In this document: in pieces, positions 1 through 64,000 of the stretch
Layout: each line of letters opens with the position of its first letter
Position numbering within the stretch: position 1 is the first letter of the stretch
NCBI GenBank assembly: GCA_964023275.1
Contig: OZ029921.1
Location: 16,900,204 to 16,964,203, forward strand
DNA from: Norana najaformis
Lineage: Eukaryota; Annelida; Clitellata; Crassiclitellata; Hormogastridae
Length of the DNA stretch: 64,000 nt
Direction of reading: 5' to 3'
The notes under the pieces: model-generated
What the model was told of the DNA's origin: nothing
What the model saw: only the letters and a program-made list of their open reading frames with translations
Database searches by the model: none
Translations under genes and position numbers: made by a program

Positions 1-1130
1 TGGAAGAGGAGCGTTTTCAGTTTTGAGCAAAAGACCTGTTCTGAGATTGCAAGGAGTGAAGTGTTGGTGAGTTCGTATGATGGGTCAGATAATTTTCCTA
101 ATTCTGGTGGCAGCCATAGGTAAGGAGCAATTTCCAAGCTTTAAGGATGAGGTGACAGGAGGGCCGAGAAGTTTTAGGGTAGAAGAAGAGTGTGTTGAAT
201 AGAGTGGTTGGTTTGTAAATAACTGATGAAGATAGGAGCGTTCGGAGAATTGAAGTGTGTTATAGGTAAGCGTAAGTCTATATGTTCAGGTATTTTAAGC
301 CATTGCGGTAAAGAAAGAACTAATGCAGTCAGCAAAAATTTTTAATAAAATGCTGGGAATTTGGTGCATTGGGAAAATGATTTTGTAAAGACAGCACTGG
401 ATAGGCTTCTTAAGCTGTTAGCTTACATTTGGTAAGTTGCAAAACATCAGAAGGTTATTGACTGTGTCTCAAGTAGAGATTGGGCAAAGGTAAATTGATT
501 TGAAGTGCTGTCCGTATAAACCAGATCATTTGCATGAGAGGTTATGGTGATTGGTGATTATATTCACTTACGATCAACATTTTCTTTGATAGCCAATCTG
601 TCAAACGCTATAAAGATATTGCAAAGGTCTCTAAATTGTATTGTTTGACTCTAAGGGTCTTTGTGGTAACATGTCCTAACATGACATAACATGTTCCTTT
701 ATGTGTTTCAAATTAGTTGTGAATAAGTGCCTTAGCTGAATTAGCTGTTTCTTGTTGATTCAGTTTAACCTTTTCTTTACTGAAGACATGTAAATGTCAA
801 GATACATAGGCACTTAAAAATGTCTCTTCTGTGCTGCTAGTTTTTTTATTCAGGAGTCTAAGAGCAGGTCTTTATAAACGCAGGGTGCTAAACTTCTCCA
901 AGGCTCTGAACTCTCTTTTCAGCCATAAATAAGTACCATGATGAGAAATAAGTGAGAAGCTGATGAAAAATTCAGGTCTGTTACATAGTCTGGAGTAGTT
1001 CTAATATAAATGCACTGACTTAAGTTCGCCAAAAGAGGCAGCCATGAGTTACTGAAAGAGGCAGCCATGAGTATGAAGTGTTGGGGGACTTTATTTTTCT
1101 TTGCCTTGGCATATGAGGGAGGGTAGCTGA

Positions 1131-1275
1131 TTTTCCTGCCAACAGTGTACGTTCATTGTACTGTCAGTTTATTGCTGAGTTCACTAGGAGATACAAGTGG
1201 AGCAGAAATCTTGAAACATTGTACTGCCCTGGTGGGGAATTGACCTCTGGGTTGACCTCAGGCCAGCTTGCTATT
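1131..1275. repeat. Dispersed SINE-like repeat, copy 1
   Basis: This stretch shares a block beginning GCAGAAATCTTG and ending TGGGTTGAC with 12130..12265, with scattered differences. Between the blocks lies a B-box-like segment (GGGGAATTGACC here, GAGAATTTGAAC in the other copy). Two diverged copies in two introns of one gene suggest a dispersed, probably tRNA-related family. Ends are approximate. Confidence 0.4.
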
Positions 1276-2129
1276 CAATGGACTGTTGTACACCCCTGAA
1301 CTTCTGTCTAAAAATCTGGCCATTGCTTACTGCCTCAGTTGTTGAATTCTTTGCTTCAAATCAGTGGCAGTAACAGTGATCAGTGATCAAGAAATCCTCT
1401 GATCCAGTAGAATGACCTGTGTAGAATTGCAGATGCTTATTAGACTACAAAACTAGGCCTCTGTTCAGGCATTGAGTTCACAAGGAGTAAATATTTACCG
1501 CTGAATAAGAAATTTGGAAAACACTCAGACTGATCTGATGAGATTAATCTATTGAGTCCTTGACAGCAATATTCTTTTGGGCCCATAGCAGTTCACCAGA
1601 TGCAACCAGTGGCATATGATGGCTCGCTGTGGGCCCAATGACAGCGACTGTCTGGGATGGTACTGGTGGGTAGAGAATTGCAGACAACTAAAGTTTCTTG
1701 ACCACAGCAGGTGGTAATGGATGCTCAGTAGTGACAAATCCTATTCTGTAAACTGTACAAGCCTTAAAGGGCTGTCCTCATGTTGTAAATTACTGCACAA
1801 TGAGTTTATTAGACTATGCCATAAAGTGAGGATTTGACTACTCAATTGGCTGCTGACTACTGGATAGATAGAGTAACCCTTAGAATGCTGTGCCATTTTT
1901 ACTATATATTTCTTCAGAAGTAAAAAGAAACATGCTTCATTAGCTTGATATTATATGCAAATTTAGGCTGTTATCAGTGCATTATTTTGAAATAAGTTGT
2001 CTTGTATTTTACAGTAATAAGAGCTTTCTACTTCCATTTTATTGTCAGCAGTCTAAATAGTGGTTAAGTGTTGTTGACTTGGAAGAAGTGCTAAAAGATT
2101 TCATTGTTTCATTGAAATACTGTGTAAGG

Positions 2130-2355
2130 TGACCCAGTTGTCCTGCCAGCCCAAACTTCCACAGTCCACCATGGAAACTTCTTCATGGTTGGGCCATCTT
2201 TCTGAAATGGGTTGTCCCGCAACCTAGAACACAAACTACTTGGCCTTGCTTTGCCTGTTTTCCGTAAGCGCTTCAATCATGGTTTTGTGTTGTGAGGTTG
2301 GAAGCTGCTCTGACGAGTTTCTCTTGAAGTTGTGCTATATAAATCTATTCTAATC
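2130..2355 (+). mobile_element. L2/CR1-like LINE 3' end (fossil)
   Basis: The segment ends in a GTGCTATATAAAT motif, the kind of 3' end common to L2-like LINEs, preceded by a CTGACGAGTTTCTC block. The same layout recurs at about 42930..43095, ending in AAGTGCTATGTGAATG. Only the 3' end is present, as expected for a 5'-truncated insertion. Clade assignment is from memory. Confidence 0.45.
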
Positions 2356-5300
2356 TATTGACTTCTATAGCACTGTTATCATAATAATGCCCAAGGCATC
2401 ATGCAATGGTCATTTGAAGTGAAATCATAACCAGTATCATAATCCATTGGAGAAGCCAGGTCAAATTCTTATATGATCAGAGAAATCAGAAGTTAGGCTA
2501 TGGTGATTAAGCAAGTTTAAAGAGCTGAGTCATAAGGCTTTCAGATGACTTTGGGAGTTGGAACAGGTGAAGGGAAGTGAGAAAGTTTGAGATTACAAAT
2601 TATAAATGTGTTACAACAATTAAAATTTAAAAAAAATATGTTAAAGTGCTGATAATATTATATTACACATTCTTGCATTATTTTTCACTTTAATGCATCC
2701 ATTTGTTTGCATAGCAATGGCCTCCGTGGCTGTACGTAGGACAAAGTGCTTAGTGTTCGTTTAGAATGTGGCCAGGGTGTTGTAGTCTCTGGACTGTGCT
2801 GGGTGTCCAGTGCAGTATTGTAGGTGTTGAAAGTGTTTCATAGTTCAGACCAATTCATTATGCTAATATCTGTCCTTCTAATGTTTATTCTGCTCAGGTA
2901 GCTTAATGATACTTGAAAGTCTACGGTAGATGTAGTGAAGCCTCTTATACTTAAGTCAGGTATTCTGCTGCAGTCTAGGTTTGTGCCTTTTAGCTAGAAG
3001 TTAGAGCAGATATTCGTTGAGCCACAACATGTATTGCTTCAATCCTGGCAATTTACAGGTAGGAAGATTTATATTAAGCTGCTGTTTAAAAGTATAAACT
3101 AGCCCATCACATGTAGACCATGGATCTGCCCTCTAGTTCAGCAATACAGTATATCTCTTCTGGAGAAAATCCTCTGTAGCTTCCGTTTCTGCCTCTTGGT
3201 CTCCTCTTTCCCATAACTCCTTCCCTCCTCTGGTCAGCCAAGTAAGTTAAGTTGATCCCTACCAAATATCCAAATTCTCTTAAACTGTGACAGATAGTTG
3301 GAAAATAAATTGGCAATGCCTCTTCTCATTTTCATGCACGTACAACCTAAAGAAATCTAGTGCCACATCATTCGTGTGACTGCAACTGCACTGTGTCTGT
3401 TATGGATTATGCACATCATTCTTGGTTAAAATATGCACTGACCAGGCACTTGTGTGGATCCCCGATTTGACCTATCAAACTCTCTATCTGTCAAACACAG
3501 TAATAAAACTGTAGCTATATATGTAACAGATTACGCCATTATAATGATAAACATCAGTGGCAGATGGAATTATAATCTTGCATGTAATTGGCTGACAGGG
3601 TGGCATTGTAAGATGGTATTTATTTATGAATTTACAATACTTTACATCTTAACACTTCATGAAATAAAGCTTACATTTATATGTTACCTTATATTTGTAT
3701 GTCTCATATTAATCAGCCGAGTGCCAATGTTTCCCTAAACATTCAGCAGGCCAGTCTTCTAATTAGCATCAGCTGCACAGGGCATCACTAATAGCCAATG
3801 CATGACTCTAAGCCTTTTTTATATGTTTGTATTATGGATAAATTTCCTAGTTTCAGAGCAGGCCAATTGTATTTTTTTTGCTTTCTGTCATAAAATATAT
3901 TGGCTGAGTAAGAGGCTGTTGATAAGTGTGGTATAATTTTAAGTTATGTATTGTAGTTCACTTTTTTGTTTTATTTTATCTTTGTCTTCTGTGAAACTCC
4001 ATTTTAATTGATTCTGTCATTCTACTTGTTAGTTATGGACTTGCTTTAACCAGTAATTTCCAAGCAGAGCTTTAAACTTATGGTGAAGTAATGATAAATC
4101 ATTTAGGGAAGAAAATTAAATGCTTAAAAATGGTTGAAAAAAAGTCAGTGGTTTACTGAAAGTCGGTGCATTGGTGAAATAAATTGTATGTTTTTGCCTT
4201 TCTGTGCGGTATTTAAAGGCAGAATAACGATGTGTTTGAGGTCTAGAAGTACAATGCAGTCCCATTTATGTACTTGTTTACGTACAGATCTGCTAACAGG
4301 TTGTTATGCCATGGCTCCTGACCATACCTATTTAACACATGTGATGTGTTATAATCAGCACACATCTGTCTCGTGGTCATTTCATTAGACAGCCTTTGTC
4401 ACCTGTTGCAGCTGCCTCAATGGGTGGCGATAGTTGCTGGTTACAGCTGACTTTAAGCCCTGCTGGTTCAGTACAGTTCCAAAGTCGGTGAACTTAACGT
4501 AGCTGCACATGTCCACCGAAACGGATAAAGAGACTACACCTAGTAGCAGCTGTAGCTCAGATAAATTATGGTACTTGTGTCTTTGCCTGCTTAGCTTAGC
4601 TGGAAACAATCAATGTTAATTTGACCAGAAATATAATTTGTTTGGTGTTAAATCACAACACTTTTCCCCATAACAAGACAGCGATGTGGCCTTTGAAAGT
4701 AATTTGACAAAATCATCTGGTAGCAGGCCACAGTGCAAGTGCCTTCACATCAGACAGCCCATGTCTTTAGCTTTCTAGCCACATTAAGATTTACATAAAT
4801 TATATACTGCTGTCTTTCAGCATGGCCTTCTTAACATGTGGTGTGTTAACACATGGCCCTGCACCCTGGTGACTTTGGCTTCCAAGGACCATGAGTGAAC
4901 AGGACTGCACTGCACTATACCATTAGATCACTGTCACTGCTCAACTGTCTTATCTACAGTTGAGTGTTTCAAAGCTGGATTGATTAAGAAAGTGAAATCC
5001 TGTTGTGAGATTTAAGACATTTGAAATGTATGTATTTACTGATATTTGGTGCTCAAAAATGGCCGTCTAACAGATCTAAAAAGGTGTGACTTAAGTCACA
5101 GCCCATTTGTGAACTCGAAATAGAATTAACAGAAATCACTTGGCTGTGGTGCAAACTGAAAATAATTTGGGACATTCCACAAACAGGTAAATAAATACTG
5201 TAATGGATGGTTATAGCAACGGAGTAACAGGCGAAAAGAAGTGAAGCATTTAAAGGAAATGTGTGACAGGATTAGAGAAGAGCAGGAAGAAGAAAGCTGC

Positions 5301-6538
5301 TTCATGAAAGATGTGGAAAAAATGCTGAAGCTGTAGAAAGTGAGCCCAACATAGTTAAGAATGGCCCTGTTGCAAACCAGAACCTGCCTAAAGGGCGGAT
5401 CCTTGATGATGGTGACCACGTGACCCAGGACTAATTACATTCCTCCCTACATTCCTCAGTCAAATAAGAAATCCTTGTCCACATCTGGTTCGTCAGTTGA
5501 CCCATTAATCATTCTGTCTAGACAGGGCAGTGATGACATTCACTAAGGACCCCAGTCCTCCTTGCATTCACCCTGTTTGAAGAGCTCTCCCTTAGGATTT
5601 GTAGGATTGGACAGTGATAATCTAATGTGTTGCCTTCTATATGACTGATGTCTTACTCCACATTAATATGCTTTAGCAAATGTTTTAAAAACCAAATATA
5701 GCTGCAAATAGACCCAGCAGATGTCATCTATAAGGTGATGTTACTTAAACTGAGATTCAGGATAAGACTGAGAACTCTAAGTCATTAGAGAAAGTTACCT
5801 AAGTTTTAAGACCTTACCTAAGTCATTAGGTAAGAATAAAACTGCAACATTTCTTGACAGTAGTGTTAGTGTGTGTAAATTCTGTTATTAACCAACCTAT
5901 GGGACCCTGGATAATCTAGTCTTATGGTAATCTGACTTGGCCATTCATCTTTAATGCCTTCAGAGTAGCACTGCTTAAAGAGCATATATGGAAAAGATTT
6001 TGTATTAGCCCATGGGTAGAGCTCCTTGTTTCATTATAATTTAATATTATTTTATGCAAAGTAATAATTAACTCCTTAAAACAAAAGAAATTAGGCTAGT
6101 GGTTTATAGTTTAATGCTGATATCCTTGTCCATGTTTTCAATGCAGTCTGGAAATGTTGTTAAATTCTGATTATAATCTGGTGTCCAAGCACATGAAACG
6201 TTACCTATTGTCCCACAGTATTATTGTCCAATGATATATGCTACAGTGCATGTGTTTTATTACCAGACATTTTTGCCTATGAGTGTTCTGACAATGCTGG
6301 TATCTGCCGTTTCCAGACATTGCTTTTAAGAGTGTATCAGACCTGTCACATAGCATTTCACAGGCAGTTAGTTGGAAACTGTTACAAATCCAGAAACATC
6401 CTGTGTCCTGTTTGTGTCCTAGCGATTTTGTGTATCACTAAAAATTCTAAATCTTTTCTCTTTTCTAGTTCACATGGCTTACGATCAGTGTTTCTTGTGC
6501 AATTAACCATTGCATTTTGCTTTTTGATCTGATCACAG

Positions 6539-6731
6539 AACTTGGAGTTTTTTGGTGTGATGAGATTTTACTACCAAGATGATGAGGGGAGAGTTTCAAC
6601 CAAATGCATTCGTGTTGCGAGTACTGCAACAGCCGCTGATGTAATTCACAGCCTTATTGAGAAATTCCGGCCTGACATGCGTATGCTGTCACGCTCACAG
6701 TACGGCCTCTACGAAGTTCACGTTAATGGTG
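6539..6731 (+). CDS. AFDN: AFDN exon: first part of RA1 domain
   Basis: The exon begins after a CACAG acceptor and ends before GTAGGA, phase 0 in and phase 1 out. It encodes [17 protein letters not shown], then [17 protein letters not shown] and [10 protein letters not shown], which match the afadin RA1 ubiquitin-like fold that binds Ras/Rap. The upstream exon is not visible, so the first codon shown is internal to the protein. Confidence 0.93.
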
Positions 6732-9700
6732 GTAGGACTTTACATTGTCTGTTAATGGAATTTATTTGATTTCTAATAAAATTGGGTAATGGGATAAAAA
6801 GATTAAACTTTTGATATAATACAATGTATTATGAATGTTCTTCAGTTTCTTATGTAATGTAACATAAGATTTACATATATAGCAAAGTTCTCCTGAAGAT
6901 ACATATATATATATATATATACATAATATTCATAAGCACTCCTTGCTCTGATGAAAATAAATACTGCTAATAAAACTATGTTAAGGAAATTTGGCTTCGA
7001 TTTCCTTTTGTAGAGCTAATTTTTCTTTATTAAATTTACAGATTAAATCTCAGTTTTGATGTTTTTCATGACCTATGTCTACAGAAAGACATTACCAATT
7101 GTGATTTTTCTACCCAAATTGTTTTATGGGTACTGTTTCTGACTAGTATGACTACCTTGTCCTGATATCTCCTGTTCTCAGCACCTTTCATGCTCCATTT
7201 CCAAACACTATGCTAAGTAGCTGTGGGTCATTCTACCTGCTTGACCTTTGGATCTCAACCCAGAAATGTACCTGACCTTATCTGTCTCACTGATTTTGAT
7301 TTGACTGAGTGCCTATGAATAAGCTGGTTCCTGTGACTTAGTTTTCTGAGGTGCTGAAGAAATCCAGAGACTACAATTACATTTGTAATTATGACTTTGG
7401 TGTGACTTCCTGTCTGTATTGTACAGACCAAGTTTGTCTTCTCATCTTCCATAGAATCGCTATTACATAATTTATCTACAATTGCAGCAGTTATGAGCAC
7501 TAAAATTGCTACCTTTAGAAGTTGATATATCTATATTTGGTTACATTATATAACATTACATGTAATTATAATGGTACATTATATTACATTGGATGTAGTG
7601 TAACGTAATTGCACATGGTTTGTTGTAGAAGAGCGCAGGCTTGGTGAGCGTGAGTGTCCTCTGCTCGTTCAGCTTCACTGGGGAAAGGATGATCGTGAGG
7701 GACGCTTTCTGCTCAAGAACGAATCTCATCAAACAGTTCGAGTAAGTCACTTTCACCTTTTTTTGACAAAGAGCACACTTTTTAGCTGTGGAACTTCTGA
7801 CTTTCTTGCGGCAGCTTTATGTATTTATATGTTGAACCTCACTTGCAGTTATGAATTTGGTTGTGGTTATTATGAATGTTATTAGTTTTGCTGTTGTTAT
7901 TTTTCTAGGTGTTGTTGCCACTGTAGTCATTGATAATCATGTGCTCACTGCTCAGCCTGTTCCTAGGATAAGCTTCGGTTTATTTGTGATTCCATAGCAT
8001 TTATATGAAGTGTAGGTTCTGACTGTTTAGGTAATTTAGAAGGAGCCACTCTGTAGTCTACTACAAAGTGAAGTTGATAAATGTCATTCGTCATGTTTAT
8101 TTGTTCTCCTCTGCACGTTGGGCCAACTTTTGTATTTGGGTCTTCTGTTAAGCATTTGCCGGATTTCTCATTCAATTGCATCTGGTAAACTCATTACTGA
8201 GAGCATACACAAATCTATAAAATGTCCCGAGTGTCTGTTTAGTTACTTTCGGCAAGTGGCAACGGGATCGTGCTGTTACTTAAGGTTGAAGTCAACGAAA
8301 GGCTTGCCTGTGAAAATGGCTTCAAATGTTGGGTGGATTGTAGTTTATTGTCTGAATTTGGTTTTATCGCTTAATGTTGATAACTTTGATAACCTGCTGA
8401 TAACATGGACAACTGGAATGGTGTAGAGTTGCTGAGTATTGAAGCCGAGACATTATCAATGTTTGTGATGCAGAAAATCAAAGCAATTAGATGTAAAATG
8501 CAGATGTGGTATTACAATCAACAGTCTCTTACTAACATTGGCTCGTATTGGGAGATAACTGAATTAAATGAGTATTTATCTGAGCAAACTGCGTTTCCAG
8601 TTAAGACTGAATTAGATACTGAGAAAAGGAGTCGTGTTTTATCATATTTCTTGATCTAGGCTTAGCAATAATGGTAACAACATGTAAAATAATGAAGTAG
8701 TTGTTGTGATGCAGTTGGAGAAATAAGCTTTTTTATAATGTAATGCTGAATGGTATAGTATTGCAGTAGTACATGTTGAGTCAATGAGAAGAATGAATAG
8801 CTCATTACAAATACTAAAATTAATGTAAAAATATAATTGTGTGAAGTCCAGAGCCCATTGATAGCTTTTGATGAGCTTTTGTTATTCAGGTGCTGTTATT
8901 TAAATTATATATAGCAGTATTTAAATTTAATTTTTAGTCTGAGGTTGAAATAATCCTTCAGGAGGAAAAAATTAGATTATGGAAATTCTTTGGAAATTGG
9001 GAAAATCAGATTATGTCCTCAACACCATTTGAAAAGTGCCCATGAAGACAGTAACATCAATATTAATTATATTATTATTGATTACATAATTACAGTAAAG
9101 TTATGTGACCACATATAAAATTGATTGCTGAAAACAGTGACAATTATTATTAATTATAAAATTACAGAGCTGTAGTATGACTGCAGAAATGGGGAATTCA
9201 GAGGAATACAGCACATTTACAGCCTGAACAGTGACAATTATTATTAATTATAAAATTACAGAGCTGTAGTATGACTGCAGAAATGGGGAATTCAGAGGAA
9301 TACAGCACATTTACAGCCTGTTGATGGCTTCCTTTTGTAATTTTATAAATATTTCGGATGGGTATTAATACACTACATAGTAGAAAAAAACATATCCGTC
9401 TTGTGTTATGTAATAGTTCTGATTACAGTGCTAAAATATGTTTGTTTAAGTATGGCTACTTGTGGTAGTTGAAAGAGGAGAATGAGTTTTGAAATGTTGC
9501 CAAATGGTGCTGGTGACCTGACTGGGGGTCATTTGCCTCTGTGTGCAGAGTCTTAAAGTCAAGTGGAAAGACGACTTCTTCTTCTTCAGCTGCATAGCAT
9601 TCTGTTGTTTATGGCTAGGACAGTTATTTCAAGTGTTCATTTGAAATTCCAACTTGATTACTTGTCTTGCAGTGATTTTGAGGGGGAGGCCGGCCTTCCC

Positions 9701-12700
9701 TGGCAGTGAGCCAGCCAACTGGCCTGCATAGCAGCCAGGCCGGCCTGTAATCCAAGATTCTTATCTGTCCTAGTGATTATTCAGACTTTGGACCCTGCAA
9801 GCGTCCGTTGCTGGGCAGGCATCTGTATGTGTGTGCATGTGTGTGCGTGTGTGTCTTAAAGCCAAATCCCTGCACAGATTAGAACCTGGAAAGCATTAAG
9901 ATAGGAGTTGAGGATCCCTCTGCAAGAGGGAGGGAGGTAGGCACTTGGGGCTGTTTAATTATTGAAAAATGCTACTTTAAAGAAAGAAGGAAGAAAGAAA
10001 GAAAGGAAGAAAGAAAGAAACCCATTCTCTGCACTTCACTCTGTGAAATTGCACAAGCACCTTATTGTGTGAGCAGCGTACAGTGCTACCTGACTAGTTT
10101 GGCATTGATAGTGCTCTGATAATGAATTATAGTGGGCTGTGAAGGATTCTAAAGGGTCCTTGTTATGGGTTTCATGGTTTAATGTAGTATGTAAACATAC
10201 ATAATTTCTCAAAAAAATCTGCAGTCATATCAAGGCAGTCGTATATTATGTCTTTTTGTATTCTTTACTGGTTATAAATTACAGAGATTTTGACAGGTGA
10301 ATTTGAGTGGCAGGTGGTCTGACACTTGAGTGACACAAGTGTGGCACAATAGAATGGTGTAACTGTGTAGCTGACTATCAGCCGAGAGTCAGGGATTTGA
10401 ATTTAGTTCCCCTTCCAAATGAAGATTTTGCAAGTTTTCTGTTTTGCATAATTGCCCATATAACAATCTTGCTTGTGAACTGAGTTATGTAATATCATCA
10501 TCATCACCATTGCCATCACCACCACCATCATCATCATCATCTGTTCTTTATGCCAGCTGTTTTGTGGTGATGGATGTGAATAAATGATCTCTCTTTTCAG
10601 TCATTTGTCAAATTCAAAGCTGTCCTCATGTTCAGTCCAAGTTTGTTTAGTCCTCGTTAATATTGTCTGTCCAGCATAGTTATGATCTTCCATTGCTTCC
10701 ATTTCCTTCGTGTCTTATATGCACTGCATTGTGTGGAATTCAGTCAGTTGGCATTCTTTCCCGACCAAACCATGGAGTCTTCGCTGAATGGCTTTATCTA
10801 ATAGAGTTTTCTGCATCGCAAAGAGTTGTTGTCGTATTTCATTTCTGATTTTGTAGTGTTATGAAATCCCTGCAGTTTTCCATAGCCAGCTTATTTCTGT
10901 TGTGAGGATTCTGTTTTCACCTTGCTTTCTCATTGTCCAGCATGCTGATCCATTTAGAAACATGGGTTTTATCACTGTCCCATATATTCTTGTCTTTGTT
11001 GTATCATTGTCTCGTATGTTCTTGTCATTTTTATTTCCTTCCTTCCTTCATATCTTGGCCATTCTTCCAAATGCTTGTGATGTGCGTCTCTCTTTTGTGT
11101 GTCCTTTTTACTCTTTCCGTCTGTGTTATTAGACCGCTGAGACAGATGAATTGATCTGCGTGTTCAATAATGCAGTTTGTAAAGAAATACCAATAAACAT
11201 CAGCATCCTTGGATGCCATTGTTTTAGTTTTCTTTGTAATAATCAGTGATTTGAATCTTCTTCTGGTGCTGTGTGTCTGTGTCATAATGTCTTGTAGTTC
11301 ACAGTTCTCTTCTGTGGTGGTAGAAGATTTGGTAGAAGTAGGGGTAGATGTTGCTGTTATTGTCTTTGTCATTGTTAATGATGTTGTTCTGGTAGCCAAC
11401 TTATCACATCCAACCTCATTTCCCTCCTCCTCCCCCAACCAGATGTGTGGACCTTGTTAAACCGGATGACATCCGAGGCAGTGTGACTTTTCAAGTTGTA
11501 GACCATTTAATTGATCTCATTTCATTTGAGTGATATAATGTGTCTTTGGTAATACTCAGGTTATGTGATGGATTTTTACTATTGGTTTAATGTACAGAGA
11601 GATAAATACAGGTGGCTTTCATGTGTTGCTGTGACATGGAAAGATTCATTTCTTTTTATTTTTTCATATGTTTTCTTGGTGTCAACATCTAATTAGAAAG
11701 CATCAGTCAACAATAGCAAGTAGTTGACAATAAGAACTTACTGGAGTTCTCTGCATGCTATATAACAATCTCATGGAGAGATGAACTCTCAGGCCCCATG
11801 ATGCTAGGGGCAAAAGCTCAGCCAGTTGGCTATTGCATTCAGTCGCAAAGGCCGCTTTGGTGGATAGAGGCCTAACGTAAATGGATGATTACCCTGGCTC
11901 AGTGGCTTTCAAACTTGACCATGTGCAGTTTTGTCATGCCTGCTTTGCCAGGCTTAGTGTGAAGGTTTAAAAGTAGTGAAAATATACTGAAAACTTTTAC
12001 TAAAGACATTATGAAAACCTAACATTAATTTGTAGCATAATTTATAACAGAAAAAGAGCTGACCCTTGGGCTAACCCCAAGACTCAGCCATAGGTATGAA
12101 ATGTTGGCATCTAGTCAGGAAATGTAAAAAGCAGTGTATGGGCAGTATACTCATTTTATAGCTAAGTACATTAGGGGACAACTAGTGATGCAGAAATCTT
12201 GACACATCTTTTTCCTCTAGTGAGAATTTGAACTCCTACATTTGGGTTGACTGTTCAGTGAAATTTCTCCTGAGGTGATGCAAAAGAATTCCTGACTTTA
12301 TTTCAAATCTGAAACGCAGACATTCAGGTGAATATATTTAATTTATAAATAGATTGATGAGTTGTATATAATCACACTTGGAGTTTGTATTGAGAATTCA
12401 TGCTTTGTGAGTTGGTGACATCTCTGTTTGGTTCCTTACTGACCATTTTACAGTCAAAGACTTAAATGACATTATCTTATATCTGGTAAATTGTTGGTTG
12501 TCGGTTTTACCATCAGTTGGTGTTTGAGCATCACTATAATTGAAATATGTAGAAGATGTTCCAGTTGATTAGGCTGATGCAAATGCCATGTGACTGTATA
12601 GGAGATTTTACTTGTAAATGATGGTTGTACTGGATACAGGGCACCTGGCTTATATAACTTGCCGCTATGTTATTGTTAATTTTCTGATTTAATGCTACAC

Positions 12701-14950
12701 ATAACTTGGAATCCAAAGTACTTTATGTTGCCTCACTTAAGGTCTTGTTTTTGTGACTGTTAGTACCTGTCGGCTTTTCATTCTAGATTTTTAGGCGAAG
12801 AATTGCACTGGAAATCATGGACCTTGAAACTGACTGTCTGCTACGCTGGTGCATTGTTTAGATATAAATAAACAGGACCTACCTGAACGTATGACTAGTT
12901 TGGAGTCTTATTGCATGGCTTTCAAGGTGTGAGTCTGTCTGTGGGTTGATGGTTGTTTGGTAGGGGGGGGAGGCAGAGGCTGACCTAACCCTGCTCAGCC
13001 AGTTTCTGCGTGGGTAGGTAAGTGGTTGGATGGGCATGATTGGGTATACAGGTGGGCAGGTCGGAGTGCAGGTGCTGTGACCCTGATCAGCCAATTGATT
13101 CATTGGCTAGTTGTTGATAGGTCTGGATGGTTGGGCTGTTGATGCATTTGATTCATTGATTCAGTGAATAATAAATGAGTCCTTGTCATTTGCATTTTGC
13201 ATGATGTTCAGCTGAGCTGGGCTGTATGTGCTTGTGTTGCTTCACTTTGCCTGTTCTTGGCATTCTTGAGTTTGACTGTTTAGTTGCAAAGATGCTTTTA
13301 ATTCCATAAGAAACCTCGGTTAGTGGAGATATTTCTGTTCTGAATAAGTTAGGTCAGACTTATCTATGAGTCATATGTTACACAGTGAGTTTCAGTTTAT
13401 CTAGGTAACGAGTATAGATACAGTGTGAATCATTTAATATGAAACGCAGAGTACTAGTGTGAACAATTCATGTTAACAAGTTTCATGTTAAATGTTTATT
13501 AATTTCAGTTTTAAATTTTTAATATTAGCATTTACTGTAAACACAACGATAACTTTGTATTGCACTCTTAATAGAGTACATGCATTTGAAGAAACTACAC
13601 AGAAACTACAAAAACAAAAACTACACAGATTCATTTAATTTTATATGGTAATTAATTAGAAGATAATAAAAGACGAACTTGTAAAAAACTTAAAGATGTT
13701 AGGCCTACTGTAAAAGTCAAAATTAATTAAAGTTTTACTACCACAAAGACAACAACGCTATGCGGCAAAAAGTGAGTCGTAACAAAGTAAAGTTACAGTA
13801 AACAAAAGCTAACATGCTTGTTCAATTTCCATTTATTTAGCGCCTAATAATTGTCTGAATAGAACTTCTACATGCTTATGTTTACTTTGACCTTGTCATG
13901 TACTACATGATGAAATAGTTCCTAATATTTTTTATACTTTGCCTATCATATTAGTCCAGATTCTTTTGACGTCTGCCACAACAGGTGGCAAATATATACT
14001 GCAGGCTAAGTAGGTTAGTACATACAGTGCTACATGTTACATTTATTTTCCCATTGATTTTGCAAGTTGGCAAGGTTATGAATGATATGGGTAAACAATG
14101 TCATAACATTGTAAGCACTGAATGTCTCAGCCAACAAGAGCAGTGCACACCAAGTTGAAAAGTAGGACTGAAAGTACAAATTAAGTGAAACAAAATATGA
14201 GTGTTTGCATTGGATGAGCGGAGCCAGATGTTGAAAAGAAATCAACATTTTGTGTTAGCTGAAGTTTTGTATTGCATTTTCTTCTGTGGGAAGGTTATAC
14301 ATATGGCTTAACTCATGTTAAGCGATATTTTTGTGTTATCCGTTTCATGGGAACAGAATGAATTTACATTACATTAAAAACCATTGATGCTGAAACAGAT
14401 TAAGTATCACAATTCTTGTTAACCAATATTTTGTGTCAAATGTTTTCACATCAGGTGTTTTCCACTGTATGTATATAGGTTTAAGTTGATTGTTAAAAAG
14501 TAACTGATAAGGGTGGTGAAATCAGGTGGTTAAAAAGTGGACTAAGTAAATAGATATTAATATGTGTGTATCAGGGTGCTTATGTAGTGCCTTTCAGAAG
14601 GGCTGAGAGTGGGTGGATGTTTGGTGGTTTGTTAACGCTTTGTGCTCCTGGCATCTCTTTGGGTTGGTCTAAGGGACTGGTGCTCTTTAAGGAACAGTGC
14701 ATACTCAGTCTGTTTTCGGTAACTAAATTTAGGCATTTGATGTGATTATTTGACTGGATGATATTCTGTGATAAATTTGCATCATATTTCTGTGGTTTCT
14801 TCAAATACTGTTGTTGTATGTTTTGGCTTTGGTTCTGTCTTTCTTGTGGTCTGTTTCTCGAACTGGCATCCAGTATTCTGTGACAGAGAACCACTAAATA
14901 CAAGTCAAACTTTTGTTTCACAGTTATATATATATATATGTATATATGTA

Positions 14951-15032
<82 letters not shown>

Positions 15033-18000
15033 CACCCACGTATAGTGTGTGTATATCTGGTGTATGTATCATAATATTTATATAGTGTTTTCAAAACCTC
15101 AGAGATGCTAGAACATGGCTATCTAACATATTTTCAAATGTGCTGTATTGAGGAACTCTCTCACAGAGTCAGCAAAGCAAGTTTGTAAGAAAGACACTCA
15201 GAAGGCAAGTAGGCATAAAATGGGTCAAAATGAGTTCTTTGTGTATTTATGTTCCTTGCTGTGTTTGCTATCAGTTTATTAATCTTTATGTAGAGTTTCA
15301 CTGCATAAATATATCTATTTTCAATTTTATTATGATGCTCTACAACAAAACTTAGCATGTTCCTTAGTGACCTAATTTGAAGTCATGCTCATAAAATATT
15401 ATGCAACTGAACAAGTAAAGTAAATATTTTTTAAGGCAGTTTTTAAGGAAATTTCTTTCATGACCGCCGCAGAGGCTTATGAATATGCTCCAATTTACTG
15501 TTGTCGTAAACATTCTGGACGCCGAAGCGCGGCGACTTGGGTCAAGTCTTGGTGAACTTTAACTCACAAAATTTCTCAAAAGTAACCCTAAGGGACCTAG
15601 ATCTTTAAAAACTTGTAACTTTTTGCTAACTGTGATAGAAACATGCCTTTTCATCTAATTATTCAGTAATTCCAGCCCAAGCCAGTGCTGTATCAAACTC
15701 ACTTTTGATTGCTGCCGATTTTGCTAGTGTTTTCTCATGCGCAGTCACATATTTTAATATTAGAAGAATTATGATATATATGTTACAAATATGTATATAT
15801 AAATTCTAATTGAAATTATTTTATTAAATTAAATAGCGCTACTACAGTGACATTCAAACGCCAATATCCTTTTGGTCTTTCCACTGATTGATGGGTTGCC
15901 TTTTCATTCATCAGTATGAAAAATATGTTAATTTTCCCACTTCTGTCATTGTCTGTTTCCAGTTTCTGTTTTGTCACAAAGGCTTAAATGTTTAGCACAT
16001 AGGTAAACACATTTATCTAGCTGCTTTTCAATTGGCATATGATTTATGTCCACATTTATACTGACATGTATACTGAAATGTAGCTATACGTAAATTTTGT
16101 GAAACTTCTTGTCTTGGAACCCATGTGAGACTCTAAACTTGTTAGTCTCATATGGGATGGCACCATTTGACACTTGGATTCTTTTTACTGGTAATAAGAA
16201 CAATATAGGATTTGTGCATTCTGGTTGGTGTGTCCAAGATCTTAGAAATCACTGCCTGGTTCTGACTGCTTCTTCAGGTCATTGATCACTGATGTCAACC
16301 AGTTTAAGACTCTAAATCTGTCTTGTGGTTTACCTATGTGCCATGTCCTTCATTATATTCTGGCCTGCCTGACCTCTTGGATCTGAACCATATTTGTCTA
16401 ATGGATTGTGCTTATTGACTTTGGTATCACTTCAGATAAGCCATTGATGCCTTGCGTATTTTGATAATGGCACTATAAAAGCCTTCTGATTTTTTTGAAT
16501 CAAGCTTTGCAATAAAACACTTGCATAATGCCACTTAGGACAACACCTCCTCAGAGACACTTGATCATTACTCTTGCATGAATACTGACAAGCTGGGCAA
16601 GTTGCTTATGCCTGAGTGTCTTATATCTCATATACTTGAATTTGACTTTGTCTTGTAAGTGAAGTGCTGCATTGACCTGATGTCCAAGTCTTTGAGATTT
16701 TGGCCTTTTGCAGCTGAGGGCCTAGGCATTGTATTTCCCAGATGCTCTGCTGTGGAATGTTGAAGATTTTGAGTAATCTTGAGGTAGACACAAATGAGCT
16801 AGTGGAGTCAGGAATAATCTGGTATGACAATTATTAGAAAAGTTGAGTTCACTAGTCTACCAAAATTGGACTGAAAGTCACTCTGGAGATTTAAGATGCT
16901 TTCGACTTTGTCATAAGTGTAATACATATTTAAATCATTAGTCATTTAGTCAATGAATAGCCACAGCACTGTGAAATGTTAACTTAGAAAGCCTATTTCA
17001 TTACCATTTGCAACAGTCATCATTTTGTCATGCCATCATGACCTGGCAAATGCCTGTTTGAAGTCAGTGAAGTTGATGAAGACTTTCTGGTTGCGTTAAG
17101 TGATTTTCTCATGTGTGGAGAGTGGTCAAAATGCAGGAAAATACTAGAGAAATTGATCACACTTTTATGAGAGATACGCCAAAAATCCTCGTTTGAGATA
17201 ACAAATATGGATCACAGAATGCTTCCAGATGGAAAGGGGGTATATCAAGGATGCATCCTATCACCATACCTGTTCAACCTACATAGTAATATTAGAAGCA
17301 GCAATGACATTCGGCCTAAACTACATCAAATAAGAAATCAAGCTATGTGGAGGCATGTCAGTCTTCAGTTTGCTGACAACATTGGCCTCCAAGCTAGAAA
17401 TGGTACAGACCTGCACAAATTATGATACATGTTGACAGAACCAGCAAGTTTTTTTATTGATTATTGCATAGAATTTAAACAATGGTTGTCAAAAACACCA
17501 AAGAGACTCAAATAAATATTGGCATCTGAGGAGAACATGTTGATTTGAACAGGTAGTTCATCTGTCACGTATGTCTAATAACCACAGATTATATTAGCAA
17601 AACAGAAACAAAAAGGAGAAATGGATGCATTATAAAAGAATTTGGGAAATGCCCAGGATATGCCCAGGATATGTAGAAGTTGGGGAATAACTAAGAAAAC
17701 AAAGGCAAGAATGTTTGAGATGATAATACTACCCATCTTTGTATATGGGTCAGAATTCTTGATAATTAGAAAGCAAGATGAGAAAAGAATCCTTAAAGCA
17801 GAAGTGGATTGGCTACAGAAAATTGCAGAAATCTCTAGACTACAAAAAAGTTAAAAATGATGAAATATGACAATCCAGGCAACTCAGTTGGATAAAGTCG
17901 TTAGCAAAGTCTCTGACAGTTTGGTCATGTGGAAAGAATGCAAGTTGACTGGATCCCACACAATGCATTACAGAAATATATGGAAGAAAGTGAAACAAAG

Positions 18001-21000
18001 GAAGACCATTACTATGATGGATGGGTAACTTAAACAGTGACTTGAGAAGACTTGGACTAAACATGAAGAAAGCACTAGATTTGAATATAAAGCCAAATGG
18101 CTAGTGTTAGGAACTGATTATGATGACATTCATAATGATGAAGGTGATGATGATGAAGATGATATAATATGTAATTTTGCAGGGTTTCATGCACAATTGT
18201 ACTTATATTTTCACTGTATACATTGTGGCCGTGAACCATCATCACTATCATGTGTGGCCCATCCATCGGTTTCTTTTGCACAGTTAATTATTTTTGGTCA
18301 TTTGTGTTCTATCCTGGAATCAGATTGTAACCAGTACATGTATTCATTTGATGCCCACGTGTGGCTATTATGATGATATAATAGTATGTTTAGCTGAAAT
18401 GTAATGGTAACAAATGTGTGTTAGTTTCCAGTTGTATCTTTATTGTTTATATTTGTTGGTATCTTGGTATTTTCTCTGTGTGTAATGTTTGCTTTTACAT
18501 TTAGCCAGTAATTCACATAGAGTACTGGTAGAGAAAAGATCATAACTCACCTGTATCATATCATGGCATGTTAGCATGGATCTTGTGATTTCTTTGCTTC
18601 TTTTATCTTCTGCATAAACCTTTTCCAGAAGATGTATATCTATGTTTTTATGGAAGTGTGACTGGTGTAATTTTAATTACCTTACTCTGACCTGATATGA
18701 TGTTAGCAACTTCAATATATTATCCTTAAACATATGGATGTGCCCTGGATTGAGACTGGTGCAAGCTTAATTCCCTCAGCAGAGTTGTGCAGTACTTGTG
18801 TAACTGTTTACTAACATGTTTGTCAATTTGTTCCAGATGAATGATTTTGGTGTGGAGAACACGAGGAGATTTCCTAGTGTGACTAGAAAATTCTCGGGCA
18901 AGGAGGGGAAGAAATATCCAAAGCAGTCTAACGAGACAGAAAGCGACGCAGAGAGGCTCTACCATGCGCTGCCGGACTCAGGTTTTACTCGCAGCATATC
19001 AAATCCAGAGATTGTGATGCAGAGACGACGTCAGGCAAAGTTGGAGAGAAAACTTAATGAAATACGTGCCAGTGAACAGGGGCCAGATGCAGGTTTGTAC
19101 AGAGTTCTTCAAAGTACCGGGCCAAAACGCTTTTCGAATTTTCCGGACAATATAGGGTCACTGCTTACTATTGGACATGGTGATGCAAAAATGGCAAAAT
19201 ATTTTGTAAAGTCAATACAGTTTTATTCAGATGCACTAATCGGGGTTAACCATCTAGTGCTGTCTGGGAGCATAACCTCGCTAAAATGGACCCGAATGGT
19301 GGAGGCGGATTTTCACCCACTGAATTTTGGGCTACACACAGCCAAGAGACGAGTCCTACTAAGAGGGTCTGCAGTTGTAATTAATTGGAAACAGGCTTAG
19401 CTTAGTATTGCAGTGTGCAGTGGACTAATATCAACAGTTTATGAATTCCTGCAGAGGAAGCAGCGATTTTTTTCTCTTCAATCTGGGGTGGCCATAATGT
19501 TGATAAGGAAGTGGCTGGAAGGCTGCTTCCAGCTGCTAACTTAGCAGTATGGTGCAAAAGTTAACAATGAGCATAAAAAGTGATTTTGGCTTCACTGAAA
19601 GAGTTACAAGCAAATAGTAGGCTGATGAAGCAACAAACCGAGTAAACAGTTTTCTAGAAAGGCTATTAATGCTTTGATGTAAATATAGCTTTATTTAATT
19701 GTTGATATTTATTTGTTGAACAATCAGGCTTTTAATGCTTTCAGTCTTAATTAATTAATGTTTACTCATTTTGATGCTTAGAGTAAATGTTTAATAAAGT
19801 TTTGATAGTTACTCAGTCTGTTGCTATATAATCTGCTTTGAGTCTAAATTAATTAATGTTTACTCACTTTGATGCTTAAAGTAAATGTTTAATAAAGTTT
19901 TGATATTTACTCAATCTGTTGCTATATAATCTGCCATGAATTTGTTAAAAAAGCAGTTGAAAAAGCCACAGCTATGGAGTCGGAATCTATAGCTAGTATA
20001 CGTGGAAAAAACAATGTTATTTTATGTATTGCTAATAAACCGAACTTAAACTTAACACTAAAGACCTTTGATATAAACACAAGTACTAATTTACTGTTAT
20101 TTTTTATACCTTGTATCACTTAAATTCATTTTAAAAATATTGTTATTTTTATTTGTGACCTATACAAAACTAATTGTGATGTTTGTTGATATAAAATATA
20201 TGACTTGGGTGGGTATTTACCCGGGGGGGAAATCCATGGGGGAGATGGCAGGGGGAAATGTCCGGGGGGAAATTACCCGGGGGGATATCTCCTGGACTCT
20301 ACAAAATCAATCTTATTCAATGAATATTTAATCAGTGTGTGAAACATGCATTTTTGTACAATTATTAGAAGACAGAATATAAATTTAATGTGTAGTTCTT
20401 AGTGTCTGAAATTGCAGATCTGTTTTGGATGTTCTTCTAATGAAATGAGTCCAAATGCACCATATGACATGACTAGCTAGGGTAAAGATTACCTGTTTGG
20501 GTTATAGTTTAATACAGATATTTATTTTAAATATAAGTCTGTTTTATTAGCTATCAGAGCCAGTACTAAGTAAACCTACTCCAGAATCCACATGATCAGC
20601 AGCTGCGAGTTGAGTCCAAGTTATCAGAATAGGTGACACTGTACTTATTTATCCGCCCCATATGGTGCTATGGTAAGCCTAGTACTGCATTCGCTATGCT
20701 GCTATGCAGATTTCGCTTTTAATAAATTGTGATCTAATTTAATACATTTGTTATCGATCTTTTCGAAACATAACTTATTCAGAAAGTTAAATTTCCTAAT
20801 GTAAGTTGACCCTTTCAGTTAGATGCACCCCTAGAAGTTCATGTAAAAACTGTGACTTATAATCTGATAAATACGGTAAAAACTAAAAAGTAAACTTAGT
20901 TTTAAGTACTTAGGTTAAAAGAAAAGTACTTTTCAATGAATTTACTTAAGTAAAAGTTACAAAAGTATTGTTCTAGATACTACTTTTAAAGTAAAAGTGC

Positions 21001-24000
21001 AAAGTACCAAGTGTATATATGTATGTATGGGTCTGTGTATGTATGAATGTATGTATGTATGTGTGTAAATATCTCTCAAAAGCACTGCTGTGGTGAATAT
21101 CATTTCTTTTTAAAATAAGCCTAATTATTTATTGGAAAAGTATTTTGCTTCTGTATTTCATTCAGCCTATTTACTCACATGTAAGAAGATGGCCATGGAC
21201 GTCCATGTGGCACAGTTTGACAGTGTGCTTTGTGTTGACTGCACATGGCAGACCTGGAATTTGATTCCAGGTCATGGGCTAAAAGCAGAGGTGTAAACTG
21301 TTTGTGGGCCTCAGACTCACTAATCACATCCACCATCTTATCTCAACAGCTTCATCAGCAGAATATCTAACCATGGACCCCAAGCTGGGTGTCTCTTCTT
21401 GTTATGTGTTTCTCTTCCTATTGCTCTCAGCCGGTGATAGGGTCAAAAGGTGAAACTGAACTCTATATTATAATGCTTATTGGTTCCACATATATGAATA
21501 TATGCTGATTATAAGCAGAGAAAAGTACCCAGTTAGGAGCCTTCTCAAAGTTGATTTGGAAAACATGGTCCATACTCCAGTTTAAAACCATCTGCACTAA
21601 ATGAGGTTATTAGTCAGAGTCACTCTGCTTCAATGATCCTTGGCTTTGCTTGACACTTCCCTGCTTTCCACATGTGCTGCAATTATTCATTTGAACTAAA
21701 AGCAGCAAAATTACTTAATAGTAGGCCTGTACACCTTATTCTAGTCCATGGTCTAGTATAGCATAGATTTAAAGTAACTAGTGACATATACCCCTAGGAG
21801 TAAGAAGTAAAAGTACTGCAAAATTTGTGACATGTTACTTCATTACAAGTAAAAGTATTTCCAGTTTTAATACTTCTTTACAAGTAAAAATACTAGTACT
21901 TTTACTTCATGACAGATCAACACTGGACTTGTGTTTAATGATGATGTTGGTGGTGGGGTGGTGAGGGTGGTGGTGGTGATGGTGGTGATGATCTTGATGA
22001 CAATGATGGTGATAATAATGGTGATAATTTTCTCCCTCATCATCATTGTAGTGGTCATCATTGACATTGGGATTCAGCAGCTTTGGCATCATTGTAACCT
22101 CTTAAGAACTTTGTTCAGTCTGACCAATTGCGTGGTTGTCCAAGACACCTGTTCTTGTTGGGAGGAATTGCTGACAGCATGCCAAAACACACTTCCATTT
22201 TCCTAGATCATCTGCCTAGAAAACATTGCTTCTTGGCTGTCTCAGAAGAATAATGCAAATATCAGTTTCTTTTTCAACATCAATCCTGGCACCACAATAC
22301 CAATTGTTTTCAGAGGAATTTTGAATTCTAGTATAAGGCGTGATTTTTACAGAGATCATCGATATACTCCTAGTGTAATTTTTTATTTCCCCATCTCATG
22401 TTGTCTAGGATAAAAGTAATAACAGTAATAATCAGAATAATCATAATTATCATGATCATGATCATAGTACTCATAATCACAGAGTTGTAGTAGATGTGTT
22501 ATTGTATATGTTCTTATATTTAGCTAAATATTAAGTTTATTACAGTTTACTAATACTGCATTTGTGGCTTATTGTGACTGTTCTTTCCAGCTTCGTAGTG
22601 TTACTGTCCTTCTTATTAAGGTTGTGGTCTTTTTATGGATTGTTCTTTAGGTGGAACACTGAAGATCTACGGCCACTCTATTTGTCCAGAGGTTCCTTAT
22701 AAAACTCTTCTTCTCTCGGTAGCCGACAATGCCTTCAATGTTGTGAAAGAAACGCTGGAGAAATATAAACTTGAGAAAGACAATCCAAATGACTACTGCC
22801 TGGTAAAGGTGTGTATACATTTGTGATTTGCTGGTAAACAATCAGTGGTTGTGAAAATATTATAATTGTAATGCATTTGATGTAAAAGCTGCTATTCCTG
22901 CTCATTATTACTAGTATCAGTATCAGTCTAATAATAATTTATTATTACTAATTTATTATTAATAATTAAATTATGTAATACTTTTGTTTCAAGGTCATTA
23001 CCCCAGCTGAAGGATTTCATGATATTCCTGCCGAGGAAGTTGTGCTAAATGACTACGATTGTCCTCTGGACATACTCTACGATAATCCACAGCTTGCTGG
23101 AGCAGGTGACCACACATGAATTATATTTTTAAATGATCACAGTTGGCATTTCAGTTGTAAGCTGATTGTTTACAATGCCAGTTATAAACTGAATGTTTAT
23201 GATGTCAGTTATAAACTTAGATCAGTGATCTGAGCATGGAAATATTTAAATTTGAGAGGCCTAGATTTGGATAGAAGTAAGGTAACTTCAAGCAGCTTTT
23301 GGCAAGTGTAATTTTTAATTAAGTTTATTCACTTTGTTACATGAGAACAGAGTTGTTCTGGGAGCCATGAAAAGCAGTGTGCTTCAAGGCTGTGGTTAAA
23401 AATTCTTGGTTAATTATTTACTTCTGTGTGCAATCAGATTGGTAAGCTGAGCTTGACTGTATGGTTAATATTTCTTGCTTTTGTTTTAGATCACTGATTT
23501 GATGTAATAACTAATTGAATTGAGCCCATTTTTGCTGAAACAAGTCTTCTCTTTAGTCCTCATTGTGCTGTATTCATATAATCAATCTTAGGCCCTCAAA
23601 TATACAGTGACCTTCTGCTCTTGCCATTGGCTCAGACACTTGTGCTGTAGCTCAGTCTTGACTGCAAATGTATGTTAGTCACAGCTTTTCCGTTTTTGTC
23701 TTAGTTTTGACAAGCCTAGTGACTAGTGCATCATCATTGGCTGTTTTTATTTTGGTCTCTTTTAATTTTTGTTTCATTTCAGGTTGGATTACTTTCCACC
23801 TGCGTCGTAGAGGAGATTCAAGAAGTTCCAAGGGCAGATTCTTTGCTGACGACGGCCCCATGCTGGGTCCAATGCCCTCAAAGGAAACTCTTCCTTATCT
23901 AACAGAAGTGAATCCTGGTATGTCCAGGTTCATTCAATGTATGCTGTCATATCACATGTTTTCTCTATCTAATAATGGAAACACAGTCAATTTGTGCAGG

Positions 24001-26201
24001 ATTTTATCTCTTTGTGATCCTTCTCTTTTGTTCTATTCATGTGCTTGTAAGCTTAGTGTTCGTGATATTCTGTTCATGTGCTTGGTTGGGTCTTTGTATC
24101 TGTGTCTGTTTTCTTCCAAATGATTTGTAAGGCAAAGCTTGCTGAGTGCAAGGAGAATTCTTAGCTAAACGTCTGAATGAAAAAGAAAACAGCCGATTCA
24201 TTAATTTGTTCAACTTGTTCAGCTTGTACTTAATTATAAATATTTGCCGCTGAGGAGTTTTTTACACTGCAGAGAAGTTTTCTTATTAAAGAGGTGCTGT
24301 ATGAAGGTTTGTTTTCATTAAATTGTGGAAACAAAACTGTTAGTTTATTTATGGCAACAAATGATGCATTTCATAATTCATTCTCTCGCCCTATATGCCT
24401 TCCTTCCACCATCCATTATCCGCCCATTCATTCGCTTCATCTTACCTTTCTCTTTCACATTATTCCCACTAACTGTGTGTGCATTTGAGGTGAAATAATG
24501 TTTAAAGCATGGTATGAATTTATGATTAAAAACAATGACAATTTGTTCATCTGTCCATTCATTTGTTAGTCCACCTGACCATCCATCCAAAATGAATTTT
24601 AGTTTTTGACATCAGTGTGTTTATTTCTAGGATAGTCCAGGCAAAGCTTTTGTGTAAAATTCTTTGTGTTAATTAATTTCAGATGGCACTAAACCACATG
24701 ATGCACATTCATTTACGATACCCTTAAATGGTTTGGAGATTGGAAGGGAACGAAGCTTGACCAGTGATGGGAGTTTACATCTGCAGGTATAATTTGCCTA
24801 CCAACTCATGTAATGTAATATTAATTATGTAATTTTATGTTATACGGCCTAGACTGTTTCCTTAGTGCCACCCAGCTGTGTGATGTATAGTAAGTTGTGG
24901 AGGATCACAGTGTATTAGTGACCTTACCACAAGCTAAGGTGTGTGCTGCCTCATTGGATAAGCCATTTCTATGTGTAACTCACCTAGCTTTATGATTTTG
25001 GTTTCTGATTTTAGTTGACTGGTCACGACATCCTTCTTCACCACTGCATCATTAGCTGCCATGGCAACATTGTTACTGTGGCACCACTAAGCCCAGATGC
25101 TCTGGTTGCCGTTAACAACAGCCGAGTGTATGACAGGGCCAGACTGGAAAACGGAATGATGCTTATGCTTGGAAGAACGCACTTCTTTCGATTTCACGAC
25201 CCCCTTTTCGAAAGGGTAAATTCACTTCTGCCAGTATTTTCTGTTTTTGCAACATTTAGTTCTGTTTAATATATTTTTTTAATTTTCTAATTTAATTGAT
25301 CCATCCATCATTTGTGACCTTACCTGAGAAACCCTCACATAGTTGGAGGAATCAACTTCCTACATTTCCTACTCTCTCCCCCCACTTTAGAGGTAATTGG
25401 TCTCCTTCGATGTGGGAAACTTTTCATTTGGTCAAGCACTTTACGTCATGTATGCATACATGACCTGCATTTTAAACCAGTTTCCTTGACAATAATTGAA
25501 TTATGCTGTTTGTAAATCACAAAGTTATGCTTTTTACGATTTCCAAAATGCGGTTTATAATTTTTGGGTGAAATTTAATAATTTGCTTGCATTTTTCTTT
25601 GTGTACTTTAGTTAGAGGTTTTGTAGCTTGTTTTTTTAAAGTTTGAAATATTCCTGAGTTGTTGTAAACATGTTTTTCATTTACTTCAGATGAACATGCC
25701 TGCAAACAATATTTCTGCACCTGCTTTGTCAGCATATAAGTAAGTATTTTGCTGTTTAATTTGGTATTTATTTGCCCTTTCAAAAGTCTTCGGTGATGTG
25801 TATTTGATGAGTATATGCATGTCTGGAAGAAATTCAGTACCATTTACATGCATACATACATACATGCATACATACATACATACTTATGCTTTTTCAGTTA
25901 CTGGACCTGTATTTTGGAACTCTCTTTCTGCATATGTTTGTTCTGCTTAGTTTTCTTGTGTCGTTTTGGTCTAAACTTAAGACGTACTTTTTTGGTTGGC
26001 TTATCCACCATAGGCTGCTGCTGCCTTGTACATTAGATGCCAGCACCGTGGAAGTTGCTAATTAATTAATTTTAATTAATACATACGGACACAGACGGTC
26101 AGACAGACAGACATATTAGCTGCTGATCAGGTTCTTATGCAACCTACAACTGTACAATCAGATCAGCAACCATGAACCACTTCATCATACTTGATTACAC
26201 T

Positions 26202-26232
<31 letters not shown>

Positions 26233-26234
26233 TG

Positions 26235-26296
<62 letters not shown>

Positions 26297-29200
26297 GTAT
26301 GTACATAACTGAACATTTTTATTACATCGTCTAAGAACTTCTTGAAGCTGCCTCGTGCTTGCACAGTTAAAATTTAATCTTGTTTAATTTTAAAAAAGCT
26401 GCATGGTTCTATGTTGCTCTGTTCACGTGAATGCTCTTTGTTTTTAGTCTGTCAGATGAGACACAAGACTTGTTGCCAGCCATTCTGGAATACAGAGAAG
26501 AAGGTAATCTAAAGCTGTTCTAGATTTTATCATATATTTTGGTTTTCAGTTGGCCAGTTTACATATGATCTATGTGCCAGAGCTTATTTGGTATTGTAAC
26601 ACAAATTCCAGCAAACTCTTCAAAACACTTATGGGTAAGTATTCATATTAAAGTTCATAATTTTAAAACAAGGTTTAAGAGATTGAGAGAGAAATAATTT
26701 AAATGAACTGTTTGTAACTATTAAGTCTACTATATATTTGAAAGTAATGTATTTTCATGCATATAGCCTGCACATAGATATAATCAGCAAATGCATGTAA
26801 CCCGTGGAAATTAGGAAACATGTAAAAACATTTGGTATAGCCCACACACGTGTATATCCTGCAGGCCTGCACAGACCACTGAGGACTAGTTCATATGTGC
26901 TAATCCACATCTTAAAACATCTTAGCTAGACTTGCAATTTATTTTTGCTGTATTCTCACTAAATTGAATGGAAATGTGAATTTTGTGACCATTCTCTTGG
27001 TGAAATAGCAATGCTTAAAATGCTACAGGAATCTTGATTTAAGTGCATGCGGGATTTGGGATCCATATCGAATACTACATTATGGTGAGGTCCGCATTAA
27101 ATTGAAGTGGTATTTTGCAACCATGTACACGTCTATGTAGCGACGTTTGCAGGTTGTAGTGGGCTGAGCAAGCATTAGAACTTGATATGGTCACGAAAAA
27201 TGAGTCTACACGATACTCTCCATGGGCATCATTGGACTTGTAAAGGCTGCCAGAAAATTCTGTTTAATTTGAAATTGTGTTTTGGAATGTATTCGATTTA
27301 AAATAAATTAGGTTGAATGCTTTGTTTTTCTGCACTCAGCCACCTTGAACTTCCATTTGTGCAAATGGAATGCCATAGATAAATTTTTGTGCCACTAAGT
27401 ATTTTAGATCAATGAAGTTTATATACAGTACCCTAAACTAATCTTTTATTTAAAAGAGACAATACACAATAAAGAAATTCTTGCTTTGTTTGGATATTTT
27501 ATTCAAGGAGATAAACTAGTGTAGTCTACGTTTTGTTAATAAAACTGAGTTGCATTTTATTCTTGCTGCTTTCACTTTGCGAAATGCAACAGACTACATA
27601 AGTGGCTGCACGATATTTATAGGTTTGATATCTTGCATTTCAGCCCAGCTCAGAGCAATCTCTATGCTGACTGTGGCCATTATGCAATTCAGCTTCATTC
27701 TTCTCTTACACTCTCTAGCAGTTTAGGTCTAGCAGTCATCCCAGAAAGTATGCAAAAGGCAATGATGGTAGAGTAAGTTCTTGTACTTTCCGTGGAGAGA
27801 GTTCTTTGCCAGTGAGAATCATATAGAAGTAAGATATTGACGCTTTGTAGCAGCTGCCGCTGTATACTGTGCAACTGTTTGACCAACTGTCGGCTCAGTG
27901 AATTACAGGAAAAGAAAGATTAGGCAAGCGATGTATATGCAGTATATGAACTTTTCTTCCGAAGATCATGCATAAGTAAATTTGGGACTAGTGGTTGTGA
28001 TGCATTTGTTTTTATATTGCATATTGTCAGTAGTGATAAATATTTTGATGACACGAAAATGTCTCTAGCACTACTTCAAAGATAGTGTCAGCTTATTCAC
28101 GAGCCAGGTGAAGCTGTAATGGACAGGTCAGGTGTGCCAGTCTGTAGCTTGAATGTTTTAATTGTGCTTCCCTGTCTTCTCTTGATTTAACTTCATGATA
28201 CCCACTAATATGGTAATTTCAGACAGCTATATTAGTTGGGTACATAACTGACTTAATCATTCGTGAGTGCATTCTATATAATATCTTTGGTTGCTATATT
28301 TAGATTTCTTGGGCCCTTTTTAATACTGGTGATGTAAAATAGTGCTGGTTTTTAGAATGTTTAAATGAATAAAAGGAAATACTGCCACCAAATGTACATT
28401 ATTTACAATAAACTTTGTTGACTTCTGTTTCAAATATTTTAAATGATTGAGAATGGAGCGAATAGCATGTGCTCAGAAATTTTTCCTGTTTATCTCTGAG
28501 TTTTGTAAGTTCCTTTAAGTGCAGGTTGATGTTTCTTTAACTGTTGGAAGCTGAAGTTGATATGTTATCAGTGAACTGATCGTATATTACCAAGGAATTT
28601 TTATTGTCAAGCAGCGAAATAAAAATCTGATATGTTGGTGACTTAAAAACAAAGTGTATCCTGCTCTGTTGCTGTTTTTTGTTCACATATGGATGAACTG
28701 AACTGTGTACCCTATCGATGGCTTATGCTTATTTATGTGTGTTTTTTTGTTATGTGGTATATCGAATTTTGGTTACAACAATTTGATAATGCTTAAAGAT
28801 CACACAGCAGTGTTTACCAAGGTGCAAACTATTCAGCCGCATGCTGGTAGTGCAGTGGATAGTTAAATGTATGAAATCCAATGCCTCTGAGGAATGGTGT
28901 AGGCAAAGGCATGTAATTAGTGAACCGTTACCTTACCTTACCGAACCTTAACTTACTCTATCAAATGATAATAATTTATGCATATTTACCATTTTGGTTC
29001 TCAACAACCATTTTGGTTCTCAGTAATCCCTTAGCTTTATATCTGGTTCACCTGATTTGTCTTAATTTCTGTCTTCATCACAATCAAACAGAGTTTTAAG
29101 TGACTACTAATTGTACTTTGAGAGCCTGTTGAAAGATTTTATAAAACTGGTTCAAGTTTGTAACATTTTCTGACTGATTGATGCTGCTTTCAGCTGAGGA

Positions 29201-32200
29201 TCGCTTACTGAGTGCTATTATAACTGAAGTGAAGGTATCAGATGTTCACTTTAAGTTGCTGCCAACTTACTTGCTCTACATGGTTTCTCGATATGCTCTC
29301 ATCGGTCGATTTCGTTCTGGCATGAACGTGAGCGACCGCGTCTCTCACTTGAACATACTTTCAACAAAGGTTGTCAGAAGAATCGACAGATTGATTGAGG
29401 TCAGAAGAGAAGAAACTTTTAGTAAACTTATCATGCTTTTGAATGAGAATGCTTTCAAATGAGAATACATTTTATTGGGAATGCTTTTAGTTGAGAATGC
29501 TTTCAGATGAGAATGCTTTTGGAGTTGTATTGTTGTAGTTGTGAAATTTATATTGTGCCTCTTGAGGAAAACTGAACACGTATTATACTGCAAACAATAA
29601 ATGACTGATATTTTAGGTTATTTATTTAGCCAACTCTGAATATTGCATATGTATGATTTTAATGGGCTTATCGCTCAAATTGTAATGTGGAGTGTTTGAG
29701 TTTAAGCCTCCTCTGAGAATGTCATGGCATAGGGATTTAGAGCAAGTCCTAAATGTATAATAGACTGATGCTTGTCATTAGATATTGTTGATATGTAAAT
29801 TAAAATATACATATTCTCATATATTGATGTATATATACATAAACATAATCATGTGTGTATACATAAACATAATTCTACATACATGATATACATATTTATG
29901 ATATATGTATATATGAATATGTGTATAAATGTGTTATATAATAGCCTTGAGCAAGATTTGAATTGAACTACATATGACCATTAGATGCATATGAGAACCT
30001 GTAATACACAGGTGGAAGAAATCTTAAGAATCTTGAGAAATGGGTTAAAGAGCACAGGCGTGTTATTCCTTCACAATTGCTCAATAGTATTAGAGAAGTA
30101 TTGATGATAAACGTGTAAATAAATAAAATCAATGTGAAAATAAATCAGTAAATGAAATAAATAGAAATACCTCTGATATCAAATGTAGGAAAACCAGAAG
30201 TATGCTGGGACGCTTGCATTTTGGATGGCCAACTCGTCAGAGCTTTTGAACTTCCTGTCTCGTGATCGAGGTCTCCGTTCACATACGTCGGAAGCTCAGG
30301 ACCACCTTGCTGCCTGTGTCCAGATGGCATTTATGTCTCTTGTTCACTGTCTCCAGGAAGACCTCAACCAGGCCATGCCAGTCTTCTTAGAAATGACTCC
30401 AGATGTCACGGAAGCACCTGGTATGAAGCTGGTGCAGTATCAGCATATCCATAAAAGTTTTCCAACAACTTTTTAAAAACTTTTTTAAAGTGTTATGAGA
30501 ATTTATATTCATAAATGTTTACCTGACAAATATACTTTTGCTTTAAACTGTTATGGACTTTTGTCAAGCGTTTTTGTGTGCAAATCATTAAGAGGTGTGT
30601 TGCATAGAGCATGAATGCCGGGAAGTCTTTCCACTGGTGACCAACTCATGTGTTTAGCTGTTGTCTGCTTACAAGGCATCTGGGGAGAATGCTTTACAGC
30701 TGTGTGGTTGCATTACATTACTTTCCTTGTTAAACTCATGACTTTTATGGTGGACAATTTCTCTAACTGTATTTTGCAAAAATGATAATTACACTGGTTG
30801 CCCATCAAAGGAAGAATTGAGAATTGCTTGAGTTATTCAATCCTCATTTGAGTATCAATATTTCACAGAGCAATGGACCCGTGTTTCCTCTCTTCCAGTC
30901 TGCCGATCATGTTGCTGTGTCACACAGTACCTGCTGGTAGTTTTTACAAGCATTGGCTATAACCAGTATCTTGAATGGAATGCTTGATGGGATATTGGCT
31001 GATAGTTATTCTGTTTGACTTTCACCTCTGCACCTGTGGTTCAGATGTCAATCCATTATGTAAAATTGTTGAGTCTTGTAATGAACAGGTAAGGGTTATC
31101 CAGTTTTCACACTGCTTTTAATGTGTTTGCTTCAACCTTTGTTGATAAAGTACGCACAAAAAACAATTATCTTCCAGACACTTACAGTGTTGTGTTTTGT
31201 TAAATGTGTTTATTCCAAAGACTTATCTGCAGTTTGCTGGTTTCTTTCAGATAATGTTGTCAGAATCCTGTCGTCAGTCATTGCAATGCTCCTGACAACA
31301 AATGTCAATGCTGCTCTAACGATCCAGCTTTTCTCGCAGATGTTTCATTTCATCAATATGTGGCTGTTCAATCGGTTGGTAAGGGACCGTCAGCTGTGCA
31401 CCCGCGAATGGGGACGAAGGCTGCGCCACCACCTGAGTCGCATCGAAGTTTGGTCGGAAAAGCAGGGTCTTGAGCTGGCAGCAGAATGCCATCTGGGGAG
31501 GATAATCCAGGTCTGTAGGAGGACCATCTAACCATAATCTAGTCTGATGCATGAAACATCTATAGCACGATTATTGTTATGCACAGGCATCAATCAGTGG
31601 TTGCTTATAAGTAAAATCGCATTCTGAGGCATTGGACACAACGAATTGAAATTTGTTCTGATATCCAAATGAATAGAATCAGACTGTAAAGGATGAAGTT
31701 TAGTTTTGCATTTCATACTGCAAATGAACTAAACTATCTTAAGTAGCACTTTTTCAGGTACATCATAATTATAACCTTGAGAGGTCAACAAAGGATGCTG
31801 TACAAATACCATGTTATCTACTTACATACGTACATACATACATCCTGATTTATAATATTAGTTATATGTAATAAGTACATTACATAGTTCTGAACTGACA
31901 TCTTGTGCACTTATATTCACCACTTATACTTGTTGATGTATTAGCACTTTATAGATTTCAAGGTCCAGTGAATTGCTTATTTGATTGAGTGCTGATTCTC
32001 TTAAGTAACATTTCCTTGTGCTGAGTTTGTTTCTGTTTAGATAAGAACTGTTTCTCTTGCAGAGTGCTCATTTGCTGGAGCTGCCAAAGAGAAGTGCAGA
32101 CGACATAACCATCATTTGTTCTTCGTGCTACAAACTGAATTCGCTGCAACTGAAGAAGCTTCTAGAAAACTACATCCCTGGACCGGATGAGCCCAGCATC

Positions 32201-35200
32201 AGCCCAGAGTTCATCGACCGGGTCATTGGCATTGCCCAGAACACGGCAGATGAGACAGCAAGGAACGAAGGTCAAGAGATCCGGCTGATGGAAGATTCGG
32301 AGTTGCGTCTGCCGTTTCTTATGCCAGATGATGGCTACTCATGTGAATTCATAAAGGGAATCTTGAAAGACATTGTTGATTATGTTGAGCCACTGAACAA
32401 AGCTGGTGAGTTTCCAACCATGAGGCCTACTTGATATTAGTAAAAAAAGTAAAGTATCTCATATCTCACAAGTTGGAGACGTCGGAGAGGCGCTGCTCTC
32501 CTTTTCTTGGCCCTTGAGCTGGCAGTAGATGAATCCCAAGATCCTGGACCCGGGGTCAGTGCATCGCAGGACTTACCATTTACTTCCCAGCTTACATCAG
32601 TAACAAATTATACTGCTTGGTGACAGAGGCACGTGTGCACAAACAACTTTGACTAGACATGTTACAGATAGACCACCATGCCACACTTGCTATTAATATA
32701 ATCATTACTAAACCTGATATTTCTTTGGCACAAAAAATAGAAGTGTACATTCACAGGAACTAATTGCTTGTGTGCTTGAGTCACTAAGTGTACATGTTTA
32801 CTTTGTCAGCGTCAAAGTCCAAGCTGCACGTATTTATTTAGATATTTATTATTTTTATTTTCTTTTATGGCTAGCAGTAACATATCAGATTATGTTAAAC
32901 AGTTTTGCTTTAAGCAGTTTTTATAGTCCTTAAGCGGTCATAAAGAGCGATTACCATATCACGAAATGCTTAACCAATCAGCTGCATACTATGCATGTAA
33001 GCTCCCATATGGTAAATGACTGAACAGGATCATTCATGCATGGCCTGAAAAATTTTTTCAATCTGCATACATTCTTTAGTCAACAGTTAAAGACCATCTC
33101 TTTGAGTGCAGTTTGATATTTTCAGTTCAGGGATGCTCCTAAGAAGTTTCCTTCAGCTGGCAGCCAATTAATTAATGTCTCATTACATTACATCATCTTA
33201 ATTCAACTTTTGCACTGGATATAAAGCACTGGATTTATTTCAAGAAAAAATTATAACTCATTGACATCGGTCTTGGCCTACTTGATGAGCATTAACTATG
33301 ATTTATATATATAATCACATGAAATTAGTCAAGGGCTATTTTATAAGATGAAAAAATTAGCTTTCAGCAAGAAGAATCTAAATTGTAACATTATATTTGA
33401 CCTACTTGATTATTTTTTTCTTTACTGGTTTTTGCAGCATTGTGTCTATGTTGTTTTATGCTCTTTCTTTAGGGATCTGTCGCCTGATTGTCAACAAAAG
33501 TCCTCAGAATCCATCTGGTTTATGGACTGTTCATTTTTCATCCAGCGAGGTAAAAAACCATTGCTTTGCATGAGAATATTTTTTACATTAAAATATTACA
33601 TTAAAAGTCCTGTTCTGTATAGTTTTCTATGTTTTCTTTGATCAAACTGTTCTCTGATAAGAGATAGTTCGAAAAAGTAGTAGCTTGGACGTCTTGAATC
33701 CTTTTGTGCATTTTTGTGCGTTGTGTCTTAACCGTGTATTTGGAACAATTTGGAAGTTGTTGAACATGCATGTATATTTTGATGACGTGAAGTCTAGAAA
33801 ATCCCTGCTTCAGTCATTTGCAAAGTAACTTATTGGCAAAAATCATCTCGAACGAAGTTTTTTTCATTTGATTTTTGTCCTTGCTCTTGCATTGCTTGTA
33901 CTGACATGTATTTTTTAACATAAATATTATAACAAAATGTAGTATGTGACTCTAATAGGTATATAATAAGCTGCTGTGTTCATTATTTAAGTGATTTCTG
34001 ATTTGTATTTTCATGATTGTTACCTAAACTGTAGGCCTCAGAAAGTGCTGGAAGCTTGCAAATGGTTGATCCCAACAGAAGAAGCTTTCCACCTGCTGGT
34101 GGTCCACCAATTCCTGAAGTAGTTGTGCTTTCCTTCCGCAAACTAAACAACAGCCTTGGTTTAAGCATCGTGGCTGCCGTAGTAAGATATCTTTGCAAGT
34201 CATTTATTCTGTGAATATATTGTATGTGAAATTGAGCTGATTTACATGTAGCACCAAAGAGATTAGAAAATGATATATTGGAGTTAAATATTATGCCTAG
34301 TTAAATATTATGTGTGCATATTCAGTATGATTGACAAGCAAGCCAATCAGCTGAATAGACATAAGGCACTAAAATTTATGGAGTTGTTGGCTTGTACATA
34401 GAAGAAGGAATTCACTTGTTTAAGGATTCTGAAGAAGTTTATTAATAGCAATCCAAGACTGAACATCACCAGAAACCAAAGTGAGTAGTTGGAGAACAGG
34501 ATTAGATGTACAGCTGTCGAATTAGTGGGATAGCTGGGTATCAGAGTAAGGTTTAACGTGACCCATCTGGCCGCAGATATGCACAGAATGTAGTTATACA
34601 GTTGTTTGGTAATTTACCATGTAGATAGCTAGAAAGTTAATATACAATAGTGGAGTTTAAGAATTAGTTCTTATCGAATGAATTTATCCTAGACTTGTTC
34701 TTCTTGTGAGGTAAGATCATATGTGTTATGCTACCAATTGGCTATGTATCATATTCTGATCTAACTTGATCGTTCTAATCTTTAGTGCAGTGTGTCACAA
34801 TACTGCAGAAGGCATTATCAGTAATCACTTTGAAGGAAACTGCTTATTCAGAATCCTTTATCTGAGAGACAGAAAGCAGGTTGTAATGGTTTAGGCAAAA
34901 GTACATACATGTAGTAAGTGGCTCTAATGTTCAATAGGTATATTATGTTGGAAAAGATGATTTTTGAGTCTGGATATGAATGACATTGAAGAACTGAAAA
35001 AACTGGACACATGTTGGTTAAAAGCAATTCCATTGGTGCTTGATTACTACAGTTGAAACTATTTTCAGTCTTACAGTGGCTTAGGTAAAGGGTCAGTGAT
35101 TAACCTGTAAAATGATTCTGTTTTGTCTGCTCTGCCATTTGAGTGATGTGTAAATTTAGATTACTGTAGATTACTTTACAAGGTATTTTATAGAACTTTG

Positions 35201-38200
35201 CTGTCATGTTGTAACAGGGCGTTAATCAGAATATCAGAAGAATCTTCATTAAGTCTGTGGTTCCAGGTGGAGCTGCAGCAGCGGTACGATTTTTTCATAC
35301 CTTGTGTAATAACATTATTAATATTTTATTGGTAAATACCATAAATGTAAATGATATTGGTATTGATTTGAACTGTGAACTGCTGTAGTACTGTTAGCTT
35401 AATATGTAGCAGTTCACTGGATGACTGCTTTTAAATGAAATCTTACCAACAATCATGATCCCTTGTCTCTTGGGGCAACCTCAGATGAGCGTAGTTATAT
35501 CCATGATGTTGTGCATTGCCTTCCTCTCTTGTGCCCAAAACCATGTTGTAGCAGATCTTTTTATACTTCTCTGATCCTTGAAGGCCACTCAGAGACGCAA
35601 AACTGCTCATGTGTTTTTATGCATAATCTGTTTTTATGTCTGTTTTGTTGTGATCATCAGTTTGAATCTTGTTTTAACTTGTGTTCCTTCACAGTGGTGG
35701 TTAAACGAATGTACAGTCTGATATATTCTGTGGGTTTTAGAGCACATGTAATTTATTTATATGCATATAGTTTACCATTCATCTGTAATTACTGTGTTTG
35801 AAGGATGGACGATTGCATGCTGGTGATGAGCTACTGGAAGTGGATGGACAAAGTTTGATTGGAATGACACAAGAGGGGTAGGAATAAGGATGCTGTGTGA
35901 GAATTTACCACCTATACCTTTTCACGACTTTGTCAGTTGGGAAATACAAAGACCCAAAACAACAGATTAATTAAGGCATTTTGTCTTTTGTAGGCGTGTA
36001 ACTGATTTTTATCTTAATTTGTTACCTTGTTTTATACTTAATTTTTTCACTCTATATTTTAAATTGATTTTGTCCATTTGTTTTAAATTTATTTTGTCCA
36101 TTTCTTTTAAATTGATTAGTCCATTTGTTCTTTAAATTGTTAGTCTTACCTGTATTTGGTCATGTTTGGATTTTTCATAATTTTGTTGTTTACATTTTTT
36201 CTTAAATTGATCACTGATTTGTTCATAATTTTGCCATTTTCTGCCTCTTCTTCCAAGATTCAAGCAGTTTCTGGCAGTTTGTTGCAACGTTTATGAAAGT
36301 AGAAGAAGATTGTAGAATATCTAAGTTAATCAAATCTTTGGTTGCATGGTGGCAGATACCTAATGCATTTGATCCACTAATTTATCTGTAGCTGATTCAT
36401 TTGAAACTGATAATTCACTGTGAAGCCTATTAACTAGTAAGCAAAGGTTTCCCAGTGGTTGGATAGCTGTTGCCATGTTTTACTTGAATATCCTTCAATC
36501 CAAGGCCAATGTTTCCAAGGACTTGTTAGAAGAGATATGGAATAAATTAATAATTACCTCACCTCAACCTTCCACAAAGAGAATGGAACAGAAAAGCAAA
36601 CAGCGGGATAATTCATTTATATGTTTTTTCTTTATAAGCTATTTTTGTGTAGCTGTTTAAGTTTCATAAATTGTTGGCTGACTGCGGCATAAATTCTGTT
36701 CATGGTTGTAGTGCGGCTGCAGTCATGTCCCATGCGGGACAGGTGGTCACCCTTAAGGTCGCCAAGCAGAGTGCTGTTTATTATGGTCTGGCCACTCAAC
36801 TTGGTCAACAGTCGCCTCCTGCAGCCATCTCAAATCCTCCATTTCCACGTATGTTATGTCGGCATTTGTATTTCCATTTATGTAGCACCACTGTATATAA
36901 AATCAGTCAATGGCACTAAGCTTATGTGCATAGAGAACTTGCTTCATGATCTTACAGGTTGCTTGCTTTAGAGGAGGGTCAGATCCATAATCACTGAATT
37001 ACAAGGTGAGAATTTGACAAATCGGCCACCATGTCACACAGTTTGAGACTTGATGGCCAAAAAGAAAAAAATATCTATTCAAAATAAAATGGAGTTTCTG
37101 TAAAATGTAGACTAACTGTGAAAGGGCCAATTATGTAGACAAACATGTCTCAAGAAGGCCTGCAAATTTTCCGACTTTAATATCCATGGTTTCACGATTT
37201 CCATGTAGCTTTGGTTTGTTATGTAGTTTCAGAAATGTAAAACATTTGACATCTTACTATATAACATATTTTTAATGATATATGATGTGTGAAGAATGCT
37301 ACTTTGTAAATATTTACCAAAATGTTCATTCATCATGATGTAGGCCAATCTGCATCAGTTGAGCCAGTGATCTCCAGATGTAAACATAAAAGTAGTAGCA
37401 AGATGCTAGTTATGCAGGAAGTAAGCATTTGACCATTAGTCAAACATTTGCAGCAATTTTTCCATAATACTACAGTAGGTGTGATATTCAGAATTTAATT
37501 TGTGCTGGTCTACAATAGTTATGTGCTTCACAGATTGGTTCCAGAATCCTAAGTAGGTAACTTCAGACACAATTTTAGGTGATTTTCCATGGCCTGGAAA
37601 GGTATGTGAGCGGTTGTGTAGGGTCTTCAAATTTTATACTTTAAACTTAATTAAAAGATTCTGTGAAATCGGACATTCGATTAAGCAGTAGTGCAGTACC
37701 GTGTACTGATCCGGTTCATGCAGAGTCGATTACTGTGATGCTTTTTGTGGTCAGGTTTGACTCTGAGCATGACAGTTATGACTTGTGCTTCATTAAGTAT
37801 CTGAAATGACTATATATATTTTATATGATTTAAATAAAGTGATTATGTTTTCAAATGTTGTGTTTTAACTTGAGGTAGTTGTGGTTAAAAAAATCATGTA
37901 GCTCCTATTCAGATCTGTTGTCAGCTTGTATCTAGGGGCAAAAACATTTTACAGCCTTCTTAATTTTTGGTAACCCAGACAACCAGCTGGCCTCTCATCT
38001 GGTCACTCAGTCACATGGTTTCCCTGTTGAGAAAACCTAGAGCCATCACTATGCATAGGAAGGCAAATGCTGCTTTTGGGAGAATTACAAAGATGTAGAA
38101 GAACAATGGATGCATTATGAAAGCCAAGATTCGTCCGTATGAACCCATAGTATTAATCAAGCTCATTGCTGTATGGAGCTGAAACCTGGCTAATGACAGT

Positions 38201-41200
38201 GGTAGATAGGAAGATGATGGAGATAGCAAATAGATAGATGGTTGAGGAGAATTTTACATGTTTCATGTCAAACAAAGTGAGGAACAACAAGACAAAGGGG
38301 AAATAGAGAATATTATCAGAAAAGGGAAGACTTAAGCGAATGGGACAAATGGGTCATATGGGCAAAGACAGAAGGTCCAACCAAGCAATGAATTGATTGT
38401 CGGAGCAGAAAAGAAGAAGAGAAAGAACTGGCTGGAGACGATCAGAGATGATCTGAGTTGTCTGGAGATGTCATAGGATGAGGCAAGAAGATTGATGATG
38501 AACAGGAATGAGTGGAGAAGCTGCATTGCTCGATGTGCAGACCTGCACAGGAAGGACTAAGTACTAAATAAGTAGGAAACTATTAAAACCTGGAAATAGT
38601 TCCATACTACTTTGTTTAAAATACTAATGCCAACTAGAAAAACCTCAAAGCTGGTATGGTTTCTGTTTCTGTTTTCTTTTAGAGCCATCTGGTGGGTTTG
38701 TGCCACACCCATCATCTGTGACTCTACCGAGGGCACACCAGCCCTTCTCAGCTCGAGTGGATGGCAGAGATTCAACCCTAAGACGTCAGCAGGGCTCAGT
38801 GTACCCACAGCATCAAGCGATGCCTCCTGGTGGGTTGAGTGTGTTGCTATGTGGCTTGAAATATATGAAAAGTGTCATGTTCACTTGATGCTTGCAAATG
38901 GAAAAGGCCAAGCCCTTAGCAATGAGTCTTTATGTCCTCAATTGACAAGGTTAATGGTCTGCTGTGTTCTTTGTAGGTTTCCAGCAGAATGATTATGCAT
39001 CTCCACGTAATGTAGGCAACTATCCTCCAGAATACATGCGTCGCAGTCAGCCAGCACTCGGACATCTGGATTATAATCCGCAACCACCTGTTCAGCCGTT
39101 CAGTCAGCCGCCCCTAAGCAATGGAGATGGATATAAGAGTTCAACTTCTGTGCCTACAGGTGGTCGCTACTCTAGAGCTATTCGTCCTCCGATGGATGGT
39201 CGTGCTGTTCCCATCCGTTCCAAGTCAGTTCCAGATTTTGACGAGATGGATTATGGTGGAGAAATGAGGATGAGACCAGCAGGCAGTACGCTTCCTGGTA
39301 GAAACCAGGGTAGGGATTCTATGTATCAGCAGCGAAGGCCAGGGGAGGATCATAAGCGGCCAGTTCTTTACCCTTCAACGAGAGAGGTTTATTCTGGAGG
39401 AAATTACCCTACAATGCGTGGAGTTCCCTCTGCTCAAGGACCACGCCCTCTGAATGCAAGCGGTGGATCTTTTGCAGCTTCAAACGTTCACCGTCAGTAT
39501 GGTAGATCAGGAAGACCTGCCAATCCTGCAGGTGTTCCACCTGGGAACATGCGACCGGCTCAGACTTTTTCGCCATCGCAGCAAGCCATTGCCTATGGTC
39601 CACCAGGAAATGCAGAGAAGTCACATCCAATGAATGGTGGCCGGCCTCGAGCATACCAGTTTGAGGATCAAGGAAAGGACCCAAGAACAGCATCAAGCAA
39701 AGGATCTACTCTCACGCGCTATCCAAACGTCAGTGGACTCAACACTATTGGACTTAATGATTGGCAAGAACCCCAAACTGCTCAGAATCGAACGGCAAAC
39801 CCATATCTTTCCCAGGTGGGCACTGCTAATCCTCCTTCAGCCATGCAAGGGCCTCATCCATCATCTGTGTCACAACGTTACAATGGTCCCTCCATTCACC
39901 AAGAGCAGCCGTTGTATCATGGCCAGAGAACACAACGACGGGAAGGTGTTACCCCACCCGTACCTCCACCACCATCCGACATCTATGCATCAGTTTCCAA
40001 GGCGACTGCTATTCCAAACCACTCATATGTTGGTCCAGGACCTGTAAATGTTAGAAAAGATTATCAGGATCAGCGGTGGAACCCTCCACAGCCCTCACAA
40101 AATGCAAGACTGCAACAGATGGTAGATCATAAGGAACCTGAATATGCCCAAGTTCGACCAAGGGCTAATACTGCCTCTCACTCCCAGCCATTGGCTTCAC
40201 GATCCTCAGTGATCTCACCCTGGGTGAGGGAAGAGCAAGAGTTGGAAGACAAGAGAAGAGAGGAAGAGAAGAGGCAACTTCGGGCACAGGAGATATTTGA
40301 GCTTAATCAGCGACAAAACCTGACAAAAGAAGAAGTGGATAGACTGAAGCGGCTGAAGCTCGAAGCCGAATTCGACCGAAGACTAGAAGAAGTTAGTAAC
40401 CAAGATGATCAGGATGATGACACTGACATCACACCTGCTGTGAGTAGCTTCCGATGCTTAGTCATCACCCTCAAATGCTTAATCATCACACTTATATTTT
40501 ATGCTTTTGTATCTTTCTGCTTGGAATGTTTTGATGCTATAACTTTGAATTTTTGCTCTGCTAAGACAGAACTGTATCAGAGTTTTAGTTGCTCTACGTT
40601 GAAAACTGTTTGCTTCTAAAACTTCACTATTGTCTGATACATTTTTGCATTGTAGGAGAAAATTTATACAGAGCCTCTTAGGTTCGTGGGTGCTGCAGTG
40701 AAATTATTTGACGTGTAAAATGCAATGATGTAAAATCAATCCAGAAAATTGCATTTCAATCTTCGACTACTCACCAAATTCAAAAATCTCACTTACAGGT
40801 CATCAAACTTAGTTTGGATAATTTAATGCCTGTGTCATCAAACTGTTACCAACATTAAAATCACTTGTCAGTGACCATTATTATACTCTTGCCTTTGCAT
40901 AACTCAGCCGTAGTTTCAAATGAACATTCATCCATGCCTCAGATTCAGATGTGTTTTGTGTTTGCAATTAGAATAAATAAAATAAAACAAATGTGAATAA
41001 ATATGAATAAATATAAAATAAAATAAATATGTTAAAATAAATAAGTAAAACAAATAAATTACGAATTTGTCGGTCTCTAAGAAGTGGGTGGCCAGATTGG
41101 ATACCCTATTGTCCTATGAGTTTTTAACATAATGGTAATGCCAAAATATACATCACTTGTCATCCAGTTAACAGAGGAGTTAGAGCAGAGAAGAAAAGGT

Positions 41201-44200
41201 TGCTGTGTCATGCTACTATTGTGGTTGATTCTGTTCCTTTATACTATGAGTAACTAACGTCTGCCAATTCTTGTTGTGTAAGGGCCGAGCCAAACTTGTT
41301 AAGCACTATCAACAAGAGTATGAATTGCGGAGGCAGCAGATGGAGGAAGAGCGACTGAAGCGAGAGAAAAATCAGATGAAAGAACAAGAAGCAAAACGGC
41401 AATGGTTACTATCAGCCATTTGATTTCTCCTAGTTATTTGGAATAATTGAACTGTTGGAAAAACTTGCTAGGTTCTGCAGTAACTTATGAGGTCTGTAAT
41501 AACTTATTAGTTGTAATGCCGATTTCTGTAGTAAATTATTTGCTTCTGTATTAACTTATTTGGCTGTTAGTAATATTTAGTAAGTTATCAGGCTGCTGCA
41601 AATTTTAAGTTTTATGAGAGATGAATTGCTCAAGTTTCTTGCACAAAGCGTTGCACATGAAAGCCATGTGTCATGTTCGATCATTCTTGCCACCCGAGCT
41701 TATGAAGACAGTTGCCTGTAGTAGAGTCAGAGAAAAACTCGACTACTGTAATTCACTGCTGTACTGCACTACAAAGTCTAACTTCGCCAAACTGCAACAC
41801 GTCCAGAACTTGTTAGCCCGTCTGGTGACAGGATCTCGCAGGTTTGATGACATCATTCCTGTATCGGCAAAGCTATGTTGGCTGCCTGTCAGCTCCAGAA
41901 TCACTTACAAGATGGCTCTCATTACACATAAGACTCTCCCGACCAATCAACTAGCTTATTTGTTATCTTCCCTATAGCACTACCAGCCATCCAGATCTCT
42001 GCAATCAGCTACACAAAATCTTCTGTCTCTCCATGACATCAGAGACTATCAGTCTGAATTTTCACAAGGTGGATTCAGGAGTTCTGCACCAGCCATTTGA
42101 AATAGACTTTCTGTTTACATAATTCATGACAATATTTCGCTAGAACATTCATACAGCAGCTTAAGACCTATTTGTATCGTCTTGCTTTTCTTGTCTGACC
42201 GCTGTGACCCACCCATGCCTATGATTCCTTGCTCAGTTGATGGACATATAGTGTATTAAATGAATTACTTACTTTCTTACTTAAAGAATTTTAAAGGGTC
42301 TGTGACAGGGTTTATTGTATGTTACAGGCAAGAACAGCGTTTAGGAGAACTGGATCGACAGAGAGTGGAAGAGAAACAGATGGATTTGCATAGACAGGAG
42401 GAACAGATGAAGCAGATGGAGGATTACCTTCGCAGGCAACGAGTAAGTCAACTGCACTCTATAGCAATCTGTTGTCCTTGTCAACCTGTGTGAGTTTATG
42501 TTGCGTGAATATGGTTAGAAATCTATGACTATCCATTGTGTCGTTAGTCAGAGAGGTTGTTGTGTGGTATCTGATTGCAGGGAAGGTTTCTCAAATCATT
42601 GGCTAGTTGTAATCATTTCTGGTTTTCAGTATTTTTTCTGAGAATTAAAAGAATAAAAAATCAGTAGTTTATTCTGAGAATAAACATTGGCATCTGTTTT
42701 AACTGCATAACCAACATATCAGAAATAGTAAATTTGATAAGGTCTTGTAACAGAGCAAAGGACCTTTTTCAAGTAAAATTGTTCATTATGCTGTTTAGTT
42801 TTATTATAATGCATGAACTTTGTTTAAATTTTGTACCAAAGTTGTAGTGTATTTTAAGCTTTTGTTTATTTCTTCATTTTGCAAAAACATTAGTATATTT
42901 TTGACTGTGTTCTTAGGCAGCAGGGTTGATTTCGATAATGCCACATAGGAGGCTCTTGCCCTTTCCTTGCCTCTATTTCATCAGCGATTGAAAACCATTC
43001 TGTTTGGTTATGGCTTAAGGTTGTAAGATACGGGGCGCTTCTGCGGAGTTTCTCACGAAGAAGTGCTATGTGAATGTGCAAATAGATGAGACTGAATATT
43101 TATTTATTTAGGTCCTAGTTGCAATAAAAGGTCAATCTATGGAAAGGCATAATTTCTGGCATGAATAAAACTATTGTTACTATTTAATGACAAGGCATCA
43201 AGGTGACTCTAGACTTGACCTGACCATGTTTAGGAGCTGAGAGCGAGACAGCACATGCGGTTGGAGGAATGGTACAGACACAATCATCTGATGGAGGAAG
43301 AGAGGATGAGGGAAGAGATGAGGAGGATATTGAGAAAGAAAAAAACTGTGATGGTACTTAGCGATAGCCATAAACGAGCAGTCAGCAATAGCTGGTGCTT
43401 TTGCCTTTCACCTGATTTGCTGTGCATGCTACGCGTTTAAGTGAAAATCAAATGCTGACCCAGATAATCAGAAATTTTCAATAACACTAATTAGCATAAT
43501 TCGTGTTATCATCTTTTAAAAGTCCATCTTGATGAAACCTGTCTTGTAAGCTGTTCAATCTTGAGAGGTACCGCTATTTGTTGATTTTTATGCTGTTGTT
43601 GTAGTCAATGCATTATGTAATTTCTTGGTCAGTGTTTGTCTAGTTTGTTAATATTCTAGTAATTATTGTCATCACAGTATTTATTTTATTTAACCAACAA
43701 TTCTTCTGTTGTGATCTGTGATTGAAGTATTTTCATGTGTCTGTGGGTTTTGAAAAGATTATTATCTCATTTTATATTTTTCTTGTGCTTCTGCACATTT
43801 AGACTGATTGGTAAGTTTTAGTTTACATTTTGCTAAATGCTATATGTTGTAATGTCTGTTATATCAGTTGTCTGCTGTTGTGATGTTGTCCGTTTGTGTT
43901 TGTTTAGCAGATGTGTCAGTGCACTGTTAAATGTTGTGAAAGTACTTCAGAAAGATAGGTTGACACTAATGCACCCTGCCTAAATGATTGGCACTTAACA
44001 TTTGCATGAATGTCATCATCTACTGCTGTGTGCAGAGAGGGAGAAAATGCCCAAGTGGAGAGCACCTGTTTGGTCTTCATGCTTGCTAACTAATCTTTGA
44101 TAAAATGCCACTGATAATCCAATGATGATTTGAAGCTTTCTTGCATAACATAATTGCTATACAGCATGTGTTTAAAATTACAAGCCCCCAATAAGATCAC

Positions 44201-46987
44201 TGTACCAGTTTTGGTGACACATAGATTAGTGCCATGAAAAAATGTGATACTAAAGGCGCACCGACAAAATCGCCCCGACAAAATAGCCCCGACATAATAG
44301 CCCCGACATAATAGCCCCGACATAATAGCCCCGACATAATAGCCCCGACATAATAGCCCCATAGACAAAACAGCCCCGTCAAAATAGCCCCGTCTACGCC
44401 GTGTGTTGCTCGGCTACGCATCTCAGCAACACATCTAACAGCTTCGTTCTTCGTCTTATCAGGTGCATGGTTATGTTCGGTGACCAGTGTTGCGTTATCA
44501 CTGAACTCCTTCAAACGTCCGCGACAGTTTTTCTCTACACACCTCCACGATTTACTCTCGTCGGCATTAATTCTCGCCTTACGATAACGGAACCCGTCTT
44601 TTAACAGCAACTCCTTTCCTTTCTGTGAGCCTATCTTCTCCATGCTCGGTCGACTTTCAGTTTTTGCAATCACTCAGAATCGTCCCTTTATATATGTGTG
44701 TTTTAGTTGTTTCTTCACTGGTCTACTATACAGGGTGCGAACCGATGAACCGATGAAAAGGACTCATATCACTTTATTCTACCCTTGATGTTGCCCGCGT
44801 GTTTCGCGTATTAGCGCCGCACCACACGAGTAACAGCAGGGCTATTTTGTCGGGGCTATTTTGTCTTGGGCTATTTTGTGCCGGGGCTATTTTGTCGGGG
44901 CTATTTTGTCGGGGCTATTTTGTCGGGGCTATTTTGTCGGGTCACCGATACTAAAACCTTATGCAAGTTAAATAAAGGCAACTAGATATGTTTCTTTATG
45001 ATCATGCATGGGAGAGCTTATGATGAATTAAGCTTAATCAGAATTTCACCAACATTTGCTTTCTCACTTCACATCTGGCATGCAGCAGCATGTTCTGTTT
45101 CAATAAAAGTTTTGCTACAGTTGATACACATGCTGTTAAAATATGAAATTAGACTCAGTAGAATTATTAGTTCAGTAGATGTTAGTTTACATTGTCTTGA
45201 GTATTTGCATCTGAAGAAATGACTGTTGACTTGAAGTATAGGAAGTTGAGCTCACAGAACCTGCAAGAATGCTTTTGAAGCACAGAGTGCACTTTTTATT
45301 CATGTACGATTTTAATTTAATGAGTGACTTGGCAGTGAATCAATGAATATTATATAAATATATATATATATTATATACATTTCTTTTTGTATGTTATTTA
45401 TCTGACTTGGTTTGTTTTATCCCAAATTCTAAACACAGTCTTCTAAAGTGCATTTAATGGAATATTTCTATGCTTAGCTAGTCTGTTGATAAGCCAGATG
45501 TTGTCCTTTCCACTTTACTTTCAAACTGATCTTTCTACACAGGAGTCCTCTACAGTAGAACTACTACTATTTTTCTGAAAGACTTTCATTCTTAATTGTA
45601 CTCTGTGAAATGAGTTGCCTTCTAATGTCAAGCATTTGGCTTGAAGACTTCCTCTTACCAATGAACGATCCTGATCAGATGGAGAGTGGAACTGAAGGAT
45701 TTAGATAAGCCGGCATTGTAGTGTTGTTTTCATGCATTATATTTAGAGTTTAAAGACTCAGTGTTTCCAGTTTTAACATTTAATTCATTTGCATAATGGA
45801 ATATATCCTAGGTAAAACACATGTGAAATTTATATCGAGCCTCTTTAACAGCAAATTTGTTGAAGTTTTCACTTGAATGAGTAGGATTGATGTTGGCTGA
45901 TTTACCCTGTTATTAGCAACTATGACTGACTGACCATGACTGCTGCATTGTGGTAGTCAATAACCGTTGGAACAGTGAACAGGAGTTGAGTTGAATTCTG
46001 CCTTTACAGGGACTTTTCACTCTTACTATTTCAGCTCTGTTATATAATACAAAATGAATTGTGCTAGACAGCCTTCAATTAATGCCTTTGGAATTGAATA
46101 CCAGAGCAGCAGAATTTTGAATAATAAAATATTAGAATGAATTATTGTTAAATATTATGAACAGATATTTTTGCAATAAGCCAACAGTTTTCCTAAATTA
46201 CTTTGCTTTTGTTTTTTAGGAAATAGATCAGTTGCCAAAACAGCAGAGAAGTAATCTTCAACTGCCTCAGCGGCCATCAGAACCAGTGGAAGAGACTTAT
46301 TCCTTTCCAAGCAAGAGTCCTCAGATTCCGCCCCCTCCTCCTCCTCCTCCTGAAAGAAACTCCTCTTTTGAAGTCTACCGAACTGGAAATGCATTCACAC
46401 CACTGAACACGAACATCAATTCCAATGCAGTTGGAGGTCAACAACTGACAGCGTCTCATGGGGCTTCAGCGGCCAAGAAAAGTGTATCCTTCCAGACAGG
46501 TGTTAATGCCCCAAACAATCAGTTCCGTTCATCCCCTGATGATTTCACTTGTCAGCGGCCAATTGGGTCTTTGGGATATCAAGCAAAACCCCAGAATGAT
46601 TATTCGAAGCAAACTGGTCCTGGAAACGTCTCTAACAATTTTTATTACCGAACTGTTGAACCGGCGACTCCTTTCACTCCTGGCACTAATGAAGTTTTCA
46701 TTCTTGAGCGGGGAACACCAGAGTCCAGTTCTCGGCATCAGAACTCTGTCCAAGTGACTCCTGGAGTTGTTGGTAGCCAGGAGCATTACCTTGATCCTCG
46801 TGAGAAGATTGCAGCAGCCAAAATGGCAGACACATTCGCAGCTGGCAGCTACACAACTCCAGAGAGAATGTCATTTCGAGATAAAATGAAACACTTTGCC
46901 AGCGAAGCTGGAGAGGAGACGCCAAAAGACCGATCAAAAATTTCCAGAGCTCAGCAACGACTTGAAACAGACCTGAGCATTCAGTGA
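6539..46987 (+). CDS. AFDN: Afadin (joined coding region, 25 exons, 5' end outside window)
   Basis: Afadin is a junctional scaffold that binds the cytoplasmic tails of nectins through its PDZ domain, Ras/Rap GTPases through two RA domains, and actin and catenins through its C-terminal half. Exons found here follow the family order: RA1 (window residues about 1-102), basic linker (103-187), RA2 (188-285), FHA (about 300-424), DIL (about 441-806), PDZ (about 833-960), proline-rich region (974-1470), charged coiled coil (1480-1629) and C-terminal tail (1630-1884). Summed exon lengths give 5655 nt, exactly 1885 codons with stop, close to the roughly 1800 residues I recall for vertebrate afadin. 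The extreme N-terminus, including the start codon, is not seen and should lie upstream. Identity rests on alignment from memory along the whole protein and is very secure; two 3' donors are ambiguous (see findings). Confidence 0.96.
7629..7741 (+). CDS. AFDN: AFDN exon: end of RA1 domain
   Basis: The acceptor is TTGTAG and the donor GTAAGT, phase 1 in and 0 out. The peptide continues with [20 protein letters not shown] and then [11 protein letters not shown], which closes the RA1 fold and matches the family. The next coding exon is 11 kb away. Confidence 0.93.
9133..9320. repeat. Perfect 94-bp tandem duplication (2 copies)
   Basis: Copy 1 is 9133..9226 and copy 2 is 9227..9320. Both start AACAGTGACAATTATTATTA and end CACATTTACAGCCTG, and no differences were seen. 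Perfect identity implies a recent duplication or an assembly duplication. Confidence 0.9.
9690..9745. repeat. Imperfect GC-rich inverted repeat around two GGCCGGCC sites
   Basis: The 8-bp palindrome GGCCGGCC occurs near 9691 and again near 9738, separated by CAG/CTG-rich sequence able to pair in part (CCAGCCAACTGGCC). It is much more GC-rich than its surroundings. No function is evident. Confidence 0.4.
9828..9854. repeat. GT microsatellite
   Basis: An interrupted run of TG dinucleotides (TGTGTGTGCATGTGTGTGCG) sits in the large intron. Confidence 0.85.
9978..10020. repeat. GAAA/GGAA purine microsatellite
   Basis: The strand is a pure purine tract of GAAA and GGAA units, a polypurine/polypyrimidine stretch in the intron. 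Confidence 0.85.
10490..11200 (-). mobile_element. LINE C-terminal fragment with GAT-rich tail (decayed)
   Basis: Read on the minus strand, frames include [20 protein letters not shown], then [18 protein letters not shown] and [15 protein letters not shown]. These match the region after the reverse-transcriptase domain of jockey/RTE-type LINEs (the segment usually read as LYGSETW, then RILTTEM). The minus 3' end runs into a GAT/GGT microsatellite (10495..10545), just as the related copy at 16985..18170 does. Reading shifts between frames and contains stops. Coding similarity weakens above 11200 but may reach 11440. Confidence 0.6.
10495..10545. repeat. ATC/GAT trinucleotide array (LINE tail)
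   Basis: A run of ATC and ACC triplets forms the 3' tail of the minus-strand LINE fragment. Confidence 0.85.
12130..12265. repeat. Dispersed SINE-like repeat, copy 2
   Basis: It shares GCAGAAATCTTG, a GAATTTGAAC block and TTTGGGTTGACTGTTCAGTG with 1131..1275. Neither copy encodes anything. Boundaries are approximate. Confidence 0.4.
13421..14467. mobile_element. TA-flanked DNA element with CAGTG ends (Tc1/mariner-like, non-coding)
   Basis: The left end reads CAGTGTGAATCATTTAATAT. The right end, reverse-complemented, reads CAGTGGAAAACACCTGATGT. The first 23 bases agree at about 16 positions. Each end is bordered by TA (13419..13420 and 14468..14469), the duplication made by Tc1/mariner/pogo transposases. 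No transposase frame is visible inside, so it would be a non-autonomous copy of about 1.05 kb. The weak terminal similarity keeps confidence moderate. Confidence 0.45.
14925..15030. repeat. Long TA dinucleotide array
   Basis: About 100 bp of nearly pure TA with a few G interruptions at the left. Open frames here merely encode alternating Ile and Tyr and are not genes. Confidence 0.95.
16985..18170 (+). mobile_element. 5'-inverted LINE fragment (decayed reverse transcriptase, GAT tail)
   Basis: The plus strand from about 17130 reads [20 protein letters not shown] followed by ILSPYLFNL (reverse-transcriptase motif B) and [15 protein letters not shown] (motif C, normally FADD). It continues with [19 protein letters not shown] and [15 protein letters not shown], and a GAT/GAC-rich tail. 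Left of about 17125 the element runs the other way: minus-strand sequence gives [18 protein letters not shown], the motif-A region that belongs upstream of motif B. This is the layout of a twin-primed insertion. Stops and frame changes show it is dead. The clade is RTE- or jockey-like and uncertain. Confidence 0.6.
18837..19092 (+). CDS. AFDN: AFDN exon: basic linker between RA1 and RA2
   Basis: The acceptor is GTTCCAG and the donor GTTTGT, phase 0 in and 1 out. The peptide includes the conserved block [19 protein letters not shown] followed by [12 protein letters not shown], seen in all afadins just before RA2. The start MNDFGVEN follows directly on RA1, with no long lysine-rich insert as in vertebrates. 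Confidence 0.92.
19743..19935. repeat. 98-bp imperfect tandem duplication
   Basis: Copy 1 is 19743..19840 and copy 2 is 19841..19935. Both carry AATTAATTAATGTTTACTCA, then GTTTAATAAAGTTTTGATA and CTGTTGCTATATAATCTGC, with a handful of substitutions. Confidence 0.85.
20214..20292. repeat. G-rich minisatellite (CCGGGGGGAAAT-like units)
   Basis: Four or five diverged units, such as ACCCGGGGGGGAAAT, GTCCGGGGGGAAAT and ACCCGGGGGGAT, lie within 80 bp. Runs of five to seven G could form G-quadruplexes. The unit style resembles the minisatellite ends of the Mutator-like elements in this window, but no second inverted end was found. Confidence 0.7.
20850..21912. mobile_element. Tol2-like hAT remnant (non-coding)
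   Basis: Both ends are packed with AAGTA/TACTT motifs, for example TTACTTAAGTAAAAGTTAC near 20940 and TACAAGTAAAAGTATTTCC near 21845. Such short motifs fill the subterminal regions of Tol2-type hAT elements. The exact ends and an 8-bp duplication could not be found, and no transposase frame is present. The interior carries a SINE-like segment at about 21190..21310. Confidence 0.45.
21190..21310 (+). repeat. tRNA-derived SINE-like segment
   Basis: The stretch TGGCACAGTTTGACAGTGTG followed by GGAATTTGATTCC resembles the A and B boxes of a tRNA-derived RNA polymerase III promoter. It lies inside the hAT-like remnant. The body and tail are not delimited. Confidence 0.4.
21930..22055. repeat. GAT/GGT trinucleotide-rich tract
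   Basis: An irregular run of GATGAT, GGTGGT and GATAATGGT units, ending in CATCATCATTG. It may be the tail of a lost LINE, as at 10495 and 18115, but no coding part adjoins it. Confidence 0.7.
22651..22808 (+). CDS. AFDN: AFDN exon: first part of RA2 domain
   Basis: The acceptor is TTCTTTAG and the donor GTGTGT, phase 1 in and 0 out. The peptide starts [20 protein letters not shown] and contains [16 protein letters not shown], the RA2 signature (vertebrate form: KYGLEKENPKDYC). RA2 is the second Ras/Rap-binding fold. Confidence 0.95.
22994..23105 (+). CDS. AFDN: AFDN exon: middle of RA2 domain
   Basis: The acceptor is TTTCAAG and the donor GTGACC, phase 0 in and 1 out. The peptide [15 protein letters not shown] is followed by [19 protein letters not shown], aligning to the vertebrate segment with DDDECPLQIFREWP. 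Confidence 0.93.
23783..23917 (+). CDS. AFDN: AFDN exon: end of RA2 and linker to FHA
   Basis: The acceptor is TTTCAG and the donor GTATGT, phase 1 in and out. It encodes [19 protein letters not shown] and [16 protein letters not shown]. The last block matches the conserved LPPEKLPYLVELSPG that opens the FHA domain. Confidence 0.93.
24683..24786 (+). CDS. AFDN: AFDN exon: first strands of FHA domain
   Basis: The acceptor is AATTTCAG and the donor GTATAA, phase 1 in and 0 out. The peptide has [20 protein letters not shown], including the FHA-type IGRE turn. It is shorter than the vertebrate segment here. Confidence 0.88.
25015..25215 (+). CDS. AFDN: AFDN exon: remainder of FHA domain
   Basis: The acceptor is GATTTTAG and the donor GTAAAT, phase 0 both sides. 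It encodes [20 protein letters not shown], a loop with [18 protein letters not shown], and [11 protein letters not shown], matching the FHA fold (the vertebrate end is FGASHVFKFVDP). Confidence 0.92.
25690..25739 (+). CDS. AFDN: AFDN micro-exon in FHA-DIL linker (50 nt)
   Basis: A TACTTCAG acceptor and a GTAAGT donor flank 50 nt, phase 0 in and 2 out, encoding [16 protein letters not shown]. The sequence is low complexity and unlike vertebrate afadin, but its phases fit both neighbours exactly. Confidence 0.7.
25848..25883. repeat. CATA tetranucleotide microsatellite
   Basis: About nine CATA/CATG units (ACATACATACATGCATACAT) lie just downstream of the micro-exon. Confidence 0.9.
26204..26296. 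repeat. Compound TA/CA/TA/TG hairpin microsatellite
   Basis: A TA run is followed by CA repeats, a central TA run and then TG repeats, bounded by TGCACACA and GTGTGTGCA. CA and TG arms pair, so 26233..26294 is a near-perfect inverted repeat able to extrude as a cruciform. Confidence 0.9.
26448..26503 (+). CDS. AFDN: AFDN exon: lead into DIL domain (56 nt)
   Basis: The acceptor is TTTTTAG and the donor GTAATC, phase 2 in and 1 out. The peptide [19 protein letters not shown] aligns with the vertebrate GPELILPASIEFRESSED that precedes the DIL domain. Confidence 0.9.
26504..29193 (+). other. AFDN intron (2.7 kb)
   Basis: Mostly AT-rich sequence without recognisable genes. A SINE-like unit with an ACCTT-rich tail is at about 28835..28970. 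Nothing else is supported here. Confidence 0.7.
28835..28970 (+). repeat. SINE with ACCTT tail, copy 1
   Basis: A tRNA-like A-box segment (TGGTAGTGCAGTGGATAG) is followed by CTCTGAGGAATGGTG, GGCATGTAATTAG and the tail TTACCTTACCTTACC. The same 3' part occurs on the minus strand at 61505..61735, so this is a dispersed family. Confidence 0.5.
29194..29399 (+). CDS. AFDN: AFDN exon: start of DIL domain
   Basis: The acceptor is GCTTTCAG and the donor GTCAGA, phase 1 in and 0 out. It encodes [20 protein letters not shown] and [15 protein letters not shown], matching the vertebrate STVHFKLSPTYVLYMACRY. The donor is weak, but the join to the next exon is in frame and matches the family. Confidence 0.93.
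29400..31250 (+). other. Two AFDN introns around exon 30189..30420
   Basis: The intron 29400..30188 has short GAGAATGCTTT repeats right after the exon (29445..29520) and TA-rich sequence at 29800..29940. The intron 30421..31250 shows nothing recognisable. Confidence 0.7.
30189..30420 (+). CDS. AFDN: AFDN exon: DIL domain, second part
   Basis: The acceptor is AATGTAG and the donor GTATGA, phase 0 in and 1 out. It contains [20 protein letters not shown] and [17 protein letters not shown], near-identical in pattern to the vertebrate ALAFWMANASELLNFIKQD and QMAFKYLVHCLQSELN. Confidence 0.96.
31251..31510 (+). CDS. AFDN: AFDN exon: DIL domain core
   Basis: The acceptor is TTTCTTTCAG and the donor GTCTGT, phase 1 in and 0 out. 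It encodes [25 protein letters not shown] and [18 protein letters not shown], the most conserved stretch of the protein. DIL domains are shared with class V myosins. Confidence 0.97.
32063..32405 (+). CDS. AFDN: AFDN exon: end of DIL domain
   Basis: The acceptor is CTCTTGCAG and the donor GTGAGT, phase 0 in and 1 out. The peptide includes [20 protein letters not shown] and [17 protein letters not shown], matching vertebrate CFKLNSLQLQALLQNY and LQLPFLLPEDGYSC. Confidence 0.97.
33473..33549 (+). CDS. AFDN: AFDN exon: DIL-PDZ linker
   Basis: The acceptor is TTTCTTTAG and the donor GTAAAA, phase 1 in and 0 out. The peptide [20 protein letters not shown] and HFSS align to the vertebrate GFCRLIPHTRSPGTWTIYF. 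Confidence 0.92.
34035..34181 (+). CDS. AFDN: AFDN exon: start of PDZ domain
   Basis: The acceptor is AACTGTAG and the donor GTAAGA, phase 0 both sides. It encodes [20 protein letters not shown] and VAAV. SLGLSIV is the carboxylate-binding loop that in vertebrates (MGLSIVAA) holds the nectin C-terminus. Confidence 0.95.
35218..35283 (+). CDS. AFDN: AFDN exon: PDZ domain, second part
   Basis: The acceptor is TAACAG and the donor GTACGA, phase 0 both sides. The 22-codon peptide runs from GVNQNIRR to [13 protein letters not shown], the PDZ strand with the conserved GGAA turn. Confidence 0.94.
35804..35877 (+). CDS. AFDN: AFDN exon: PDZ domain, third part
   Basis: The acceptor is TTTGAAG and the donor GTAGGA, phase 0 in and 2 out. 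It encodes [20 protein letters not shown] and MTQEG, matching the vertebrate DGRLAAGDQLLSVDGRSLVG. Confidence 0.95.
36055..36145. repeat. AT-rich tandem repeat, about 26-bp unit
   Basis: Three to four diverged copies of a TTTTAAATTGATTTTGTCCA unit lie in the intron. Confidence 0.7.
36712..36848 (+). CDS. AFDN: AFDN exon: end of PDZ domain
   Basis: The acceptor is GTTGTAG and the donor GTATGT, phase 2 in and 1 out. It encodes [20 protein letters not shown] and [15 protein letters not shown], aligning with the vertebrate AAELMTRTSSVVTLEVAKQG and AIYHGLATLLNQPSP. Confidence 0.95.
36849..38682 (+). other. AFDN intron (1.8 kb)
   Basis: AT-rich. A LINE C-terminal fragment lies at about 38075..38565 (separate entry). 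No vertebrate-like linker exons were found here; flanking phases (1 and 1) agree without them. Confidence 0.7.
38075..38565 (+). mobile_element. LINE C-terminal fragment (decayed)
   Basis: Plus-strand frames give [10 protein letters not shown] near 38170 and [18 protein letters not shown] near 38415, then [15 protein letters not shown]. These match the C-terminal tail of jockey/RTE-type LINE proteins (usual form: GRPRKNW, DLK and W). Frames shift along the fragment, so it is dead and 5'-truncated. Confidence 0.6.
38683..38829 (+). CDS. AFDN: AFDN exon: start of proline-rich region
   Basis: The acceptor is TTTCTTTTAG and the donor GTGGGT, phase 1 in and out. It encodes [20 protein letters not shown], then FSARVDG and [15 protein letters not shown]. 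The sequence is low complexity and not conserved, but phases agree. Confidence 0.85.
38977..40439 (+). CDS. AFDN: AFDN large exon: disordered proline/glutamine region and coiled-coil start
   Basis: The exon is 1463 nt, the longest in the gene, with phase 1 in and 0 out. Most of it is rich in P, Q, S, N, R and Y and is probably disordered, with a polyproline motif [13 protein letters not shown] that could bind SH3 or EVH1 domains. The last 80 residues are charged and helical ([20 protein letters not shown], then [20 protein letters not shown]). They match the vertebrate afadin block SAEESDRLRKLMLEWQFQ followed by its acidic run, which confirms the frame. Confidence 0.95.
40440..41282 (+). other. 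AFDN intron with A-rich repeat
   Basis: Apart from an AATAAA-rich simple repeat at 40970..41060 nothing is recognisable. Confidence 0.7.
41283..41404 (+). CDS. AFDN: AFDN exon: charged coiled coil 1
   Basis: The acceptor is TTGTGTAAG, phase 0 in and 2 out. It encodes [20 protein letters not shown], then [18 protein letters not shown], a charged helix typical of the afadin coiled-coil region. The 3' end is uncertain: a GT donor after 41404 (GTTACT) or a GC donor after 41398 (GCAATG) both keep the frame, differing by two residues. Confidence 0.85.
41621..42290 (+). mobile_element. L2/CR1-like LINE 3' fragment
   Basis: An open frame of 118 codons carries [34 protein letters not shown] and [20 protein letters not shown]. 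This is the region after the reverse-transcriptase palm in L2/CR1-clade LINEs (usual form: [30 protein letters not shown]). It continues past a stop into [16 protein letters not shown] and ends near 42285 in TTACTTACTTTCTTACTTA. The stretch of 357 nt without a stop suggests moderate age. Confidence 0.75.
42328..42442 (+). CDS. AFDN: AFDN exon: charged coiled coil 2
   Basis: The acceptor is GTTACAG and the donor GTAAGT, phase 2 in and 0 out. It encodes [20 protein letters not shown], then [18 protein letters not shown]. It starts only some 40 bp after the LINE fragment's tail. Confidence 0.9.
42930..43095 (+). mobile_element. L2-like LINE 3' end (second copy)
   Basis: A GTTGTAAGATACGGGGCGC block is followed by GAGTTTCTCACGAAGAAGTG and CTATGTGAATG, parallel to 2280..2345. 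Only the 3' end is present. Confidence 0.4.
43234..43353 (+). CDS. AFDN: AFDN exon: charged coiled coil 3
   Basis: The acceptor is GTTTAG, phase 0. It encodes [20 protein letters not shown], then [18 protein letters not shown]. Two donors six bases apart, GTGATG at 43348 and GTACTT at 43354, both leave phase 0. The longer version adds Val-Met. Confidence 0.85.
44197..44673 (-). CDS. FLYWCH-type zinc-finger frame inside the Mutator-like element
   Basis: This 158-codon frame starts at the ATG at 44673. Residues 15-72 fit the FLYWCH finger, a DNA- or protein-binding C2H2 fold: [27 protein letters not shown] and VTEHNHAP, with likely zinc ligands C45, C50, H67 and H69. FLYWCH fingers are known at the N-terminus of some Mutator-like transposases. 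From about residue 95 the frame only translates the left terminal minisatellite and then runs 58 bp past the element, so the natural protein is truncated. Whether it is expressed cannot be told. Confidence 0.7.
   Translation of the reverse strand: MIAKTESRPSMEKIGSQKGKELLLKDGFRYRKARINADESKSWRCVEKNCRGRLKEFSDNATLVTEHNHAPDKTKNEAVRCVAEMRSRATHGVDGAILTGLFCLWGYYVGAIMSGLLCRGYYVGAIMSGLFCRGDFVGAPLVSHFFMALIYVSPKLVQ
44246..44254. repeat. 9-bp target-site duplication, left
   Basis: GATACTAAA directly precedes the element and is repeated exactly at 44947..44955 after it. Nine-base duplications are typical of Mutator-like transposases. Confidence 0.9.
44255..44946 (-). mobile_element. Mutator-like element with minisatellite ends and FLYWCH frame (692 bp)
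   Basis: The left end begins GGCGCACCGACAAAAT and the right end, reverse-complemented, begins GGTGACCCGACAAAAT. Each end continues into an array of a 14-bp unit (GACAAAATAGCCCC on the left, about nine copies, GGGGCTATTTTGTC on the right, about seven), so the inverted repeats are built from minisatellites. The flanks carry a perfect 9-bp duplication. Between the ends lies a minus-strand FLYWCH zinc-finger frame, but there is no room for a transposase, so this is a non-autonomous copy. The intact duplication suggests a fairly recent insertion. Confidence 0.85.
44947..44955. repeat. 9-bp target-site duplication, right
   Basis: GATACTAAA, identical to 44246..44254. Confidence 0.9.
46220..46987 (+). 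CDS. AFDN: AFDN terminal coding exon
   Basis: The acceptor is TTTTTTAG; the frame enters in phase 0 and ends at TGA, 46985..46987. It starts [20 protein letters not shown], has an eight-proline run ([12 protein letters not shown]) able to bind profilin, EVH1 or SH3 partners, and ends with [17 protein letters not shown] and [16 protein letters not shown]. The end corresponds to the vertebrate LTFKERQRLFSQG and ASRKLTELENELNTK, the conserved afadin C-terminus. Confidence 0.95.
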   Translation, partial: EIDQLPKQQRSNLQLPQRPSEPVEETYSFPSKSPQIPPPPPPPPERNSSFEVYRTGNAFTPLNTNINSNAVGGQQLTASHGASAAKKSVSFQTGVNAPNNQFRSSPDDFTCQRPIGSLGYQAKPQNDYSKQTGPGNVSNNFYYRTVEPATPFTPGTNEVFILERGTPESSSRHQNSVQVTPGVVGSQEHYLDPREKIAAAKMADTFAAGSYTTPERMSFRDKMKHFASEAGEETPKDRSKISRAQQRLETDLSIQ

Positions 46988-47400
46988 GACAACCTAGTGC
47001 TTTACACATTACTTTCAGATTACGTAACATACTGCGTCTGTTGTTGAAGTATTAGCTGCCTGTGTCTGGGTTTAATTTTTAGTCATGCCTAGATGATTTC
47101 ACATTGTTCAGACTGACAGTCTTTTTACAGAAAGTAAAGTGGACCAGAATAATAATTTTTTTAATACATTTATCGCTGATGTGACATTTTAGACTAATTT
47201 CAATGTTTTAAGACACTTGCACCATTTTAAATGATGTAGCAGTTTAGTTGCAGCACTGAACTTGTGAATATATTTAAATATTACAGTTTAAGTTAGTTAA
47301 AACATTGCAAGATAAATTGATTGATTTCTTATCCAGCAAAGTCACTCATAATTGAATTTGTTTGATTCCTTGCCTAATAAAACATTTCAGTTTAGTGTTC
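46988..47400 (+). other. AFDN: AFDN 3' UTR
   Basis: T-rich, unstructured sequence from the stop codon to a cleavage site expected shortly after the AATAAA at 47376. A longer UTR cannot be excluded. Confidence 0.6.
47376..47381 (+). terminator. Candidate poly(A) signal of AFDN
   Basis: AATAAA is followed within 25 bp by T/GT-rich sequence (TTTAGTGTTCATTTTGTTCC), the usual downstream element. Confidence 0.6.
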
Positions 47401-48184
47401 ATTTTGTTCCAGTTTAACTTTGGCATGTAACCTCTTGAAAACTGTCTCTCATAATCAGTTTAAACCTAGTTATATATATATATATATGTATAGCTAAAAG
47501 AGACAATGAATATGGATGTGCCTTTTGAATATAAACCGAGTGAATTTTAAAGACTTGGTAGGAGGGGATTATTATCTAAATAATTAATGTTACTGTTGTT
47601 AACATTGCCCAGCTTTGCGTGCTAATTCTTAAGGTTGTAGCAAGGACCATTTATTGGTGGTAAAGCTGAATTCACATAATAAGAATACCTTACCTTTGAT
47701 AAACCTTTCCTTTAAGTACTGCCTGCATGTGTAAATACATATCACCTGAAAGCATCTTGCTTTTTTTGCACTTTTATGTTTGCATGTAACATGCACTTAT
47801 TAACTTCTTTAAACTTACAGGCAGAATATTTTAAAGTTGTATTCTATTTTTATTTTTGTAATGTTCAGTTAAACAGGGATAATAGTTTTAGTATTTTAAT
47901 TTTTTCTTTAATTAAAAATATTCAGGTTGGTTGCATAATTTATAGAATATTCAATTAACTGGATTGCGTGGCTTATTCTAAGCAATTTTGTTATTGCAAC
48001 TGTACTTGGCAGTTTTGTTATTTCACATTCTAAATGTGCTTTGCACTCTGAAAGCATCTGATTAATTTGAATGCCTGGCTTTTATTGTATTTCTTTACAG
48101 TTGACAAATCTGACTTCCGTGATCTTGTGCCATAATGTGCAAAAAATACAAAATTGTTCATGATCAGTGTTTGGCATTCTATAA

Positions 48185-48225
48185 AGCAAAGCTAGCCACA
48201 GTGGCCACTATGGCTGCTAGCTTTG
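48185..48225. repeat. Near-perfect palindrome
   Basis: CAAAGCTAGCCACAGTGGCC is followed by ACTATGGCTGCTAGCTTTG. The arms pair almost completely around GTGGCCAC. It may be the relic of a small foldback element. Confidence 0.7.
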
Positions 48226-48274
48226 TAAAGTAATGTAACCAGATACAATTACTTATCTTGCATGTATCTATTGT

Positions 48275-48348
48275 CGGGCTATAGTGATGAGAAATTACAG
48301 CAATTTATCTTGCAGGCTATAGTGATGAGAAATTACAGCAATTTACAT
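48275..48348. repeat. 37-bp tandem duplication
   Basis: GGCTATAGTGATGAGAAATT followed by ACAGCAATTTA occurs twice in succession. Confidence 0.8.
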
Positions 48349-48687
48349 TACATTTTTACACTACATTACCACAATAACTGGTTGATAACTGGCATATTCA
48401 CATTTGAGGTGGTGTGTGCATATTAGCTTTTCTCTTGTTTGGAAATAGTGTACCATTAAAAGCCTGTGAAATAATTGCCGATGGTTAGCTAGTGTAGCTG
48501 CTAGCTGAACAGGTTAACTGAAGACGTATGTGTCTCTGGAAGCTCCCTGGTCCTGGGGTTTGTAGGATCTTTTGCCTCTAACAACAATCCACAGGACACT
48601 TTTACATGTATAACCTTTCAGCTTGCACTGCCACTTGTGCACCGATCCCAAAAGGATGAAGGGCTGAGTTAGCTCAGAGGGCCTAAC

Positions 48688-48734
48688 CAGTGGTCACCAG
48701 TTATGTTTCAATCAGTGGTCACCAGTTATGTTTA
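48688..48734. repeat. 24-bp tandem duplication
   Basis: CAGTGGTCACCAGTTATGTT occurs twice, at about 48689 and 48713. Confidence 0.8.
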
Positions 48735-49168
48735 ATTTAACTGCAATTGCCACCTTATTATCCACAACCCAGTGTAGTAATCAATACTGGTCGTCTGTAT
48801 GGTATTATACCAATTCTGTATTATACATAGCATAAGTGTACTTGAATACTTAACATTTATGTTAATTTAATAGCTTGCCACTGATGCCATATTTTTTCAG
48901 TTGTTTAAAGCAATTATTATGCAAAGTCGGTGAACTTGAACCTGAGAAGCAGATGTATGTTGGCTAGGGGCCAGGACTGAGTCATGCAAAGGCCAGAGTA
49001 AAACCGTGGGTCTTGACAAGTGACTTTAAATGAAGATAGCGAATTGGACATGTCAGGTATTGTTGTGGTAGATGATTCCAAATAAGAGAGGCACAGCAAA
49101 GAAAGCACAAGATCCCTCAAATGCCCTGAATTCTAACGAGTAACCGATGACAAAAACATTCATATTGA

Positions 49169-49174
49169 TTTATT
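49169..49174 (-). terminator. Candidate poly(A) signal of ITSN
   Basis: TTTATT on the plus strand reads AATAAA on the minus strand. It is followed on the minus strand by T/GT-rich sequence (GAATGTTTTTGTCATCGG). It implies a 3' UTR of about 1.9 kb. Confidence 0.5.
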
Positions 49175-49620
49175 TTACAAATAAGTCGACTTTGGCAGTC
49201 GTGAATGGCATCTTTCACAAACAGAAACAACACAGGTCTCTAGTATGCCTAAATTTTACAAAACATATACAGCATCTGTCTGAGTAATGTTCACTACAGC
49301 AACTTCCAATTAACTGACAATACGGTACAAAACTAAGCAGCTACTATTCTACACCAGCAATTGGCAGGAAAAGTAAATTAGAAAAAAGGTCAAGAAATAA
49401 CTTCTGAAAATAAAGCTGCTTATCTAATAATTTATAATTGCTTTTAGATGCTTTTTCACACATGAAACACTCAACCATTATACTGGTAATGCCACTAGAA
49501 GATTTGGAGTTGTCAGGATCTCACTTTTACAAATTGGCACCGAGGAACTGCCTGATCACGATGCTGCTGGCAGCAGCAATAGCTGTAGGCAATATGCAAA
49601 AGTTTGTCTAGTACACACAC

Positions 49621-49810
49621 TTAAAGAGATTGGCATGATAGTCACTAAATTTGAAAGTCATGGGTTCAGATCCCCACAGGGCAACAGGATATTTAAGATA
49701 AGACATCAAGTTAAGGAGTAATCAGCCACATGTGACCACAGGGTATCAGAATATGAAGCTGACAATACTGTGCCTTGGTATCCATTATCCATGGCCAGCC
49801 AAAGGAAATC
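49621..49810 (+). repeat. tRNA-derived SINE-like element
   Basis: TTGGCATGATAGTCACTAAA and GGGTTCAGATCCCC match the A and B boxes of a tRNA-type promoter at near-normal spacing. The body after it is unassigned. It lies antisense in the predicted ITSN 3' UTR. Confidence 0.5.
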
Positions 49811-51056
49811 CATTTGATCAAGCTACTTTTCAATTTCTTGACTGAATTATGCACAGGATGTTAAGATGTAAAAACTGTACATCATGTGTAAATGTTATTA
49901 TGCAACAAGTCTTTACAAAATTACACAAAATCACCAACAAGTAAGTGTACACGCAAATGCTACTGTTCATCACATTGAAGACGGCACTAACTTAGCTGTC
50001 AACAACAAGAGCCCGAACTTACACGCTGACAATCTGAGCACAGATTTTAACGTCTGCGCTGACAAAATCCTCTTCAAATAATCAATGCTTCCACGTGTCA
50101 ATTTGGTATGGCATTTAAGAACCTCTTAACAACACTGCAGACATGCCTGTCCAGTATATCTAAAGAGATGTGATCTGGGATCATCTGAAAATGTTTCTTA
50201 CCTGCTACTTGTGGTAAAGCACCTATGTGTAGAGAAATCATTCAATACAACCTGAACAAACTTTAATACTATGTAAAGGAAATTATTAAATTAGAAGACT
50301 GAACAAACTGCAGACAAAATGTCACATTACATCATCAGCTGATTACCGGCATGTTAACAACATGTGAATGATTCAACGTCAGCAGTAGACATTTAGTGCT
50401 CTCAAATCACTATTGCTGTGCTCAATGTATATGCATGCATGTATGTACGTATGCACATACCGAGACACTTAATATAGCGCCCTTTTAAGTACCTCTCAAA
50501 AATGCTGCAATTGTATAATAGTAAGAAATACCGATAAAATTAAGTGCATAAAATCTGCAGGCTGGCAATAGTGATACATTACTCTAAGCACTGACTTGTT
50601 TTGAATAGCCAGTTCTGTGCTTGGGCATGAGTAAGCACCAACTTCATATGTTGACTAATTACAACAAAATCTGGCAGAACCATGTGCATGGATGGAAGTG
50701 CCACTGAGGCATTCTCAGCATGGCACCAACTAAATGCTCCATTATTTTATATTATATTGCAATCCATACAGCTAAGCAGATGGCACTTTTCTCAACGAAT
50801 GAATGAAACTCCATCTGTGTATTGTGATACAATTCACACTGCTCACACTAGATAATGCCTGGCCACAAGAACTGTACTGATTAAAGCAACTGAAACAACC
50901 TTGGACACAGTCAATAGTAACTGCCACATATTCGCAGGGTATGCTTGGATACCGATCACCCCATTTGGCCCAGTATTTCCAGCTGGATCTTGTTTTGATT
51001 GTGTTTTTGACTAAGAAGACAGCAGAGCTGTAGCTAAAAGGAGGGAAGGACACACA

Positions 51057-51208
51057 TCAGAGTGTTTGAAAGAGCTGTAGGTCGAGTTTCACAACAACTT
51101 CACCAGATTCCACTTCATGCAGAAGCAACTTCTTTGTGATCGGTCCTTTAGTGGCATTCCTCTCTTTTAAAATATCATGAATACGGACTTCTGTCCGACC
51201 AAGAAAAT
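51057..51208 (-). CDS. ITSN1: ITSN terminal coding exon: C2 domain end
   Basis: The acceptor reads GCTGTAG on the minus strand, entry is phase 1, and the stop TGA is at 51059..51057. The peptide is [17 protein letters not shown], then [20 protein letters not shown] and VKLDLQLF, closely matching the human C-terminal block (FLGRTEI, KGPVTKCLLLHEV, VRLDLQLF). Confidence 0.96.
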
Positions 51209-54200
51209 CTACAGCATTCATTCACAAAGTCTTCATGAACATCATAAATTGATTAAAACAATATTTCACTATAAATTCCTACAAGAAATTCAACACCAAA
51301 ATATGGAACCAAATGCTGTAACCACACAGTGCACAGCCACTTCTAGTGCTCCCTTGTGAAATCGGCTATAAAATTAGTACACTGACCCCAAACATTGGGC
51401 GTAAAGATCAGACGATGACGGAGAGGACTGGACACCCACTCACACACCAACACCAAGAAAATGAATTGGCTATAACACTTCATAATTGTCTGCCCTTTAG
51501 AGTTAATGAACCGTTTTTCTTATTCTTCTTTCCCCAAAGCTAGGCTTCAACTCAAAAACTCTGCAACTAAACGAAATGTTTAGCAATGGCCTGCATAAAG
51601 TACACATGCAAATGTATACATCTTAAAACCTCTTAAAACATCCAGTAACTTTCATAAGCCAATAATTTAAACTTTACTGTGAAAGCTTGCAATACACAAT
51701 AACTAAAATCTACTCCAACAGCATTGCAACCAATATCCAGAAACTTAGGATCTACGTACCATTGGGCGAAAATAGGTCACGATCGTAGACTGTGATACAG
51801 AGGACGTCTTCGTGTAAATCTTTTATTGTGAACTGCATTGATGCGTTCCACTTTGGGTTTAGTGTACTTTGGACGACCTTAGTCTTATGTTCCTGAACCC
51901 CCATGCTCACCTCACAATAGGGATCACTTTTACCTGCAATTACCATTAAATCACAGACTGTAATAAAAGCAGAAAGAGTAGGGTAGTTGCTCATTTATTA
52001 TAAGCTACTATCAACTACAGTTCTCTGAAGCAGTTTGGTGAGCAACTCAACAGAACAACAACCTCTTATCATACATGCTACATGGTTCATTTGCCAAATT
52101 TGTATCATCCTCCACGCCTTGTATTCTGGACTACCAGGTGAAAAGGTCATACTGCACACTATGCTGCCATATCACTGGCAAATGATGTGGCAGAGAACAC
52201 CTCTCTGGATGTTATGATTTTAATTTAATGCTGCATGTTACATAAAATGCTCTTTTCAACAGATAAATAATCCGTTTTGGCCCGTGATTTTTATTTTTCT
52301 AGATAATTTGTGTCTTTCTCCACCACCAAGTTTTAATTATTTTTCTCTTGTTTGTATTAATTTACACCTTGTTTGTGTTGTGGCTGTCAGGACCTATGTT
52401 TTCTGTTTTCATGAACTGCATAGGCATAGGAGGTTATGTTTTCTGATTTTATGAACTGTATGGGCATAGCAGGTTTTCCAAAGTTCCACAAGCTCTTAAT
52501 TTATGGTTTTAGCTCCACACTAACATGGCTAGCACTCTTATCTGTTTGTGTTTATGAGTTGCCCATGAACTGAAGAACTGTTCTTTTCTTATTTAGGTCA
52601 CTTTCTTACTTGCTGTGCTCGTTTTTCTCTGTGGTTTCAATTTCTGTGGCTCTGATTATGGCAGCCTCATTGCGGTGCTTGTCCTTATATTGTATATTGT
52701 TCCTGTTACTATCCCATGCCAAATCTGGTAGTGACAGGTCTGTCGTTAAATTCACACATTCACTGCTGCATTTTGGTCTGTTTCTGAGTTTGGCTCAGGC
52801 CCATTCATTTTACTGGTTCTTGGTGCTTTTTTATCATTTCATATGTGCTGCTGCTTTGTGATGCCAGTAAAAAAATTTCCATTGTGTGCTTCATACAAAT
52901 TCATGTAGAGTATCTTTGACTACACGTCGTGGGGTTGTCTTTGTATCTGCCTCTGTTACTTCATTTTGCTGGTGACACTGAAATAAATCCTGGACCAGTT
53001 ACAATTCAGAGTCTGGATCATGGTCAATTAAATGACTTTTAAGATGTAGAACTACAAAAACTCGGAGCTAGCCACATGAGGTGTCAATGAGCTGAAGAGC
53101 CACCTACCTGTTACCTGGCAAATGGGTGTCAATTTGTTGTCCAAGCCATGCAATGTGTAACAAAATGTAGTCTACCTGTTGTTGCATTTCACTAATAACT
53201 ACAGTGCAATTCACTTAAGACGAAAACGGACAGGACAAAATATCGCTTAGTACGAAATGAAAACTTAGTCCGTGCCGATGTAAACCGACAATAACGTTAA
53301 ATTATTCTCTTGACAAAACTGATAAGACAAAAAGATCGGTTATTACGAAAATGATTTTCGGTCCCGTGCAGTTATTTAAGTGCTAAGTCCGTCGCATAAG
53401 ACGAAATGTTGACTGAAACACAACAGCTGCAGCTTTCAGTAAAGTTTCAGGTTCGCATTTCCATAGGCCTATACGGCTACGGCTACGACAGTTTGACAGC
53501 GTCGGTCTTTGAAGAATGTCACCACTAGAGGAATGAGATAGCATACATGTTTATACTGTAACTGGGTGATTAACAGTAAGAGACACGCAGACCACAGCAT
53601 CAGGCTCACGAAAATGCGTTGGTGCATGAAACTTTTATATCTGTCTACAGTAATGTGGCCATTTCATTCATGGGTATATTTTGTCTGACAATAAAGGACA
53701 TTAAGCTAGTCATGTGGCACATTTATGGTAGTGAGATATGTAACCACAGTGGAAGTGCCCTACTGCTAGACGCATTAGACAGTTTAAGTATCTTTGACTT
53801 CTCTGGCCAGCTTAGTGCCTGCTGTTATCAGACATATACGTAACTTTCTCTTCAAGTAACCTAACATCCTCGTTGACAAGTCTTTGCCATATGGAGACTT
53901 TATCAATGGTCAGAATCTCCTAAGCCCTGTGCAAACTACAAAAGCATCTGCTGCAAATCAGTCAGCACATACAATTACATGTAGTGTAGGCTCGTTCAAA
54001 GGCTTCTCTGTCCGAGACCGATTCAGATTCGCTGTTGAAATAGCGTCGTAATGGTTTACTGACACTCACGTCTAAAAATGGCCGCTAAAGTTCGTAACCT
54101 ACCGTGATCATGTACGTTATGCGTCATTTGCTGCTGCATAGTTAGTCATGCAGCCATAATGCGTTTTACGCTGGCATGCTGCGCTCACGTTTGCCTAACG

Positions 54201-57200
54201 GTTAATAAGAAATTCGGTTAAGACGAAATGTTTACGCTGGTACCCTGTCTTTCGTCTTAAACGAACTGCACTGTATAATGCACCTGATTTTCCCTTAGAA
54301 CTAAGGTTTGCTAACAGCAGACACTAGTGTGGTTAGAACACTCGTAGACACAAAATGTTTGCTGTCAAAGAACAGTCTATTACACCTACTGCCATACAAG
54401 TTGTCCAATTACTAATATTGGCCATACTACTGCAGGTCTACAGTCCACAGTGACTGAGCTCAGTACCAAACAGTGTATGTCTAAGAGCATTCTGGTAACA
54501 TCACAAGTGTCTGCTGTTGCCAGATATTGCTTTAAGAGTGGAAAAGGAAATAGTCATTGATGGCCAGTGACAACACAATATCACTGCAGCTTGACAGAAA
54601 TCTGCAATGCTGCCATGGACCACAGTCAGCAGACCGAAAATGCATCTGAATGCAGTGAAAGGGTCTGTGGAAGCACTAACAAATGGAGTAAAGATGGATT
54701 CCAGGATACAATAATCTCTTAACAAGAATAGTGAGAAAGAATCAAGGTTAAACATCCAAGTTAAGCAATGTTCTAACTTGCTATATAAAGTCAACAATCA
54801 ATATAATATATCATTTAAACTAGTTGCAAGAACAAAATAGTGCTGCTATGTAACATGCAAACTGGTATACTAAACGAATGAATGTATCATGAACAGACCT
54901 TTAATTGCTAAAGCAAACAAAAGAAATATGAAAATAGAAATTTCATAATCACTAGCAGAGCAAAATCATTCTGTAGGTTTTGAATATAAAGAAATGATGC
55001 TTAGGTCTAGATTCTTAAAATTAACTGGTACTGGTACAGTTCGTGCACTTTACACGAAGCCACTAAAAATCCAGTAAAACTCTGACTAATGGTAATCACA
55101 GATTCTGCATTCATAGAATGCATAAAACCAAGCCAGAAGAAAAAATTAAGCAAAATGAATAACATTAATAAATTGTTTTAAGATGTGAGATTCTGCACTT
55201 TTAAAACCACAGTCTGACTACAGTATGACCCCGGTATCCCCCACAAGTCCTGATTATGTAATGAAATGCAACAAAACTGAGTACCAGTATTTATATAGCA
55301 CTCATTCAAATTTACACAGTACAGGCTATTTTTAGAAATGGAGCCCTGCTCCTGTAAATCAGAAGATATGGACAAGAGACACAGATCCTTGCTTAAGAAA
55401 ATGCCTTGGATCATGCCAAGTTAATAAGGATAATAATTCTGCAAAAACGCGCAACTTGAAAGAAACTAGGAAAATCACCAATAGCCATTAAACCAACTAA
55501 ACCCCGGAAACTAGTGCAAAAAGCCAAACATGCATAATGTAATCACGTACAACCAGTAACAAGTCATTAAATGAATAAAAGAATTTTAAATAAGCTAAGC
55601 AGAGGAAAACATAAGCAAGCAGAGAAAAAACACCACCTGAAAAACAAGATAAAGCCATAAACAGAGCAAGATACAAACATGAAACCAGAAGAGAATCCAA
55701 TTACATGCAAAGAATAAAGTTTGTCCTACCATCTTCCCCAGGTGTTAAGTTGCAACCCTCAATAATCACAACTAACAGTCGGCCAACCTTTGTGGCTCTC
55801 TTGCCAGCTACAGGACACACGTATAAGACAAATTAAAAACAAATACTCAAGCCAATTAGCTAAACCAAAATATGACATAAATGCAGTGATAGTGCAGAAC
55901 GTCCTTAACAAATTAACGAATAGGAGTAAAGCAAAAAAAAAATTAAACAAATATTCAAACAACTAAGCCAGGTTTCCAAGCTTTGTCAACTATCATTATG
56001 TGGTAAACAGTAAATTACTTTGCAATAAACAAACATATGATAAATAAATAATAAATTATTATAAGATACACACTGTAGCATCATACTGCGAAAAGTAAAG
56101 GCTTGTTTCTGCCATCTCTCATCAACAGGTTTCTTGCCTCTGCCTGGTACCATCTGTGGTCATGCTCTCAGTTTCTCTCTATGGTATCGAAGGCTGTTGA
56201 AATATCAAGGAGGCAGAGGGTTTTCTTGCCTCTGCCTCCTAGATATTTCAGCAGCCTTTGGTACCACTGATCACAACATCTTACTCCAAACACTTTCAAC
56301 CTGGCTTGGTTTTACTGACACTGCTCTCCTGTGGATACGATCCTATCTCATGATCTTCCTCTCTTAAAACATCAGAAGACTCATTCCAATCATGCCCTCT
56401 CACTTGCAGAGTTCTTGGACCTCTTCTATATGCTGACACTTCCACCGCAAGTGGCAGCAGACAGTGAATAACTGTACATATACAGTGCCTTTTTCACCCT
56501 TGGCAGTACTACTGCATTCTGTAAATGGTCTTGTTTTAAAATATTATTCAGTTAATCCTATACACCATCGTCACCATCCCAAACAGTTCACTCATTAAAC
56601 CATCCTCAGTTGACCATCAGCAGACAATGATCCATTGTAGCATTATCTATCATCAACTGAAGCGTACAGACCACATTTGGGTGCACATACATTCAACAGC
56701 AGCTGAATTAAGAATAGGGATTAATAGTAACTGCCTTTCAGGTTCAAGCAACTTGTGTGCAGACTTCCTCCAGCTGTGGTTGTACTCCAATGCAGGACTA
56801 TGGATGAAGGAAAGGTACAAATGACACTGTGCAAAGCACAAGGCAAACTAATCAAAATGACTCAAACAAATGTGTTAGTACAACACAAATGTAAGTAATT
56901 AAGACATCTGTTAACACGCCATGTGTCCATTGCCTTAGTGAGGAATCATAGGCGTAATGTACCAAACATCTGTTTGAAAGAACCTATTGGAGGTGCTGTA
57001 AAATGCACTGCATAATCTTAGTGTCTGGTCTGGAATGGCACTGCAAGAAAAAAACTGAAATTATAGGGGATTTTAGTACATAAGTGATCACAAGCTTAGC
57101 CATAGCTTCATAAGACAGTTGGAGTGAACACACTAGTGTTATTGCAAAAGCACAGCCACAAGCAGCCATGTAATTAATCACAAAATGAATATGACTGGGC

Positions 57201-60200
57201 ATAAGTCTCAAATGAAGAAAGTGTTAAAACTCACAGAGTCCACAGCCATGTTCAATTACACATATTGGTACAGATTAATAAACTATGCACTGGAATTTTG
57301 TACAGATTAAGTCAACTCCAATCAACTCTATAGAATTCTAAACACTGCCCTGATTGGTTCACCTAATATGAACAACTGAGTCTGAATTAAATGAGGAGTG
57401 CTCAATTGATCACAGTTGATCGGATGAAAAAGGGGTAATTAGCAACATTTTCCACAGATGTAAAGCAAGTGAAGCAAGCCACGGTGAAATACCACAGAAG
57501 CAACTTGGAAATGGTGCCACATCATTAAAAAACAATTCAGCAACATTCTCTGGAGAATAGAGCAGAAACTTGAAAATCATGGAACCATTTCCAAGACAGA
57601 CTAAGACTGGAACAAAGAAGGATGATGTAACTGATGCTGGTGCAGCATAGAAGTCATCTTACCATTCACATCGCAGGCAGTAAGGTTAATGCCCTCTACT
57701 ACTATGACAAGAAGTCGTCCAACACCTCTGTTCGACATCAGGTGTGCTAGATTGGGTCATATTTATCAATTAGACAGTGCAACAGAGTTATTATACTTAA
57801 ATTCCTTTCAGGAATTAAACAAAAACAGTAAAAATCAACTGTGTAAGAAGCTAGAATGTCATTATAAAATCTTCAAGCAATTATAACTGATTATTTAATA
57901 TTATTAAGTTCTGAGAATGTGACTATCAATAAATTTTGAGGGTGCTAAGAAAAGCTCATAAAACATCAAACAGGAATTTCAGTGTGTTATTACTAGCATA
58001 TTTTAAAGTGACTTTATAGGTTAGATGTTTATGATGTTAGTGAAAGTATAGTGAATGAACATTTGGTGAAGTTCTGTGCGAGAATTCTAAATTACAGTGT
58101 GGACCCCATAACATGAAGTCTTTGAGGGACATGCCATCGAATCATGTGTAAACCAGGCCGTTTTATTTAGCATAATTAAAACAGGATAATGCTCAAATAA
58201 CCTATAATATTATCAAATACCCTAAAAGATTCTCTAACTAAACACCTAGTACAGCAGGCCTATACACCATCACTTTGGTTCATTTAGAATAATTAAAAAA
58301 ATGTTACACATAATTTGCGAATTAAAAAAACAAAAAAACACAATATGCTAAAACTTGATAACCCTATTAAACATAAGTTAACAATAATTTTAAATTTAAC
58401 TATAAAATATTTAACAAAGTGGAATGTTTTGAAATTATTAACACAGACAATACATCATCTTGTACATGATTCAACAGTGTCCAGAGAGTTTATATTCCAA
58501 AAATCACACCTTAATCTGTTAGGTTCATCTAGTACAGATGAAGGTTTTACAGAGTATGATGTTAATTTATTCTGTTTCTGGCTTTTTGCTCTATTTTTCT
58601 TTTTAAAATCAGCCATTCCACACAGGTTTTAAATTTCTTACATTTCATAAGCCTAATATCGGCAGTCATTGTACTAGCATTTGGCAGATGGCAGCACCAG
58701 TTAGCTTCCTCTTAGCTATGTCTTTCTTCACTTGAGGATCCACAACATGGCACACATTTCCTTGCCAATCTAACTTCCAAAACTACATTGCTCACAAATT
58801 CAACAGCTTTATTTCAAGTTTTACCCAACCTTGTAGATTTCACTCTGCAATACCAAGATCACTGGAAATCATGATTGCTTTTCACCACTATGTGACTGAT
58901 CTATAGCAGCTAGTTTTCCCTCAACAATGAATTAATGTGGATGCTTGTGCCATTATGAAACAGGCATGTTAAAAATATCTAAATATATGTAGCATGACAA
59001 GTGCAATACACCTTACGAAAATGGGATGAAAAGCAAAAGGAAATATGCCTAGCAGAGCATGTTCGTGCGATTCAGTGAAACCTATTTCCTATATTTAGAT
59101 ATTTAGTGCCACACAGCAGTTCTTTATACTGGCGGACAACTGCTCGCGAACGGTTGTTCGCAAGGTCAGTTGCTTGCTAGGTTAGTTGCTCGCTATGACA
59201 ACTGTTCGCTAAGTCAATTTCTCGCCAGCTATATGTTTCATGTCAATGTACCTATGTTTGTGTAGCGCTATAATATTACATGAAAGTGATGCCAAATTTG
59301 CACTAACCATGAGACTTCTGCCCTCTCTTGCTTTTTCTTCCAACAACTGATTTTGTCAAAGCAATTATTCAACTTTCAGCAAATAGCAATTTTCCACCAG
59401 AAGCGTAGCCGGTGTTAGATTATTTTGAGGACACATGGATTGGTCGTCCGATTCGCCATAACCACCAATAACCAACTCGATTTCAACACCAGTTATGGAA
59501 TTATGAGCCGGTCTTAAATGGACTGCCAAAAGCAAATAATTCTTGTGAAGGATGGCATCAAAATTTTTTTGGAACTGATTGCTAGTTTGCATCCATCCAA
59601 ATGGAAATTTTTGAAGGCTTTGAAGACGGAGCAAAGTAGAAATGACGTAGATCTTGAACAGCACTTTGCCAGCCAGTGTCAACAAACGCGTAAATATACC
59701 ATGACAAAGCGGAACGCATCAACAGCATCGTGGAGAAATACGAATAATAGATAGACCTGTTGGATTATCTACAGGGCTTAGTGCATAATTTTTACATGTA
59801 AGATTAAAAGAGTTATGCGTAAAACATTTACGGCTGTTTGTCATGCGTGTTTCACTTCTTGCTAGTGTTACTATAATTATGCCAATTTCACTATTATTTG
59901 CTTATTCGAGCTACAGACCTGGCAAGCAATTGTCATACCAAGCAATTGACCTAGTGAGCAACTGTTCATGAGCATCTGGTAAAGCAACTGTTCCTGAGCA
60001 ATTGGCTGTAAACCTTGAGTAATTAACCATTTTAACACATACGTACCATCAAGGCTGAGAAAACAGCTGCTTACTGTAAAAGCTAGTTTAATATACATGA
60101 AAAAAATTGAAAAACATCACGCAAACAGTTCAATCACATAATTTGTCAAAGCAGATCTGTTTACAAGCAAACAAAACACACTGGACCATAAACTGGAGGC

Positions 60201-63200
60201 ATGTTTTGATATAACGCCTTTTCAACGCCTAACAGTTCAGACATCCAATGAAAAGTGACTCACCAGAATGAGCCTTCTCCTTCTTCTTTCTTTCCGTTTC
60301 CAGATACTGTTTCGAGGTAGATTCTATCTTTCTCACCCAGTTATCTCTGTCACATCAAAACAGATTTTTACAATTTTGCACATCACATAGAGTTTTTGGT
60401 ACCTTTCATCGACTTATCGATCTATCTAACAGTGGCAAGACATTTGGCAAGTCTCTACAGAAGGATTTGCTGTTTGAATCCATGTCTTTTGTGCGAAATC
60501 AACAATTCCCAGGTAAGCCATGCAAACTGTAAGGAAAGTTCAACTGACCTTCTCTTGGATGAACTGCTGTTACTATGTAAATGTAATCAGAAAACGTCTA
60601 CTGTGCTGGTGTCCAATGCACAACACATCAACCGATGGCACTGTGTATGCACTTCAGCTGAAAACTCTTCTAACCCCAGGACCATACCTTTCAGGACTGT
60701 GCATGACAAATATGAGTGATAAACTAATGACTACCTATCTAACTATCCAAATTCAAACTTGCAAATAAATTAATTACATTATTATAATGTAAGTAATTGC
60801 ATAAAAAACCAGGTTATTCACAAATTCTGTAAGCTATAATAATGCAAATAATTCTATATGACTGGGCACCATCATCTACACAAATGGTGACAACTTTACC
60901 AAACTTCAGTCTGCATAATTACCTCTGATTTTCATAATAACAATCACACTACTACTAGCACCCACCAATCCACATTCAAGAAAAAATTTCACATGCACAC
61001 AACTCTGACATGACCACTTGTAATACATTTCTAAAAACAGCATGCAATAATTATATTTTCATACAGCATTTATTTCATATGAAATTATTTCCATCCAATG
61101 CACATAATTTTGCTCAAGGATTCACCATGTTCTGTGAACACGAATTGCTCCTTGCCTTTCATTTGTAGTTGTAGCTCGGAAACTGTAGGTTGTACGTTCA
61201 ACGTGAGATATGTGAAATATTGTGCTATCAGCATCGCTATCTTGTGGTTTCTGGATCATAACCTCGTTGAGAAATATTGGCTACAAAATGGTGAGATGTC
61301 AATGTTGTTAAATATTTAAATGTAGTGAAATGACAAAACCAGGAAGTTTCTATCACACATTTTTATTCGTACACAGAATGTCGCTTAACTCGATATTACT
61401 GTAACAAATATAATTTATATTTGAGAATGTCTGTAATATATTGAGCAACAAGAAAATGAACTGCCATCTATCTCTCAGCTGACTTTCAACAAACACGATC
61501 CCCTCAACTTAAGGTAAGGTAAGGTAATTGGTCATGTATCAATCACCAGCACTCCTCAAAGTAGGATCTATGGGTGTCGGCTGAAGCCAAGCTCAACAAC
61601 ACTTATCCAACACTCAAAAATCCACAATAAACCATGTATTTCATATGGGTACTTTCAAATTATGAAATGGGAATCAAATCCCAGATGAAATGGTGAAATG
61701 GCAAATGGCAATCATGCCCTTTCTAATGCCAGTCTTTATCCATCAACTCTTTAATTGGAGGAATGTGATGTGTTGATGACTACTAGGTACATATGTGCAA
61801 GTAGATGTGAGCAGAAATAAAAGCATATGAAATGTTGGCTCACATTTCTGTACATCTTGAGGTGGACATTAGCCTTCATGTCCATTGTAAAAATAGATGT
61901 TATGTTTCCAATTGGTCGCTGAGGTTGAGCAAGGAGCAGGAAATCATTAAACAGTATGCCAACCAGTTCTTTTCCACTCTTCACCTGATGAAAAATGCAA
62001 CACATTGAAACAAAATGAAACAAAAGTCTGACCTTTCACAAACTCAGACCCCACATCACCAGATTTAAAAACTGCTCGTACCTGAGAAAATCACGACATC
62101 CACCCAATATAAAGTATATGCTTGTTAGTTGAAGCAGCTTGGGTCAGTACAACTTTTGTTATCATAACATATGATGGCAAGTCATTCATGTAGTATTAGG
62201 TGTTTCACTTGTTTAAACTGAGAAGAAAAGGAAGAATTATGCAACAAACTTACCTTGTACAAAGTGCCACAGTGTATGTATTTACGTGGCCCGAGACAAT
62301 TTGTCAATGAGTTGAAAGTAATTTTCTGAAAATGCAACAATCAAAGGTATCATCTCTGCTGGTTTACACTAGAATTTTAATATATAAAACTTTAATAAAT
62401 GCTCCTAAATGACTTTGTTGCATTACATGTAGTTATTACATTATGCTACGACATCCAGCACCCAAGAGGCTGGATGCTCTTGCCACTCATGGGCACAAGT
62501 GGTGGAGTCCGACTTGAACCCACTAAATATCTTACTATACAAAGCCTGCTGACATGTACAGAGGAGTAAAGGAAGATTTATGCAACAAACTTGCCTTGTA
62601 CAGGCAATGGAGATGGCAATGTTCCACAGAGGGGCACAATACAGATGGTGATTATGATGTGTGCTCTTGTCTTCCCCACATACCTCTGCCAGTCCATCGC
62701 AGTGCACGTGAGTCTGCATCCATTCCAGTCGGTCAGAGTTTTCTTTTTCCCTGACCCCTTCGTTGACCTGGCTGCACAGTTCTGTGGCTTTGTTCAAAGC
62801 CTCTTGAAGATTATGATGATCCGGGTGGCCAGCAGGCGTGTGCTTAAATATCTGGAATTCAATCAAATATGAATAATGCCTTGCAATAAAAAACATCACT
62901 TACAACATTCCAGTATTATTTAACATTAGCATATCCACGCTCCACTGGCAGGAATCAGTTTATTCTTTCACCTGTATACAAATTAAGACTGTGGCCAATA
63001 AATTTGAGTGATAATTGGATACCTGGTAGTATTCTATCTTGCTATCTGTATGACTTGTGTTCAGTTAGAATGTACCTTGTGATTCTGTGGTCATTTAACG
63101 CTCAAATGATAATCAGAGATCTACATGTTTAAGTAATACTTAATAAGATCAGCAGTAAGTGAATTTGACAATAGCACCTTTTCAATCAACAGAGGGTATT

Positions 63201-63652
63201 TGGTGATGCGTTGCAATGGCTTCAGTAGAAAACTACTCAGCGGCAGACCAAGTGTACGAGGATCTTGACAGCATTTCTAAAACACAAACGCTAACAGCTT
63301 CTGAAAAGTTGCAGTTCTCACATGAGCAGAAGGTTGAGTGTGATAGCAGCAGCATTGTAGTAAATTTGGATAAATTAATTCATTGTTTCTTTCTAGCAGC
63401 CCTTAAAGCTGCAATGCTTGGATTAAAGAATCTTTCAGTTACAAAGCAACCCAAGAATTTTATGACCGTTCTTGATAGACTGCATGATTTGATATGAACT
63501 CACTATACTAGATAATGCCCCAGGACTTGGCAAAATTTTCTTACCTTGTGTGCATCTTTAAACCGGTTGTCTGTTTCATATTTTTTCTGCAAGAGGGCGG
63601 CACTGTTCAGCTGACAGCTGCAGAAGCGAATGTATGGTGACATGTGAACAAG
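51057..63652 (-). CDS. ITSN1: Intersectin, long form, C-terminal part (joined DH-PH-C2 region)
   Basis: Intersectin is an endocytic scaffold at clathrin-coated pits. Its long form ends in a DH-PH-C2 cassette, where DH is an exchange factor for Cdc42, PH aids membrane binding and C2 binds lipids and perhaps calcium. Ten exon positions are resolved on the minus strand, with two alternatives for one of them. With either alternative the frame is continuous: 401 or 399 residues plus stop. The order is DH second half (residues 1-125), PH (about 130-275) and C2 (about 285-395). The EH, coiled-coil and SH3 parts and the start of DH lie beyond 64000. Many invertebrates have a single intersectin, so the ITSN1/ITSN2 distinction may not apply. 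Confidence 0.94.
51209..51759 (-). other. ITSN intron within C2
   Basis: AT-rich sequence; no features seen. Confidence 0.7.
51760..51933 (-). CDS. ITSN1: ITSN exon: C2 domain core
   Basis: The acceptor is AATTGCAG and the donor GTACGT, phase 1 in and out. It encodes [38 protein letters not shown] and [18 protein letters not shown] and YDRD supply aspartates at the positions that hold calcium in canonical C2 domains. Confidence 0.97.
52395..52474. repeat. 40-bp imperfect tandem duplication
   Basis: TATGTTTTCTG, ATGAACTG and GGCATAG blocks repeat once, at 52395..52434 and 52435..52474, with a few differences. Confidence 0.8.
53202..54273. mobile_element. TA-flanked DNA element, pogo/Tc1-like (non-coding, 1072 bp)
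   Basis: The left end is CAGTGCAATTCACTTAAGAC. The right end, reverse-complemented, is CAGTGCAGTTCGTTTAAGAC. Both run on into GAAA, so 20 of 24 terminal bases match. TA flanks both sides (53200..53201 and 54274..54275). The motif TAAGACGAAATGTT recurs inside each end. No transposase catalytic motif is visible, although a short SETDSDS-type acidic tail near 54020 resembles the C-termini of pogo/jerky transposases. Probably a deletion derivative. Confidence 0.7.
55730..55807 (-). CDS. ITSN1: ITSN alternative exon B: start of C2 domain
   Basis: The acceptor is CCTGTAG and the donor GTAGGA, phase 1 in and out, 78 nt. The peptide is [18 protein letters not shown], then CNLTPGED, aligning with the human start of C2 (GRLMVNVVEGIEL). 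It is a diverged duplicate of exon A at 57663..57746 and can replace it without a frame change. Its calcium-loop segment is one residue shorter than in exon A. Confidence 0.88.
55808..57662 (-). other. ITSN intron between the two alternative C2 exons (1.9 kb)
   Basis: It contains an L2/CR1-like reverse-transcriptase fragment with an inverted duplication at about 56177..56450. Otherwise unassigned. Confidence 0.75.
56177..56450 (+). mobile_element. L2/CR1-like reverse-transcriptase fragment with foldback start
   Basis: The plus strand reads [20 protein letters not shown] and [20 protein letters not shown], the reverse-transcriptase region around motif A (usual form LLDLSAAFDTVDHNILL). The minus strand immediately to the left (56217..56177) reads [13 protein letters not shown], the same motif inverted, so the two copies form a hairpin of about 40-bp arms. 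After about 56370 coding similarity fades through frame changes. Confidence 0.7.
57663..57746 (-). CDS. ITSN1: ITSN alternative exon A: start of C2 domain
   Basis: The acceptor is TCTAG and the donor GTAAGA, phase 1 in and out, 84 nt. The peptide is [19 protein letters not shown], then INLTACDVN. Joined to the next exon it gives a loop D-V-N-G-K-SDPY with the same spacing as protein kinase C C2 domains (D-P-N-G-x-SDPY), so the first calcium-loop aspartate is present. Confidence 0.9.
59131..60014 (+). mobile_element. Mutator-like element with repeated ends and decayed transposase
   Basis: The ends are inverted arrays of a unit near AGTTGCTCGCTAGGTC (59131..59230 on the plus strand, 59911..60014 on the minus). 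The plus-strand interior encodes a MULE transposase C-terminus: [44 protein letters not shown] and, in another frame, [15 protein letters not shown]. The pattern matches the usual YFE-x-TYIG, LWN, LPRTNN-x-x-EGWH and WKFI-x-ALKKEQ of this superfamily. In-frame stops and at least one frame change near 59570 show it is dead. No matching target duplication was found, so ends are approximate. Confidence 0.7.
59411..59790 (+). pseudogene. MULE transposase C-terminal remnant
   Basis: Coding similarity starts at VLDYFEDTW and ends near [12 protein letters not shown], spread over two or three frames. The catalytic DDE core is not present, so only the last third of a transposase survives. Confidence 0.65.
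60264..60346 (-). CDS. ITSN1: ITSN exon: PH domain C-terminal helix
   Basis: The acceptor is TGTGACAG and the donor GTGAGT, phase 2 in and 1 out. It encodes [20 protein letters not shown], then KKEKAHS, aligned with the human [20 protein letters not shown]. W is the invariant PH helix tryptophan. Confidence 0.94.
61156..61280 (-). CDS. ITSN1: ITSN exon: PH domain middle (GC donor)
   Basis: The acceptor is TTTTGTAG, phase 0 in and 2 out. The peptide is [34 protein letters not shown] and RATTTNE, aligned with the human PIFLNEVLVKLP, IFHISHIDRVYTLRAES and INER. The exon ends GAAAG before GCAAGG, so the intron has a GC rather than GT donor. The AG plus A of the next exon restores the conserved Arg. 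Confidence 0.93.
61505..61735 (-). repeat. SINE with ACCTT tail, copy 2
   Basis: On the minus strand a tRNA-like head (GGGCATGATTGCC, B box GGGATTTGATTCCC) precedes a body with GAGGAGTGCTGG and a tail ACCTTACCTTACCTT near 61511. The 3' part matches 28880..28955. Confidence 0.55.
61844..61984 (-). CDS. ITSN1: ITSN exon: PH domain first half
   Basis: The acceptor is TTCATCAG and the donor GTGAGC, phase 0 both sides. It encodes [27 protein letters not shown] and NVHLKMYRN, matching the human [18 protein letters not shown] and LQYKMYKT. Confidence 0.95.
62221..62602. repeat. 42-bp direct repeat duplicating a splice-donor segment
   Basis: 62220..62261 and 62561..62602 agree at about 38 of 42 bases (shared core ATGCAACAAACTT). 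The first copy includes the donor of the exon at 62254..62325. In the second copy that donor reads GCAAGT instead of GTAAGT. Confidence 0.7.
62254..62325 (-). CDS. ITSN1: ITSN exon: DH-PH junction
   Basis: The acceptor is CATTTTCAG and the donor GTAAGT, phase 0 both sides. The 24-codon peptide [20 protein letters not shown], then TLYK, matches the human [23 protein letters not shown]. Confidence 0.95.
62684..62851 (-). CDS. ITSN1: ITSN exon: end of DH domain
   Basis: The acceptor is GAATTCCAG and the donor GTATGT, phase 0 both sides. It encodes [20 protein letters not shown], then [20 protein letters not shown] and WMQTHV, almost identical to the human [20 protein letters not shown] block. 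Confidence 0.97.
63178..63276 (-). CDS. ITSN1: ITSN exon: DH domain conserved helix
   Basis: The acceptor is GTGTTTTAG and the donor GTGCTA, phase 0 both sides, 33 codons. It encodes [20 protein letters not shown] and [17 protein letters not shown]-x-QR-x-TKYPLL is the signature of DH domains, in the helix that contacts the GTPase. Confidence 0.95.
63545..63652 (-). CDS. ITSN1: ITSN exon: DH domain middle (first exon visible)
   Basis: The acceptor is TTTATCAG and the donor GTAAGA, phase 0 both sides, 36 codons. [20 protein letters not shown], then [16 protein letters not shown], matches the human PYIRFCS-x-QLNGAALIQQK. Earlier exons lie beyond the right edge. Confidence 0.94.
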
Positions 63653-64000
63653 CTGATAAAAAATGAACAATAAAATAAATCACTTCCAATAAAATATGAA
63701 AACAAAACAATCATCAGTCTGGAGTACAAATGCTATATTCAAATTTCTTACTTTCAGATCCTGCAGTTAGCCAGAATTTTAGTGTTGATGCTATAAGTAG
63801 AAGCAATTATAATTAAGAGAAAATAATTAGACTGAATTAACCTGACATTCATATTAAAATAAGTTTTGCAGTTATAAATCAGTCAACTAAGCCATGCACT
63901 TCAGTACAGTTTATCAAAATATGCCTGCATTAAAAGTGCTCATAATAAATATACAATTTTAACCTAACATCTAGAAAAATTCAAATTTAAATGGTCTTGT
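63653..64000 (-). other. ITSN intron, right edge of window
   Basis: AT-rich sequence with no visible exon. The gene continues to the right. Confidence 0.7.

Follow-up and report, generated by a model that had tools for sequence, protein, structure and literature searches.

The intersectin gene described here, from the annelid Norana najaformis, carries two adjacent homologous exons, A and B, at the start of its C2-coding region. The most probable reading, to which we give a probability of about 0.8, is that a single intersectin exon was duplicated in tandem long ago and that its two copies serve as alternatives, most simply in a mutually exclusive way, so that the gene would encode two versions of the C2 domain. 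Below, "the window" is the whole 64-kb stretch of DNA that was analyzed, and all exons lie on its minus strand.

The intersectin gene and its homologous exons

The window holds the 3′ end of the gene. Its domain order, EH-EH-SH3x5-DH-PH-C2, was completed from the 80 kb upstream, in which matches to EH1, EH2, and SH3A to SH3E, found with human query sequences, are collinear on the same strand. The gene is thus a long-form intersectin whose EH-EH-SH3(x5)-DH-PH-C2 domains follow one another on a single strand. Part of the DH domain, the PH domain, and the C2 domain matched human ITSN2 (PDB 3jzy) over the full length, and this was the best PDB match. The DH (part)/PH region is encoded by a block of six exons at 61156..63652, comprising E1 (63652-63545), E2 (63276-63178), E3 (62851-62684), E4 (62325-62254), E5 (61984-61844), and E6 (61280-61156), the last of which has a GC donor. 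Exon E7 (60264..60346) encodes the end of the PH domain and a linker and ends in a phase 1 junction to A or B. Exon A lies at 57663..57746 and exon B at 55730..55807. They are followed by exon C (51760..51933), which runs from the remainder of calcium loop 1 (GKSDPY) to calcium loop 3 (YDRDLFSPN), and by exon D (51057..51208), which encodes the end of the C2 domain (DFLGRTEV...LDLQLFQTL) and the stop codon.

We searched the 608-Mb genome (17 contigs) with the A-form C2 domain. The search recovered exons C, D, and A of the intersectin gene as three pieces, and the next matches were C2 domains with 33 to 38% identity; exon B was absent from the matches listed. No second intersectin was found with this query, and the gene is therefore probably the only long-form intersectin of the genome. 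Vertebrates are described as usually having two intersectin genes in the text available from one source (PMC3753573).

A first-pass annotation of the sequence had placed A and B at these positions, with lengths of 84 and 78 nt and phase 1 on both sides, and splicing the exons in silico confirmed each of these points. It had also claimed that either exon gives a complete frame, and both E7+A+C+D and E7+B+C+D are indeed open to the stop codon at 51057. Its assignment of the exons to the first strand and calcium loop 1 of an intersectin C2 domain was upheld by the matches to ITSN2 3jzy, Pfam C2, and the EH and SH3 domains. Exon A encodes a peptide of 28 residues, 20 of them shown as its C2 strand and loop portion; exon B encodes 26, with a portion of 19. 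Against 3jzy, the DH-PH-C2 region aligned at full length in both forms, scoring 527.6 bits in the A form and 510.7 bits in the B form; across the exon, the A alignment was gapless and the B alignment had two one-residue gaps. The Pfam C2 score was 95.9 bits for the A form and 91.7 bits for the B form but fell to 82.1 bits when neither exon was included, and it is therefore this exon from which the first C2 strand and the greater part of calcium loop 1 come. Past loop 1, the two C2 versions would be identical.

As homologous neighbors with equal phases and lengths divisible by three, A and B have the features of a tandem exon pair. We compared their similarity with that of every AG-open-GT segment of 60 to 105 nt that was divisible by three and had the same entry phase (688 segments on the minus strand and 839 on the plus strand, with shorter versions of A and B left out). 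A and B scored 61 against each other, while the best other segment scored 27 (minus strand) or 28 (plus strand) against A and 23 (minus) or 29 (plus) against B. Chance is excluded as the source of the similarity between A and B. Scores against ITSN2 were 58 for A, 38 for B, and 33 for the best decoy. By tblastn, A and B found each other with an E value of ~1e-4 in the window and 2e-4 in 144 kb. The tblastn match of B alone to human ITSN2 (E value of 0.20, tied with a decoy) was within chance, and so the case for B rests on its match to A. No third copy was present in the 64-kb window or in the 144 kb, and none of the other nine exons had a credible second copy in the 144 kb, the best stray match having an E value of 0.055 and containing a stop codon.

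Constraint and splice sites of the two exons

No alignment longer than 11 bp remains between the sequences flanking the two exons, and the duplication is therefore old. Codon comparisons were limited to 17 gap-free aligned codons, leaving out the poorly alignable 11 of the 28 codons of A and 9 of the 26 of B. Over these 17 codons, 11 of the residues are identical, and the first, second, and third codon positions show 8, 2, and 13 changes, respectively. If either copy had lost its function at the duplication, changes would be expected to spread evenly over the three positions. Two of four methods returned a dN/dS value (LWL85 and YN00 gave none); dN was 0.39 by NG86 and 0.35 by maximum likelihood (ML), and dS was undefined through saturation by NG86 and 18 by ML. 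In two sets of 100,000 unconstrained simulations with the observed number of changes, the observed similarity score was reached in none of the 200,000 runs and the observed identity in 1. This pattern indicates that both copies were kept under protein-level selection long after the duplication.

The first-pass annotation had reasoned that two intact frames argue for the use of both exons. The frames are intact, but the argument is weak by itself, since 44 to 57% of the simulated 17-codon blocks were also free of stops. Our view that both exons are used rests mainly on the codon pattern rather than on the open frames alone. The saturated divergence also points to an old pair, one that may be shared across a large animal group. 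When relatives were scanned for the pair with the A-form C2 domain, in collections not meant for animals, 37 pattern matches in genome contigs and 2 in viral contigs were returned, none of which was confirmed.

Splice sites were ranked with approximate matrices, against backgrounds of 3948 AGs and 3325 GTs. The donor of exon A fell within the top 1.1% of GTs, and its acceptor was weak, within the top 62.2% of AGs. The acceptor and donor of exon B were within the top 9.2% and 3.0%, respectively; the B donor is weaker than the A donor, and the tract upstream of B is more pyrimidine-rich than that upstream of A. The earlier description of both exons as having good splice sites thus holds in part and fails for the A acceptor. 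Weak sites are also found on ordinary exons of this gene, such as the acceptor of D (top 45.5%) and the donor of E2 (top 12.5%).

The low score of the A acceptor and the more pyrimidine-rich tract of B could mean that one of the exons, A more probably than B, is a relic that has recently begun to decay and that only the other is spliced. We consider this unlikely. Exon A retains its frame, its strong donor, and, by eye, a branch-like CTAAT ~24 nt upstream, and it is nearer to human ITSN2 than B is. The codon pattern also points to constraint over most of the history of the pair, with which a very recent loss would be compatible.

At exon C, the acceptor at 51933 proposed in the first-pass annotation yields a collinear C2 domain and is favored by homology. 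It is not the sole candidate, because it has an in-frame rival in the AG that precedes 51957, whose pyrimidine tract is far superior and which ranks in the top 0.6% versus 15.7% for 51933. Its use would extend exon C by 24 nt (51934..51957) and add VCDLMVIA to loop 1, with a Pfam C2 score of 87.2 bits versus 95.9 bits without the insert. This possible extension could further vary loop 1.

Proposed choice between exons A and B

The sequence bears out an intact pair of alternative exons, as the first-pass annotation proposed; that the two are mutually exclusive, as it also stated, is something that we infer. A product containing both A and B is in frame and free of stops, and 1855 nt of intron separate the two exons. 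The product that skips both exons is also in frame. The introns around the pair (2517, 1855, and 3796 nt) are the longest of the ten measured, the other seven being 268 to 809 nt. At 1855 nt, the A-B intron is too long for crowding to enforce exclusion, and the splice sites of A and B are U2-type by eye.

We also examined pairing between the three introns, using 80-nt windows and, for each intron pair, four random sequences with the same dinucleotide frequencies. The best duplexes were −45.8, −49.5, and −55.3 kcal/mol, compared with −44.4 to −48.8, −43.8 to −47.1, and −46.2 to −54.7 kcal/mol for the respective randomizations. In two of the three intron pairs the duplex exceeded all four randomizations, by 2.4 and 0.6 kcal/mol, a comparison complicated by an inverted repeat of high GC content within the A-B intron. 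The margins are small, and we draw no support from them for RNA pairing as an enforcing device. The strongest local fold, at 56312-56113 in the A-B intron (−74.6 kcal/mol), is an inverted repeat; its reading frames look reverse-transcriptase-like by eye, and one frame compared with Pfam gave no match.

With the simple devices not clearly applicable, splicing regulators are left as the probable selector, and the choice between A and B would then be made by splicing factors and not by crowding or frame. The intron 3′ of exon B contains UGCAUG, an RBFOX-type motif, at 55709-55704 and again at 55534-55529, starting 21 and 196 nt into the intron; both copies are candidate regulatory elements. Two UGCAUG motifs within 300 nt occur in 1.4% of 300-nt segments on the minus strand. 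Because the constitutive exon E6 is also followed by two such motifs within 300 nt, and exon C by one, we treat those after B as a hint. The weak A acceptor and the UGCAUG motifs after B would fit a choice by splicing factors.

That A and B are instead independent cassettes, which could be joined in one mRNA to give a spare N-terminal C2 strand or could both be skipped, we regard as quite improbable. The in-frame A+B and skip products would allow it, and the Pfam C2 match persists in both (91.8 bits for A+B, using the B copy); none of the devices examined clearly enforces exclusion. Judged from the C2 fold, however, double inclusion would repeat a strand and skipping would lose the first one. 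Precedent also favors exclusion: one count gives 236 events of tandem duplicated substitute exons in human and 154 in fly, and about half of the 236 human events are internal and mutually exclusively spliced, as reported in the accessible text of that study (PMC9741552). An assembly artifact, such as two joined haplotypes or paralogues, or a chance resemblance is very improbable indeed, since nothing was found in its favor, A and B have dissimilar flanking sequences, the A-form search yielded no second intersectin C2 gene, and the segment scan rules out chance.

Predicted calcium-binding positions and related systems

We aligned the C2 forms with the C2 domains of SYT1 and PKC-alpha, which we take to be references for the five classical calcium positions in loops 1 and 3, and with a ferlin C2 domain. 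By this alignment, the A form has aspartate at all five positions, whereas the B form has four, with glutamate at the first position and a loop 1 that is one residue shorter. Against the same references, human ITSN2 has three, with lysine and asparagine at the first two positions, so that it lacks both of the loop 1 aspartates that the annelid A form has. The alignment thus predicts a functional calcium site in the A form and an altered one in the B form. The linker of B (GKRATK) is more basic than that of A (HLMSNR), which could be relevant to membranes. Swapping the exons may therefore tune calcium and membrane binding, although we hold this with lower confidence than the use of the two exons as alternatives. 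The exon choice could amount to a full calcium-affinity switch, with RBFOX-type regulators deciding in each tissue between a true calcium-sensing C2 domain from A and a weaker or altered domain from B; this is a tentative proposal that we think somewhat doubtful.

Several known systems resemble parts of this arrangement. Exons 4a and 4b of OGDH are likewise mutually exclusive products of an ancient exon duplication, and the choice between them sets calcium sensitivity: one exon gives a calcium-insensitive form, and the other has a motif rich in Asp that is reported to be indispensable for binding calcium. OGDH differs in being an enzyme without a C2 domain at issue and in achieving exclusion through distant branch points, in an intron of 118 to 131 nt in birds and mammals versus 1855 nt here (these points are from the available text of PMC7969005). 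In Piccolo, a presynaptic scaffold, splicing within the C2A domain alters structure and calcium affinity, but through a nine-residue alternatively spliced stretch and not a swap of homologous exons (Garcia et al. 2004, as cited in the accessible parts of PMC12288660 and PMC1950890). The exclusive pair 7a/7b of Caenorhabditis elegans unc-32 has an RBFOX-bound UGCAUG in the intron 3′ of the second exon, and this motif is required, via RBFOX proteins, for the neuronal choice of the first; it belongs to another gene, and its regulation was established by experiment, whereas the intersectin pair offers the motif alone (unc-32 as described in the accessible text of PMC3585155). Vertebrate ITSN1-L and ITSN2-L share the gene family and domain order, and the variants described in the available text of two sources affect the EH, SH3, and DH regions, exon 35, truncations, and the choice of short or long form, with a duplicated C2 exon unmentioned there (PMC3645719, PMC3753573).

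The first-pass annotation knew of no described pair at this site in intersectin, and we likewise found none among the open-access papers that our searches listed. The terms ITSN, intersectin, and C2 domain are absent from the available main text of the study that surveyed tandem exons in human and fly (PMC9741552). The pair may be seen as an addition to the well-known class of tandem duplicated substitute exons, and automated annotation may already list both isoforms.

Whether intersectin C2 domains respond to calcium has been raised elsewhere: a paper from 2024 on the calyx of Held, in its accessible text, states that the intersectin C2 domain "may bind Ca2+" and "may act as a Ca2+ sensor" (PMC12559987). 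The available text of a paper on ITSN1 in glioma reports the C2 domain as binding tubulin and annexin A2 and does not mention calcium; this is neutral for the calcium reading. Having all five aspartates in its A form and a natural alternative exon that alters loop 1, the annelid gene would provide a matched pair of proteins for testing calcium sensing by an intersectin C2 domain. In the animal itself, cells probably have a choice of two intersectin forms, whose hold on calcium may differ.

Splice sites of the intersectin exons

Intersectin exon E6, on the minus strand, ends at a GC donor (AAAG/GCAAGG, 61156/61155). Because of the frame needed for joining the next exon, E7, we infer that the intervening intron is of the GC-AG type. 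Exon C, which carries the rest of calcium loop 1 through calcium loop 3, has an alternative in-frame acceptor on the same strand (51934-51957) that is stronger than the one at 51933; with the extension, calcium loop 1 would be longer by the eight residues VCDLMVIA.

The gene converging on intersectin

A plus-strand gene (31085-32431, 38955-40616 and 46220-46984) converges on intersectin and contains a Pfam DIL domain in two pieces (66 and 34 bits). Its C-terminal stretches, which may be afadin-like, had no match in a Pfam search.

The intronic inverted repeat and the FLYWCH frame

A FLYWCH zinc finger reading frame (44200-44673, minus strand; Pfam, 33 bits) is perhaps transposon-derived. The intron between the homologous exons A and B holds a strong inverted repeat (56113-56364, both strands). 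Its adjoining frames look reverse-transcriptase-like by eye (in a 20-residue stretch), and the plus-strand frame beside it has no Pfam match. The repeat and its neighboring frames are probably a transposon remnant.
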